Below are positions 1 to 64,000 of a DNA stretch of 64,000 nt, piece after piece. The notes beneath the pieces were generated by a model. That model did not search any database, was not told the origin of the DNA, and saw only the letters and a list, made by a program, of their open reading frames with translations. The stretch lies in contig OZ037771.1 in the NCBI GenBank assembly GCA_964035545.1, forward strand, positions 8,852,408 through 8,916,407, in the 5' to 3' direction. The translations under genes were made by a program, and so were the position numbers. Source of the DNA: Bugula neritina. Its lineage: Eukaryota > Bryozoa > Gymnolaemata > Cheilostomatida > Bugulidae. Within the stretch, counting starts at the first letter, position 1; every line of letters begins with the position of its first letter.

Positions 1-2604
1 TAGTGTCGGGAGAACAATGGCTTTGTATACTTTTAGTTTGATCTGTCTGTATATATCCTTGTTGTTGAAAACGCGTGTTTGCAACCTCCCAAATGCGGAG
101 CTGGCGGCCTGGAGTCTTCGGTTTATTTCAGCATCAATGTTTGCTTTAGAGGATAGGCAGCTACCTAAATAGTTGAAGGTAGTGACTTGGTCTAATATTT
201 GGTTTCCCACCTTGAGGGAAAAATCCTCATGCCTTTCAGTATTTGGGTGTGGTAGGTACATTACTTGCGTCTTCTTGGCATTGAGTGTTAGACCAAGAGA
301 GGTGTATGCTGTATTGAATGTTGTGAGAGCAAGTTGAAGTTCCTCCTCGAAATGAGCCATGATCATGTTATCATCAGCATACTGCAGTTCATGGATAGCC
401 TCGGTAGCTGTCTTCGTCTTAGCTCTGAGACGTCTGACATTGAAAATATCATTAAATCTATATCTGATCCTTACTCCAGATGGCATACATCCACTCACTA
501 GTTGAAGTACAGCAGTGAGGAAAATCGAGAACAATGTAGGTGCTATCACACATCCCTGTTTTACTCATGTGTTCACAGGAAACTCCTTAGAGTGGTCTCC
601 ATCAACTAATACTGATGCCTTTATGTCATCATGTAAGATGCAAATGATGGTAACTAATTTGTCGGGGCATCCAATCTTGCCTAGCACTTTCCACAGCGTT
701 GGTCTGTGAACTGTGTCAAAGGCTTTCTTTAGATCGATGAATGCCATAAACAGATCACGGTGCTGCTCTAGGCATTTTTCTTGAATCTGCCGAGCAGCAA
801 AAATCATCCACAGTTCCTTGGTAAGGTCTGAAGCCACATTGACTCTCTGGTAGGCATCTCTCTGTCAATTGGCCAAGTCTAAAACTAACTATTCTCGCCA
901 GAAGCTTTCCGGCAATGGATAGCAGAGAGATACCCCTATAGTTTCCACAATTGGCTCTGTTACCCTTCTTGTAAAGAGTTACAATATTAGCATCCTTCAG
1001 ATCAGGATGAAGTGATTCTTTTTCTCAAATCAGCTGTAAGAGTTCCAGCAATTTTCTGTTCAGTTCTAGCCCACCACCTTTAAAAATCTCTCCAGGTATT
1101 CCATCCGGTCTGGCAGCTTTTCCTGACTTAGTCATGGATAATGCTTTCTCAAGTTCGTCAATCGTTGGGGGTTCGGCTAGGTGGGTCAGTATTGACAGTT
1201 GTGGCAGACATTCTAAGGTCTTCTCATCCACCATAGTGTCTTGGTTAAGCAGCTCTGAGAAATGTTCAGCCCATCTGCCCTTGATCTCATCTTTCTCCTT
1301 ATGTATTGTGGAACCATCTTTGGAAGCTATTGGCCCACATCCTCCAAGAATTGGGCCATACAATCTCTTCGTAGCGGAAAAGAACTCTTTGCTACTGTTT
1401 GTCTCAGCAAGTCTCTGAAGTTCCTCAGATTTTCAGATCCACCAGTCATTTTTATTGTCCTTATTCTCGCCTGTACTTTCCCTCTCATTTTATGATAATG
1501 CTCCCTTTTTTCCACATTTCTATAGTCTTGGTGCCATAAGCTGAAAGCATGGCGTTTCTCCCTCATGAGCTCGTTTATTTCTTGTTCGTTGTCATCAAAC
1601 CAATCTTCATGTTTTCGTTCTGGTTTACCCGGGGTTGAGTGGCATGTTTTCAAGATCGAATCTCTCAGAACTTCCCAGCTGCCATGAGTAGAATTTATGT
1701 CAATATCTTGAATATTCTCTGTGAGGTCACTTTGGAAGCTCTGCTTTATTTCTGGCTGGTTGAGCAGCGATAGATTTATTTTTGTCTGCTTTCTTTTCCT
1801 GTTCATTTGTTTGGGATGAATACATATGTTCATCTTTGCCAGAATCAGTCGATGGTCTGTCCAGCAAGCATCAAATAGGTCCATAGCTCGGGTTATACGC
1901 ACATCCTGCACATCCCATTGTTTGACAATGATGTAGTCGATAAGGTGCCAGTGGCCAGATCTGGGATGTCTCCATGAGGTCTTGCGTCGGTCTTTCTGTC
2001 TAAAAAGAATGTTTGTGATTGCCAAGGAGTGTTCAGCACATTTGGTGAGCAGCAATTCCCTATTGCTATTTAGCTTCCCAGTCCCATCTTTACCAATTAT
2101 CTTTTTCCACACATGGTGATCTTTTCCAACCCGAGCATTAAAATCTCCAAGGACTATGATTTTCGCACTCTTGGGGATCCCTGATAAAACCATATCTAGA
2201 TTGGAGTAGAACTGCTCCTTTTCCTGATGATCAGCAAGCAATGTCGGCGCATATGCTGAGATCAATGTTGCTTTCCTGTTGCGGCGTAGGTTTAGTTGGA
2301 GAGTCATCATCCTGTCGTTGATTCCCACCGGTAGCTAGTCGAGTTTCCTCACAACCTCATTCTTGATAGCAAAACCAACCCCATGAACTCTCTGTTCATC
2401 AGCTGGTTTCCCTTTCCAGAAAAAAGTGTACCCACCACCAATTTCCGTGAGCTGCCCTTCATCAGCTAAGCGAGTTTCCTGAAGGGCTGCTATGTCTACA
2501 TTTAGTCTTCTGAGTTTACGAGCTATGAAAGCCGTTCTTCTCTCAGGTCTGTTTGATTTATCATTGTCCATCATTGTCCGTACATTCCAGGTTGCTCTGT
2601 TCAT
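1..2604 (-). pseudogene. APE-type non-LTR retrotransposon, broken endonuclease-RT ORF (3' end off the window)
   Basis: Read on the minus strand this is a LINE polyprotein that would nick target DNA and prime reverse transcription there. The endonuclease (about 2604-1700) shows ATWNVRTM, ALQETRL, LGDFNARVG, HLIDYIIV and TDHRLILAKM, the ordered APE motifs. The RT follows: FIDLKKAFDTVHR near 720-740, a YADD catalytic box at about 365-390, and LNAKKTQVMYL near 245-280. It is dead: an in-frame stop near 2336 splits the endonuclease, and the frame changes between 1363 and 1327 and again near 840 and 540. The RT end, thumb and 3' tail lie before base 1. The clade cannot be settled by eye. Confidence 0.88.
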
Positions 2605-3169
2605 TTGTATTTTCTGACCGCAAAGAGGTGAACCTGCTGGACGCGGTAATCCAGCCAGGTTGAGTTGGGAGCAGACTATGTTTGGGGCACCTTTTCTAGC
2701 CCTCTCCTCTGATTGAGGTGAGCAGAGTGGGTCCTAAAAAGGACTGCTCAGTCATAGAGATTACTACCGAACAACCATACTGCTCCCTGTCCTAAGTTGA
2801 GCGACTGATAAATCTCTACCGCCTACGTGCTGGTTTGTAACTGGAAACTTCCAGGCTTCACTTCCCTGTTCCCGTCGCTACGCCTCAATTGTCGCAGGGC
2901 TTGAGGAGGGTTGCAAGCAAAAGCTGTGCGTGGTATAGAGCATTGTCGCACAAAACGATACTCTCTAAGCTTGGCTAGGCATGTATGGATCCAGTGGCAA
3001 GGGAGCCTCGACGACTGGAAAACATGCCTAGTTGCAGTGAATGGCCGTTGATTCGTGGTATTCATTCGCCCTTTCAGTTTCCTGATGAGTATTTACAGGA
3101 AAAAACATAATATAGCTGGCATAGCTGTGCTGCTGCATGAAAAGCTATAATGTTTTAGGAGAAAGCTTT
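2605..3169 (-). other. Probable 5' untranslated region of the preceding LINE, then unassigned sequence
   Basis: The stretch just upstream (minus sense) of the endonuclease start has no protein-like homology I recognise. A short 80-codon open frame at 2823-3065 has no visible domain. It most likely holds the LINE 5' UTR up to about 3065, then about 100 bp of AT-rich sequence before the next element. Confidence 0.4.
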
Positions 3170-3898
3170 CTTAACTTATGTAAATTCAGCTATCTTACCT
3201 GCTTTCAGTAAGATAGCTGAAAAGATTTTAAATAAGCAAATAGTAGATTTTCTAGAAAGCAAAAATTATTCAACTGATAAGCAGTACGCCTTTAGACAAA
3301 ATAGAAACACAAATACTGCCTTAATTAATTTAACAAAAAAGGTTTTAAATGCCATGAACAATGGTAATTCTGTAGCAGGAATTTTCCTCGATTTTAGTAA
3401 GGCCTTTGACACAATAAATCATGAAATCTTATTAGCTAAATTAAAAATGCTCCACTTTTCAAGTTACAGTGTGAAGCTAATTTAAAAATTATCTGTCCAA
3501 TCGTCAACAGTCTACTATTATTAACAACACATATTCTAACTTTATTCATATCACATGTGGAGTACCACAAGGATCCATACTTGGTCCCACACTATTCATA
3601 ATTTATATAAATGATCTTCCAGATGTAACTATGCATTTAGACCCTATATTATTTGCCGACGATACGAACCATTTCTTTGAATCAAAAAATCTATTAAACA
3701 ATATGGACATCATAAACTGTGAATTAAAGAAAATTGAAACTTGGTGCAATAAAAATAAATTAACTGTAAACATGAGTAAAACAAACTATATGATAATCAA
3801 AACAGCGCAAAATAAACAAGACTTAAGTGGCTTTGTCTTAGAAATGTTCAACAAAAAATTAGTGGAGGTAAAATCAACCACCTTCTTAGGTATTATAA
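3170..3898 (+). pseudogene. Jockey/CR1-like non-LTR retrotransposon, RT 5' part
   Basis: Plus-strand RT fragment, 5' truncated, beginning around PAFSKIAEKILNKQI. It shows FLDFSKAFDTINHE (near 3390), CGVPQGSILGP (near 3555), the catalytic FADD box (near 3652) and KLTVNMSKTNYMI. A stop near 3482 and a frame change before 3560 break it. At 3889-3898 the reading frame is interrupted in the FLGIIID motif by a DNA transposon and resumes at 8967. The two halves are therefore one element. Confidence 0.85.
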
Positions 3899-4211
3899 GG
3901 GTGTGACTAAAATGGGTGGACACCCGGTGTCGCGGTCCGTGACACCCATTTTAGTCATAAGGGGGGGTTTTGACTAAAATGGGTGTCGCGAACACATTTC
4001 GTTTTATTTTCAGATTTTTAGACAGCTGTGACTGTTAAGATCATTGTTAAATAAATCTTCAGTAAATAACGAACATTTCACAATCGTTTAAACCAAAAAC
4101 ATGAACAAATTATGATTAAGTTAAATTAATTTTAACAAAAAACAAACTTATCAAGAGTTATCTTAATTTTACTGTTATCGTTATGATCATAGACATGCTA
4201 ACTTATGAAAC
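3899..4211 (+). repeat. Left terminal inverted repeat of the Mutator-like element
   Basis: Matches the reverse complement of about 8637-8957 through GGGTGTCGCGAACACATTTCG, CTGTGACTGTTAAGAT, CAATCGTTTAAACCAAAAAC and CATAGACATGCTAACTTATG. Small indels occur, including a longer stretch in the right arm near 8690-8720. Confidence 0.8.
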
Positions 4212-4215
4212 ATAT

Positions 4216-4846
4216 TGTAATGGATTTTAACGTTCTAGTAATTATATCGCGTCACTATTATAATGGACTTGGCGTAACTTTGTAAATACTGTTAAATGTT
4301 GTAATTATAGCTAAGCTCCTTGCGTAGCTTTCTAATGCCTCAAACATTGTAATTATAGCTAAGCTCTTAGCGTAGTGAATAGCGTAATAATTGTGAATTG
4401 CCTTCCTATTTTGATTGTTGCTTTTAAGTTAATGTAATAGTTTTTGGAGTTATGTTTGCCTGCCACTTCTTTTTATAGTAATCTACAATAATTTATGTGA
4501 GCTGAGGTTCGACCGAAATCGGAACCCAGGGCGCGATTTCGGAAGGGGTATGTCCGATTTCGGATGGATTCTTCCGAAGTCGGCAACCGGAACTCCGAAA
4601 TCGGCAGCCGGAACTCCGAATTTGGCCGATTTTCGGATCCCCATAGTGGCCGGAACTTTTTGCAGTATATAAAGGCGAGCATTTCTAATATCAAATCAGT
4701 TTAACACTGGAGCTCGCAGAGCAAACTACTATATACATCAATAAAGGCTATTAGAATCGACATTTTACAAAGACTTTTATTCAACAATCACAAGTATTGG
4801 CATGCAGACTACTTGTCTATGTCATTAAACCCGCAAAATCAGAACA
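4216..4846 (+). repeat. 5' LTR of the 4216 Gypsy element
   Basis: Begins TGTAATGG and ends CAGAACA, four bases before the primer site. It holds a TATA box (TATATAAA at 4666-4673) and a poly(A) signal AATAAA (4740-4745). U3 carries palindromic CCGAAATCGG/CCGATTTCGG motifs and a roughly 21-bp tandem repeat at about 4570-4625. Confidence 0.75.
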
Positions 4847-4850
4847 TTGG

Positions 4851-4865
4851 TGGCAGCGGTGGGAT
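4851..4865 (+). other. Primer-binding site, tRNA-Leu type
   Basis: TGGCAGCGGTGGGAT would pair with a tRNA-Leu 3' end of the form ATCCCACCGCTGCCA. The same 15-mer follows the 5' LTRs of the C and A1 elements and, on the minus strand, B1. Confidence 0.7.
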
Positions 4866-4916
4866 GAAATAGATAAGTACGACAGGCAGTCATACTAGAG
4901 AAAGGAAGAAGGGGAA

Positions 4917-5208
4917 ATGGAAGAAGAAGGAGAGGTAGAGATGGTTAGAGAAGAAAGAGAGGAGGATCGTCTCACCATGGAGACTCTCATCGCGGCCCTC
5001 CGGGAGGTAAGCAAGGCCGGGCAGGCAGCACCTGGAAACAGGTATCGCTTGAGGCCCCCGATTTTCGGAGGCGACGGGGACATCGAGCAATTCATTAGGG
5101 AGTTTGAAGAGGTAGCCACCCTCGCCGAATGGCCGGCACCGGTGCGCCTCCTTCACCTCCGTACCTGCTTGACAGGACAAGCAAAGAGTTATGCTCTCGG
5201 GCCTAAAA
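4917..5208 (+). pseudogene. Gag N-terminus, fused by deletion to pol
   Basis: ATG at 4917 opens a Gypsy gag: an acidic, charged leader, then RYRLRPPIFGGDGDIEQFIREF and WPAPVRLLHLRTCL, matching the other gag copies here. Around 5205 the sequence jumps into the RT palm (GLKLKPSKCALL) in another frame. Everything from mid-gag through zinc knuckle, protease and most of RT is missing. Both parents have GG-CT-AAA-like bases at the join, so a short-homology deletion is likely. The gag frame then ends at 5276. Confidence 0.85.
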
Positions 5209-7746
5209 TTGAAGCCCTCCAAGTGTGCACTCCTACAGCAAGAAGTCACGTACCTGGGCCATGTGGTTGGCCGTGACGAGGTCGCTACGGATCCGGAGAA
5301 GGTACAGGCTGCGAAGGAGTGGGCTGTCCCCCGGGACCTCTCTGAATTGCGGGCATTCCTCGGCCTGGTAGGGTACTACAGGCAGTACGTACCCGGGTTT
5401 GCTGGGGTGGCTCAGCCTTTGAATCGGCTAACCGCCAAGGGAGTCCGGTGGCAGTGGACACAGGAGGAGCAGCAGGCATTCGACCACCTTAAACAACGGC
5501 TAATAGAGGCGCCGATTCTGGCGTATCCTGATCCAGCCAAAGAATACATCCTGGACACCGACGCCAGCGACCACAGTGTGGGAGCTGTTCTGTCTCAAGT
5601 CCAGGGTGGAAGTGAGGTGGTCGTGGCTTACTACAGCAAGACTTTCGGGGCCGCCGAGAAGAACTACTGCATCACTAGGAAGGAACTCCTAGTAGTAGTC
5701 AAGGCGGTCAAGCACTTTCGGCCATATCTGTATGGGAGAACGTTCCGGTTGCGAACAGACCATGCATCACTGATATGGTTGTGTAAACGTGCAGAGCCCT
5801 CGAGCCAGGTGGCTCGTTGGCTAGAAATTCTTGCTGAGTTCTCCTATTGGATAGAGCACCGTGCCGGCAAGAAGCACGGGAACGCTGATGGCATGAGTGG
5901 CCGACCGGTAGAGCACTGCAAGCAATGCCTGCACATTGAGAAACGTGATGGGAGACCCACTCGCCTTGACGTCGAGGCACAGTTGGGGGACGGCAACATC
6001 CATCATTGGGAGCACGGCCATCTTCGGCCTGAAACCTACTCAGACGACGTCCAAGCACTTCGTGCTAACCCCACGCTGTACCAGAACATCAAGAAGCTAT
6101 GTCGGCTGCAAGAGACACTCCTCGGATCGGTAGCTGACATCTTCCGGGCCAAGAAAGAAGGCAGACGGCCTTCGGAAGAGCAGCAACAGCGGGATGACGC
6201 TGAGTTCCAGTTCTTCTGCCGCCGCTGGAATTCTCTCCAGATTCGTTCAGACGGTCTCCTGACGATGACATTCGCAGCAGACAACCGACAATAGGAGAGG
6301 GATCGCGTCGTATGCCCACGCGCTCTCCGTCGGGAAATCATCTGGGATACCCACAAACAGGCCCATGCTGGAGCCAGTCGCGTCATCAGATGCCTGCAGA
6401 TGCGATGGTATTGGCCCGGAATGACCAGGGATGTGCGACTAAGAATTCGGCAATGTGAAGTCTGCCAAGCCAGCAAACACGGGCGCCCCACCGAAATTAC
6501 GGGTCGGCGCCGGCTATACGCCGGCGGGCCCTGGCAGGTCGTAGCCGTGGACCTCGTGGGACCAATGCCTACAACAGACAGGGGGAATTCTTGGATTTTG
6601 GTCTTAACAGACCATTTCACGCGGTGGGCAGACGCCCTGGCTATCCCCGATGCATCGGCACCCACAGTAGCTCGGATCCTGGACCAACACGTGTTCTGTT
6701 ACTTCGGCCTACCAGAACAGATCCACACTGACCAGGGCGCCCAATTTCAGTCACAACTATTGAAGGACCTTTGCCAAGTATGGGGGGTGAATCAGAGCCG
6801 GACCACCACGTACCACCCACAAGGAAACGGAGTGGTAGAGAGGAATAACCGGATGCTGAGTGATGCCCTCCGGAGTCTTTTGTTGGGGAGGAACCAAGAA
6901 GAGTGGGACATCATGCTACCACAGATTATGCGAGCATATCAAAGTACCCCTCACTCCAGTACACAAGAAACACCTAATCTGATGATGTTGGGCCGTGAAA
7001 CTAGGGTCCCGGAGCATCTTGCTTACCATATTCCAACTCCCGAATTTCCCGTACACGAATATGTGAAGAAGCTGGTCGAGACCATGAGGAAAGCCCATGA
7101 CGCATTGAGAGAGAAACAGTGGACAGTGCGGACAGAGGACTCTGAGGAGCCTCCCTTATACCGAGAAGGGGACTGGGTGTGGATGGTCAGCTACCGTAGG
7201 CGGCGTGGACAATCGGCTAAATTACAGCCTATGTTCGTCGGCCCCTACTGCGTGGTAGAGGTTTTACCTAACCATACATATCGTGTGGAGCGCTCAGGAC
7301 AAATATCCGTCCAGAACGAGCAACGGTTAAAACCCTACTACGGGAGCCCAGAGGCTGCAGGACAAGCACCGCCGTTGCTGGAGCCAGCACGTCAACCCAT
7401 ATTCCGTGGGAGAAGAAATCGACCCAGGGACTGGGAAATATTCGTTCGGGATCCCGAAGAAGCCAGCAATGCCTTAGAGCCGCAGCCTCGGAATTCACCA
7501 CCAAACGCTCCCCTTCCAGATCCACCCTCAACTCCTTTCATTCCGGATCCACCACCCCAACCACAGCTAGAGGATCGGCCAATCCTGAGCTTGACCCCGG
7601 TGGCCCCTATGACAGAGGCACTCCCTCACCAGCAAGAAGTCAGAATGAAGCCCCTCCAAGTGACGAGCCCCACAGACAGTCCGATACATCAGTATCCGAC
7701 ACCCTGGGAAGAAGTAAAAGAGATAGAAGAGCCCCAAAATATTTAG
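5191..7746 (+). pseudogene. Pol remnant: RT end, RNase H, integrase (one nonsense codon)
   Basis: One frame from about 5206. It has the RT thumb with YLGHVVGRDEV and LRAFLGLVGYYRQY, RNase H with LDTDASDHSVGAVLSQ and RTDHASLIWL, then the integrase linker. A TAG at 6292-6294 interrupts it, after which the same frame continues to 7746. The integrase has a zinc region ending CEVCQASKHGRP, catalytic D in AVDLVGPM, D in HTDQGAQFQ and E in GNGVVERNNR, and a GPY/F module (MFVGPYCVVE near 7230). Because RT fingers and palm and the protease are deleted, it cannot be autonomous. Confidence 0.88.
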
Positions 7747-8094
7747 CAGATTACCACGTGGGATGCTTAACCGACTCTGGGCCATTGAGTTGTTCACCCA
7801 GTACGGGTAAAGACTCCAAGCCTCGGATGCAGAGTAGCCCTGAAAGTGCAGGACAACTCCAGGTACAGCAACTCGCAAACCAGCCCAGACACGTAGTAAA
7901 CGGCCACCTACCTAGTTTTGACCTAAGTGGGCAACGGTGCCCTAGACCTGCCGACGACCTTGACCTCATCCAGGGAAGTGACTTAGACGGAAGGATCCAG
8001 CCTTATCCTGCCACCTCGATCAATGCACAAGGGAGATAGAGAGCCTGATATCATAAATCATAAAAACAAAACTAAGAACTAAAGAAAGGTAACT
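7747..8094 (+). other. Region after pol, no supported gene
   Basis: A 93-codon open frame at 7758-8039 is rich in Ser, Pro and Gln and shows no domain. It is probably the untranslated 3' part of the Gypsy element. The sequence turns AT-rich at about 8040. Confidence 0.4.
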
Positions 8095-8552
8095 CTAGGG
8101 GGTGTCACTGATATTTTCGGTTTTTATCATATTTTATTATTATTGTAAATTATTATTTAATACTACTGTCATTTGGGGTGAAACAGTTATAATATATTTT
8201 GTGAACATTTTTTTGTTAGTATTGCTCTCAGTATTTTTACTAGTTTAAAGTATATGGTTCATTAATCAGTATGTCTAGAAACTGAAAAATAACCATGAAA
8301 TTAAATTAAAATATATGTATTGAACTTTTCGCGACACCCCCTAGTTTTTGACCCCAAGGGTTTTTACAATGACTTTAATCTTATTTATCTTATGAGGCAG
8401 TTTCGTAGCTTTTTAATTAGCTAAGTTAGTGTGAAAATGCGAAAGCAGTTTAATGATGTCAAGTGTAAAATTATATCTATCATCAATGCTAAATACAAAT
8501 AAAAAAATCTTGTGACACCCATTTTAGTCATTCTGGACTATAATGGGTGTCG
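8095..8552. repeat. Short inverted-repeat units related to the Mutator-like ends
   Basis: At 8095-8343 a unit is bounded by CTAGGGGGTGTC and its complement GACACCCCCTAG. Its interior resembles, in diverged form, 8560-8690 of the right arm (TTAGTATTGCTC with AATTTAAAGT and TCTATG landmarks). At 8512-8552 GACACCCATTTTAGTCA faces GGACTATAATGGGTGTCG. These look like small relatives of the same DNA element inserted or recombined into each other. Confidence 0.5.
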
Positions 8553-8636
8553 CGAATATTTTTAGTTTTATTTTCACATTTTGTAGACATTTTTGTTTGG
8601 TAATATTGCTCAAAACGTTTTTAATAATTTAAAGTC

Positions 8637-8957
8637 TATGTTTCATAAGTTAGCATGTCTATGATCATAACGATAACAGTAAAATTAAGTGAAAATTGAG
8701 TTTTTGATGAGGAAAGATAACTCTCGATAAGTTTGTTTTTTGTTGAAATTAATTTAATTTAATCATTATTTATTCATGTTTTTGGTTTAAACGATTGTGA
8801 AATGTTCATTATTCGCTGAAGCTTTATTTAACAATAATCTTAACAGTCACAGCTGTCTAAAAATCTGAAAATAAAACGAAATGTGTTCGCGACACCCATT
8901 TTAGTCAAAACCTCCCCTTATGACTAAAATGGGTGGCCACCCATTTTAGGCAGACCC
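8637..8957 (-). repeat. Right terminal inverted repeat of the Mutator-like element
   Basis: Reverse complement of the left arm (3899-4211). The outermost part, with two CTAAAATGGGTG motifs, is shorter than the left arm by a small indel. Confidence 0.8.
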
Positions 8958-9725
8958 GTATTATAATAGATTCACATCTTTCTTGGCAACAACATTGCAG
9001 CAAACTTTGTCAAAACCTAAGGCCCTTAGTAGGCTTGATAAGTAAATGTTCCCATCACCTACCTAAAAAAATTCTAATACAAATATATAGCTCTTTTGTA
9101 AATTCTAAATTAACATATTGCCTAGAATCGTGGGGTAATGCAGCAAACATTTATCTTGAACCATTACATTTACTACAAAAGAAAATACTGAGAATTATAT
9201 ATAAAAAGCATTACCTTTCCCCATCTAAACCACTGTTTCTTAGTTCTTCAATCATGCCTATTCAAACTCTACACAAATTCAAACTAATACTGCTCTCACA
9301 TAAATTTTACTATTCTCAACTAACACGTCTCACACATAACTATCCCACAAGATTTTCAGAGTTCAGCCTACAAACTCCTCCATCATCAACTGCTGCAGGT
9401 CAACAAAGAGTGGAATTCCAATGTTCGTCGCTATGGAAGAAATTGCCTAGTTCTATTCGTGCTGTGGAGAGGGAGGCTGGTTTCAAACTTGCCCTGAGAG
9501 ACCACCTAATGGCATATTTTCAGATAAAAAAATAATACTTTTTGAGTTGCTAAAACTTTCCAAAAATTTAAACAAAAATCTTATATAACTGTCAACCATT
9601 CATGGCTCGGTGCCTCGACTAGCTACAGTGCTATTGCGCCATAGGCCCTGTCATTTTGTTTATTTTTTCTCAATTAATTTTTTTCCCGACTACGACAAAA
9701 TAAAAACAAACAAACAAACAAAAAC
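8958..9725 (+). pseudogene. Same non-LTR retrotransposon, RT 3' part, C-terminal domain and tail
   Basis: Continues the RT of 3170-3898 straight after the 9-bp target duplication. The frame reads IDSHLSW (the conserved L-G-x-x-x-D-x-x-L-x-W motif) and then the thumb/C-terminal region with LPKKILIQIY and LLQKKILRII, ending at a stop at 9533-9535. The 3' UTR runs to a microsatellite tail of AAAC units at about 9703-9725, the sort of tail CR1/L2-like elements have. Confidence 0.82.
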
Positions 9726-10212
9726 ATAGATTCAAGAAATAACATCATTTACATTGAAGCTACAGTGTAAATTGTATCAAAAGAAAAGAAATTGAATACA
9801 ATAAAATACAATATAAAAAAACTACCTTGTGAGTCTATGCCTTGCTGATTACTAATTGTAGGTATTCGCCATCTGCTTGTTATACGAGGAAGAACATTGC
9901 ATAGCTATATGTTTACATAAATAACTTAAAATAAATTAAAGAGTGTTCTTGTATGCAGCAGCTTAATATCTAACAATACACAATAAAATAGCCTGCTATA
10001 CAGCTAAGTTTAGGCCGAGGCATTTTAGTTTTACAATTGAACTAGCAATATGAACTAATAGTAGACCGACTACAAACCTTGACCAAAATAAAGTGTAGTG
10101 CAAACAACTGTATAGTTCTTATTTGTTGAAATGTACAATGTAAAATATCGCCGATGCTTTTTGTAGTATTATAGCCTTCATATAATAATTATATGTGCAA
10201 TATTTCTTTTAG
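9726..10212. other. AT-rich intron sequence, nothing recognised
   Basis: Lies between the LINE tail and the first visible exon of the Ig-like gene. It ends in a polypyrimidine tract and acceptor (TTTCTTTTAG at 10203-10212). Confidence 0.4.
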
Positions 10213-13200
10213 GAGACTTGTATATTTACCATATCGACAGAAACAGTATTAGACAGTCTAAGAGAAATTTTTTTATATGCAATTGTGCTGTTGGACATCA
10301 GTCTACAGATTTGGACCAATATCATATTTCGGTTTCTACTTCAACAACGAATGAGCCAGACTTCTTCTCCCTTGTACCTCCTCCAGAAGACATAGTGACA
10401 CGCAATGGGAAGAAGATTGCAACAAAAGAGACGCACTGTATTGAAAGTCTACCTTGCAACATTGACTGTGTGTTTGGAGGAAGGTAAGTCATTAACCGTG
10501 AACATGTTACGCAATATGCTCTATCAAGCAAATAGAAGAATATAATCAAAAAATGGTAATGGTTAAAATATTTATTATTAAGTTACAGATTAGTAATTTT
10601 GTTAGAAATAAAATATAATTGAAATTTTTTTTTTACTGTTGTATTTATATTTTACTTATTTATTAACAAAAAGCACATGCAAGTTTATAGTCGCTATTCC
10701 TGTGAAAAATCCACTGATGGGAGGGGTTTTTGTTAAATCGGGCTAAGGATTTATTCACATAGGGCACAGAAGAAATTATGACTGAATGTTTTTTCTAACA
10801 TCAGCAATGGCTATACTCAGGCCCAAACCCATGATTTCATACTTACTAGGCAAATGCTCTAACTCCTAGACCATGGCTGCACCCTATATATTGTAAGAAG
10901 TTCTGTAATAGCATATATTAAACAGGCAACTCCCTAGTATTCCACGTATACTAGAGGCAATGTATCTAGCCTAATACAGCGTCTACTAACCCTCGGGTCC
11001 CAGCTGGATAGTTCATGATACAACTAGGACTAATTATCTAGTTGATCGACAGCGCACTTGTATAACACGCAGTTGGATAGCAGCAGTGGATTAGTTAAGT
11101 TGTGTTTCTGCTATTGGATAATTATGTAACGTTTGTTTTTGTGTGTAGTAGTTAGAAACTTGTGTATTATTCGCATACACAGGATAGTTAAGGGCAACCT
11201 TTTAGCTGCAACTGCCTTGCTGAGGTTTGCATTGTAATCATATAAGAATTCAGTACCAGTAAAATAAAATCTCACCTAATTGTGCTAGAGTCAAAATTTA
11301 AAAACTATGTTGTAGATCTTTTTTTTCCCCAGTGCAACTTTTTGGAAATTTCAATTTTCATTTTTTTTGCAAAGTTATAGACAAAAAACTGCCCAATTTT
11401 GGCCAATTTTGCCTGAAAAGCTGACTTTTCAGTACCAGTGAAATATCTCAGCAGCAAAACATGATATCTGAATAAAAATTGCACTGCTGGAATCCTGAAA
11501 TATTTCTCCAGTGTAATTTTTTTCTTTTTCCAATAACTCTTCTAGATTGCCCATAAATTGGTGATTTATGCACTGAAAATGCCATATTTTTTCGTAGTAA
11601 ATTAGCAGCGCGCAGTGCTTCACGCTTCAATGAGCACGTAGGGGTGTGAAGATATTGGCGCGTACATGCTAATTACAGGCTTGCTAGCTGGCAGGCTATA
11701 ATGAATAGCTTGCTTTGTACTTTGTCTATGTAGCGCCTATAATGGAATGTTGATAGATAACGCAGCCCTAATGAAGGTTGCTGCTTATTGGTTGTAGTTT
11801 GATCTTAGGCTAAACAATTGCAAGTAGGCAACACGCATGCCACCCGCAGAGTAGTATTATTCAAGAACCTAAACTCCATTTTGAGAGAAATTTATGATAT
11901 TCTTAGTGAGAGTGCCCTTAACCTGTGTTTGTCGTGTCAACTTCGGCTACTAGCAAATGCCTTTTTAAGTCGATGTTGTTGACAGGTTGGAGAAAGGCTT
12001 CTAGTGCCAAACTCTGTTGTCCTTCTGCAGGCAAGTCGCCATAAGCAACTTGTGCCAGCCATTCCACCACAGTTGCTTGTTCTCGCAAGCAAGTCTTAGG
12101 AACTCTCCTAAGCCCTTGAAGTTGGACACGCGCATCTCCAGCGGTGAGCCCAAACCTGGCTCTCAACGCATCAAAGACGTCGCCGACATCCTGGCCAATA
12201 CCATAAGGTTCGGCCGCTCCCATCAGGCACAATCGCAGCTGGATTAGAGTGATTCATGCAGGTCATTCTCAAATAGCTGCCACGTCGCTGAATTCAGCGA
12301 TAAATTGTTCTACATCTGCTTCTCCTGAGAAGATAGGAGCCCGCAAATGGTACTTGTTCATAGGCAGCGCTGGGCTGCCTATGACATTCTTTACAGCTGC
12401 TGGTCCAATCTGCTCCAGACAGAGGATGTCTCCTTTGTCGTTGCTGGTTATACTCTTTATTGCCTGGCCAAGAGCATTAGCTTCAAACTATTTTTCCACT
12501 GCTGCAACTATTGTTGTGAATTTATGCTTTCACTTAATTGTGGATAATTGAAGCTGAATGAATGTTGGCAACCTGGAATAAAAATCTAATTTATTTGCAT
12601 GAAAGATATAAAAACTACAAACTAGTGAAAACACACAAGTATTACATAATTGGACAAGAGTATAACATGACTTGATTATCCTGCTACTACTAGCCAACTG
12701 CTGGGCTGATGTAATCCGCATATGATTGTATGATCATTAGCTCACTTCTAGTTCGTTGATCCCTTTTTTGTTCAGAGCGTTCATTGGTAGTGTAGTAATG
12801 CATACATTGTTAGGCCGAGTGTACTAAAGATGCTACACATTAGGGTAACAGAATGAGAGCGAGGGAGTTGCCTTTCGGATACATATATCTATTGAAATTC
12901 TCCACATTACTAGATTTCACTAAAGGCCGAAATAGCCTATTAAAAATTTTTTTCCTTACTGGGATTCGAATCCAAGACCTCCGGCTTGCAAGCAAGTGTG
13001 CAAACCATTACACTATTGGGACCAACTGAGTAATTGCAACACTACAAAAATGATAGTATGAGTACAAACAATGAACTTGTTGTGTCAGCAAAAACATCTC
13101 TAACAAATTACAACTTGAAAAAATGAGCAATTATAACCACTATAGTACTGCTAAAATATCTAAAATACTAAATCCAACAACATTAAACTTTTTTATTTTA

Positions 13201-16200
13201 CATTGTTGTTAGTTCTCCCATTGTTTTTAACGCTTTTAGATCTGGATATGAGGGAAGGATCCGCGGCCGAAAAGAAAACGACAGGACAAAAGTAATAGAC
13301 TCCAACTCATCAATTGGTTTTATCTACACTCCAGAGGAATCTCATGAGCTGGAAAAGTGGATATGTGAACTCTATGAGCCGGCGACTCACAAAACACTCA
13401 GCCAAGTTACACTAAAGGTAGCTTTACATGCTATACTTTTCCAGTTCGCTAATTTAGCTGTATAGTTGTGTCATGTGTATACAAGGCACAGAAAAATGAT
13501 GAAGCTTGATGTTTAGGCTATATTATTTTCAATAATTTTAATGTTAGTTCTTATTGTGGGGCATAAGTGCTGGCATGATATATTTGCACTGTAAAAGCTC
13601 ACTTATACTCTCTGTTTATGGACTGCAAGACTAATGTGGGAATACTAATTGTGTTGTACTGCTATTATATGGTAAATTGTTACATAATGTACTCACTACA
13701 ACATTACGCTTTTGTTAGGTCAAGGCCACCTTCAGTTTTACAAAGCTATCTCCATCTTAAAAATACTATACTTGCTTGTATTCATTTTCTAACAAAATAT
13801 AATCTACTGCATCCACAATCATAATATTACACGGTGTTAGTATGTCACATGTTAAAATTGCCTTTTTTAGCTATACCGCGCGGAATATTTTAAAGCATGT
13901 TTATTATCTTAATGCAATTGAGATGTTTAAAAATGTAACAGCAAAGTGAGAAAAAATAGATTGACTGGCAAAACCCTCTGCAAAAATATTTTCAATTAAA
14001 TAAAAGCATTTTTTGAGCAATTGGTGATTTATTAATTTATTTTATTGTCACAAATCTTAAAAACATATACTGTTGGTACAATATTTTTTGACTTCTTAAG
14101 ACATCTTTAACATTGTCAAGTAAGTTTTGAATTAAATTGTATGCAAGTAATTTTTTTCAATTCTGTTAATAATGTTGTGAAATTCTAGGTACACCAAGTG
14201 TGGGTGGTTGAGACTAGTGTGTGTACTTACAATGCGAGTGGTGGTGCTGATTATCCAGAGTTTAGCGGTTTGAGTGCAACGATTATATAATGTTTATTGC
14301 ACGCTGAATAATACAAGAGTAAGAAACGATACAAGATAAAGATGTTACACAATTACAATTATTTAATAAAACATAAGCTACTAAACTAAGCTGGCTTCAC
14401 TGCTAGACAACATGGGGCTGGCGCAAGGTAGTCTTTTTACATACGCGCAGCTGATGTAGTATAAAGCATGATCAAGTAATCATTTGCCAATCCAATGAAG
14501 GGTAGCGTGGCGCATCACTGTGAGTGTCAGTGTAGTTACGCTAATGTGGTGATGTATAGCCTTCGGGTAGTGTAGCATATGATTGCCCGACACATTATTA
14601 TACCCCCACCTATCGGTAGGGACAAACTTTACCTCTGGCTGCAACAACGTACACTTAGAGGATTTAGGCATTAATTAAACCGGCGACTCAAAGTCTATTG
14701 AACATCTCCCTGAGCCGACTGACATGACTGTTAAAGTCAGAGAGATGACAATGAAATCAAAGAAGTAGACGAGCAGAGTTTTCCAATGTAACCCACAAAA
14801 AAACTGCTTGATGAGTTGTTGAAAGGTGGCCAGAGCGGATGTAAGTCTAAACGGCAACACCTTCAATTCTCAGAGCCCATCTCGTGTTATAAACACAGCT
14901 TTGTACTGTGCATCAAAACATAGGGGCACTTGCCAGTACCCGCTCAGCAAACCTAACATACTGAAAAACTAGCTACTAGCTAAGGCAGCCAGCAACTCAT
15001 CAATTCACAGAAGAGGGTACACATTTTAGATGGTAACGCAGTTCAGCTTGGGATAATTCACACAAAACCTTCAGCTCCTATTTTTTTTCTGAATCAGGGC
15101 AACCGGAGAGCTCTTAGCACTATGGGCTGACTCAATCAGGTTTCGGCTCAAATAGTCTTGCATCTGATGGCTCACTTCTTTTTCCCTCTCAGGACCTGAC
15201 CGGCAGGTCGGCTGCTGAATCGACCCCCTCTCCGCAGCCAGAGGTATCTCATGACAGACAGACAGACTCATGTCATGGTCACTATGACGAACACATCCTT
15301 GAACTCAAAGAGTAATTGCGCAACCACCCAGCACCCCCTGTTACTCTCACAGCTATCACAGGCATTCTTGTACAAATTTACAATGTGTTTATGCACTGGT
15401 CCCTTGCCGTTCGTAGTGGGTACTTCTCAGTCAGGGCAGGCCTTGCATTTTTATTTTTACGTGTGGAATTTTTCTACCAACAAACTTACCGGCAACTCCA
15501 TCGACCCGGTAAAAGGGTTATTGCACTGTACCAGGAACTCGCCACGCTCATCCAGCTGTTTCAGACTGTTTGAGAGCTGGACACTCCCAAGTGCCTCTTC
15601 CACCACTCGTAACTCGGAGATTTTTCTACAATTCACTCTGCAGCAAACTGTGGTGCGGGAGCGCCTAGGAATGATACAACGCTGTACTACTTGCACTCCT
15701 CTCACCAAGGGCCTGCCAAACAAGTCAACACAAGCAAGCTTGCACTCTGCCATCATCACCACAGACTTGTTAAAGTCGATGTGGCACTTGCGAATTTTTT
15801 AGAAAGACATCCCTAGGATGGCATTCAACTTCAGCTGACTGACGATGAAAGTGCTGCTGATCATCTAATCACAGACTTGTCCTGTCAGCTCAACTATGCC
15901 ATAGAATGAAATTCCCCTTTGTATGGCTCCAGGTTAGCCCTGTGTCATGCACCTAGCGTGTCGAAGAGACACTGCTCAGAAGGTTGGTATATCACTCAGT
16001 GTCTAACAGTAATGCTACAGCTTTGCCGGCAAGCTTGCTTGACCGAAAATAACTGTTTTCATGTGGCTGGGTGCACCTAGAGCGGCTAGTCTCTAGAAGC
16101 AACACTTTGTGTGTATTGAGTTTGGGATGCACCTGGCTTTCTATTTGCAAGGGGGCCGCCGTGGGCAGCCAAGAGAAATCATGATCCTGCTCACACGCCC

Positions 16201-19200
16201 CATAAATACCTTCCTCTTGCAATCTGGCAGTTTTCTAAATTTTCTGTAAACTTGCCACTCTGACAATAGTGGCCTCCTTAACCTACTAAGCCTGGGCCTC
16301 TGCCTCGGTACCGGAAGTGTTAACCAAGGCCTACGGTTGGTGGACTCTACTATGAGCCCGGTCCTCCTTACATGAGGACATCTCCTGCAAAGATGTTTTT
16401 TACTTCCACATCCCCAACAGGTAGGAGAGCATCTGTTGGCAGTAGATGTCTGCAGCCATGCAGCCGTTCGGCTACTGGTTGCTGTTCCTGATACCTAATT
16501 TCAGCCACCAGCTGATAATGTCATGACCACATAAACGGCTGCAGCAGCCTTAGACAGTAGCGGCCCCTCTTTGGCCTCTACTTGCTGCACATTCACTCCA
16601 GGGGGACATGCGCTATTGGCGTAGAAATATGCTTTCTCAAGCCAAAGAGCCATTCATCTCTAGTCAACTTCGGCTGTCAGCAGGTGCCTTTTCAGGCCAA
16701 TGTTGTTGATGGATCGGAGAAACGCCTCTAGAGCAAGATTCCTCCGGTCTTTCACTGGCAACTCATTATAAGCAATTAGCGCTAGCCATTCAACTACAGT
16801 GGTACATTACTGCCTAAGCCCTTGCAGCTAAACATACGTATTTTGAGCGGTGAGCCTAAACCGGGCTCTCAGCGCTTCAAAGATACTGCTAACGTCTGAG
16901 CTAATACTATATATAATATTACTGTCCTTGTCAAGCATAACCGTAGCTGTATCAGAATTACTCTGGCAGGCCATCTGCAGATGGCTGCCTTATTGCTGAA
17001 CTCAGCGGTAATTTGCTCTACATCTTTTTCTCTGAAGAGAGTAAAAGCCTTCAAATTATACTTGTTCATAAGCAGTGATGACATCTTCTACAGCCATGGG
17101 TACATCCTCAATCCGATTTAGACAGGAGACCTCTCTCTCGTCGTCACTTGCCATACTTTTCTACTGCTTGGCCTGGAGCATTGCCATCAATTCTATTCCA
17201 CTGCTGCCACCACTCCTGTGAATCTATAGGGTTCACAATGTGTGGGTTATTGAGACTGGCGTGTGTATTTGCAGTGCGAGTGCTGGTGTTAACTATCCAG
17301 AGTAACAGTCGCAATGCAAAGATTGTATAATGTTTATTGGATGCCGAATAATACAAGAGTAAGAAATGATACAAGATAAAAGATGCTACATGATTAAACT
17401 AGACTAATAAAACATAAGCTACTAAACTAAGCCGGCTCCACTGCTAGACAACGTGGGTCTGGCGCAAGATTTTGTTTAAAATTGAATTTTTTTTATTTTT
17501 AATTAGTGTTGGTTCAAACCTCCTGAGAAGCGTTTATTGAATTTATTAATGCACATCTTCAGACAGGTTTCTTTGTTGAATTTAATAGGTGAGAGTGCTA
17601 AACTTGCCAAAATTTGTTGACGAGAGTTTCTTCCCCAGTGTGAAGTATGTTAGTGCAGGAAAGCCAGCTGTTTTCATTTGTAAAATTCAAAATGTTGACC
17701 TATCAAACATCACTTTGTATTACAATGGCAGAAAAGTTACCCGAGGTAAGCTCTAGTGTGCTATGTGATTAATAACTAGGGATATTCTAGTCTAGATGAA
17801 TTAGAGATAAATGTATGTCTTGTAAAGAAACTCATACAAGTTTATAGTTGCCTTCTCTGTGAGAAACCCCTGATGAAAAAGTTCTTTGTTAAATCGGCTA
17901 AGGACTTATTTATATGGGTGACTAGTCAATATTTCGAAGGCCCATTGCTCTGAAGATCCATTATTCCAAAGGTGCATTGGCCCCAAGGTGCATTATTCCA
18001 AAGGTGCATTAGTCCGAAGACTAGTAATATCACTGAGAATATCATAAATTTCACTCACAATCTTGCTATATTATTGCTAGCTGTGGGTGGCATGCGTGTG
18101 GCCTACTTGTAAATTTTTAGCCCAAGATTACGCGATGATGCTGCCTCAATTAAGGGCTGCATCATCTATCAACATTTCATTGTGCCTGCTCCATAAACTA
18201 AGTACACAGCAAGCTATTCACTAGCCTGTCACCTAGCAAGCCTGTAATTAGTAATCTATTCATAAGTATCTCCTCATCTCCAAGTGTTCACTGAAGTATG
18301 AAGTGTGGTGCTAGGGTGATACAATAAGTATTTTTATTTCACAGTTTATATAAAAATGACAGCTATAGGCAATAAACTCAAAATATCTAGTTCAGTGGCT
18401 ATAGTGACTAATATTATATTGTAGTGGAGCACACAATACGCGCGTCCACGTGCCCCCAGCCAATCAGAGATGCGTCAGGTGACAACCCCCAGCGATGCGT
18501 AACGAGAGAGTTGTAATAGAGAGAGCGTACTAGTAACTAGGAAGATGTAATATTTTTAATCTGTGTGCTTCTTGTATAATTTTATTAGTATGTAATTGTA
18601 AATAAATCTCTTTTAATCTTATCACAAGCCCTATATTGCTGTGGATAACCAAGTCATAATAACAAGCTAGGAACCACGCATTAACATTGTGTAAATTACA
18701 ACAGTGGTGGCAGCGGTGGGATCTTGCGTATAACAGTCATGACAGAAGACGGTACGGAGCTACCCATTCCACTGAATGAAGGTGAGGAAGATAATGTTGA
18801 TATACCTGTGAAACCAGTAGTGTTAGAAGAAGTGAAAATTTCTAGAGAGCCCTGTGAGGATAGATACCGGCTGAAGGCGCCCACCTTCACAGGCGAGGAA
18901 GCCGTAGAGCAATTTATCCAGGAATTCCAAGATGTGATGAAAGTTGCGCGGTGGCCACCAAGCTCAGGATGGCACTGACGGACAAGGCTAAGCCATACGA
19001 AGCGGGACCTGACATAGACGGGATCTTTGCTTCTCTGCGGGCCCGTTTTGGTATCCCCGCCATAGATGCGCGGGCCCGCCTACAAAGGCTGCGGAGTTAT
19101 CCTCACACGCCGCTGCAGAAGCACGCTACCACGGTGATGACGCTGGCGCAGATCGCGTTTCGCGATCTGCCTCAAGCGAACCGTGAGAGGTATACTTACG

Positions 19201-22200
19201 ATGCCTTCGTGCAGTCCATCAAAGACTTAGGGCTCCACCATCAGTTCCAAGCGAGGGGAGTCGCTACGGTCGAGGATGCACTCGCGGTGGGAGAAGCCTA
19301 CCTCTTAGCGACTCACATGCACCGCAACCGCGTGGCCTCCCGCCAGATGGCCACGGAACACACTACTGCTCATACTGAACCAAATGCAGAACCCTCCGCG
19401 GTAGCTAATGTGACCCAGATGTCGGTAGCATTGAAAGTCGCACAGATGACTGACATGCTAGCCAAACTGGTCGCTACATTAGCTCCCCCAAGCCAGGTAG
19501 ATACCGCCCGTGAGCCTTGCGGGCCGCAGGTACAATCACCAGGCACGGGGCATAACTTCTGCTGGGGATGTGGGAGGCCAGGACATTTCCAGAAGAACTG
19601 CCCTTAACTCCAACAAGGGTTAAACTACCACGGCCCACAGATGTTCCCACCTCTTGCGGGCCGCCGGTAAATCACCAAGGGAGGACAACGCGTCTACCGC
19701 CTCGCTGGGCGCCACGCGAAGATGCTGTGAAGTGGCAACCCCCACGGCAAGTAGGCTGTTCAAGCCACTTGTCACCTGGGTCCTCTATGCCACTCCAACA
19801 CGGATCCGGCGGACGTTCGACCTCAGAGCCTGCGAGGGAAACGGTACAGGCGCCGCAAGGCATACCGCTTCAACCTCGGCAGCTGGTCAATAGTCGTCGC
19901 CAACCGTGGACCCCTCGACCCACAGCGAGGGAGGTGCAACCACGGCACACACAGATGCAGCCACACGGAAGTAGCTACTTTCTGCCAGGAAAGCAAGCTG
20001 GCAAGCCTGCCAATTTCTTTCTGGACTTGGGCTGCACCACCAACCTCCTTAGCCGTCAGTTCTTTGACACCCTCAGCGCTAAGGTCAGGGACAGTCTGGC
20101 ACCGTATGAAGGGGATCATGGCACCCTGGCAGACGGGTCGTGCATTCCCTTCTACAGCATTATTGAGCTGACTAGGTACGTCCGTAACCAGGCCATCCAG
20201 GAGACGTTTATCGTCGGACAGCTCAATGAGGATGCTATCCTCGGGATGCCATTCTTACAACGACACTGATGTTGCATCGATTTCAGTAAATCTGCGATTA
20301 TCATGGGCAACAGGGAGCTCACCTGTGTCGATAAGTTTGGTCGTCCTCTAGCAGGAGGAGTGCAGGTAGTACGGAGCTGTACGATACCAGGCCACTCCCG
20401 GGCTACCGCCCGCTGCAAAGTAGACCGTGGCCAGACCTCTAGGTTGGGAGTTGGCGAAAGTACACACTCAAAAATCCAACTTGCCTGTTGCTTTAGCCGG
20501 CTCACGGGACAAGGAGAGATCTCAGTGCAGTGCGTCAACCCCTCCTCAGAGACGGTAGACCTACCACTCAGGTCCATACTGGACAGCTTCCATCCTGTCC
20601 AGGAGAAAGCCATTGGGCCGTCGTTGGGAGCTACGACGGAAGGTCCTCAGCAGAGCCCGTCTCAAGAGCGGAGGACCGTCCCAACCCACGCCTCCCATCC
20701 TCCAGGAACGCGTGGCTATACAGGCAACGGAAAGCGCCATGCTATGGCCAAGTTGCCACACAGGTACAGTGAGGCACCTCGCCACACAGACCATGGCGCC
20801 CGCCTAAATAGAGCGGTCTGTCGTGAGGTACCACGGGCGACGGCGACCACCCCTACAAGAGGAGGTGAGACCCGAAGAAGAAGAGCGGAGCTCCCCCACA
20901 GTCCCCGTTGCCAACGCGGAACCCGGGCCAGCCCCAACAAAGGGCTGACACGCCCCCAGAGGCCGTCCAGAGCCTCCGCGCCAAACTTGTATGGGCTGGT
21001 AACGTTAGGGAGCTGCCGAAACTCCAGAGCAAATTTTTTGAAATGTTCAATAAACAATTTTAATTCTAATAATGATTCTACTAATTTTCGGACTAATGCA
21101 CCTTCGGACTAATGCACCTTCGAACTAATGCACCTTCGGAGCGAAGCACCTACGGAGTATTGCTCTGTCCCCATTCATATGTGACACAAAAGTAATCATA
21201 ACTAAGTGCTCTTCCTAGCACCACCAATGGTCTTTAATACATTGGGCTTGAACCCATGACTTTGTGTTTACTAAGCCAAACACCCAAACCCTTAGACTAC
21301 GGCTGTCCCAAATGTATGTTGCGTAATGAATACCATGTTATTATAGAATTTAGTCCGAACTCACTTTAATTCTACATAAAGCATTTGAGTACAACCAATG
21401 CCAAATGATGAGGAAGAATTAAAAACTTTCAATTAAAAAAGAAACAAAGTTTTAATCCTCGTTAATAGTCTTGTGTGCTTTTGCTATATACTCTACAATT
21501 TTAGGTAAAACTGGTACAGGGACAATTGGCCCGGTAATAATGGCACAAATGAAAATGTAGGTAAAAATGGGGCACGGATAATAAATTTTTCAAAATCCCA
21601 AACCCAAGCATCCAACCCTTAAACCCATATCCCAAACTCAAACTCCCATCCTCAAACTTAAACTCCTATTCTAAACCTCAACCACCACCCCAAACCATAA
21701 TATTAAAAATATGTTTTTTTGTCTGTGCCATTTTTAACGGACCCCATGCTTTACATAATTACTATACAATGTATAACTTAATTTTTCAACTAGTGTTATT
21801 CATGCAGTCGCCTGTCTAGTGCATCTACAGCTTTAGATGGTAGAATTTAAAATAATGCAGTGGTTTATTGTTTTTGAACACTTAGAATAATGTATGCTAT
21901 TTTGGGAGCTGCAAATTCCTCTCAATGTGCTCACAGATTACCCTCCATTTGGCAAATATGATCCAACGATACCGTCTTTCACAATTGATTCTATGAAGTC
22001 AGAGTACAATGCCAGTGTCATGTGTGAAGGATTCAACATTGCTGGTTATGTGCACCGGACGTCGGCTCTTATTTTAGGTGGTTAGTATACTTGTTTATTG
22101 GCTTACTAGACAATTAGCTAACATTCAAGTTGTATATTCAACTTATAATGTATGCAAATTAAAACGAGCTAACAAACACATTGTTCCCACTTCTCACTGT

Positions 22201-23092
22201 AACAGTTTCAATATTTGCTGGTTTAAGGATGTAATAGATTTGGGAATCTAATAATGCCTTAATTATTTTATTTGCATTGTTTTTATAGGTAATATCTTGG
22301 TGTAGTTTTCTTAATGCCTTGATTGTGGTTATTATAGATAAACTGTTGGCCTAGTTTATTTGTTTATTTTACTTTGTTCACTTACACTTAAATTCTTTTG
22401 AGTGCCAACTTCTAGAGTATAAAAGGGCAAGCTCACGGGCGCATATAGATAGAGTTTACTGCTGGAGCTCAGAGAAGACACCTCTTATACATAGACTACT
22501 GCAACTTTTTCTTGGAAGATATCCCAATAAAGCTACTCTACATCTATAATTGTCTTCTCTTTCTTTTACAAGGGGATATGTTTGCCAGTTGATATTTTGC
22601 CAACCCACAATATTATCACAATGCAAACATTGTATAAATGTGGTTTTTAAAATTTCAATAATTGCATAACCAAGAGTAAATGCATATATGCTTTATAAGA
22701 AGTAAGCTAAGTTGAGTTTACACACATGCACCATATACGTCTGTTGCAGATCAACTTCCTGTAGTAGCCTATGAGCCTAAGAATGAATGGGTAGCTATAA
22801 TGCTGTCCATCGGAGCTCTCCTGGTAATTAGTCTTTACTTTTATATTATAAATAAATGAATTACTCAACAGTGTAAAATAACAGTAACTTTCTGGGTAAT
22901 TAAACCAACTCCCCTTATGTCTTTTGCACTAATGACTGGGCCATAGCTGGTTCTACCAAACGTTTAAAATTTCGTTTTCCCTATGTTTTATGATTATAAC
23001 TACGCACTTTTAAATGCCAATTTCATGTAAATATTGCTGTTAACTGCAATTTGCAAATAATTAACACCTATGAAGAAAAGATGTTAGTTACA

Positions 23093-23123
<31 letters not shown>

Positions 23124-23485
23124 CATACACACCATACACACCATACACGCAGCACAAGTATTATGTTAAACTGCAACTCGCCTACTTGTAGATGTGTGTC
23201 ACAGTATTCTCCATAATGTATTGGAAGAGAGTTCTTTGTTTCAAAAGAAGGCGGCACAGGAGAGGAAAAAAATCTAGACGTCATAATCAGCCAGAGGTAG
23301 AGATTGAAGAAGAGGTTGGAGCTATTTACAGGGTTGAAGATAATATGTACAGTGCTATGTACCAGACTGCCCCTGCAGATATCCCACAATTTATTTCAGG
23401 AAACCAATTTACCGTTGACGATGATGAACCAGAAAAATTCAAAGTTCGTAAATCAAAATTGAAATCTACTAAAGTTGGTGATTAG
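10213..23485 (+). CDS. Ig-like single-pass membrane protein (5' end missing, at least six exons)
   Basis: Exons by phase and GT-AG sites: 10213-10483, 13240-13417, 17589-17745, (start uncertain, about 21909)-22080, 22750-22823, 23192-23485. Exons one and two give the end of one Ig-like domain (Cys in NIDCVFGG, closing Cys in WICELYEP, then TLSQVTLKV). Exon three opens a second (AVFICKIQ, ITLYYNGRKV), and exon four closes it (NASVMCEGFNIAGYV). Exons five and six together encode one membrane helix of about 22 residues starting VAIMLSIGALL, followed by a basic stop-transfer stretch (KRRRHRRGKKSRR) and an acidic tail with several tyrosines; stop TAG at 23483. The topology implied is type I at the cell surface. 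The signal peptide and first exons are not in view; LINE and Gypsy debris covers the upstream region. Exon four's start does not fit the phase of exon three unless a small extra exon (perhaps 21505-21533) is used. Family not recognised. Confidence 0.78.
10670..10885 (-). mobile_element. tRNA-derived SINE, copy 1
   Basis: Reverse complement of the SINE at 30639-30853. The tRNA-like head is at the right (CTAGACCATGGCTGC near 10868, complement of the A box) and the body with GGGCTAAGGATTTATTCAC is at about 10739. It lies in intron 1 of the Ig-like gene, opposite to it. Confidence 0.75.
10886..11187. other. Intron sequence, nothing recognised
   Basis: Unique-looking sequence of mixed composition between the SINE and the TTAA-flanked element. 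Confidence 0.35.
11192..11917. mobile_element. Candidate TTAA-flanked MITE
   Basis: Begins GGGCA after TTAA (11188-11191) and ends TGCCC before TTAA (11918-11921). The perfect terminal repeat is only about 5 bp. The distal ~300 bp reappear, inverted and diverged, at about 18025-18340 (shared landmarks AATATCATAAATTTC, GGCATGCGTGT/ACACGCATGCC, AACATTCCAT-like), which shows it is a dispersed repeat. TTAA target sites occur in piggyBac and Kolobok elements; no transposase is present. Confidence 0.45.
11922..12490 (-). pseudogene. Gypsy gag fragment
   Basis: Minus-strand gag core: a KYHLRAPIFSGEADVEQF-like start near 12350, FDALRARFGLTAGDARVQLQ near 12150, CLREQATVVEWLAQVAYGDLP near 12060, and a NNIDLKRHLLV end. 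It is most like the gag of the 14176-17466 element. There is a frame change near 12235 and no LTR, primer site or zinc knuckle. Its left edge abuts the TTAA element. Confidence 0.75.
12952..13023 (-). tRNA. tRNA-like sequence, probably a SINE head or tRNA pseudogene
   Basis: On the minus strand there is an A-box-like TAGTGTAATGG and a B box GGATTCGAATCCC at tRNA spacing, with a plausible anticodon arm between. The acceptor arm pairs poorly and an A/T-rich run follows the 3' end, so a functional tRNA is unlikely. Confidence 0.35.
13024..14175 (+). other. Exon 2 of the Ig-like gene plus AT-rich intron
   Basis: Apart from the exon at 13240-13417 this is low-complexity intron sequence. A 68-codon open frame at 13618-13824 has no recognisable domain and is not supported as a gene. 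Confidence 0.4.
14176..14425 (-). repeat. 3' LTR of element D
   Basis: Bounded by TG/CA (TGTGAAATT to GGCGCA in plus sense). It is the same length as 17217-17466 but many bases differ, so the insertion is old. Confidence 0.75.
14480..16222 (-). pseudogene. Element D pol remnant (protease linker and RT)
   Basis: Pieces in several frames. Near 15720-15460 there is a post-protease linker resembling the VDKFGRPLVGGVQVV region of element B1 (here VQVVQRCIIPRRSR). RT N-terminal motifs follow at 15271-15071 (CHEIPLAAERG, LIESAHSAKSSPVALIQKK), then VLPFRLTSALATFQQL at about 14860. The YLDD box is altered (LLVYFFDFIVIS near 14770), so catalytic residues are lost. It ends in KSSKCTLLQPEVK at about 14650. 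Confidence 0.78.
16600..17160 (-). pseudogene. Element D gag remnant
   Basis: Minus-strand gag: MNKYNLKAFTLFREKDVEQI near 17070, WPARVILIQLRLCL, then a decayed ALRARF-like stretch near 16870 and an INNIGLKRHLL-like end near 16690. Several stops and frame changes occur. Confidence 0.7.
17217..17466 (-). repeat. 5' LTR of element D
   Basis: Bounded by TGTGAATC and GGCGCA. It is adjacent to the degenerate tRNA-Leu-type primer site on the left. Confidence 0.75.
17829..17913 (-). mobile_element. tRNA-derived SINE, copy 2, body part
   Basis: Reverse complement of the SINE 3' body (ACTCATACAAGTTTATAG and GGCTAAGGACTTATTTATATG). It is interrupted at about 17913 and resumes at about 21177. Confidence 0.7.
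18420..18703 (+). repeat. 5' LTR of element C
   Basis: TGTAGTGGAGC to ATTACAACA, 284 bp, followed by GTGG and the primer site at 18708-18722. A poly(A) signal AATAAA lies near 18601. Confidence 0.75.
18739..19607 (+). pseudogene. Element C gag, frameshifted
   Basis: ATG at 18739. The gag has DRYRLKAPTFTGEEAVEQFI, then a small deletion near 18962 that shifts frame, then LRMALTDKAKPYEAG, IFASLRARFGIPAIDARARLQ, and the knuckle CWGCGRPGHFQKNC. A TAA at 19605-19607 stops gag 12 bases before the frameshift heptamer GTTAAAC (19619-19625), so the gag-pol fusion could not form here. Confidence 0.82.
19608..21026 (+). pseudogene. Element C protease and linker, RT deleted
   Basis: In the -1 frame relative to gag. 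The protease has FLDLGCTTNLL where the other copies have DSGCT, so the catalytic triplet is changed. A TGA at 20267-20269 after GMPFLQRH matches the stop in A1. The linker VDKFGRPLAGGVQVV follows, then about 25 codons of RT start, then TPPEAVQSL-like pre-integrase sequence. RT and RNase H are missing. Confidence 0.8.
21177..21309 (-). mobile_element. tRNA-derived SINE, copy 2, head part
   Basis: Continues copy 2: CCTAGCACCACCAATGG near 21217, B-box complement GGGCTTGAACCCATG near 21244, A-box complement near 21296. ATTCATATG at about 21173 repeats ATTTATATG at about 17904, so an 8-9-bp target duplication is likely. Confidence 0.7.
22216..22609 (+). repeat. Solo Gypsy-type LTR
   Basis: 394 bp from TGCTGG to CCCACA, flanked by ATATT on both sides (22211-22215 and 22610-22614). 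It has a TATA-like TATAAAAG near 22417, a GCTGGAGCTCAGAGAA segment like CACTGGAGCTCGCAGAGCA of the 4216 LTR, and AATAAA near 22526. No internal sequence is present, so it is an LTR-LTR recombination product. Confidence 0.72.
23094..23122. repeat. (CA)n microsatellite
   Basis: About 14 CA units in the last intron of the Ig-like gene, followed by three CCATACACA copies. Confidence 0.9.
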
Positions 23486-23595
23486 TTGTTAGTGTGGCGC
23501 AAAAGTTCATTACTTTTACAGACATTGTTCAAAATTATTTGTTGTATTTTGTGTCTATGTTTACCTGTAGTAACAATTTCTCCTTTTCTTAAGTC

Positions 23596-23601
23596 AATAA
23601 A
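23596..23601 (+). terminator. Poly(A) signal of the Ig-like gene
   Basis: AATAAA 110 bp after the stop codon, followed by a T/G-rich stretch. Confidence 0.65.
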
Positions 23602-23939
23602 GTATTCAAATTGTTGTGTTTATGTCAGCTTTTCAACTTCTCTGTTGAATATTATAATAATTTAGTTTTGAGATATCCAAATCACAAAGAATAAAAAATA
23701 ACCTTCTTTTGTGTGAACTGTAAACTGCATACTTAATCCAATTCTATTTTTATTTGATAGGATAATTAGTTAATCATAACACAACTTGTTACTGAAAAAG
23801 TTTCATTTGAAAATGCAAATCTCCAATGAATAATCCAGACATCAAGCAGTCTGTGCTAGGATCGAGCAGTTCATTTAATATGTTGCAGTTTTTTGAACAA
23901 AATGTTTAACTCTTTTTCAATAATTAACTTAGAAGTTTA

Positions 23940-24350
23940 GCTTTCGCTTGCCGATCATCATGCATGCTGTATGTAATGCAACTTTTCCAGAAGTTATATT
24001 AAATATTTTAGTGCTGTGAAGTTCTAACTGTATCGAGGGTTTTAGGGTTAAAATCAATAGAATATAGAAACGGCATGACTAGCATGGAGACGGCATGACT
24101 GGGTGTTGTCATTCCTGGTCGTAAACTATTGCATTATGTTTAGCAGGAGACCCTGGGGGTTATATTTCTGCTGGCCATTACGCTACCCAACGTGTGTTCT
24201 ATGTGCTTCAAAAATCTCAATGTCAATGAAAAAGAAAAACAGATAGGAGATTGTAATTTATGCGAATAATAAACTAAAATATAAACACATATTACGACAG
24301 GATGTCAGGATTTATGTATAATCAACACTACTGTGCACACCTATATATGC
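23940..24350. repeat. Dispersed repeat, copy 1
   Basis: Nearly identical over about 410 bp to 60661-61071. It starts at GCTTTCGCTTGCCG and includes GTATCGAGGGTTTTAGGG and two ACGGCATGAC motifs. Copy 1 runs on past CTATATATGCAGC, where copy 2 is cut by element A2. Confidence 0.85.
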
Positions 24351-26903
24351 AGCTAAAGTCGTTGAAATGCTTAATACAGAGAGCTACGAGTTGCTTTGGG
24401 GAGGCTGTAGTAAATACGTTTGTAGCAGTAGCTGGCAGCATGTTTACATGCACACTGTGTGTATGCGTGTTTCATAGTCCATCATCATAGTATATTCATA
24501 GCTCCTAAACAAAACAATGAATTCCTACAACTGCGCAGCAAAAACCACAACTACTGAATCAAGTGCATTGCAAAAGTCTAAGACAACAAATCTGCCGGAA
24601 CATTTCTGTTCCCTTATTTGGAATTACTTGGGACTGGTGGTGCAATCTGGGTGACCAATAGGATCTGGAACACATCATTTTTGTTTATTTGTTTTTTGTG
24701 TATTATTCTGCTGCTGTTGGAAAGCATTGGTTATCCTGATCAGTTGCAATTAGTAGAGCCAAAGATCAAGTTATACTACTTATAATTTTACATTAAACAA
24801 GATACATATTACTAACTATTGAAACCTAAGAGCAGAAGCTGTATTATCAAGTTATCAGAGAAGTGCTAAAGGTTTGTCTGCTATTAATTTTTTTATCATT
24901 TATTGTCTTAATGCCTTAATATCGATACATTTAACTTATATTATATGAAATGGTTTATAGCTGACATTATTTTTAATGAATTATTATGCAGTAATATTTT
25001 GCTTACTTTAATAATTTTTATGTGTGTTATTTCCTTACAGTTCTTATTTTCTTGTACTTTATTTAGCCTTATATTGTGTGTATTTTATTTAGATTTCACG
25101 GTGTAGCTTTGTGAGCAAAAGTGTTATAAGTTGGAATAAAATACTAATAACTACACTCACAAGACATCAGTTTAATTCCTAAACCTACTCTGATAAGCTT
25201 GCGGTTGCTAGCAGACCTAACAAAACTGCTACAACGTTGGTAACTGGAAATAAATGTTTAGTTGCAAAGAAGTTAGTAAGCAACATTCAGATTCTTCTAG
25301 AGATGGACATTAAATGAAATGTTCAGGTGATGCATGCAATGTCTCCCGGATAGGAATGTAAATGGTTTGGGATAAAGGAGTTGTGCAATCAGTGTGATTA
25401 TAGAGGAGAGTTGTTAACTCAGTTGAGTAAAACTGACGCAGAAGAAAATGATTTTAAACCTTATTTCAATGGTGAGAGGTGGGTTATTCAGAGTAACTGG
25501 AGAAACCAAGACCCGCCTTAATTAGATGACTAACGTGCTGGATATTCTGTCCTACTAAACAGTGAACAAAGGATGGTGAGATAGTAGAGCATGATCACAG
25601 AGTGCATGGAGATGCATCAGGTTAAGCAACCCAACAAACTCAAAACTGTGCGCTCAGTGATGTATTATAAAGAATGAACTAATCATATGTCAGAAGCAAT
25701 CCAGGTATAGATATTGCAGTAATTGTTGTATGTTAGCTTATATGAAGAGCCAAGAGCATGATGAATAAGAAGTTAAGCAAGTGGGCATGTGCTAGTATAT
25801 TGCAGCCATTGTGTTCTTTCAAAGTTTGCTAGTTTTCAATACTATATAATTATATATAATATATCCCATTATAGGTTTTATTACATGAAACTACTATCAG
25901 ATGAGTTAAGCACATAATACTTTTAATTGTACCTAAAATATAATACACAGATATGTCGAAGGTAACAAATAGAGAACTACTTCAAATGATGCTTGTAAAG
26001 GTTTTAGGAGTTGGTGCTTTACTGATATTTAATAACCAATGAAATTTCAGCAATGACTACTGTAGCACAGCCTGCATACACAACATGAACTCAAGTACAA
26101 TCACCTATTCCATAAATTGACATCAATGAGTACAAAAAATACTATCATTATCAACAAGAGTACTGGGTAGGGCTGGTTATTCAGAATCTATCATTGCCTA
26201 TAGTAGCCATTAATTGGTCTCACTGTGCTAAATACCAATAGAAATAGAAATCATGGGGATATCACGTTTTTTTATGTTTTTATTATTCGTTACTTTTCAC
26301 CTTGTGTTAAAAAGACAGAACTAAGATTTATATGTTCAGGACTTCTTTTGAAAGAATATATAATGAAATAGAAAGTAGACAACTCTGCCGTAAAACTGAG
26401 CTAATAAAATAAAATATTATTTCAAGAAATATGCGTAATCAAGTGACAGCAGGAAGTTCCCTTACAGCAGACTCTCTGTGAGTTAGCAATAAAAGACCTT
26501 ATCTGCACAAGGAATTACTGTTAGATAACACAAATACTTTAGATTTAGCAAATATCTAAGAATGTGAGATTAATTATTACAAACAGTTGCACAACTTATC
26601 TGAATAGATATATACTCTATTATATATACATCACACATGTACATTACAAATTATCGCAATCAGAAAATAAAAGCTCCTCAAAATCAGCATAATTTATAAT
26701 TTAGTAGATTTATAAAATGAAAATCATTTTGGTGAATCTACTGGTACATTATATACTTCAAGAATAAATATAATTTTGCAAGTTCATCTGCATGCAAATC
26801 ATACAACAATTAAAAGTCTAGCAATAGGCACCCCAAAGATAAAATATAAAATGGATAACCCAGAATACCATACTTGACCTGCTAGTTAGGAGTACTGCTC
26901 TGT
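24351..26903. other. AT-rich intergenic region, no gene seen
   Basis: No open frame with a recognisable domain, no LTR pair and no tRNA-like element that I can support. The convergent Ig-like and RING genes both end toward it. A weak LTR-like composition (poly(A)-signal-like GGAATAAAATAC near 25133) was not enough to call. Confidence 0.5.
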
Positions 26904-29900
26904 TCAGACTATAATATTATTGGAAATAAGTGGTGCTCTGTCACCTTCAACCAGCTGTGGCTGAAACACTGAGTCATCGGTAGCATCTACCTCCCCATGC
27001 GTAGCTGCTGACGGCACATCAGCAGATGGTTGTGAAATAGCGGGCAGTGGTAATGTATCGGAAGAACTTAGCATTAGATCGGTTGTCCGGCTGTGGGGAT
27101 ACGGGTTTAGGGAATGTCCTGCATCATGGCGCTCTTGAGGACAGTTCCTGGAAACCTTAAAGACAACAAGAAACTTTAAAAAGTCAAGTTAACTGACAGT
27201 ATTCGTCATTCCACCTTCATTTCAGCTTCTCTCACTCAGTTAAATCATGCATTGACTGTTTAGGTTTATTTCATTTTGAAAACACAGCTAAACAACGCCA
27301 TGATATTAGCTGATTCAAAGACATGCAAAGTCATATCATGTGTGTAAGTGAGCCATTATTATGAATTAATTCAACACAAGTAAGTACAAAACTTATAATT
27401 AAACCAATATGCTTGTGCACTACCCTGAAGTTGTATTTAGCTGATAGTCAAGATATATATCAATAATTCAATGCTGCATAAATGTAACGTGCCAGGATTT
27501 TTTCAAATTTGATTTTTATTTATACATAATATTTGTCACAACTACTAGCTATTAGTGTTACGGTAGAAGTCCCATGATACACACCTGTACCAAAATATTG
27601 GGCCGCAAATCATTTTCAGTATCAGACACCTCATCACTGGAAGAAGCAAATGGGTTTTCTTCATACCCCAACCTCCTATGAGATGACCTTTGATCAGCTC
27701 TGTTAGTATAAGCAGAGTTTGATGTGTGTCCTTCTGCAAATCACACCTGATTTTTAGCCATAGTTTTTACAAACTAATAAGACAAGTATGCCAGGTTATT
27801 TAGTGTGACACTTGGTTTGTAAGACTGAAGCAGACGCACCTGTTGCACCATACGGTCTGCCACCACCGACGGCACCCAGACCCTCGGAAGGCGGTACTCT
27901 ACTGGCACCAGCAGGAGGAGGAAGTAGTGGCGTCCTCTCAGAGGAAACTGGGTCACCAGAACCTTCATCTGAGTCAGAGGAGTTGGAGGAACGCCTGCGC
28001 CCCCTGCGAGCTGCTCTGGGTATGACTCTCCTCTTGCACACTGGGCACGTCTTCTTGTTCTTCAAGAGCCAGGGGTCAATGCACTTCTGGTGGTAAGCTA
28101 GAATCACAATGCAAAAGAACATGGCATGATAATCTTCAACAGACTACAGACATGTGAGTCTGAAGCTTTCAGACGAATATTATTCACTTATTACAGGGAG
28201 AAGACTTGGCAGTTGGAAAATATGACCTGTTTTCTTTATAATTCTAAATGAAAAAATGGATAAAGTTATTAAGAAAAGACAAGACTTGTAATTGAAACAA
28301 ACCTATGCTATTTACGATCAAGTTTTACAAGTTGCCAGCGCAGATTCAGTGAAAATACAACTACAAAAATAGACAAGCGACAAGTACACAGTAGACAGTT
28401 GTGTTGTGCAGCATTTTACTGAGTATCAGGGAGCAGCTCAACATCTTATGAAATCTATAGAGTTGCTGCTCGAACCAACCACCACTTCGTGGTGAAAACA
28501 GTTTACAAGACTTACATAAAAAATCTCTTCGACTAGTCTAATTGATTCTGAGAATACAATACCACTAACAGTGAGCACTGAGATACTAGCTGTAAGCACT
28601 GTTGTTTTCAATTTATTGCTTCTAATAGTAAATCTAGAAAGAAAAAGAATAACAATCTTGAGCTAAGCTAAGGAAAAAAATTAGTACAAAAAGAAGCAAA
28701 GGGGTACTGTCCGATAGCTTGAAGCTAGTAAGGAGACAGCCCGGCTTTCTATAGAATACGAAAAACCCCTGCCCAATCAATGCAGCAAGAAGGCCCTATT
28801 CGTACCAGCAGCACCATACTCCGCCCATAGACGGTCTGCTAACCTTGACTTCACCATCTCAGAAGTCATGCTCTCAAAATCATATAAATATTTATTAAAT
28901 AACTTGGCAGCTTCAAATAACATAGACCTTTGCCCTTTGTTTTAAATTTAATAGTTTTAATTGCATTGCTGAATTTCAATCTTGTCTCATAATTATGATC
29001 TATGGACAGCCCTGAGTTACTAACTGTGAGTACTGAGATACTAACTGTAAGTACTGAGTTACTAAGTGTAAGTACTGAGATACTAACTGTAAGTATCGAG
29101 ATATTAACTGTAAGTACTGAGTTACTAACTGTGGGTACCGAGTTACTAACTGTGAGTACTGAGATACTAACTGTAAGTACTGAGATACTAACTGTAAGTA
29201 CTGAGTTACTAACTGTAAGTACTGAGATACTAACTGTAAGTACTGAGTTACTAACTGTGAGTACTGAGATACTAACTGTAAGTACTGAGATACTAACTGT
29301 AAGTACTGAGATACTAACTGTAAGTTCTGAGTTACTAAGTGTAAGTACTGAGATACTAACTGTAAGTAATGAGTTACTAAGTGTAAGTACTGATATACTA
29401 ACTGTAAGTACTGAGTTACTAACTGTGAGTACTGAGATACTAACTGTGAGGACTGAGATACTAACTGTAAGTACTGAGTTACTAACTGTGGGTACTGAGA
29501 TAGTAACTGTAAGTACTGAGTTACTAACTGCGATTACTGAGTTACTAACTGTAAGTACTGACTTACTAAGTGTAAGTACCGAGATACTAAGTGTAAGTAC
29601 TGAGTTACTAAGTGTAAGTACTGAGATACTAACTGTAAGTACTGAGTTACTAACTGTGGGTACCAAGTTACTAACTGTGAGTACTGAGATACTAACTGTA
29701 AGTACTGAGATACTAACTGTAAGTACTGAGTTACTAACTGTGGGTACCGAGTTACTAACTGTGAGTACTGAGATACTAACTGTAAGTAATGAGTTACTAA
29801 GTGTAAGTACTGAGATACTAACTGTAAGTACTGAGTTACTAACTGTAAGTACTGAGTTACTAACTGTAAGTACTGAGTTACTAACTGTGAGTACTGAGAT

Positions 29901-31411
29901 ACTAACTGTGAGGACTGAGATACTAACTGTAAGTACTGAGTTACTAACTGTGGGTACTGAGATAGTAACTGTAAGTACTGAGTTACTAACTGCGATTACT
30001 GAGTTACTAAGTGTAAGTACTGAGTTACTAAGTGTAAGTACTGAGATACTAAGTGTAAGTACTGAGTTATTAAGTGTAAGTACTGAGTTACTAACTGCGA
30101 TTACTGAGATACTAACTGTAAGTACTGAGATACTAAGTGTAAGTACTGAGATACTAAGTGTAAGTACTGAGTTATTAAGTGTAAGTACTGAGTTACTAAC
30201 TGCGATTACTGAGATACTAACTGTAAGTACTGAGATACTAACTGTAAGTACTGAGTTACTAACTGTGAGTACTGAAATACTAACTGTGATTGCAAGGAAG
30301 TAAGCGTATCTTTTCTCCCACTTCATAATCCCCTAAGCATATTGCGCAGCAATCATATTGGTCATCAGCCTTGTATTTAACCAGTGGCAACTTCTTCAGC
30401 TGCTTCTTTGATATCCCTGACCTTTGCTTTCTACGTATAGCCTGACACCACCAAACAACCTGTCATTAAATATCAAAGACTGCATCTAAATGAAGCATTT
30501 ATATTTTAAAAGTAGAGCCACCACCAACTGCATTAAGAGAGGATCCAGCTTTGTTAGCAAGTTTAACTCATCAGCGAGATCTGACTCACTTGCCTGCGCA
30601 GTGGAAGTTGATGCCGGTTATATACATGTTATGCATTCGAGAGCAGCCGTGGTCTAGGGGTTAGAGCGTTTGCCTAGTAAGCATGAAGTCATGGGTTCGA
30701 GCCCCGACATAGGCCATTGGTGATGCTAGGAACAGCATCCATTCATAATTGCTCCTGTGCCCCATCTGAATAAGTCCTTAGCCCAAATTTAACAAAAAAA
30801 ACCTTTCCCCCAGAGGTTCTCACATAATAGTGACTATAAGCTTGTGTGAGTTTTTATATACATGTTATGGATTCAACAGAATATCTGTTACAGCACACAA
30901 ATGAGCTGATGAATATTCAATCATAGTGATACTAGACCCTCAGGTGTCAAGCTCAATAACGGCCAACTTACTATTTACACCTAATTCGTTCACCAGCTAC
31001 ACAGCTAGTTCTGTCACTGGTGAGAAGGGGGGGGGGGGGGTGAACATGCCTAGAATGATGAAACCAGTCTAAGAAAAAACTCTAAACTCTAAATTACTTA
31101 TTTATATCATGTATACAATTTTTATTCCTATATAAATATTTTAGTGACATAGCATCAACAGCTGCTGTTTATATATTCACACTTGTTTGATGGAAGTGGA
31201 CACAGTATACTGAATATTGTGTGTAGCTCACTTAGCATCAGTTGGTAAGAAGGGAATTGGGACTTACCATCAGCACAATGACTATCAGTAGTACCAAACC
31301 AAAGATGAGAGCCATGGTTATGAGGAACGCGTATCGGTGAAGGTTATCCACTCCCGGTGGTTGAATCTCGGCTGATGTGCTGCAGAGATATAATACATAT
31401 ATACAATACAT

Positions 31412-31473
<62 letters not shown>

Positions 31474-34400
31474 TACAATACACCTATATAATACATGTAT
31501 ACAATAACATATACAATACATATATACAATACACAATATACACACATATGACGTACATACACACATATGACATACACACATATCATGTACATACACACAT
31601 ATAACATACACACATATCATGTACATACACACATATAACATACACACATATCACATACATACACACATATAACATACACACATATCACGTACATACACAC
31701 ATATAACATACACACATATCATGTACAGACGTATTAATAGCCAGATATTTACAGTTAGGGTGTAGAAACTTACATCTCATGCACCTGATTAGGATAGCTG
31801 TGTTGGCACAGGGCATGGCCGTCACTATGAGTAACAAACACAGCGGGGATATTAATCAACTTCGATGCTGATTCTAAATGGAAAATAAAAGACAATTATA
31901 CTATAACTGCATAGCTTCGGCCTAAAAGCATTACACATGGTTGAAGCGAATCTCCCAGATTCACTAACTGTAACACTAAACATGAGATAGACGAGTAGAG
32001 AGATTACTAGTTGAAATGTAAAACATGTGTTGTTTAAAGAATTCATTTCTTCTATTATGTTTCTGTATGCTACTGTAATACAAGCGCAGTGCAATTATAA
32101 TAATGGCATAGTGCAAGTATAGTACAGGTATAGTGCAAGTATAGTACAGGTATAGTGCAAGTATAGTACAGGTATAGTGCAAGTACAGCACAGGTATAGT
32201 GCAAGTATAGTACAGGTATAGTGCAAGTATAGTACAGGTATAGTGCAAGAACAAAGATAGTGTAAGTACAATACAAATGCACTGTAAGCATATCGTTATT
32301 ATACTGTAATCTAGCATATATTTGCACCATATGTAATACTTACTGCTGGTACATGTACAATACACACAGTGTAAGTAAAATGTACACGTACTCAACTTAC
32401 CGTTATCTGAATTCATATGCAGCAAACTGTCTTCATAATTGAATACGATAACGGCACTATAGCCACTTCTCTGTGCATTTAACACCTAGAAATAAAAAGC
32501 AATGATATATGGGTATAATAAGCAAGGGTGACAACCCTTCACTTATAGGGTATGTGTGTTGGGGAATGGTATGTGTGTGTTGGGGGATGGTATGTGTGTT
32601 GGGGGATGGTATGTGTGTGTTGGGGGATGATATGTGTTAGGGATGGGATATGCATATTATAATGCAGTGAGAGGTGAGAGCTCTGGTGTTTACAAGGTTG
32701 AGCTAATGGCACATATATTTAATATAATATGGTTATTGGCTGAAGGAGCTGCAGCAGGGGAATGCTGTACTGGTTGATCTTTGGACTGATGGGAGATAAA
32801 GATAAAGATAAAGACATGGATGAGTAAAGTGTTAGACGTGGGCAGGTGTAATACAATGCATGACCAAGTAATTCTTACTACTTTACTTTTCCCACCAATT
32901 CTTGTATATTATTAGAAATTGTTAGAAACTCAGGGTAATAATATGAGAGTCTACATTCCTGCTTCCTGATCAACAGTGAGTGTGTAGTAAAACAGTGAGT
33001 GAGTAGTAAAACAGTGAGTGAGTAGTATAACAGTGATTGTGTAGTATAACTGTGAGTGTGTAGTATAACTGTGAGTGTGTAGTATAACAGTGAGTGTGTA
33101 GTATAACTTTGAGTGAGTAGTATAACTGTGAGTGTGTAGTATAACTGTGAGTGTGTAGTATAACTGTGAGTGTGTAGTATAACAGTGAGTGTGTAGTATA
33201 ACTGTGAGTGTGTAGTATAACTGTGAGTGTGTAGTATAACTGTGAGTGTGTAGTATTACAGTGAGTGTGTAGTATTACAGTGAGTGAGTAGTATAACACT
33301 GAATCAGTTTCATAGATAATATGATAACCTAATGATCTAATAATATACATTCAGTCCACAGCCCGCGACACATGAGTACATGCACCATTAGAGTGAGATA
33401 TAAAAATTGACATCTTATTCACACAAACTGAAACTCTCATACTTCTGGCTTTATAACAAGTTTAATATGTACTGCATCATATAGCACTAAGACACACTGC
33501 ACAATATGGAGGAAAGTATTGCAGTTATCATAATTTAAAATTCCTAGCAGTCACAGAGGTTCAACTATGCCAACTTAGTTCTGAAAACAAAACAGAAAAA
33601 AGTGGGAAGGTTAGCAAAGCTTTCATTAACACCAAAACCGTAGGCTATTTTCTATACTAAACAGAGTATTTATTGCGGAGTGGGGCAACTCCCCACCGAA
33701 TCTTCCAGCTAGTTAGCCTGGCAACACTCACCTTAGTGACAAAACTACAACTTGTTCGATAACTGGTTAATCCTTTGGTTGATCTTTTGACTATAGCAAT
33801 CCATGGGAGATTTTGTGGAGAGTAAACGGCTGGAGATGGTGGTGGAGAGATGGTGGAACATGCGTCCAGGGGTTCAGCTTGGTGCAGCAAACCCTGTATG
33901 AGATTAGAATCAGTTCTGTAGAATACCTTTACAGTTCACTTATATTCTTGAAATAATTAGCAGTCATTGGCCGCTGTACATTTCATGCTTTTATAATTAA
34001 TCAACATTTTACTCCTATTTCAGAATAAAGAATTTGATTGGATCCCGAAATAGTGGGCGTATGCAAGATATTTTTAAATTATAGTTAATATTAAAATAGT
34101 AAATTCATGCCAGCCATTTTACATTACATCCTCCCGCTACTCGAACAGGACAAAGCGGAGATAGGTGAGACATTTTACATTACATTACGCTGAGTTATTA
34201 CTTTGCTGAACTGAGTCAAGTGATATTTTTCAGTGTAAAAAAGTGTTTTGGTGAAAACAATTGGAGAAAAAAACAAATATGTGAATCTGCATGAAAAAAA
34301 TCACCTGAGAACAAAATGTGTAATTCTAGAGCAAAGAAACCGTGTCATTTGAATACTAGCACAATTACAAGATGGCTACTAGAGTAGTTACTGTGAGGTA

Positions 34401-35200
34401 TACTAGTCTATGCAACTGATCACTGCACAGTGAATATCATGTATCAGAAAGCAAACAGAAGTGAACAACTTTCTTATTTTGTAAGCATAGCCTTTCCCTC
34501 AAGATTTATGTAAACATATTCCAATTCAGCAAAAAAAATAGATGCAAGTATTTGAGCACTTGTACTATAAAAATTATTTTTACAACAGGTTGACGAGTTG
34601 GCATTAGACAGGTAATCAAGACTACCAGGTGAAGGTAATCGATAAGTAATAGTGCATATTATATGAATGATAATCAAGAAGATTGAAGTTACCCAGCACC
34701 TGTTGTCACTATATTCTCAACAAAAAATAAACTTACCTTAAAATACGGCTTATTTGGTAGTTCACCTCCAAACCTAGCTGCAGCATAACTATAACTGGCC
34801 TCAATTGTACTTCGATTTAAATTTGTCTGCAATGATACCAATACAAAAAAAACCTGAACAAATGAATTTTATAAAAGTTAACTTACTGAATCTAACCATA
34901 AGAAGCAAGCCCAGTACACCAATTTAATCATGATTGACTATTTAGAGCACTTTGAGGAAACAAATGGATTTATTACTGAAGTGTGCTGTAACATAAAAAA
35001 TTGAAAGTATAATAACCATCATCAAAAGAAAGCAGATGCTTTTCAGCTGAGCAGCTGGTAAAGTGTAAAAACTAAAGGCTACATGTAAAAGTACAAACCA
35101 GGGTAATATCACCATCCCAGCCGCGACCCTTATAAGACAGTGTATTGCCAACATAACAGCTTAGTGAGAGCAGAAAGCAGGAGACACGAATCCAGCTCAT
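26904..35200 (-). CDS. PA-TM-RING E3 ubiquitin ligase (RNF13/RNF167/Goliath-like), complete, ten exons
   Basis: Exons, all with GT-AG ends and matching phases: 35200-35099, 34826-34737, 33893-33732, 32485-32401, 31873-31774, 31379-31268, 30441-30285, 28097-27840, 27733-27585, 27155-26904. They sum to 1467 nt, 488 residues. Order: signal peptide (MSWIRVSCFLLSLS), protease-associated lumenal domain about 45-180 (YAAARFGGELP, LDACSTISPPP, WIAIVKRS, VLNAQRSGYSAVIVFN, INIPAVFVTHSDG), one membrane helix about 196-217, a basic juxtamembrane stretch, then RING-H2 with C249, C252, C267, H269, H272, C275, C287, C290, and a Ser/Pro-rich cytosolic tail. The family ubiquitinates membrane cargo in endosomes or lysosomes. 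All zinc ligands and the Trp after the sixth (CIDPW) are present. ATG at 35200 is chosen because it directly starts the signal peptide. Confidence 0.93.
29010..30284. repeat. 21-bp minisatellite, about 61 copies, at a splice donor
   Basis: Tandem 21-bp units with variable positions (GAG followed by ATAC or TTAC; AAC or AAG; GTAAG, GTGAG or GTGGG). On the minus strand each unit contains a copy of ACAGTTAGTA, the bases spanning the exon 7 donor (exon end CACA, intron GTTAGT). On the plus strand it contains TACTAAC and GTAAGTA. A variant block repeats 462 bp apart (marker GAGGACTG at 29448 and 29910), which is 22 units: a higher-order repeat. Open frames on both strands follow from the unit being a multiple of three and are not genes. 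Confidence 0.93.
30639..30853 (+). mobile_element. tRNA-derived SINE, copy 3, with target duplication
   Basis: The head has A box TGGTCTAGGGG, a tRNA-Thr-like anticodon arm (GCCTAGTAAGC) and B box GGGTTCGAGCCCC. The body runs through CCTTAGCCCAAATTTAAC to TAAGCTTGTGTGAG. It is flanked by TTATATACATGTTATG at 30618-30633 and 30854-30869. It sits in intron 6 of the RING gene, opposite to it. Confidence 0.85.
31027..31041. repeat. Poly-G tract
   Basis: A run of about 15 G in intron 6 of the RING gene; a likely length-variable site. Confidence 0.8.
31415..31471. repeat. (TA)n microsatellite
   Basis: About 28 TA units, 36 bp upstream (gene sense) of the exon 6 acceptor of the RING gene. Confidence 0.9.
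31490..31730. repeat. Compound CA/TA-rich tandem repeat
   Basis: Imperfect units of ACATACACACATAT with interspersed CATGTACATACAC, next to the (TA)n tract, in intron 5 of the RING gene. Confidence 0.8.
32100..32266. repeat. 22-bp minisatellite
   Basis: About seven units built from GTATAGTACAG and GTATAGTGCAA in intron 4 of the RING gene. Confidence 0.88.
32548..32645. repeat. GT-rich short tandem array
   Basis: Four to five units of about 20 bp based on GGTATGTGTGTTGGGGGAT in intron 3 of the RING gene. Confidence 0.8.
32981..33298. repeat. 19-bp minisatellite
   Basis: About 16 units of AGTGTGTAGTATAACTGTG with GAGTGAGTAG and ATTACAG variants in intron 3 of the RING gene. Confidence 0.9.
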
Positions 35201-36179
35201 TGCAGAGGAATTCCGCCAGTCATTTGCAGATAACTGTAAATGTCAAACAATACCAATTTCAAAAGAGTATAGACAATGGCAGCTAAATGGAATTTGTACA
35301 AAAGCCTAATCCTATGTACTTGATACAAAAATTTCTTGATATATTTTGAACTTGTTACTTATTGCTAATAATATGTTTAAGCCTAGGTATTTAATTTTTG
35401 AAAAATAATCATTATATGAACATTTATTATGGACTGGTATACTTATTAGTAATTATCTTTAATGACATTATTGATTATTCAAAATTCCAATTATTATCAA
35501 ACAGTTATAAGAATACTATTATTATACAGTTTAGACTGCATAGTTTTAAGTTCAGGTAATTACTATGATAATCACAATGAAATATGAATATAATATCAGT
35601 CATATTACTTTTACTAATATAAACAATAAATATTATGTCTAGCAGGAATAATAACATAATATTATTTAGTATATTAATAGCAATAGTATTTGTTATACAG
35701 ACCAATATTAGTGTTAATAGTTATACAGGTATATGCTATAGTTAGTGTTATTCCTTACAAATTGAACCACTGTTATACTTACATTATAGCCCATAGGCTA
35801 TAGTTATATAGTAATAGTATCACTTTACTATAAGTATAATTTATACTCATACCTATGCTGTTGTCTGTTAGTGTTATACTACTTATAGTAATATTAATAG
35901 TTATAGGTATAACTAATAACTAGAAATAAAAATATTAGTAAATGCTATACGATTAATATCGTTGTTACATTTTGTGAGTTTCCAATAGACAAATACAATA
36001 GTTATACTCATAGTAAACTCAGACTATAATAAAGTATTCCATCCAGTTTTACTGTGACTACGAGCATAAGAAGTCGTGAACAACTATTAGCATTACTAAT
36101 ACTATATTGTTATTGCTGTATAGAAAGAGTGATACTTATATTAACAGTAACACTAATAGTAATTATTAAATTAACAAAT
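35201..36179. promoter_or_regulatory. Upstream region of the RING gene, AT-rich, no motif assigned
   Basis: The sequence immediately 5' of the RING gene start up to the E element LTR. It is strongly AT-rich with degenerate TATACTTA/AGTATAACTA-like repeats. I see no clear TATA box at a sensible distance and no coding exon. The promoter must lie here or in E. Confidence 0.4.
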
Positions 36180-36584
36180 TGTTACCTGCAAGTGCAAATT
36201 AATATGAGAGTCAAACTCAAAACAAATAACGGAGACTAGCAGTAACTTATAATAATGATTATAATAATAATTATAATACGAATAATAATATATCGACAGC
36301 CCCAAGCTGTCACCGTGACCTCCAAACCACCCCTTAGTCACCCCAATCTCCACCCGTGATCTGCCCAGCAAATCACCGTATTCGCCCAGAATACAATGAC
36401 TAGAAACTTGAATTTGCTAAACTCTCTAATAGATATAAACGTTCTCAGTCGAACACTGTCACACGATTGATAGAGGCTTTTGTTTTGCAGCGCAGCACGA
36501 GGAGAAGTCCTTGACCCCCTGCTGTGTACCTAAGCACTCTATCTTGCTGCGCCGCTAACGGCATCGGCATACTTACAGCCCACA
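36180..36584 (-). repeat. 3' LTR of element E
   Basis: TGTTACCTGC to CAGCCCACA (plus sense), 405 bp; partner at 41068-41469. Confidence 0.9.
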
Positions 36585-36609
36585 TCTCCCCTAGCTTCTT
36601 ACAAAGCTA

Positions 36610-39600
36610 CTAGGGAGACGCCACGACCTCTGGCCAATCAACATAATCAGCCAAGTACGCAGGTCGCAGCCGCACACGTTGCGGCCGTCCATGATGGAGC
36701 AGCGGCACATCTGCATTCTCGCTCTCCTCAGCATCAACTCCAACCTGTTCGGTGGGGCGTTCTGGACACCTTACACCATTCACATCAGCATCGGGTTGGG
36801 CTGGGTCTTCCCGAATAGCATACTGACCCGCATTGGCCTCCTCGCCATGCTCCTCGCTCAACGCTAACAGCAGATCCCCTGGAGGCCCAGCATAGGGTAT
36901 ATGCTGATCATCAACACGAGCAGAGAGACAACCCTGATGGCGCCTTCCACCGTGCTGAGCAAGCTCTCCACCATGGCGACGCTTTCGCACGTCTTTAACA
37001 TGCCGTGGTACCCCATTCACACACACTGTGTGTCTTGATACAACCCCGGTGACCTCACTGAGTGCCCACTGCCTGGTGCACGAGGGTGTTGGTGGCTTCA
37101 GCCAGACTTCATCGCCAATGGCGAAGTTACAGTCACCACAAACGCCAGCTTCTGTGGTATTAATATCAAATGGTACCCGCCAAGGGTATCGAAAGAGCAC
37201 GTTAGAAGGCACCGAACCTTCATCTGCGTCCTTCCTGGGTGTCACATTATACCAGAATGTGGCTTCTTCGGGAGAAATCCCCCCTCTCTCCGCAATCCTT
37301 TTGATTGTCCGGTGGTTTCTCTCTACAATCCCGTTGCCGCTCGGGGCGTAAGCGGCTCTGAATCGAAGAGATATTCCCCACTCGTCAGCAAACTCCTCAA
37401 CAGATGCTGACCTGAATGCCATGGAGTTGTCCAAGAGCAACTCTTCACATGGCCCTCGCTCAACCACAACGCTGCGCAATTGAGCAACAATTTTTTCTGC
37501 AGACTCACTCTGAAGACGTCGCCAGATGGCCAGTCGCGACGGACCACAGTCGACCATCGACAGAAACAGTCTGCCATCGTAGTGGGTTACATCAATCGCA
37601 ACTCTCTGCCAATTTCCTTCTACTGACAAGCTTCCTGTCGGGACAATGTTCTCAGACCTTAAGGCGGGGTCGACCCTCTGGCATGTCTCACACCCAGCCA
37701 ACTCACGCTTCACTTGCTCTCTGGACAGATCTCTACGAATTTGTCGAGCAAGGTAAAGCGTCCGATCAACGCCTAAATGATGAGGCAGGTGCGCCGCCCA
37801 AATGGCATCTTCCACACTTTCCCCTGTTGAAAGTGCTGCAGTCACCTGCATGTCGGTGCTGCCAAGTCCACGGCTCCCAAGCCACTGCTTAGCCACCCTA
37901 GTCATGCAATCAGCTTTGTTTTCTGCCGTCGGCACAAAACGAACTGATATTTCAAGGTCGAACTCGGTGATCGTGTCTCGGATTACACCCAAACGACGCT
38001 TTATGAGCATCTCTGCAGCACTCTTTGTTCTTACGCGACTACGAGCGTCAACAGTGTTTCCCATCCAGTTGACGACCGTGAGCGAGTCGATTGCTAGCGT
38101 GAAGGTTTTAAATCCCCACGTGACCGCCAGGTTGATTCCTCTAGCCACAACCTCCAACTCGGCAACATTGATATGGGAATGAACGGACTCCTTCCGTAGC
38201 CATGACGCATCCTCTACAACATTGCCATCTACCTCCAGGACCACGCCTATCCCTATGGAGCTAGCATCTGTCCACACTGTAACAGATCCCCCTGGATTCA
38301 TTCGCCAGCACCCCCGCACAGGGTCCTCTCGCTTAGCTCTGTTCAGCAACTCTGCAGCCAGATTGCTGACAGCATTTCCAACAGGAGCATCCCAACCCCC
38401 ACCACATCCTAATCGTTTGAGGAAGCTGCAGTGCATGCGGAGCCATCCAGCCACCGGATAGTGACCGACCAACCGACCACAAAGGGAGAAGAGGCCACGC
38501 TTTGTGAGGCTTTTTGGCTTCAAGTGGATCTCTGAGAGGGCTGTTGCCCTCATCATTCGTAGTTCTCCGCGACTGTCGCTTTTAAGGGCAATTCCCAACA
38601 GTCGACCTCCATCAAGACTTTCCGGCTCTTTAGTCTCGAGCCCATACTTGGCTAGATGCTTTCGTACTTCCTCAGCACCGACAACAGGCTCCTGCACCAC
38701 TATGTCATCAATGTAGTGGTCCGTTGCCCGACGAACCCGGTCGTCCATCGACAGTACTTTACCAAGAATCGAAGTCATAATTCTGGGAGCGCACGACAGT
38801 CCAAAACCGAGCCGAGTCAGGGCGTAGTGCACCCCCTTATGTCTAACGACCTGGTACTTCCACAGATCTTTGGCTATGTGAATCTGAAAATAGGCTGACT
38901 TCAGATCCACAACTCGGAGGTTACCTTTCAACTGTCTCCACTTTCTAATCTTTTCACTACACACCGCAACCTTGTCATCGCCAGTGTGAGATTCCACGTA
39001 GTTGTTCAGCTCACGGTAGTTCATGACCGGTCGCACCTTGTCCTTAGTTGGCTGGAACACTGCAAGCAAAGGGATAACCCCTTCAACTGGGCCATCCCAT
39101 CGCTTTAACCAACCCTTGGAGATCCAGCTCTCCAGCTCTGCGCAGTAGCGTTCATGAATCTGAGGCGCCTGAGTACACCTGTACTCTGACACACGAGTTT
39201 GGAGCTTTGATGGAGACTCCCCGGTCCACCGCCAACTGACGGTCCATCGACTATTGTCGAAATTGGCCACGAAATCGGGATCCTCCACTCGCAGCGCCCC
39301 CAAGTCACTGCTACGACTATCATTGACAGCTGTCGTAGCCTCACAGGCCAGGCCTGGGCTGGAAACTTTCTGACGAGGAAAGTCACAGCAGCCAGCTGAA
39401 TTCTGCTTTCCCCAGACAACTGAGTATCGCGAGTCAGAGCCTCTCCTGACAGTCACACCTCCCATATGGTCGATGGCATCACCACCAATGAAGCAATCAA
39501 CGCCAAGGTTCCCCAACTCGCTCATGACAGGAGCCGAGACACTGAAGCAGTGTCCCTGCAGTCCAACGGTAACTCGGCAAGTGCCCTCCACGTGAGAGGC

Positions 39601-39831
39601 ACTGCCATCAGCCGTTAATAACGGCCGGCCTGCTTTGAGCCGTTTCCCACCAACCACCCGCGGACTTACCAGAGTCCGCTCGCTTCCAGTGTCGACAAGA
39701 CACGAGAAACAACAGCCGTTCAGCACTGCCTGAATGACGGGCATACGGCTACTTGTGGTAGTCCTACTAATTGCCCCAGATAGCGCCAAGCTATCCCGCG
39801 GTACGCATGCACCGCTCAGAACCTCGCTCAT
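36610..39831 (-). CDS. pol: Element E pol polyprotein, intact (1073 aa)
   Basis: ATG at 39831, 33 nt after the gag stop and in the -1 frame relative to gag. Domains: aspartic protease (CLVDTGSERTLV, about 45-55), RT with VRPVMNYRELNNYV, LRVVDLKSAYFQIHI and the catalytic YIDDIVV, RNase H with WTDASSIGIGV, NVAELEVVARG and AIDSLTVV, and integrase with an H-H-C-C zinc region (LPHHLGVD to CETC). The integrase triad is D in AIDVTHYDG, D in LLLDNSMAF and E in GNGIVERNHR. No stop or frameshift occurs across all domains, which with near-identical LTRs suggests a young and possibly active copy. How pol is expressed downstream of gag is not obvious. Confidence 0.92.
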   Translation of the reverse strand: MSEVLSGACVPRDSLALSGAISRTTTSSRMPVIQAVLNGCCFSCLVDTGSERTLVSPRVVGGKRLKAGRPLLTADGSASHVEGTCRVTVGLQGHCFSVSAPVMSELGNLGVDCFIGGDAIDHMGGVTVRRGSDSRYSVVWGKQNSAGCCDFPRQKVSSPGLACEATTAVNDSRSSDLGALRVEDPDFVANFDNSRWTVSWRWTGESPSKLQTRVSEYRCTQAPQIHERYCAELESWISKGWLKRWDGPVEGVIPLLAVFQPTKDKVRPVMNYRELNNYVESHTGDDKVAVCSEKIRKWRQLKGNLRVVDLKSAYFQIHIAKDLWKYQVVRHKGVHYALTRLGFGLSCAPRIMTSILGKVLSMDDRVRRATDHYIDDIVVQEPVVGAEEVRKHLAKYGLETKEPESLDGGRLLGIALKSDSRGELRMMRATALSEIHLKPKSLTKRGLFSLCGRLVGHYPVAGWLRMHCSFLKRLGCGGGWDAPVGNAVSNLAAELLNRAKREDPVRGCWRMNPGGSVTVWTDASSIGIGVVLEVDGNVVEDASWLRKESVHSHINVAELEVVARGINLAVTWGFKTFTLAIDSLTVVNWMGNTVDARSRVRTKSAAEMLIKRRLGVIRDTITEFDLEISVRFVPTAENKADCMTRVAKQWLGSRGLGSTDMQVTAALSTGESVEDAIWAAHLPHHLGVDRTLYLARQIRRDLSREQVKRELAGCETCQRVDPALRSENIVPTGSLSVEGNWQRVAIDVTHYDGRLFLSMVDCGPSRLAIWRRLQSESAEKIVAQLRSVVVERGPCEELLLDNSMAFRSASVEEFADEWGISLRFRAAYAPSGNGIVERNHRTIKRIAERGGISPEEATFWYNVTPRKDADEGSVPSNVLFRYPWRVPFDINTTEAGVCGDCNFAIGDEVWLKPPTPSCTRQWALSEVTGVVSRHTVCVNGVPRHVKDVRKRRHGGELAQHGGRRHQGCLSARVDDQHIPYAGPPGDLLLALSEEHGEEANAGQYAIREDPAQPDADVNGVRCPERPTEQVGVDAEESENADVPLLHHGRPQRVRLRPAYLADYVDWPEVVASP

Positions 39832-39863
39832 CGATAAAGAGCAAGGCCCTCGGCGGTTAACGC

Positions 39864-40868
39864 CTAAACTGTGGTATCCATGTTGGAGGATGCGGCGCCC
39901 CGAGTTGCATCCTCCGCCTGAAAACCCGGCTGGTTACCTTCCTGCCCTGCAGCTACTGCAGGCGGTTTCGGGCAGTCCCGAACCCAGTGGTCGATGCCTC
40001 CGCACCGGAAGCATCCAGCTCTCTTCCCAGAAGAGTTTCTCACGGGCCGCTTGTTGAATGAAGCCCGCCTGCTCTCGGTGCAATCCTTTACCTGGTGTGC
40101 ACCGCCACACCGATAGCAGGAACTGGCACCTGACTGCTGCTGCGCTCTTCCAGAAGCAGCAGCGACTTCCCCCGACTGTTGCCCAGTTCTAGAACGGCGT
40201 GCAACAGCCCTGCGCGAGACCACTCTTTCTCGCACACGTGCCAAAACTGACCCAAAGTCGGCCTTGTAGGCACTTTCGAGGGTTACTGCCCACTCGTAGA
40301 CAGAGGCCGGCAAGCCTTCATAAAACTGAGCTCGAAAACTCAGATCATTGCAGGTCATGCCGACTCGCCCACCGAACCGCTCCAAGCGGTCCAGGTACAC
40401 GTCAATCGTGTCTCCGTCTTCCATGCGGCAGGTAATGAACCTACGCCATGCTTCCTGCATAGGCATGGCGTACTCGGCCACCAAGGCCGCTTTTACTACA
40501 TCCCATTGGGATGCTTCAGCCACACGCATCCTGCTGTAGACACGAGCAGCATTGCCACCCAACATGTAGATGAGGATTTCCGTTGGGGCAATCTGTTCTA
40601 CCTCGCAGAGTCCCTCAAACTCCCTGATCAACGCAGTGACATCTACACTGCCATCGCCAGTAAACTGGGGCGTGGCTTGTCGAATTCTCGACAGAATCGG
40701 GCCCTTTGCCTGATTGAGGATGCTAGCCAAGACCCTCGCATCCAACAGAACTGGAGCTGCAAGCCCAGTGCCCGCAGATGATGGCCCGCCAAGGTCGGAA
40801 GCGCCACCAACTGCCGAACTCTCCCCAGGAGAGTCCTCGCCTTCAATTTTCTCTCCTTTCCGTGACAT
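39864..40868 (-). CDS. gag: Element E gag, two zinc knuckles (334 aa)
   Basis: Start taken at the ATG at 40868 (MSRKGEK), since the frame further upstream lacks an ATG in good position. An acidic Gly/Ser-rich leader is followed by a helical capsid-like region (ATPQFTGDGSVDVTALIREF, QEAWRRFITCRMEDGDTIDVYLDRL, FYEGLPASVYEWA). Then come a basic stretch and two CCHC knuckles, CYRCGGAHQVKDC and CFRCGGIDHWVRDC. It would form the particle and bind element RNA. Only its general plan resembles the A/B gag, which has one knuckle. Confidence 0.9.
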   Translation of the reverse strand: MSRKGEKIEGEDSPGESSAVGGASDLGGPSSAGTGLAAPVLLDARVLASILNQAKGPILSRIRQATPQFTGDGSVDVTALIREFEGLCEVEQIAPTEILIYMLGGNAARVYSRMRVAEASQWDVVKAALVAEYAMPMQEAWRRFITCRMEDGDTIDVYLDRLERFGGRVGMTCNDLSFRAQFYEGLPASVYEWAVTLESAYKADFGSVLARVRERVVSRRAVARRSRTGQQSGEVAAASGRAQQQSGASSCYRCGGAHQVKDCTESRRASFNKRPVRNSSGKRAGCFRCGGIDHWVRDCPKPPAVAAGQEGNQPGFQAEDATRGAASSNMDTTV

Positions 40869-40984
40869 TCCGTTCTCCACAGTCAACAAGTATGAGTAAT
40901 AAACTATTTGACTGAGAACCAGAATGCACAAGCTTACTAACTACGTTTAAGTAGTAGTAAGAAACAGCAGTAATATTATGATTA

Positions 40985-41067
40985 TATCACGTTGTTACCA
41001 ACCATAAAGTAATAATAGTAATAATAGTAATAATAGCAATAATAATGATAATGCTGCCGAAATAGCT
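40985..41067. repeat. (AAT/AGT)n-rich leader of element E
   Basis: Imperfect AATAGT/AATAATGAT repeats between the 5' LTR and gag. This may have displaced or obscured the primer site; TTGGTAACAACG (minus sense) lies at its far edge. Confidence 0.5.
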
Positions 41068-41469
41068 TGTTACCTGCAAGTGCAAATTAATATGAGAGTC
41101 AAACTCAAAACAAATAACGGAGACTAGCAGTAACTTATAATAATGATTATAATAATAATTATAATACGAATAATAATATATCGACAGCCGCAAGCTGTCA
41201 CCGTGACCTCCAAACCACCCCTTAGTCACCCCAATCTCCACCCGTGATCTGCCCAGCAAATCACCGTATTCGCCCAGAATACAATGACCAGAAACTTGAA
41301 TTTGCTAAACTCTCTAATAGATATAAACGTTCTCAGTCGAACACTGTCACACGATTGATAGAGGCTTTTGTTTTGCAGCGCAGCACGAGAAGTCCTTGAC
41401 CCCCTGCTGTGTACCTAAGCACTCTATCTTGCTGCGCCGCTAACGGCATCGGCATACTTACAGCCCACA
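41068..41469 (-). repeat. 5' LTR of element E
   Basis: Same ends as 36180-36584, 402 bp; lacks one GAG triplet of the partner. Confidence 0.9.
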
Positions 41470-41568
41470 CAAATATAATTATATAAATGCATTAAATTGT
41501 TAATATTAGTATTATTATTTAATTTTAAAATCGGAACTACTTTACTATTAAGTTATAGTTATACCTAT

Positions 41569-41921
41569 TGTAGTAATTTGTGCAATTACTGAGCGCGAGT
41601 TATTTACTTGCGTATAGTTAGCTGGTTATTCTGCTAGCAATTACTAGGGTAGCTGTCGAGTAATTATATTTATTATCCACAATAAAGCATAAAACAAACA
41701 TCACATCAAATTATCCTATACATCAGTCAACTACTAACACATGTTACTACTTCAAGCCTCCGCTTACAACAACGTGATATAATGTTAATAACCCGGGAAG
41801 TGTCACGTGAATCGGAAGCATATCTTCCGGAGCTGCTAATTGGTTGCTACATAAGGGTCTAAGTATTCCAAGAGTAGAGAGAGGGCGATTCCCGTATTTG
41901 TACTTTGCACTACTCACTACA
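41569..41921 (-). repeat. 3' LTR of A1
   Basis: TGTAGTAATTTG to CACTACA (plus sense), 353 bp. Confidence 0.92.
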
Positions 41922-41953
41922 CCGCCCCCCCCAGCAGAAAGCCCTACTTTCTG
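41922..41953 (-). promoter_or_regulatory. Purine tract and conserved hairpin before the A1 3' LTR
   Basis: Minus-sense hairpin CAGAAAG-TAGGG-CTTTCTG (41935-41953), then CTGGGGGGGGCGG up to the LTR. The same hairpin and tract are present in A2, B1 and B2. Confidence 0.6.
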
Positions 41954-42215
41954 ATAACACAATAAAAAAGACACATAATGAAAAACTATACAATAATCCA
42001 AAAAGAAAAACATACATAAGTAAACCCACAAAGAGTAAGAAGAGAAATAGTTGAGCACGACAACATTTACATTAGAAGACAACAGGGTGATCGATCACAC
42101 ACATCTAGTCAGCTATTAAGAGAGAGGGTGCTTACCAGCACGCGGGCCAATGTCGGAGCACTCGTCACTTTCCAAATGAGTTACAGCTCAACGAAGGTGC
42201 CTACCCCAGGCATTC

Positions 42216-43273
42216 TCATTGGGTGGACTCTGATTCTTGTAGCGATCGTGCTCTGTGTCGAGCCTGTCGGGCATGTGGCCGCCTCTTCAGTCGCCCCACT
42301 GAGTCCTTCAACTGGTATAGACCTGTCGTCGTATCCAGCAGGTCAGGGGCAAGTTGTGTGAACTCGGCTTGTAGTCTTACAAGCCGCTCTTCTACATTAG
42401 CCAGCTGGCTAGGCCTTGGTGGGGTTGTAGTAGTCTCCGTTAGAGGGGGTATTGTTGTTTCTTCTACTTCTGGGGTGTTGCTAGGGTTGACGGGGGTAGG
42501 AGGCGGGCCCTGAACCATAGGGGACTTATGGCGGGCGGATAGCAGCAGTACGTGGAACCCTGACGCTAGTGCGGCCAGGGTGATAGCCTTCCTGATGACT
42601 GGCTTGATGGCATCCAGGTATAGGGGGAAACTGTCTTCATCAACAGTGTGGTTTTCTCCGGCGAAGCAGCTCAGCTTATGTACTGTCACGGGATACGGGT
42701 AGACGTCGTGGAACCCGCAGGGACAGAAGTGGAGTAGGAAATGGGCGTCTACATGTAAACGCAGGGAGCGGTGTGACGGGCACTCCTCAAAGCAGACCTG
42801 GCAGGTTCGGTGGGGTCCACTGGGTCCCCAGGCTTCTTCAATTCTCCTTTCCGTCGTGGGTGACACCCAACGGTGTCGTCGACGGAGCACCACGGGTATG
42901 CCATTCTCCATTACAGGCTCTTCTTCCATAGGCAGAGAGGTTGGCTGGTCCCGTGACCGGGAGGTGGTCACTCGAGTGTGATCTGAAAGAGTAGCAGTGT
43001 TAAAGATTATACACTGAGGTACCGTCGGCGTGTACAGCCTGACCGGTACTCTGTTCAGTTACACTCGTGAGATTCAGGCTAATGAATAGTTGATGGAGAA
43101 CACACTCGCTATGACAGATTATTTAAAATCAAAGTCGACGTGTATTCCCACCACTGTTTATCATTATCGAATCTCCAGCTCGCTAGCTATCGTAGCTAAA
43201 GCTGACTGATGCAGTCTAGTTATCGTACCAAAAACATAATTAACTCACCCTTCGATCCAGAATAGTAAGACAT
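42216..43273 (-). CDS. A1 ORF3: spliced zinc-finger protein (263 aa)
   Basis: Exon 1 is 43273-43249 (eight codons plus one base, beginning MSY), donor G-GTGAGT. The intron is 266 nt, with acceptor CTCTTTCAG. Exon 2 is 42982-42216. Together they make 264 codons in one frame. Features: basic RRRHRWVSPTTERRIEEAW; a C2H2 finger C69-x2-C72-x12-H85-x3-H89; a second cluster C95-x-C97-x12-H110-x3-C114 (CPCG to LSC); a helix-prone AITLAALASGFHVLLL; a Pro/Thr-rich linker; and a C-terminal helix with VEERLVRLQ. Exon 1 starts 24 nt after the pol stop. It sits where env lies in errantiviruses but has no signal peptide or clear membrane anchor, so a nucleic-acid-binding accessory role is inferred. Splicing is predicted only from sites and phase. 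Confidence 0.75.
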
Positions 43274-43296
43274 TTTGGAATGAGAGCGGTAAATGA

Positions 43297-44881
43297 TTAC
43301 TGTTTACGGGCACGTCTACTCTCGACTGCATCAACATAGGAAAAGACCGGACAGCGTGGTTGTGAAACGTGACTAGGGCTTTTAACTTCTAGCGGATGAA
43401 TCTCGTGTGAGATTCCGCCGAGGCAAAAGTTAAGATTTTCGTGGTGATCACAACTCCCACGGCTCTTTGCCTGTTTTCCCATGCGAGGCCTCTCTAGACT
43501 TTCGTTACTGCCGCTTATACCGCGGTCACGTACACAGTCTCTGAGACACGCTGGAAGTTGCCTAGTGTGTGGTCCTGATCCTACGTTGGTATCTCCTTGC
43601 GGAGCCCCTCCCACGAGGGGTTTTTGCACTTCCGGACCTGTTTCTGGTTCCGGAAGTGGTGATGATGGCAGGCTTGACGTTGGGGGCGGTGGGCGCACTT
43701 TCAAGGACGGAAGTGGCCTTTCTCGCCTCGCCAAGTCTTCCTGACGTGTCATGGAGGTGTTTCCGGCCAGGTTGACAGTCTCCGCCTGCCGAGACCTTCT
43801 CGCACAATGCGTCTGCCGCCCCGCTTCACCAGGGAGACGGCTATGCTTGTTGGTCTGGCAGACTTTGCACCGTCTCACTCTGCGTCGGATATCCCGTTCC
43901 ATGTTGGGCCAGTACCACCGGAGTTGTAGCTTGGTGACCACCCCTTGGACTCCTCCGTGAGTCTCCTCGTGGGTGTCTTGTATCAACTTCCGGCGGATGG
44001 CAGCTGGGCAGACAACCCTCTTCCTGGCTGGCTGTCTGCTGTTGGCGGCCAAGGTCATGGTCAGCAGACCATCTGGCCCGACCCGCAGAGAGCTCCAACG
44101 TTGACAGTACACAGTACAGCCGTAACTCGGCGCATCCCTGTCGCCGTTGTGTACTGCTGGGTCGTCGCCCTTCCTGTTTCGCTCGGTACACGTCGGCTAC
44201 CACCCCAGGAAGGCATTCCTGGAGCTTCGGCAGCTCCCTAACGTTACCAGCCCATACAGGTTTGGCGCGGAGGCTCTGGACAGCCTCCGGGGGCGTGTCA
44301 GCCCTCTGTTGGAGTAGCTGAGCAGGGGCGGTCCTCGCCGCCCGTGGTACCTCACGACAGCCTGCTCTATTTAGGCGGGCTCCGTGGTCTGTGTGGCGGA
44401 ACGCCTCACTGTACCCATGTGGCAACCTAGCCATAGACTGGCGCTTCCCGTTGCCTGTGCAGCCACGCGTCCCTGGAGGAGGGGAGGCGTGGGTTGGGAT
44501 GGTCCTCCGCCCTCGAGACGGGCTCTGCTGACGACCTTCCGTCGTAGCTCCCGACGACGGCCCAATGGCTTCCTCCTGGACAGGATGGAAGCGACCCAGC
44601 ATGGATCTGGGTGGTAGGTCTACTGTCTCTGAGAAGGGGTTGACACACTGCACTGAGATCTCTCCTTGTCCCGTAAGCCGGCTAAAGCTATGGGCAAGTT
44701 GGACTCTCGAGTGCGTACTTTCGACAACTCCCAACTTAGAGGTTTGGCCACCGTCTACCTTGCAGCGGACAGTAGCCCGGGAGTGGCCTGGTATAGTACA
44801 GCTCCGTACTACCTGCACTGCTCCCGCTAGAGGACGACCAAACTTATCGACACAAGCGAGCTCCTTGCCGCCCATGATCAT
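43297..44881 (-). pseudogene. A1 pol remnant: linkers, integrase zinc region, conserved C-terminus
   Basis: Starts with the post-protease segment VDKFGRPLAGAVQVV, passes directly into pre-integrase TPPEAVQSLRA (RT and RNase H absent), then the integrase zinc region RWYWPNMERDIRRRVRRCKVCQTNKHSR. It then jumps past the D,D,E core to the Pro-rich tail. An 8-bp duplication near 44108 shifts the frame. The last ~60 residues (CDHHENLNFCLGG, then FSYVDAVESRRARKQ) are shared with B1, so this end is under constraint or recently copied. Confidence 0.8.
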
Positions 44882-44908
44882 CGCAGATTTACTGAAATCG
44901 ATGCGACA

Positions 44909-45562
44909 TCAGTGTCGTTGTAAGAATGGCATCCCGAGGATAGCATCCTCGTTGAGCTGCCCGACGATAAACGTCTCTTGGATGGCCTGGTTACGGACGT
45001 AACCAGTTAGCTCAATAATGCCGTAGAAGGGAATGCACGACCCGTCTGCCAGGGTGCCATGATCCCCCTCATACGGTGCCAACCCGTCCTTGACCTTAGC
45101 GCTGAGGGTGTCAAAGAACTGACGGCTAAGGAGGTTGGTGGTGCAGCCTGAGTCCAGGAGGAAGTTGGCATGCTTGCCGGCTAGCTTTCCTGGCAGGAAG
45201 TAGCTACTTCCGTGTGGCTGCAGTTGTGTGTGCCGTGGTTGCACCTCCCTCGCTGTGGGTCGAGGGGTCCACGGTTGGCGGCGACTATTGACCAGCTGCC
45301 GAGGTTGGGGCGGTACGCCTTGTGGCGCCTGTACTGTTTCCCTCGCAGGCTCTGTGGTCAACCGTCTGCCGGCTCCGTGTTGGTGCTGGAGTGGCGTAGA
45401 GGACCCAGGCGGCGAGTGGCTTGAGCCTACTTGCCGCGGGGGTCGCCACTTCACAGCATCTCCGCGCGGCGCCCAGCGGGGCGACAGACGCGCGGGCCTC
45501 CCTGGGTGATTCACAGACGGCCCGCAGGAGGTGGGAACATCCGCGAGCCGTGGTAGTTTAAC
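44909..45562 (-). CDS. A1 protease region, reached by -1 frameshift from gag
   Basis: In the -1 frame from the GTTAAAC heptamer: a Pro/Arg-rich linker, then an aspartic protease with FLLDSGCTTNLLSRQFF, LADGSCIPFYGIIELTG, ETFIVGQLNEDAILGMPFL. A TGA after FLQRH (44909-44911), where B elements have Gly, ends it. The same TGA is in element C. The protease could therefore still be made as a Gag-PR fusion that stops there. Confidence 0.75.
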   Translation of the reverse strand, partial: VKLPRLADVPTSCGPSVNHPGRPARLSPRWAPRGDAVKWRPPRQVGSSHSPPGSSTPLQHQHGAGRRLTTEPARETVQAPQGVPPQPRQLVNSRRQPWTPRPTAREVQPRHTQLQPHGSSYFLPGKLAGKHANFLLDSGCTTNLLSRQFFDTLSAKVKDGLAPYEGDHGTLADGSCIPFYGIIELTGYVRNQAIQETFIVGQLNEDAILGMPFLQRH

Positions 45563-46461
45563 CCTTGTGGGAGCTGAGGGCAGTTCCTCTGGAAATGTCC
45601 TGGCCTTCCGCATTCCCAGCAGAAGTGGTGCCCCATGCCTGGTGATTGTACCTGCGGCCCGCAAGGCTCACGGGCAGTATCTACCTGGCTTGGGGAAGCT
45701 AATGTGGTGACCAGTTTATCTAGCATGTCAGTCATCTGTGCGATTTTTGACGCTAGTGACATCTGGTTCACATTAGCCACCGCGGAGGGTTCCGCGTTTG
45801 GTTCGGCGTGAGCAGTAGTGTGCTCCGTGGTCACCTGGCGGGAGGCCACGCGGTTGCGGTGCATATGAGTCGCCAAGAGGTAGGCTTCTCCCACCGCAAG
45901 TGCATCTTCGACCGTGGTGACTCCCCTCGCTTGGAGTTGATGGTGGAGCCACAAGTCGTTGATGGACTGCACGAAGGCATCATAAGTATACCTCTCACGG
46001 TGTACTGGAGGCAGATCGCGGAACGCGATCTGCGCTAGTGGGTACACCGTGGCAGCGTGCTCTTCTAGCGACGTGTGAGGATCACGCCGCATCCTTTGTA
46101 GACGGGCCCGCGCATCTATGGGAGAGATGCCAAACCGGGCCCGCAGAGAAGCAAAGATTCCGTCTATGTCAGGTCCCGCTCCGTACGGCTTAGCTTTGCC
46201 CGTCAGCGCCATCCTGAGCTTGAGCAACGCCACCCTTGGTGGCCACTCTGAAATCTCCATCACATCTTGGAATTCTTGGATAAACTGCTCCACCGCTTCT
46301 TCGCCTGTGAAGGTGGGCGCCTTCAGCCGGTATCTGTCTTCACCATGCTCTCTAAGAATTCTCACTTCTTCATCTAACACCACTGGTTCCACAGGTATAT
46401 CAACATTATCTCTCTCACCTTCATTCAGTGGAATGGGTAGCTCCGTGCCGTCTTCTGCCAT
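45511..46461 (-). CDS. gag: A1 gag (316 aa)
   Basis: ATG at 46461 (MAEDGTELP), 17 nt past the primer site; an earlier in-frame TTG at 46476 is not a likely start. Capsid-like core: DRYRLKAPTFTGEEAVEQFI, WPPRVALLKLRMALTGKAKPY, IFASLRARFGISPIDARARLQ, AFRDLPPVHRERYTYDAFV, VTTVEDALAVGEAYLLA. One knuckle, CWECGRPGHFQRNC, near the C-terminus. No stops or frameshifts. Closely related to the gag of B1 and B2 in the core but with a different N-terminus. Confidence 0.9.
   Translation of the reverse strand: MAEDGTELPIPLNEGERDNVDIPVEPVVLDEEVRILREHGEDRYRLKAPTFTGEEAVEQFIQEFQDVMEISEWPPRVALLKLRMALTGKAKPYGAGPDIDGIFASLRARFGISPIDARARLQRMRRDPHTSLEEHAATVYPLAQIAFRDLPPVHRERYTYDAFVQSINDLWLHHQLQARGVTTVEDALAVGEAYLLATHMHRNRVASRQVTTEHTTAHAEPNAEPSAVANVNQMSLASKIAQMTDMLDKLVTTLASPSQVDTAREPCGPQVQSPGMGHHFCWECGRPGHFQRNCPQLPQGLNYHGSRMFPPPAGRL
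45517..45562 (-). promoter_or_regulatory. -1 ribosomal frameshift signal, A1
   Basis: In gag frame GGG TTA AAC: slippery heptamer G TTA AAC (45556-45562). A 5-nt spacer (TACCA) separates it from a stem between ACGGCTCGCGG and CCTGCGGGCCGT. A U-G pair replaces a C-G pair of the B2 stem, so pairing is kept. Confidence 0.75.
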
Positions 46462-46477
46462 GACTGCTATACGCAAG

Positions 46478-46492
46478 ATCCCACCGCTGCCA
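46478..46492 (-). other. Primer-binding site of A1, tRNA-Leu type
   Basis: Minus-sense TGGCAGCGGTGGGAT, four bases after the 5' LTR. Confidence 0.7.
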
Positions 46493-46496
46493 CCAC

Positions 46497-46849
46497 TGTA
46501 GTAATTTGTGCAATTACTGAGCGTGAGTTATTTACTTGCGTATAGTTAGCTGGTTATTCTGCTAGCAATTACTAGGGTAGCTGTCGAGTAATTATATTTA
46601 TTATCCACAATAAAGCATAAAACAAACATCACATCAAATTATCCTATACATCAGTCAACTACTAACACATGTTACTACTTCAAGCCTCCGCTTACAACAA
46701 CGTGATATAATGTTAATAACCGGGGAAGTGTCACGTGAATCGGAAGCATATCTTCCGGAGCTGCTAATTGGTTGCTACATAAGGGTCTGAGTATTCCAAG
46801 AGTAGAGAGAGGGCGATTCCCGTATTTGTACTTTGCACTACTCACTACA
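46497..46849 (-). repeat. 5' LTR of A1
   Basis: 353 bp, three differences from 41569-41921; followed in minus sense by GTGG and the primer site. Confidence 0.92.
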
Positions 46850-48106
46850 CTATTCCTAGAGTAAAAGTTAATCTTATATTTATACTTATACAGTTTCAGT
46901 TTGACTTTAGTCTGCGAGTTTTGGTTTGTTGATTACAGATTGAAGTAGAGATTAAGAGCTTAAGTTTACTGTCTAGCTTTACTAGCACTACTACTAGTAG
47001 TAATAGTACTACTAGTAACACTAACAATAACTGTGTCCGCTACTGTTAGTGTTTAGAAGTTTACCATAAAATTCAACTATTAGTATTACATTTACAATTA
47101 CTGATTAGTATTAGTACTATTAGTATTACTAATACTAATACTAATAGTAATAGTAATACTATCAGTATCACAGTATCAGTATGGGTATCATTATGAACTT
47201 AAAGCAATTGTAAAAGTTGAAGTGTAACTGTAAGACTAAGTCTAAAATTAGGGTTAGAATAATAAATTATTTACCTTTTTAAAATATGAATATGATGAAT
47301 TATAAATATGAATAAGTTATAGGTAATAAGTTAGTTAATAAGTATAACTAAACCCAATCCAATGTGAATATCAATATGACTATGAATATTGATATTCATA
47401 TTAAATATCAATTATCAAATTGAATGAATATGAATTCAATTTATAAATGAGGTAAACTACAAATAACTAATAACTAATAAGTATAACTGAATAAGTATAA
47501 TAATAAAGTATAGCTATAACTATAACTCAGTATAAGTGAGTACTATTAGTCTAACTCAATAAGTATAAATTAATAAATAATTATAAGACTAAAAGTATAA
47601 GTTATTAGGTATACGTATAACTAAAGTATAACCTAAATTTAAAGTTAAACTAAAACAGTAAACTACAAGTATAGCATTAACAGTATGAGTATAACTAATA
47701 CTATTACTATTAGTATTAGTATTACTATCACTATGAGTATGAGTATGGCTAAAAACTATAAGTATAAGCCATAACTATAAGTATAAGTATTAGTATAACT
47801 ATAAACAACTATAAACTTATATAAGTATAACATATTATTATAATAATAATATTAATATGTTATATGTATCAGTATTACATAAATACATTAATATAAGTCT
47901 AAGACTCTTAGTCTTACTTTTAGTAAGAGTAAGTGTAACTCACTAACTCACTAAGTGACTAACACTAACACTAACAGTAACTGTAAGTGTAAGCCTAAGC
48001 CCTAAGCCTAAGGTCTAAGGACAAGGTCCTAAACGACTAAACCAAAATTGATCAGCTTCCCAATTAAAACTCAACTATACTAACACAGCATAGTAGAGTA
48101 ATATAT
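46850..48106. other. AT-rich intergenic sequence with degenerate TAGTAT-type repeats
   Basis: Between A1 and B1. Long runs of AGTATAACTA, TAATACTAATAG and GTAAGTGTAAG-like units at about 46970-47180, 47420-47800 and 47900-48010. No gene seen. Confidence 0.55.
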
Positions 48107-48411
48107 TGTTATGTTTTTCAGATTTAGGGTTGATATGCTATCCAGAGAGTCTAATTACTTGCTACAGAACTGCACCAGGATAAGTCGAGTGAACGAGTAT
48201 ATATTTTACACACAATAATACATTATAAAACGATACAATACATCTGACAATTTACACATCTAATCTATTCAGCACTCTAACTTCGACTGAGTTAGCAGCG
48301 GGAAACTATAATTGCTGCTAACTATCAAATACGCTAATTGGCTATCCATTGTTCCGGGTCAATTACGCGACCCTACATGTTGTGCTGCTGGTAGTTTCAC
48401 GAACCACCACA
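48107..48411 (-). repeat. 3' LTR of B1
   Basis: TGTTATGTTTTTCAG to GAACCACCACA, 305 bp. Only a few differences from 56604-56908. Confidence 0.9.
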
Positions 48412-48424
48412 CCGCCCCCACCAG

Positions 48425-48442
48425 CAGAAAGCCCTCTTTCTG
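48425..48442 (-). promoter_or_regulatory. Conserved hairpin before the B1 purine tract
   Basis: Minus-sense CAGAAAG-AGGG-CTTTCTG followed by CTGGTGGGGGCGG and the 3' LTR; same layout as A1. Confidence 0.55.
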
Positions 48443-48838
48443 ATATAAAAAAAACGTTCATTGTTAACCGCATACATCAGTAGACCAAAATAATACATAA
48501 CACACAGGAAGATACATAATAATAGACAGAGTCATTATAACAGTCCGTTACCTACAATTGACCGGCTATAGAGGAGGAATACCGGCTAGCTGTGGTATTG
48601 GACAAGGAATAGGCCTGTCGAGCAGTCAAGCATTTACATGACATCTTGGTTTCTCCCAAGAGGGCGAAGTTGCAGATTATTCCGGGTAGCAGAACTAGAG
48701 TCCTTGTTGGGCACGCCGGTGCTTGGCTTGGCATGTACGCAGTTTCCGTTTCATCCGGCATACGGATCCTTTTAGTTGGAAGAGCCCTGTTGTAGTATTA
48801 AGTAGATCCGGTGCCAACTGGGTGAATTCTTCTTGTAA

Positions 48839-49772
48839 TCACAGGAGGCGTTCCTCTACTGTGGCCAGGCGAACTGGGTCTGGGGACGGTGTCCGTCTGC
48901 GGCGCAAAGGGGGACTGGGGGACCTGGTTCGTCTCTTCGTCGGGGTAGGAGAGATCTCTCCTTCTTCTGGATAGGCAAACTCTTCGGGGGTGTACGTAAT
49001 CTGAGGGCGGTCAGATACCAACGGGGATTGTTGTCTGGCGTTGTCTAATACACGTTGGAACCCCGATGTCAGGACGGCTAACAGCATTGCCTTCTTCACT
49101 AGGGGTCGTATAAGGGTGAGGAACTCCGGGTAGAGCTTAGCGTCGACCACGTAGTTCTCTCCAGAGAAACAGCCCGTCGCTCGATGTCTGGTGACGGGGT
49201 AGGGATAAACATCGTTGTATCCGCAGGGGCAGAATGTGAGTAGGAGATGAGCATTGACATGTAACTTCAAGGAGGGGTGAGAGGCACATTCTTCACCACA
49301 ATTCTGGCATCTCGTCCGTCCTCTGGACCCCCAGGCCGTTTCTATTTCTTCCTCTGTTTCTGGAGACACCCACCGCCAACGGCGGCGTAGTGACTCAGGC
49401 CGGTCGCCACTAGCATACTCCTCAGGATGCGGAGCGGGAAGTGCTCTATCCCGTACCCTGGTTGTAGCGGGTCGAGTGTAATCTGAAAAAGTTTCAACAG
49501 TGTTAATACAGTGCACTGCCGTGTTGTCAGCTTGAATAGCTTGGCAACTCCTAATTCAGTTACCTCGTAGAGATTTATGGTAGCGAATAGTCAGATAGAA
49601 CACGTATTGCAATGAGATTATAAAAATCTCCAAGTCAAACTGAGTTCTTACTACGGTATTTCACTAACCTATCTCCAGCTCGATTGACTCAGTGAGTCAG
49701 AGCTGAGCGATGCAATCTAGTTTCGCGTTAAGTTATAGTTAACTCACCCCACGATCTGTTGTCGTAAGACAT
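48839..49772 (-). CDS. B1 ORF3: spliced zinc-finger protein (222 aa to first stop)
   Basis: Exon 1 49772-49748 (25 nt, beginning MSY), donor G-GTGAGT; intron 265 nt with acceptor ACTTTTTCAG; exon 2 49482-48839. It is homologous to A1 ORF3 throughout: RWRWVSPETEEEIETAW, finger C-x2-C-x12-H-x3-H (CQNCGEEC to HVNAH), second cluster (CPCGYNDVYPYPVTRH). A TGA at 48839-48841 cuts the C-terminal helix. The frame beyond it stays open and A-like to about 48695, and B2 has the same TGA. The second cluster's last Cys is one residue further along than in A1. Upstream, exon 1 begins 25 nt after the pol stop. Confidence 0.72.
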
Positions 49773-49796
49773 ACTGAATGTGTGAAATGGTTTGAA

Positions 49797-52700
49797 CTAC
49801 TGCTTAGGAACACGTCTACTCCTGACTGCATCAGCGTATGAAAAGATCGAGCAACAGGGTTGGGGTGCGTGATTAAGACTTTGTGCACTCGGCGGATGAA
49901 TTTTGTTTCTATTTCCGCCGATACAAAAGTTGATATTTCCGTGGTGTTGACAACTCCCACATTTGCTCGATACTTTTCTCGTACGGTTTTCCCCTGGACT
50001 TTCATACACGCCGCTTTTAACGCAGTCGCATATGAAGTCTTTCAAGTATGCGGGGGGTTGTCTCGTACGCTGTCCCCTTTTTAGGGGGGGTGACACGCTT
50101 GCCGGTTCGTTAGTAGGGGCCTCTAATGGCGTCTCTACTTCACCGTTAGCGGTCACCTCTTCTTGTTCTCCGGACGGAGCCCCTCCCTCCGTGGGGGTTT
50201 GCACTTCCGGAACCGGTTCGGTTTCTGGAAGTGATGGAATTAGACTTGGCGGTGGCAGACACGCTTCCGTTGGCAAAAGCTGCCGTTCCTCTCTCACCAA
50301 GTTTTCCTCCTGCGGTATGACCACTTCGTATTCAGGTCCATGCCGCCGTCGCCCGCGCGTTGTTGTCTGCCTTCTGGGCTCCAACAACGGGGGGGCTTCT
50401 CCCACTGCGTCGGGGCTAGCCCAATACGGTTTCAAGCGAGACTCATTCTGGATAGACACCTGTCCTGAGCGCTCAATCTTGTACGTATGATTGGGCATAG
50501 CCATTGACGATCACGTAGGGTCCTACGAACTTAGGCTTTAGTTTATCAGCCTGTCCGCGACGCCTACGGTAATTGACCATCCACACCTTATCTCCCGTTT
50601 GGTAGAGAGGTGGTTCATCGGAATCTTCGTGCCGCACCTTCCACTGCTGTTCGCGCAGCATATCGTGTGCGGCCTTCATCCGTTCCACTAGTTCACTGGC
50701 ATACTCGTGAACCGAGTTGTCTTGCTCTGGAACGTGGTAGGTGAGATGGTCAGGGACACGAGTCTCTCTCCCGAGCATCAAGAGGTTTGGGGTCTCACCA
50801 GTACTGGTGTGTGTGGTGCTACGGTATGCACGCATGACTTGCGGCAGCACCGTATCCCATTCCTCTTGGCCTCGTCCAAGGAGGAGACTCCGGAGCGCAT
50901 CACCTAGCATCCGGTTGTTGCGCTCCACCACCCCGTTACCTTGAGGGTGGTAGGGGGTGGTCCGGCTCTGATTTACTCCCCAGAGGTGGCAAAGGTCGCT
51001 CATCAGTTGAGACTGAAATTGAGCGCCTTGATCAGAGTGTATCTGTTCGGGAAGCCCAAAATAACAGAATACATGTTGGTCTAGTGCCCTGGCCACTGTT
51101 GGGGCTGACGCATCTGGGATAGCCAGAGCATCCGCCCACCTAGTAAAGTGGTCGGTTAGTACTAGGATCCAATTATTGCCTCTGGGGGTCAGGGGCATTG
51201 GTCCGACCAGGTCTACAGCGACTACTTGCCAGGGCCTACCAGCATATAGCCTCCGCCGTCCTGCTTCACCAGGGGGGCGGCTATGCTTACTGGCCTGGCA
51301 GATCTCACACTGTTTGACTCTGAGTCGGACGTCACGCTCCATTTGTGGCCAATACCACCGGAGTCGTAATTCGGATATCACTCTCTTGACCCCTGCGTGG
51401 GCCTGTTTGTGAGTATCCCAAATCAACTCACGGCGGATGGCCGTGGGGCAGACTACCCTCTTCCTCTCCGGGTGTCTGCCGCTGGCGGCTAGGGAGATGG
51501 TTAGTAACCCATCCTGCCCGATCCGTAGCGAGTCCCAACGCTGACAGTATAGCCGGAACTCGGCGCATCCCTGTCGTATGCGTTCCTCGCTGGGTCGTCG
51601 CCCTTCCCTTTTGGCCCGATATATGTCTGCCACGACTCCAGGCAGCTCTTCTTGGAGCTTCTTCAGCTCTCGAACATTACCGGCCAGTACAGGGTTGGCG
51701 CGGAGGTTTTGTACACCCTCCGGGGACTCATCAACTCCCTGCCTGAGTTGACCCTGGTCCCAGTCAAACGGTGCTCCGTGGTGAGCCAGCGTCTCCAACT
51801 CGCATCGCGGGGGACCTCCATCCCTCCTCTCGATGTTGAGACACTGTTTGCAACCTCCGTCAGGTCGGCGACTCAACCCATCCGCATTGCTGTGTCTCTT
51901 GCCCGGTCGATGTTCGATCCGGTATGAGAATTCAGCTAGGATTTCGAGCCACCGGGCGACCTGACTAGAGGGCTCTGCTCTCTTGCACAACCAGATCAGC
52001 GAGGCATGATCCGTACGCAGCCGGAACTTCCTGCCATATAGGTATGGTCTGAAGTGCTTCACTGACTTGATTACTGCCAGCAGCTCCTTGCGGGTAGTGC
52101 AGTAGTTTCGTTCAGTGGGTGAGAGAGACTTGCTGTAGTAGGCTACTACTACTTCTCGGCCTTCCTGCACTTGCGACAGCACAGCGCCAACATTTTGGTC
52201 ACTGGCGTCAGTGTCGAGGATGTACTCCAGAGTGGGGTCTGGGTAGGCCAAGATGGGCGCCGTTAGTAGGCAGCCCTTGAGGCGGTCGAACGCTCCTTGT
52301 TCGACTGGGGTCCACTGCCACGTCACTCCCTTTGCGGTGAGCCGGTTTAACGGCTGTGCTATGCCCGCAAAGTCTGGTATGTATTGTCTGTAATACCCTA
52401 CCAGCCCCAAGAAAACCCGGAGTCCGGTCAAGTCTTGGGGGGTGACCCAGTCTTCAATTGCCCGGACCTTCTCGGGATCCGTTGCCACGCCGTTTCGACC
52501 GACAACGTGCCCCAGGTACTTAACCTCTGGCTGCAATAGAGCGCACTTAGAAGGTTTGAGCTTAAGACCGGCACCTCGGAGTCTCTCAAAGACCTCCTGC
52601 AGACGACTGACATGTGTCTCGAAGTCTGGGGAGATCACGATGACATCATCGAGGTAGATCAGCAGTGTCTTCCAATGGAGCCCGCTGAGGACTTGCTCCA

Positions 52701-54311
52701 TCAGCCTCTGGAAGGTGGCTGGGGCGGAGGTCAACCCGAAAGGCAGCACCTTCCACTTCCACAAACCGTCCCGTGTGATAAACGCCGCTTTCTCCTGGGC
52801 GTCGGGACTCAGAGGAACTTGCCAATAGCCGCTTAGCAAGTCTAACGTACTGAAGTACTTGCTGCCGGCTAGGGCGTCCAATGACTCGTCAATACGAGGT
52901 AGAGGGTAGGCGTCCTGTATGGTTACGCTATTGAGTTTGCGGTAATCCACACAGAACCGCCAACTGCCGTCTTTCTTCCGGACCAGTACGACTGGCGAGC
53001 TCCACGCACTATGGGCGGACTCTATCAGTCCCCGGTCCAGAAGATCCCGTACTTGTCGGTTAACCTCCTTCTCTTTCTCCGGCCCCAGCCTGCGTGTGGG
53101 CTGCCGAACAGGGACTGTCCCTGCAGTCAGCGGTATTTCGTGTCTGACAATTCCAGTCAGTCCCACGTCATGCTCTCCGCTGCTGAACACATCACCGTAG
53201 TCGCGTAGTAACTTAGCCATAACTTGGCGTTCTTTGTTACTCGCGCAGCCGCTACAGGCTGTGTCATATAACTCCCGGAGATGTGCTGGGACTGCCCCTC
53301 GCCCTTGAGTAGGGCACTGAGGGAGTGCCTCTGTCGCATCACCCAGCGACGGGCCTACGTCCTCCTCCTGAACAGAGTGAAAACGGCCCAGCATCGACCC
53401 AGCCGGAAGCTTGACAGACTCGGTAAAGGGGTTGACACACTGCACTAAGATCTCTCCTTGTTCAGTCAGCTGATTCAGACTGCTGGCAAGTTGGATCTTT
53501 TTGTGCGCGCCTTCAACTACCCCGAGTCCAGAGATCCAGCTATTGTTCACCCTGCAGTGAATGGTAGCCCGGGAGCGGCCTGGTATAGTACGGTTGCGTA
53601 CCACTTGCACACCTCCCACTAAAGGGCGGCCGAACTTGTCGACGCAGGCGAGTTCCCGCCCGGATATCATCATCGCAGATTTGCTAAAATCGATGTGACA
53701 TCCGTGCCGTTTTAGGAATGGCATCCCGAGCTGACTGACGATGAACGTCTCTTGGATCGTTTGATCACGGACTCGTCCCGTCAGCTCAATTATACCATAG
53801 AAGGGAAAGCACGACCCGTCAGCTAGGGTGCCGTACTCCCCTTCGTATGAGTCCATCTCGCCCCTGACCCTAGCACTGAGGGTGTCGAAGAGTTGGCGGC
53901 TCAAGAGGTTCGTGGTACAGCCCGAATCAATGAGGAAAGTAACAGCTTTGCCTTCCAGTTTACCGGGAAAGAAATAGCTGTTCCCATGGGGCTGCACCTG
54001 AACTCTCCCTTCAGGCCTTACTCTCGCAGGGAGTACCTCCCTCGCTTTGGGTCGCGAAGGAGGTCTCTTGGGGCGGTGGTAAGTAGGCCTCGGGGGTGCC
54101 GAGGCTAGATTCCCGGCTACCTTTGTGGGCTCCCATCCAGATTCTTGGGCTTGTAGCCCTGCGAATCTGTTGTGAAGGGGCATGGAAAAGTTAGCCACGG
54201 TTGGTTACCAGTACGCGGTACCCGTCTGGGTGACCTGCGTTTCTTCTTCCCTGGAGGTTTCATCATCGGCCCGCAGGAGGTGGGAACATCTGCAGGCCGC
54301 GGTAGTTTAAC
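49797..54311 (-). pseudogene. pol: B1 pol: protease, RT, RNase H, integrase, C-terminal extension (frameshifted)
   Basis: Three stretches: about 54311-54180, 54198-50473 (the 1241-codon body) and 50504-49797. The first change comes from a 40-nt loss relative to B2 near 54184; the second is a single-base change near 50500. Protease FLIDSGCTTNLL, with six residues missing before LGMPFLKRH. RT VRKKDGSWRFCVDYRKLN, YWQVPLS, catalytic YLDDVIVIS. RNase H LDTDASDQNVGAVLSQ. Integrase zinc region to CEICQASKHSRP, D in AVDLVGPM, D in HSDQGAQFQ, E in GNGVVERNNR, and a GPY/F module (KFVGPYVIV). The tail ends with CGSCQHHGNINFCIGG and FSYADAVRSRRVPKQ. Catalytic residues are intact. Confidence 0.9.
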
Positions 54312-55213
54312 CCCTGATTTAGGAAGGGACAGTATCGGCGGAAATGTCCTTGATTTCCGCATTCCCAGCAAAAACTGACTGTTTCTCCCTGTGGCGGCGC
54401 CGGTGGCCGTACGGGCTCAGTGGCGGTACCTACTGGGGTTTGGGGTGTCAGTGTTGCTATCAGTTTGACCAGCATGTCTGTCAGTTGAGTGACTTTCGAT
54501 GCCGTCGCCAGCTGGGACACGGCAGCCGCGGCGGGGGTTTCCTCCCCTTGTCCCGCGGCCGTGTCCGCGCGGTCTACCTCCACTTGACGGGAGCTCCCGC
54601 GACTTTTATGCATTTGATTAGCTAGGAGGTAAGCTTCCCCCTCAGTCGGAGCATCTTCAACGGTGGTGACTCCCCTAGCTAGAAACTGGTGGTGGAGACC
54701 CAAATCGTCGACAGATGCTATGAAAGCGTCGAGGGTATATCTCTCGCGGTTGACTGGGGGCAAGTCGCTGTACGCGATCTGTGCCAGCTTCATGACCGCG
54801 GCGGCGTGCTCCCGCAGCAGGGTGCGGGGATCACGCCGCAACCTCTGCAATCGGGCCCTGGCATCTGTAGCAGAGAGGCCGATGCGGGCCCGCAGAGAAG
54901 CAAAGATATTATCAATGTCTACGCCCAGCCCATAAGGCTTGGCTTTGTCCATCAATGCCATTCTAAGCTTCAGCAGGGCCACCCTAGGGGGCCACTGGGC
55001 GACGTCCATTACGTCGCTAAACTCTTGGATAAATTGTTCCGTCTCCTCTTCGCCCGTGAAGGTGGGCGCCTTTAACCGGTAGCGGTCTTCAGTTAGTTCT
55101 CGCGGAACCCTTCGCTCTTCTACTATATGGTTAACAGGCATTGTCTCTACAGCATTGTCTCTACGCTCACCTTCTACTGCCGGTGGTTGCGTTCCAGCAT
55201 TTTCAGTCTCCAT
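54263..55213 (-). CDS. gag: B1 gag (316 aa)
   Basis: ATG at 55213 (METENAG). Core DRYRLKAPTFTGEEETEQFI, WPPRVALLKLRMALMDKAKPY, NIFASLRARIGLSATDARARLQ, AYSDLPPVNRERYTLDAF; then an Ala/Thr-rich linker, ATASKVTQLTDMLVKLIATL and one knuckle, CWECGNQGHFRRYC. The frame is intact. Some 96-98 percent like B2 gag by eye. Confidence 0.9.
   Translation of the reverse strand: METENAGTQPPAVEGERRDNAVETMPVNHIVEERRVPRELTEDRYRLKAPTFTGEEETEQFIQEFSDVMDVAQWPPRVALLKLRMALMDKAKPYGLGVDIDNIFASLRARIGLSATDARARLQRLRRDPRTLLREHAAAVMKLAQIAYSDLPPVNRERYTLDAFIASVDDLGLHHQFLARGVTTVEDAPTEGEAYLLANQMHKSRGSSRQVEVDRADTAAGQGEETPAAAAVSQLATASKVTQLTDMLVKLIATLTPQTPVGTATEPVRPPAPPQGETVSFCWECGNQGHFRRYCPFLNQGLNYRGLQMFPPPAGR
54267..54311 (-). 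promoter_or_regulatory. -1 ribosomal frameshift signal, B1
   Basis: Heptamer GTTAAAC at 54305-54311 in gag frame (GGG TTA AAC). Stem CGGCCTGCAG with CTGCGGGCCG starts 5 nt downstream; one U-G pair replaces C-G. Confidence 0.72.
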
Positions 55214-55244
55214 CTTGGATGCACCATCCCACCGCTGCCACCAC

Positions 55245-55551
55245 TGTTATGATTTTCAGATTTAGGGTTGATATGCTATCCAGAGAGTCTAATTACTTGC
55301 TATAGAACTGCACCAGGATAAGTCGAGTGAACGAGTATATATTTCCCACACAATAATACATTATAAAAATGATACAAATACATCTAACAATTTACACATC
55401 TAGTCTATTCAGCACTCTAACTTCGACTGAGTTAGCAGCGGGAAACTATAATTGCTGCTAACTATTAAACACCCTAATTGGCTATCCATTGTTCCGGGTC
55501 AATTACGCGACCCTACATGTTGTGCTGCTGGTAGCTCCACGAGCCACCACA
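55245..55551 (-). repeat. 5' LTR of B1
   Basis: 307 bp; at least a dozen differences from 48107-48411. The tRNA-Leu-type primer site (TGGCAGCGGTGGGAT, minus sense) adjoins it at about 55226-55240. Confidence 0.88.
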
Positions 55552-56201
55552 ATAGTTCTCAGCAATAGTAAATTAAAATGTTACTATTGGGCATTGATCA
55601 CGTTTTATATAGTCCGTGAAACAACTTTATAAATAACAGTCCGAGTAATACACGGTAGCTAAATCGAATGTGTAGCGCCGTGTATATCATACAAAATATC
55701 ATTTTATTATTTCGAGCTATGACTTCGCATGACACTCGACCTACCTTGTAATTGACGCAAAGTAATAGTTAAGGACGAACGGGAAATCTAGTTTGATTAT
55801 CGTTTTACTCATTTCAGTTTTTATTTCAAACGTTCACATAGTGAGATTGCCCATTCGGTATCCTTTTGCTGGTCTGTAACATGGATTTTTAATGAGGGTT
55901 ACTTCGGATTTGAATATATAGTATTTACAGATACAATCAGTAAATTTCACGTTGATGTTGAAAATAAATTTGATGCTTCAACTTTAACTTAGGTTTAAAC
56001 TTAAAGTTTAAGCTTAATTTTCCTCGATCTCTGAGTCTTTTTTTCAATCTGTAAAACTAAAACTAACTTAAAGTTAAAGACTAAAGATAACTATAAGTTA
56101 TACGTGTCATATAAGTTGAAGTACTCAGTACATGCCAGTAATATATAAATATATATCTTAAACTAGACTAGCAGTAGCACTAGCTAAGCATCAACATCAA
56201 A
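55552..56201 (+). promoter_or_regulatory. Upstream region of the Na+/K+-ATPase beta gene
   Basis: Single-copy-looking AT-rich sequence between the B1 5' LTR and the start codon. No certain TATA box or exon; the 5' UTR and promoter are expected here. Confidence 0.4.
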
Positions 56202-56307
56202 ATGTCGGCCGCCGACAAACCCCAAAGCTCTGTATTTGAATCATTTAGTAAATTTGTTTGGAATAGCTCTGATCAATCGTTTTGTGGTCGTACAGGATTG
56301 AGCTGGT
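56202..56307 (+). CDS. ATP1B: First coding exon of a Na+/K+-ATPase beta-subunit-like gene
   Basis: ATG at 56202 (MSAADKPQSS), 35 codons plus one base, then a perfect donor GTAAGT at 56308. The cytosolic motif SFSKFVWNSSDQSFCGRTGLS matches the beta-subunit N-terminal signature (F-x-W-N with G-R-T-G-x-S-W just before the membrane helix). The family's first intron falls at about this point. The protein chaperones and modulates the P-type ATPase alpha subunit at the plasma membrane. The next exon, which should begin the membrane helix, is not found before 64000: B2, a 410-bp repeat and A2 fill the downstream sequence. Confidence 0.78.
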
Positions 56308-56603
56308 GTAAGTATTAGTATCACTATATTAAATTTAATATCATTAAATATAAAAATTCAAATGTTCAATAATTATAATATAAATATAACTTATAGTTAT
56401 ACTTATGGTATTATAATACTAATAGTATAACAATAACTATAATTATAAATATATGTTTTTATTTTACTCGTACTTATAGTAGAATTAAAAGTAAAGTAAA
56501 ATCATATACTTATAATTACAGTTATTGTTATACTATCAGTATTTGGTCTATTACTATTAGTATTACTATTACTATTAGTATTATTATTACTATAAGTTTA
56601 TAT
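56308..56603. other. AT-rich start of intron 1 of the ATPase beta gene
   Basis: Degenerate TATAGTTATAC/TATTAGTATTAC repeats up to the B2 insertion point. Confidence 0.5.
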
Positions 56604-56908
56604 TGTTATGTTTTTCAGATTTAGGGTTGATATGCTATCCAGAGAGTCTAATTACTTGCTATAGAACTGCACCAGGATAAGTCGAGTGAACGAGTATATA
56701 TTTTACACACAATAATACATTATAAAACGATACAATACATCTGACAATTTACACATCTAATCTATTCAGCACTCTAACTTCGACTGAGTTAGCAGCGGGA
56801 AACTATAATTGCTGCTAACTATCAAATACGCTAATTGGCTATCCATTGTTCCGGGTCAATTACGCGACCCTACATGTTGTGCTGCTGGTAGTTCCACGAA
56901 CCACCACA
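56604..56908 (-). repeat. 3' LTR of B2
   Basis: TGTTATG to GAACCACCACA, 305 bp; followed by the conserved purine tract and hairpin (about 56909-56939). Confidence 0.92.
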
Positions 56909-57335
56909 CCGCCCCCACCAGCAGAAAGCCCTCTTTCTGATATAAAAAAAACGTTCATTGTTAACCGCATACATCAGTAGACCAAAATAATACATAACAC
57001 ACAGGAAGATACATAATAATAGACAGAGTCATTATAACAGTCCGTTACCTACAATTGACCGGCTATAGAGGAGGAATACCGGCTAGCTGTGGTATTAGAC
57101 AAGGAATAGGCCTGTCGAGCAGTCAAGCATTTACATGACATCTTGGTTTCTCCCAAGAGGGCGAAGTTGCAGATTATTCCGGGTAGCAGAACTAGAGTCC
57201 TTGTTGGGCACGCCGGTGCTTGGCTTGGCATGTACGCAGTTTCCGTTTCATCCGGCATACGGATCCTTTTAGTTGGAAGAGCCCTGTTGTAGTATTAAGT
57301 AGATCCGGTGCCAACTGGGTGAATTCTTCTTGTAA

Positions 57336-57979
57336 TCACAGGAGGCGTTCCTCTACTGTGGCCAGGCGAACTGGGTCTGGGGACGGTGTCCGTCTGCGGC
57401 GCAAAGGGGGACTGGGGGACCTGGTTCGTCTCTTCGTCGGGGTAGGAGAGATCTCTCCTTCTTCTGGATAGGCAAACTCTTCGGGGGTGTACGTAATCTG
57501 AGGGCGGTCAGATACCAACGGGGATTGTTGTCTGGCGTTGTCTAATACACGTTGGAACCCCGATGTCAGGACGGTTAACAGCATTGCCTTCTTCACTAGG
57601 GGTCGTATAAGGGTGAGGAACTCCGGGTAGAGCTTAGCGTCGACCACGTAGTTCTCTCCAGAGAAACAGCCCGTCGCTCGATGTCTGGTGACGAGGTAGG
57701 GATAAACATCGTTGTATCCGCAGGGGCAGAATGTGAGTAGGAGATGAGCATTGACATGTAGCTTCAAGGAGCGGTGAGAGGCACATTCTTCACCACAATT
57801 CTGGCATCTCGTCCGTCCTCTGGACCCCCAGGCCGTTTCTATTTCTTCCTCTGTTTCTGGAGACACCCACCGCCAACGGCGGCGTAGTGACTCAGGCCGG
57901 TCGCCACTAGCATACTCCTCCGGATGCGGAGCGGGAAGTGCTCTATCCCGTACTCTGGTTGTAGCGGGTCGAGTGTAAT
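57336..57979 (-). pseudogene. B2 ORF3, exon 2 only
   Basis: Acceptor TTTTTCAG and a 644-nt exon with the same frame, zinc finger and terminal TGA as B1. The deletion removed exon 1 and the donor. Unless another upstream donor is used it cannot make the native N-terminus. Confidence 0.78.
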
Positions 57980-58224
57980 CTGAAAAAGTTTCAAAAGTGT
58001 TAATACAGTGCACTGCCGTGTTGTCAGCTTGAATAGCTTGGCAACTCCTAATTCAGTTACCTCGTAGAGATTTATGGTAGCGAATAGTCAGATAGAACAC
58101 GTATTGCAATGAGATTATAAAAATCTCCAAGTCAAACTGAGTTCTTACTACGGTATTTCACTAACCTATCTCCAGCTCGATTGACTCACTGAGTCGGAGC
58201 TGAGCGATGCAATCTAGTTTCACA

Positions 58225-59184
58225 TTAAGAAACAGACTCGGTAAAGGGGTTGACACACTGCACTAAGATCTCTCCTTGTTCAGTCAGCTGATTCAGACTG
58301 CTGGCAAGTTGGATCTTTTTGTGCGCGCCTTCAACTACCCCGAGTCCAGAGATCCGGCTATTATTCACCCTGCAGTGAATGGTAGCCCGGGAGCGGCCTG
58401 GTATGGTACGGTTGCGTACCACTTGCACACCTCCCACTAAAGGGCGGCCGAACTTGTCGACGCAGGCGAGTTCTCGCCCGGACATCATCGCAGATTTGCT
58501 AAAATCTATGTGACATCCGTGCCGTTTTAGGAATGGCATCCCGAGGATGGCGTCCTCCTTGAGCTGACTGACGATGAACGTCTCTTGGATCGTCTGATCA
58601 CGGACTCGTCCCGTCAGCTCAATTATACCATAGAAGGGAAGGCACGACCCGTCCGCTAGGGTGCCGTACTCCCCTTCGTATGACTCCATCTCGCCCCTGA
58701 CCCTAGCACTGAGGGTGTCGAAGAGTTGGCGGCTCAAGAGGTTCGTGGTACAGCCCGAATCAATGAGGAATGTAACAGCTTTGCCTTCTAGTTTACCGGG
58801 CAAGAAATAGCTGTTCCCATGGGGCTGCACCTGAAGTCTCTCTTCGGGCCTGACTCTCGCAGGGAGTACCTCCCTCGCTTTGGGTCGCGAAGGAGGTTTC
58901 TTGGGGCGGTGGTAAGTAGGCCTCGGCGGTGCCGAGGCTAGATTCCCGGCTACCTTTGTGGGCTCCCATCCAGATTCTTGGGCTTGTAGCCCTGCGAATC
59001 TGTTATGAAGGGGCATGGAAAAGGTAGCGGCGGGGCGGAGCCCCTTGCTGGTCTGTCGCGGCTGTTGCCACGGTTGGTTACTAGTACGCGGTACCCGTCT
59101 GGGTGACCTGCGTTTCTTCTTCCCTAGAGGTTTCATCGTCGGCCCGCAGGAGGTGGGAACATCTGCGGGCCGCGGTAGTTTAAC
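58225..59184 (-). CDS. B2 protease region (frameshift product), pol otherwise deleted
   Basis: Continues in the -1 frame from GTTAAAC at 59178-59184: Lys/Arg-rich linker (KKKRRSPRRVPR), then protease FLIDSGCTTNLLSRQLF, LADGSCLPFYGIIELTG, LKEDAILGMPFLKRH, and the linker VDKFGRPLVGGVQVV through QCVNPFTES to a stop at 58225 just past the deletion join. It has the six residues missing in B1, so it shows the ancestral protease. Confidence 0.82.
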   Translation of the reverse strand, partial: VKLPRPADVPTSCGPTMKPLGKKKRRSPRRVPRTSNQPWQQPRQTSKGLRPAATFSMPLHNRFAGLQAQESGWEPTKVAGNLASAPPRPTYHRPKKPPSRPKAREVLPARVRPEERLQVQPHGNSYFLPGKLEGKAVTFLIDSGCTTNLLSRQLFDTLSARVRGEMESYEGEYGTLADGSCLPFYGIIELTGRVRDQTIQETFIVSQLKEDAILGMPFLKRHGCHIDFSKSAMMSGRELACVDKFGRPLVGGVQVVRNRTIPGRSRATIHCRVNNSRISGLGVVEGAHKKIQLASSLNQLTEQGEILVQCVNPFTESVS

Positions 59185-60086
59185 CCCTGATTTAGGAAGG
59201 GACAGTACCGGCGGAAATGTCCTTGATTTCCGCACTCCCAGCAGAAACTGACTGTTTCTCCCTGTGGCGGCGCCGGTGGCCGCAAGGGCTCAGTGGCGGT
59301 ACTCACTGGGGTTTGGGGTGTCAGTGTTGCTATCAGTTTGGCCAGCATGTCTGTCAGTTGAGTGACTTTCGATGCCGTCGCCAACTGGGACACGGCAGCC
59401 GCGGCGGGGGTTTCCTCTCCCTGTCCCGCGGCCGTGTCCACGCGGTCTATCTCCACTTGACGGGAGCTCCCGCGACTTTTATGCATTTGATTAGCTAGGA
59501 GGTAAGCTTCCCCCTCAGTCAGAGCATCTTCAACGGTGGTGACTCCCCTAGCTAGAAACTGGTGGTGGAGACCCAGATCGTCGACAGATGCTATGAAAGC
59601 GTCGAGGGTATACCTCTCGCGGTTGACTGGGGGCAAGTCGCTGTACGCGATCTGTGCCAGCTTCATGACCGCGGCGGCGTGCTCCCGCAGCAGGGTGCGG
59701 GGATCACGCCGCAACCTCTGCAATCGGGCCCTGGCATCTGTAGCAGAGAGGCCGAAGCGGGCCCGCAGAGAAGCAAAGATATTATCAATGTCTACGTCCA
59801 GCCCATAAGGCTTGGCTTTGTCCATCAATGCCATTCTAAGCTTCAGCAAGGCCACCCTAGGGGGCCACTGGGCGACGTCCATTACGTCGCTAAACTCTTG
59901 GATAAATTGTTCCACCTCCTCTTCGCCCGTGAAGGTGGGCGCCTTTAACCGGTAGCGGTCTTCAGTTAGTTCTCGCGGAACCCTTCGCTCTTCTACTACA
60001 TGGTTAACAGGCATTGTCTCTACAGCATTGTCTCTACGCTCACCTTCTACTGCCGGTGGTTGAGTTCCAGCATTTTCAGTCTCCAT
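59133..60086 (-). CDS. gag: B2 gag (317 aa)
   Basis: ATG at 60086 (METENAG). Intact frame with the same capsid-like core as B1 and one knuckle, CWECGNQGHFRRYC, ending PPPAGRR. Confidence 0.9.
   Translation of the reverse strand: METENAGTQPPAVEGERRDNAVETMPVNHVVEERRVPRELTEDRYRLKAPTFTGEEEVEQFIQEFSDVMDVAQWPPRVALLKLRMALMDKAKPYGLDVDIDNIFASLRARFGLSATDARARLQRLRRDPRTLLREHAAAVMKLAQIAYSDLPPVNRERYTLDAFIASVDDLGLHHQFLARGVTTVEDALTEGEAYLLANQMHKSRGSSRQVEIDRVDTAAGQGEETPAAAAVSQLATASKVTQLTDMLAKLIATLTPQTPVSTATEPLRPPAPPQGETVSFCWECGNQGHFRRYCPFLNQGLNYRGPQMFPPPAGRR
59140..59184 (-). promoter_or_regulatory. -1 ribosomal frameshift signal, B2
   Basis: G TTA AAC at 59178-59184, spacer TACCG, perfect 10-bp stem CGGCCCGCAG / CTGCGGGCCG (59163-59172 with 59140-59149), 13-nt loop. 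Confidence 0.78.
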
Positions 60087-60117
60087 CTTGGATGCACTAT
60101 CCCACTGCTGCCACCAC

Positions 60118-60423
60118 TGTTATGTTTTTCAGATTTAGGGTTGATATGCTATCCAGAGAGTCTAATTACTTGCTATAGAACTGTACCAGGATAAGTCGAG
60201 TGAACGAGTATATATTTCACACACAATAATACATTATAAAAACGATACAATACATCTGACAATTTACACATCCAATCTATTCAGCACTCTAACTTCGACT
60301 GAGTTAGCAGCGGGAAACTATAATTGCTGCTAACTATCAAATACGCTAATTGGCTATCCATTGTTCCGGGTCAATTACGCGACCCTACATGTTGTGCTGC
60401 TGGTAGTTCCACGAACCACCACA
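60118..60423 (-). repeat. 5' LTR of B2
   Basis: 306 bp with about four to six differences from 56604-56908. The primer site next to it (60099-60113) has one mismatch from the common 15-mer (CAGTGGGAT for CGGTGGGAT). Confidence 0.92.
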
Positions 60424-60660
60424 ATATTACACTTTGATTATAAACTTAAAATGTATTAGTTTTTGAAATTGACTTTGATTATACCTATAACTATAAGTAT
60501 GTAAACTTGATGCTACAAAAATCTGTTTGATCCATAAGTTTCTAGCAACTAACTAGGTATGTTGACTTTGATGTAACACTGTAAACTATAACTTAGACTG
60601 TTACTAACAGTCTAAGTTATAGTTTACTTCTTTTTAAATATTTGTTACAGGCATATTTGT
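60424..60660. other. Intron sequence downstream of B2
   Basis: AT-rich, with an inverted pair of AACTATAACTTAGACTG and CAGTCTAAGTTATAGTT (about 60583-60625) forming a near-perfect hairpin. An acceptor-like TTGTTACAG at 60642-60650 is followed by only about 10 bp before the dispersed repeat. Confidence 0.5.
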
Positions 60661-61071
60661 ATGCTTTCGCTTGCCGATCATCATGCATGCTGTATGTAAT
60701 GCAACTTTTCCAGAAGTTATATTAAATATTTTAGTGCTGTGAAGTTCTAACTGTATCGAGGGTTTTAGGGTTAAAATCAATAGAATATAGAAACGGCATG
60801 ACCAGCATGGAGACGGCATGACTGGGTGTTGTCATTCCTGGCCGTAAACTATTGCATTATGTTTAGCAGGAGACACTGGGGGTTATATTTCCGCTGGCCA
60901 TTACGCTACCCAATGTGTGTTCTATGTGTTTCAAAAATCTCAATGTCAATGAAAAAGAAAAACAGATAGGAGATTGTAATTTATGCAAATAATAAACTAA
61001 AATATAAACACATATTACGACAGGATGTCAGGATTTATGTATAATCAACACTACTGTGCACACCTATATAT
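60661..61071. repeat. Dispersed repeat, copy 2
   Basis: Matches 23940-24350 with about a dozen differences or fewer. Interrupted at CCTATAT by A2. Confidence 0.85.
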
Positions 61072-61424
61072 TGTAGTAATTTGTGCAATTACTGAGCGTG
61101 AGTTATTTACTTGCGTATAGTTAGCTGGTTATTCTGCTATCAATTACTAGGGTAGCTGTCGAGTAATTATATTTATTATCCACAATAAAGCATAAAACAA
61201 ACATCACATCAAATTATCCTATACAAGAGTCAACTACTAACACATGTTACTACTACAAGCCTCCGCTTACAACAACGTGATATAATGTTAATAACCCGGG
61301 AAGTGTCACGTGAATCGGAAGCATATCTTCCGGAGCTGCTAATTGGTTGCTACATAAGAGTCTAAGTATTCCAAGAGTAGGGAGAGGGCGATTCCTGTAT
61401 TTGTACTTTGCACTACTCACTACA
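61072..61424 (-). repeat. 3' LTR of A2
   Basis: TGTAGTAATTTG to CACTACA, same length as both A1 LTRs. Confidence 0.9.
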
Positions 61425-61719
61425 CTGTCCCCCCCAGCAGAAAGCCCTACTTTCTGATAACACAATAAAAAAAAACACATAATGAAAAACTATACAATAA
61501 TCCAAAAAGAAAAACATACATAAGTAAACCCACAAAGAGTAAGAAAAGGAACAGTTGAGCACGACAAAATTTACATTGGAAGACAACAGGGTGATCGATC
61601 ACACACATCTAGTCAGCTATTAAGAGAGAGGGTGCTTACCAGCACACGGGCCAATGTCGGGGCGCTCGTCACATTCCAAACGAGTTACAGCTCAACGAAG
61701 GTGCCTACCCCAGGCATTC

Positions 61720-62776
61720 TCATTGGTTGGACTCTGATTCTTGTAGCGACCGTGCTCTGTGTCGAGCCTGTCGGGCCCGTAGCCGCCTCTTCAGTCGCCC
61801 CACTGAGTCCTTCAACTGGTATAGACCTGTCGTCGTATCCAGCAGGTCAGGGGCAAGTTGTGTGAACTCGGCTTGTAGTCTTATAAGCCGCTCTTCTACG
61901 TTAGCCAGCTGGCTAGGCCTTGGTGGGGTTGTAGTGGTCTCCGTTAGAGGGGATATTGTTGTTTCTTCTGCTTCTGGGGTGTTGCTAGGGTTGACGGGGG
62001 TAGGAGGTGGGCCCTGAACCATAGGGGACTTATGGCGGGCGGATAGTAGCAGTACGTGAAACCCTGACGTTAGTGCGGCCAGGGTGATAGCCTTCCTGAT
62101 GACTGGCTTGATGGCATCCAGGTATAGGGGGAAACTGTCTTCATCAACAGTGTGGTTCTCTCCGGCGAAGCAGCTTAGCTTATGTACTGTCACGGGATAC
62201 GGGTAGACGTCGTGGAACCCGCAGGGACAGAAGTGGAGTAGGAAATGGGCGTCTACATGTAAACGCAGGGAGCGGTGTGACGGGCACTCCTCAAAGCAGA
62301 CCTGGCAGGTTCGGTGTGGTCCACTGGGTCCCCAGGCTTCTTCAATTCTCCTCTCTGTCGTGGGTGACACCCAACGGTGTCGTCGGCGGAGCACTACGGG
62401 TATGCCATTCTCCATTACAGGTTCTTCTTCCATAGACAGAGAGGTTGGCTGGTCTCGTGACCGGGAGGTGGTCACTCGAGTGTGATCTGAAAGAGTAGCA
62501 GTGTTGAAGATTATACACTGAGGCACCGTCGGCGTGTACAGCCTGACCGGTACTCTGTTCAGTTACACTCGTGAGATTCAGGCTAATGAATAGTTGATGG
62601 AGAACACACTCGCTATGACAGATTATTTAAAATCAAAGTCGACGTGTATTCCCACCACTGTTTATCATTATCGAATCTCCAGCTCGCTAGCTAGTGTAGC
62701 TAAGCTGACTGATGCAGTCTAGTTATCGTACCAAAAACATAATTAACTCACCCTTCGATCCAGAATAGTAAGACAT
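61720..62776 (-). CDS. A2 ORF3: spliced zinc-finger protein (263 aa)
   Basis: Exon 1 62776-62752 (25 nt), intron 265 nt, exon 2 62486-61720 (767 nt). Same donor GTGAGT, acceptor CTCTTTCAG, phase and length as A1. Both Cys/His clusters are intact. The few amino-acid differences from A1 are scattered outside the metal ligands. Confidence 0.75.
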
Positions 62777-62799
62777 TTTGGAATGAGAGTGGTAAGTGA

Positions 62800-63929
62800 T
62801 TACTGTTTACTGGCACGTCTACTCTCGACTGCATCAACATGGGAAAAGACCGGACAGCGTGGTTGTGAAACGTGACTAGGGCTTTTCACTTCCAGCGGAT
62901 GAATCTCGTGTGAGATTCCGCCGAGGCAAAAGTTGAGATTTTCGTGGTGATCACAACGCCCACGGCTCTTTGCCTGTTTTCCCATGCGAGGCCTCTCTAG
63001 ACTTTCGTTACTGCCGCTTATACCGCGGTCACGTACACAGTCTCTGAGACACCCTGGAAGTTGCCTAGTGTGTGGTCCTGGTCCTATGTTGGTATCTCCT
63101 TGCAGAGCCCCTCCCACGGGGGTTTTTGCACTTCCGGACCTGTTTCTGGTTCCGGAAGTGGTGATGATGGCAGGCTTGACGTTGGGGGCGGTGGGCGCAC
63201 TTTCAAGGACGGAAGTGGCCTTTCTCGCCTCGCCAAGTCTTCCTGACGTGTCATGGAGGTGTTTCCGGCCAGGTTGACAGTCTCCGCCTGCCGAGACCTT
63301 CTCGCACAATGCGTCTGCCGCCCCGCTTCACCAGGGAGACGGCTATGCTTGTTGGTCTGGCAGACTTTGCACCGTCTCACTCTGCGTCGGATATCTTGTT
63401 CCATGTTAGGCCAGTACCACCGGAGTTGTAGCTTGGTGACCACCCCTTGGACTCCTCCGTGAGTCTCCTCGCGGGTGTCTTGTATCAACTTCCGGCGGAT
63501 GGCAACTGGGCAGACAACCCTCTTCCTGGCTGGCTGTCTGCTGTTGGCGGCCAAGGTCATGGTCAGCAGACCATCTGGCCCGACCCGCAGAGAGCTCCAA
63601 CGTTGACAGTACAGCCGTAACTCGGCGCATCCCTGTCGCCGTTGTGTACTACTGGGTCGTCGCCCTTCCTGTTTCGCTCGGTACACGTCGGCTACCACCC
63701 CAGGAAGACATTCCTGGAGCTTCGGCAGCTCCCTAACGTTACCAGCCCATACAGGTTTGGCGCGGAGGCTCTGGGCAGCCTCCGGGGGCGTGTCAGCCCT
63801 CTGTTGGAGTAGCTGAGCAGGGGCGGTCCTCGCCGCCCGTGGTACCTCACGGCAGCCTGCTCTATTTAGGCGGGCTCCGTGGTCTGTGTGGCTGAACGCC
63901 TCACTGTACCCATGTGGCAACCTAGCCAT
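62800..63929 (-). pseudogene. A2 pol remnant
   Basis: Pre-integrase linker (TPPEAAQSLRA), integrase zinc region RWYWPNMEQDIRRRVRRCKVCQ, then the core deletion and Pro-rich tail. It lacks the 8-bp duplication of A1, so one frame runs 63929-63084. A further frame change near 63115 leads into the shared C-terminus ending at 62800 (FSHVDAVESRRASKQ). Confidence 0.8.
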
Positions 63930-64000
63930 AGCCTGGCGCTTCCCGTTGCCTGTGCAGCCACGCGTCCCTGGAGGAGGGAAGGCGTGGGTTGGGACGGTCC

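Follow-up and report, generated by a model that had tools for sequence, protein, structure and literature searches.

A Spliced Accessory Gene With Putative Zinc Fingers and a Conserved Folded Intron Behind pol in Ty3/Gypsy Retrotransposons of Bugula neritina

Results

LTR Retrotransposons in the Window

The window, i.e., the whole stretch of 64,000 nucleotides analyzed here, is part of chromosome 7 of Bugula neritina, and its minus strand carries the elements A1, A2 (3' part only), B1 and B2 (Table 1). Directly inside the 5' LTR of A1 lies a primer binding site that presumably matches the 3' end of a tRNA-Leu. A frame of B1 (50473-54204) shows a weak protease match below the cut-off, followed in order by matches to RVT_1, RNaseH, Integrase_H2C2 and rve. 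Judged by their LTRs, the primer binding site, the CCHC gag of A1 and the domain order PR-RT-RNaseH-IN of B1, the elements are assigned to the Ty3/Gypsy LTR retrotransposons.

Other repeats were also seen in the window. In a further LTR element (36179-41469; LTRs 98.8% identical), a pol frame of 1107 aa matches DUF7047 (E 1.5e-19), and the interval from this pol frame to the 3' LTR contains no long frame. Repeats of 21 nt extend over about 1.4 kb with long open frames on both strands (28868-30291), an array of 19-nt repeats lies at 32896-33359, and the minus strand at 1330-2334 bears a fragment of a LINE-like endonuclease (Exo_endo_phos_2, E 1.4e-05, barely below the cut-off).

Table 1. Features of the A and B elements in the window (positions from the first nucleotide of the window).
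Feature	Position	Strand	Remarks
A1 5' LTR	46497-46850	-	LTR pair 99.2% identical, ATAG at both flanks
A1 primer binding site	46479-46495	-	TGGTGGCAGCGGTGGGA, directly inside 5' LTR
A1 gag and shortened pol, several frames	43297-46461	-	CCHC, protease and integrase H2C2 matches
A1 gag start, candidate alternative ORF3 first exon	46419-46461	-	ATG + 43 nt to GAAG/GTGAGA
A1 exon 1	43249-43273	-	25 nt, ATG, phase 1
A1 intron	42983-43248	-	266 nt, GTGAGT...TTTCAG, conserved RNA fold
A1 exon 2	42216-42982	-	767 nt, putative zinc-finger/coiled-coil ORF3 protein
Finger 1, C-x2-C-x12-H-x3-H	42741-42803	-	each ligand in 51-53 of 54 rows
Finger 2, C-x-C-x12-H-x3..5-C	42666-42725	-	each ligand in 51-54 of 54 rows
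C-terminal long helix, probable coiled coil, basic end	42222-42407	-	model residues 193-254, block pLDDT 83-96
A1 3' LTR	41569-41922	-	pairs with A1 5' LTR
A2, 3' part of element	61069 to window end	-	
A2 exon 1	62752-62776	-	ATG at 62776
A2 intron	62487-62751	-	265 nt
A2 exon 2	61720-62486	-	
B1 LTRs	55245-55551 and 48107-48411	-	
B1 gag start	55171-55213	-	ATG + 43 nt to GAAG/GTGAGC
B1 exon 1	49748-49772	-	ATG at 49772
B1 intron	49483-49747	-	265 nt, conserved RNA fold (z -2.75)
B1 exon 2	48839-49482	-	shortened by in-frame TAG
B2 LTRs	60118-60423 and 56604-56908	-	
B2 exon 2	57336-57979	-	TAG as in B1; exon 1 and donor deleted

A Two-Exon Gene Behind pol

A third gene, ORF3, begins with an ATG located 24-25 nt downstream of the pol stop, as read in A1 (pol frame end at 43297, ATG at 43273) and B1. 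The gene layout proposed in the original prediction, namely a 25-nt ATG exon, a GTGAGT donor, an intron of 265-266 nt, a TTTCAG acceptor and a long exon in matching phase, is present in A1, A2 and B1 in all its parts. The exon lengths given there hold for A1, where 25 and 767 nt add up to 792 nt, a multiple of three that encodes 263 aa, while the 644 nt given for B1 describe a copy truncated by an in-frame TAG. This TAG interrupts the probable coiled coil in both B1 and B2, and the B copies L051 and L052, which lack it, are open to about 260 codons. The deletion in B2 was ruled out as a splice, since its junction falls within the intron and does not coincide with GT-AG. A Cys/His-containing pol tail (e.g., 43297-43600 of the window) is kept adjacent to the ORF3 start in the copies of A, B, C and D that were read.

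Distribution Across the Genome

When the genome was searched in six frames with the A1 protein, 145 exon-2 homologues were scored among 924 candidates, and about 90 of them were free of internal stops by our own count. The exon-2 homologues exceed chance. They fall into at least four groups, A, B, C and D, instead of the two Gypsy families assumed previously. The intron is non-coding in A, B and C. Family C is about 60% identical and has a first exon of 22 nt with unchanged phase; most of its places contain one TAG, which, in those C copies that were read, coincides with the end typical of the group or lies close to it. Group D, only about 30% identical to A, was scored at 143 places among 1000 candidates, and a 25-nt ATG exon precedes GTAAGC in seven of the nine D loci read. 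The D exon pattern occurs at 248 places with at most one mismatch, compared to nine in the control. The region corresponding to the intron is open, acidic and conserved as protein in D, where it gives frames of 366-387 aa.

At L061 (C1:11751800-11756800, minus strand), a single frame of 1594 aa is open across both Pol, which is B-like, and a D-type ORF3. Since D-type ORF3 is joined here to a B-like pol, recombination between groups is likely.

In family A, matches to gag, protease and the integrase zinc domain were obtained for A1 and L037, but none to RVT or rve. Family A is for this reason read as non-autonomous. An older relative (L039) could be aligned across both gaps of A and has only about 80 extra bases at each. 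The claim that ORF3 is kept even in copies that lost reverse transcriptase and integrase is borne out by A1 and L037, which lack reverse transcriptase and the integrase core and retain the gene. Within the family, dN/dS amounts to 0.18-0.28 for gag, 0.16-0.61 for the pol remnant and 0.13-0.19 for exon 2, the latter between L001, L009, L028 and L040-L043. That ORF3 was kept in A while the borrowable reverse transcriptase and integrase were lost hints at a cis-preferring or family-specific role; gag and protease were kept too.

Intron-Less Genomic Copies Reveal a Local Splice

Ten genomic copies, four of family A, four of B and two of C, lack the intron exactly to the splice sites. In the A copies L009 and L010, the intron is absent to the base and the gene is flanked by pol and LTR sequence. 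The A junction pattern finds these two and two more A copies (L033/L038 and L034/L039), the exact B junction pattern finds four copies, and neither pattern has a hit in its control; the C copies are L068 and L069. Splicing of ORF3, as originally predicted, is established by these spliced genomic copies in three families, independently of RNA data. In a tree of exon 2, the intron-less A and B copies occupy five places (L009/L010, L038/L039, L052, L081/L083 and L082), with L009/L010 sharing a clade with the intron-bearing L028; gene conversion could reduce the number of separate loss events. The two LTRs of L037, the wider version of L010, are identical over 353 nt, and transposition of a spliced RNA was therefore recent. 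Because such intron-less copies were transposed, packaging does not strictly depend on the intron.

For group D, the first pattern used to look for spliced copies matched two places, compared to three in the reversed control. Among the D exon pattern matches listed (100 of 248), nine exact places were potential spliced D copies. The one stretch read at such a place is host-gene-like and was rejected as ORF3. A sequence close to ATGATACTCAATACCAAGTTTAGAGC recurs at all nine exact places (L063 and eight similar ones) and perhaps represents a duplicated exon; the frame near the L063-type place read resembles what we take to be a cytochrome c haem lyase.

A Second First Exon From the gag Start

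A1 and B1 have GAAG/GTGAG in common 43 nt past the gag ATG, in phase 1, which coding conservation alone may explain. In the C copy L079 (L085 in its wider version), an LTR, a primer binding site, a leader and the gag ATG with 43 nt are followed by exon 2, in frame and open, and a second LTR downstream is 98.6% identical to the first. This C junction pattern occurs at a single place in the genome. The database protein P0004 (source JGI, no name, on a contig of 5320 bases) starts with MAEEGTELPIPRNE and continues in the exon-2 frame, with an identical junction. In A and B, no genomic place joining the gag donor to exon 2 was found at up to three mismatches. Since the 43 nt of gag join exon 2 in L085 and P0004, ORF3 has two alternative 5' exons, and the sequences of the C family and P0004 attest to a subgenomic mRNA of the env/cerv type in addition to the local splice. 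The local ATG exon may be used by reinitiation after pol or may be a by-product. The ten intron-less copies and the gag-joined L085, 11 spliced places in total, all belong to the 145 scored. A junction in L013/L016, near 46383/44273, was rejected as a splice; the match extends past the gag donor.

The Intron Is a Conserved Folded RNA

Folded as a consensus, 23 introns (A, B, C and two intermediates) give 44 pairs in nine helices, with 96.8% of the cells paired compared to 93.9 in shuffles. Two-sided changes were observed in 12 of the 44 pairs (shuffles 8.1, sd 1.4; 4 of 500 reach 12) and in 47 cells (shuffles 18.0, sd 3.2; none of 500; at most 11 with the partners slid), counts that refer to a fold derived from the very alignment tested and to cells that are non-independent events. 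Standard pair types showed no excess (36 compared to 35.4 in shuffles, with 241 of 500 reaching this value). In the closing helix 1, GAGU of the donor pairs with the pyrimidine tract before the acceptor in 98.9% of the cells; this helix is without two-sided change, and covariation is confined to the inner helices 2-8.

Column shuffling (13 sequences, 60 shuffles) gave a z of -6.65 for the intron, compared to -2.45 for the pol end, -0.24 and -1.20 for parts of exon 2 and 0.28 for the 3' UTR. Folds of single sequences reached z values of -3.82 (A1 intron), -2.75 (B1) and -2.91. The corresponding D regions are still strongly folded though coding, with z values of -3.1 to -5.8 at seven of the nine loci considered (L036 and L055-L062; 40 shuffles each), the other two having no recognizable exon 1.

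Of 15 chosen pairs, 14 show slower evolution of the intron than of the 3' UTR, by a factor of about 1.6 to 4.6 in 13 of them and of 5.6 in L001-L044, where the UTR alignment is poor; the reverse holds for L046-L050 (intron 0.115, 3' UTR 0.076). In every pair with finite dS, which many distant pairs do not have, the intron is also slower than synonymous exon-2 sites. The ratio of intron K to exon-2 dS is 0.05-0.26, with one pair at 0.48, values that overstate the constraint, as in some pairs the histories of exon 2 and of its flanks seem to differ; one example is the mosaic L047-L051 (pol end 0.046, exon-2 dS 0.93). No Rfam family matches the A1 intron at E values up to 1. Taken together, the intron is a conserved folded RNA, and its fold marks the unspliced RNA, since both spliced RNAs lose it.

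The ORF3 Protein

Thirteen members from the four groups align across 255 positions. Both sets of metal ligands recognized in the original prediction are conserved, with all eight putative zinc ligands kept, each in 51-54 rows of a 54-row alignment that includes database proteins. The dN/dS comparison of exon 2 proposed along with them agrees with purifying selection on a protein that keeps its ligands: values are 0.04-0.20 in most pairs between lineages, 0.2-0.3 in some and up to 0.57 in pairs of decayed or very close copies, with finite dS in only 11 of 36 pairs in group D. Among 35 A copies, single-base variants shared between copies comprise 98 synonymous and 30 non-synonymous changes, compared to 58 synonymous changes, 73 non-synonymous changes and three stops among variants of single copies. 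This split fits, as expected, selection before insertion and drift afterwards. We conclude that the ORF3 protein is under purifying selection.

A first structure model built on four rows was discarded (pLDDT 37.6). In the second (mean pLDDT 83.3, pTM 0.58), approximately residues 22-160 form a folded part and residues 193-254 a helix. The last 50 residues carry a net charge of +3 to +8 in A, B and C and of +1 to +4 in D. No stretch of 19 residues exceeds 1.56 on the Kyte-Doolittle scale in the 13 members, the maxima of the six D members being 0.29-0.78, and no hydrophobic N-terminal stretch was found. By hydrophobicity, the predicted absence of a signal peptide is supported in all 13 and extends to membrane segments. 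A transmembrane or FAST-like reading was ruled out, as the hydrophobic stretch is not kept in D. Because of its long-helix end and the lack of a membrane segment, ORF3 is not a typical Env.

The best sequence matches among solved structures, the C2H2 fingers of SALL3 (E 0.0039) and ZNF423 (E 0.0043), are weak, and finger 1 alone has the C2H2 ligand spacing C-x2-C-x12-H-x3-H. In Pfam, zf-C2H2 was matched by two of the 13 members (best E 0.0092) and zf-C2H2_4 by three (best E 0.023), the A1 protein having no match at E values up to 1, and the lowest E value of any family was obtained for DUF1192 (0.00043, in two of 13 members). NCBIfam gave nothing below an E value of 0.04. A Foldseek search with the second model found no match at E values up to 0.001 in the PDB or the viral library, and its VIA-align rows span the long helix only. 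The related database proteins have neither a Pfam domain nor a name among the matches listed (120 of 232), and 92 pattern stretches in viral contigs confirmed no relative.

Discussion

A Proposed Role in the Control of Unspliced RNA

In our proposal, ORF3 serves a Ty3/Gypsy lineage as a spliced accessory gene, and its protein would combine zinc fingers with a long helix and a basic end; in the structure model, the C-terminal helix looks fit for self-assembly. Judged by the spliced genomic copies, one mRNA is subgenomic, with the first 14 gag codons joined to exon 2. From the other, only the 265-nt intron behind pol is removed, with the local ATG exon leading exon 2. The fold is thus retained solely in RNA that does not use this acceptor, which is the genomic RNA. 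The protein made from spliced mRNA would act on the unspliced RNA, probably through the intron fold, and hold back splicing, and the RNA would thus reach the cytoplasm for Gag-Pol translation and packaging, in the manner of Rev with the RRE and of CERV in Cer1. An accessory protein that acts in this way on unspliced RNA via the fold, in export or in splicing control, is a proposal to which we give an even chance, with RNA binding, a nuclear site and export as the steps that we infer. The original reading as a nucleic-acid-binding accessory protein is partly supported, and binding itself stays putative.

A more specific version, held tentatively and with somewhat less confidence, is a Rev/RRE-like export pair that would have arisen independently in bryozoan Ty3/Gypsy elements. 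The regulator would recognize its own intron, the pairs would be matched within families, and a non-autonomous family would keep its own pair while borrowing reverse transcriptase and integrase. Several observations speak against the proposed mechanism. Intron-less copies were transposed, standard pair types show no excess over shuffles, and A and B yielded no gag-to-exon-2 fossil. Group D keeps the donor, yet its intron region is coding and no spliced D copy was found by the patterns used; no confident fold match to an RNA-binding protein was obtained; and the fold could serve splicing alone, since helix 1 brings the donor together with the tract ahead of the acceptor. The fold could be a splicing brake only, which masks both splice sites, with ORF3 acting elsewhere as a nucleic-acid chaperone or as a chromatin-binding protein in the particle or nucleus. 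We consider this somewhat unlikely. The nearly invariant pairing of helix 1 agrees with it, as does the apparent minority share of spliced copies, which account for at least 11 of the 145 places scored (part of these were read at the junction). However, it is not helix 1 but the inner helices 2-8 that covary, which goes beyond what masking needs.

The best matches among solved structures, SALL3 and ZNF423, are C2H2 transcription factors, and the D form carries an additional acidic N-terminal region. Both would suit a DNA-binding, transcription-factor-like protein that would work at the LTR or influence the choice of target sites, with the fold as a separate packaging signal. This appears improbable to us, as the matches are weak and mostly involve finger 1, finger 2 has a different ligand spacing, and RNAs without the fold were packaged. 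An origin of ORF3 from an envelope or fusogen gene by decay or divergence is suggested by its place and splice logic, which are those of errantiviral env, but with the low hydrophobicity maxima of all 13 members, lowest in the six of group D, and an N-terminus that is not hydrophobic, we regard it as very improbable indeed. The hydrophobic stretch of A also appears, in the model, to sit in helices of the folded part.

Comparison With Known Systems

The env gene of errantiviruses is located behind pol and is expressed from a spliced subgenomic RNA. ORF3 resembles it in both respects but has no signal peptide, no membrane segment and no sign of a fusion protein; a signal peptide together with a transmembrane segment was not found by hydrophobicity in the 13 members. 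HIV Rev contains an arginine-rich helix, in contrast to the putative zinc fingers of ORF3, and the ORF3 intron lies inside the protein's own gene. Both systems have a basic region and self-assembly in common, the latter being predicted for ORF3, and the conserved structured intron RNA expected of a Rev/RRE-like pair is present. They are also alike in having a small protein made from spliced RNA and a folded element in an intron that is kept by unspliced or partly spliced RNA, as far as Rev/RRE is treated in PMC10309623.

CERV of the C. elegans Ty3/Gypsy element Cer1 is a protein of 517 aa encoded by five exons, with a G-protein-like domain and a Cys-rich loop, its spliced mRNA starts in the gag frame, and its loss blocks the export of genomic RNA (PMC10309623). 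ORF3 is similar to CERV as a novel spliced protein with a gag-frame start, a Cys-rich putative zinc loop and predicted self-assembly that is not an Env; it differs in that CERV has 517 aa, the G-protein-like domain and five exons, and no conserved structured intron is described in the sections covered (PMC10309623). The junction of a spliced mRNA sharing the gag start was found in C (L079/L085) and for P0004 but not in A or B, and the ligand pattern of ORF3 would correspond to a Cys-rich zinc motif. By comparison, sORF2 of the MDG1 group is an accessory ORF of Env-less Gypsy elements that is under selection, like ORF3; unlike ORF3, it is placed before gag, encodes a short transmembrane protein and is presented there with no evidence of splicing (PMC11952523). 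A short transmembrane protein ahead of gag, of the sORF2/FAST type, is at variance with both the position and the hydrophobicity of ORF3.

Cer1 already provides an example of this kind of gene, in which a Gypsy element carries a spliced gene for a regulator. For the protein, the embedded structured intron, the dual first exons and the phylum, no description was found in the titles and abstract openings retrieved by literature searches.

Significance

No close relative of ORF3 was found in the libraries searched, and bryozoan elements appear barely described in our searches. Where RNA is absent, spliced genomic copies allow splice maps to be read from DNA alone. Worked cases of how Env-less retrotransposons get their unspliced genomic RNA past splicing are few, CERV of Cer1 being the best we found. 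The ORF3 system adds another candidate to CERV, one that offers numerous natural copies, fossils of splicing in the genome and a named RNA element, and it raises the sharp question of whether the ORF3 protein binds the intron of its own gene.
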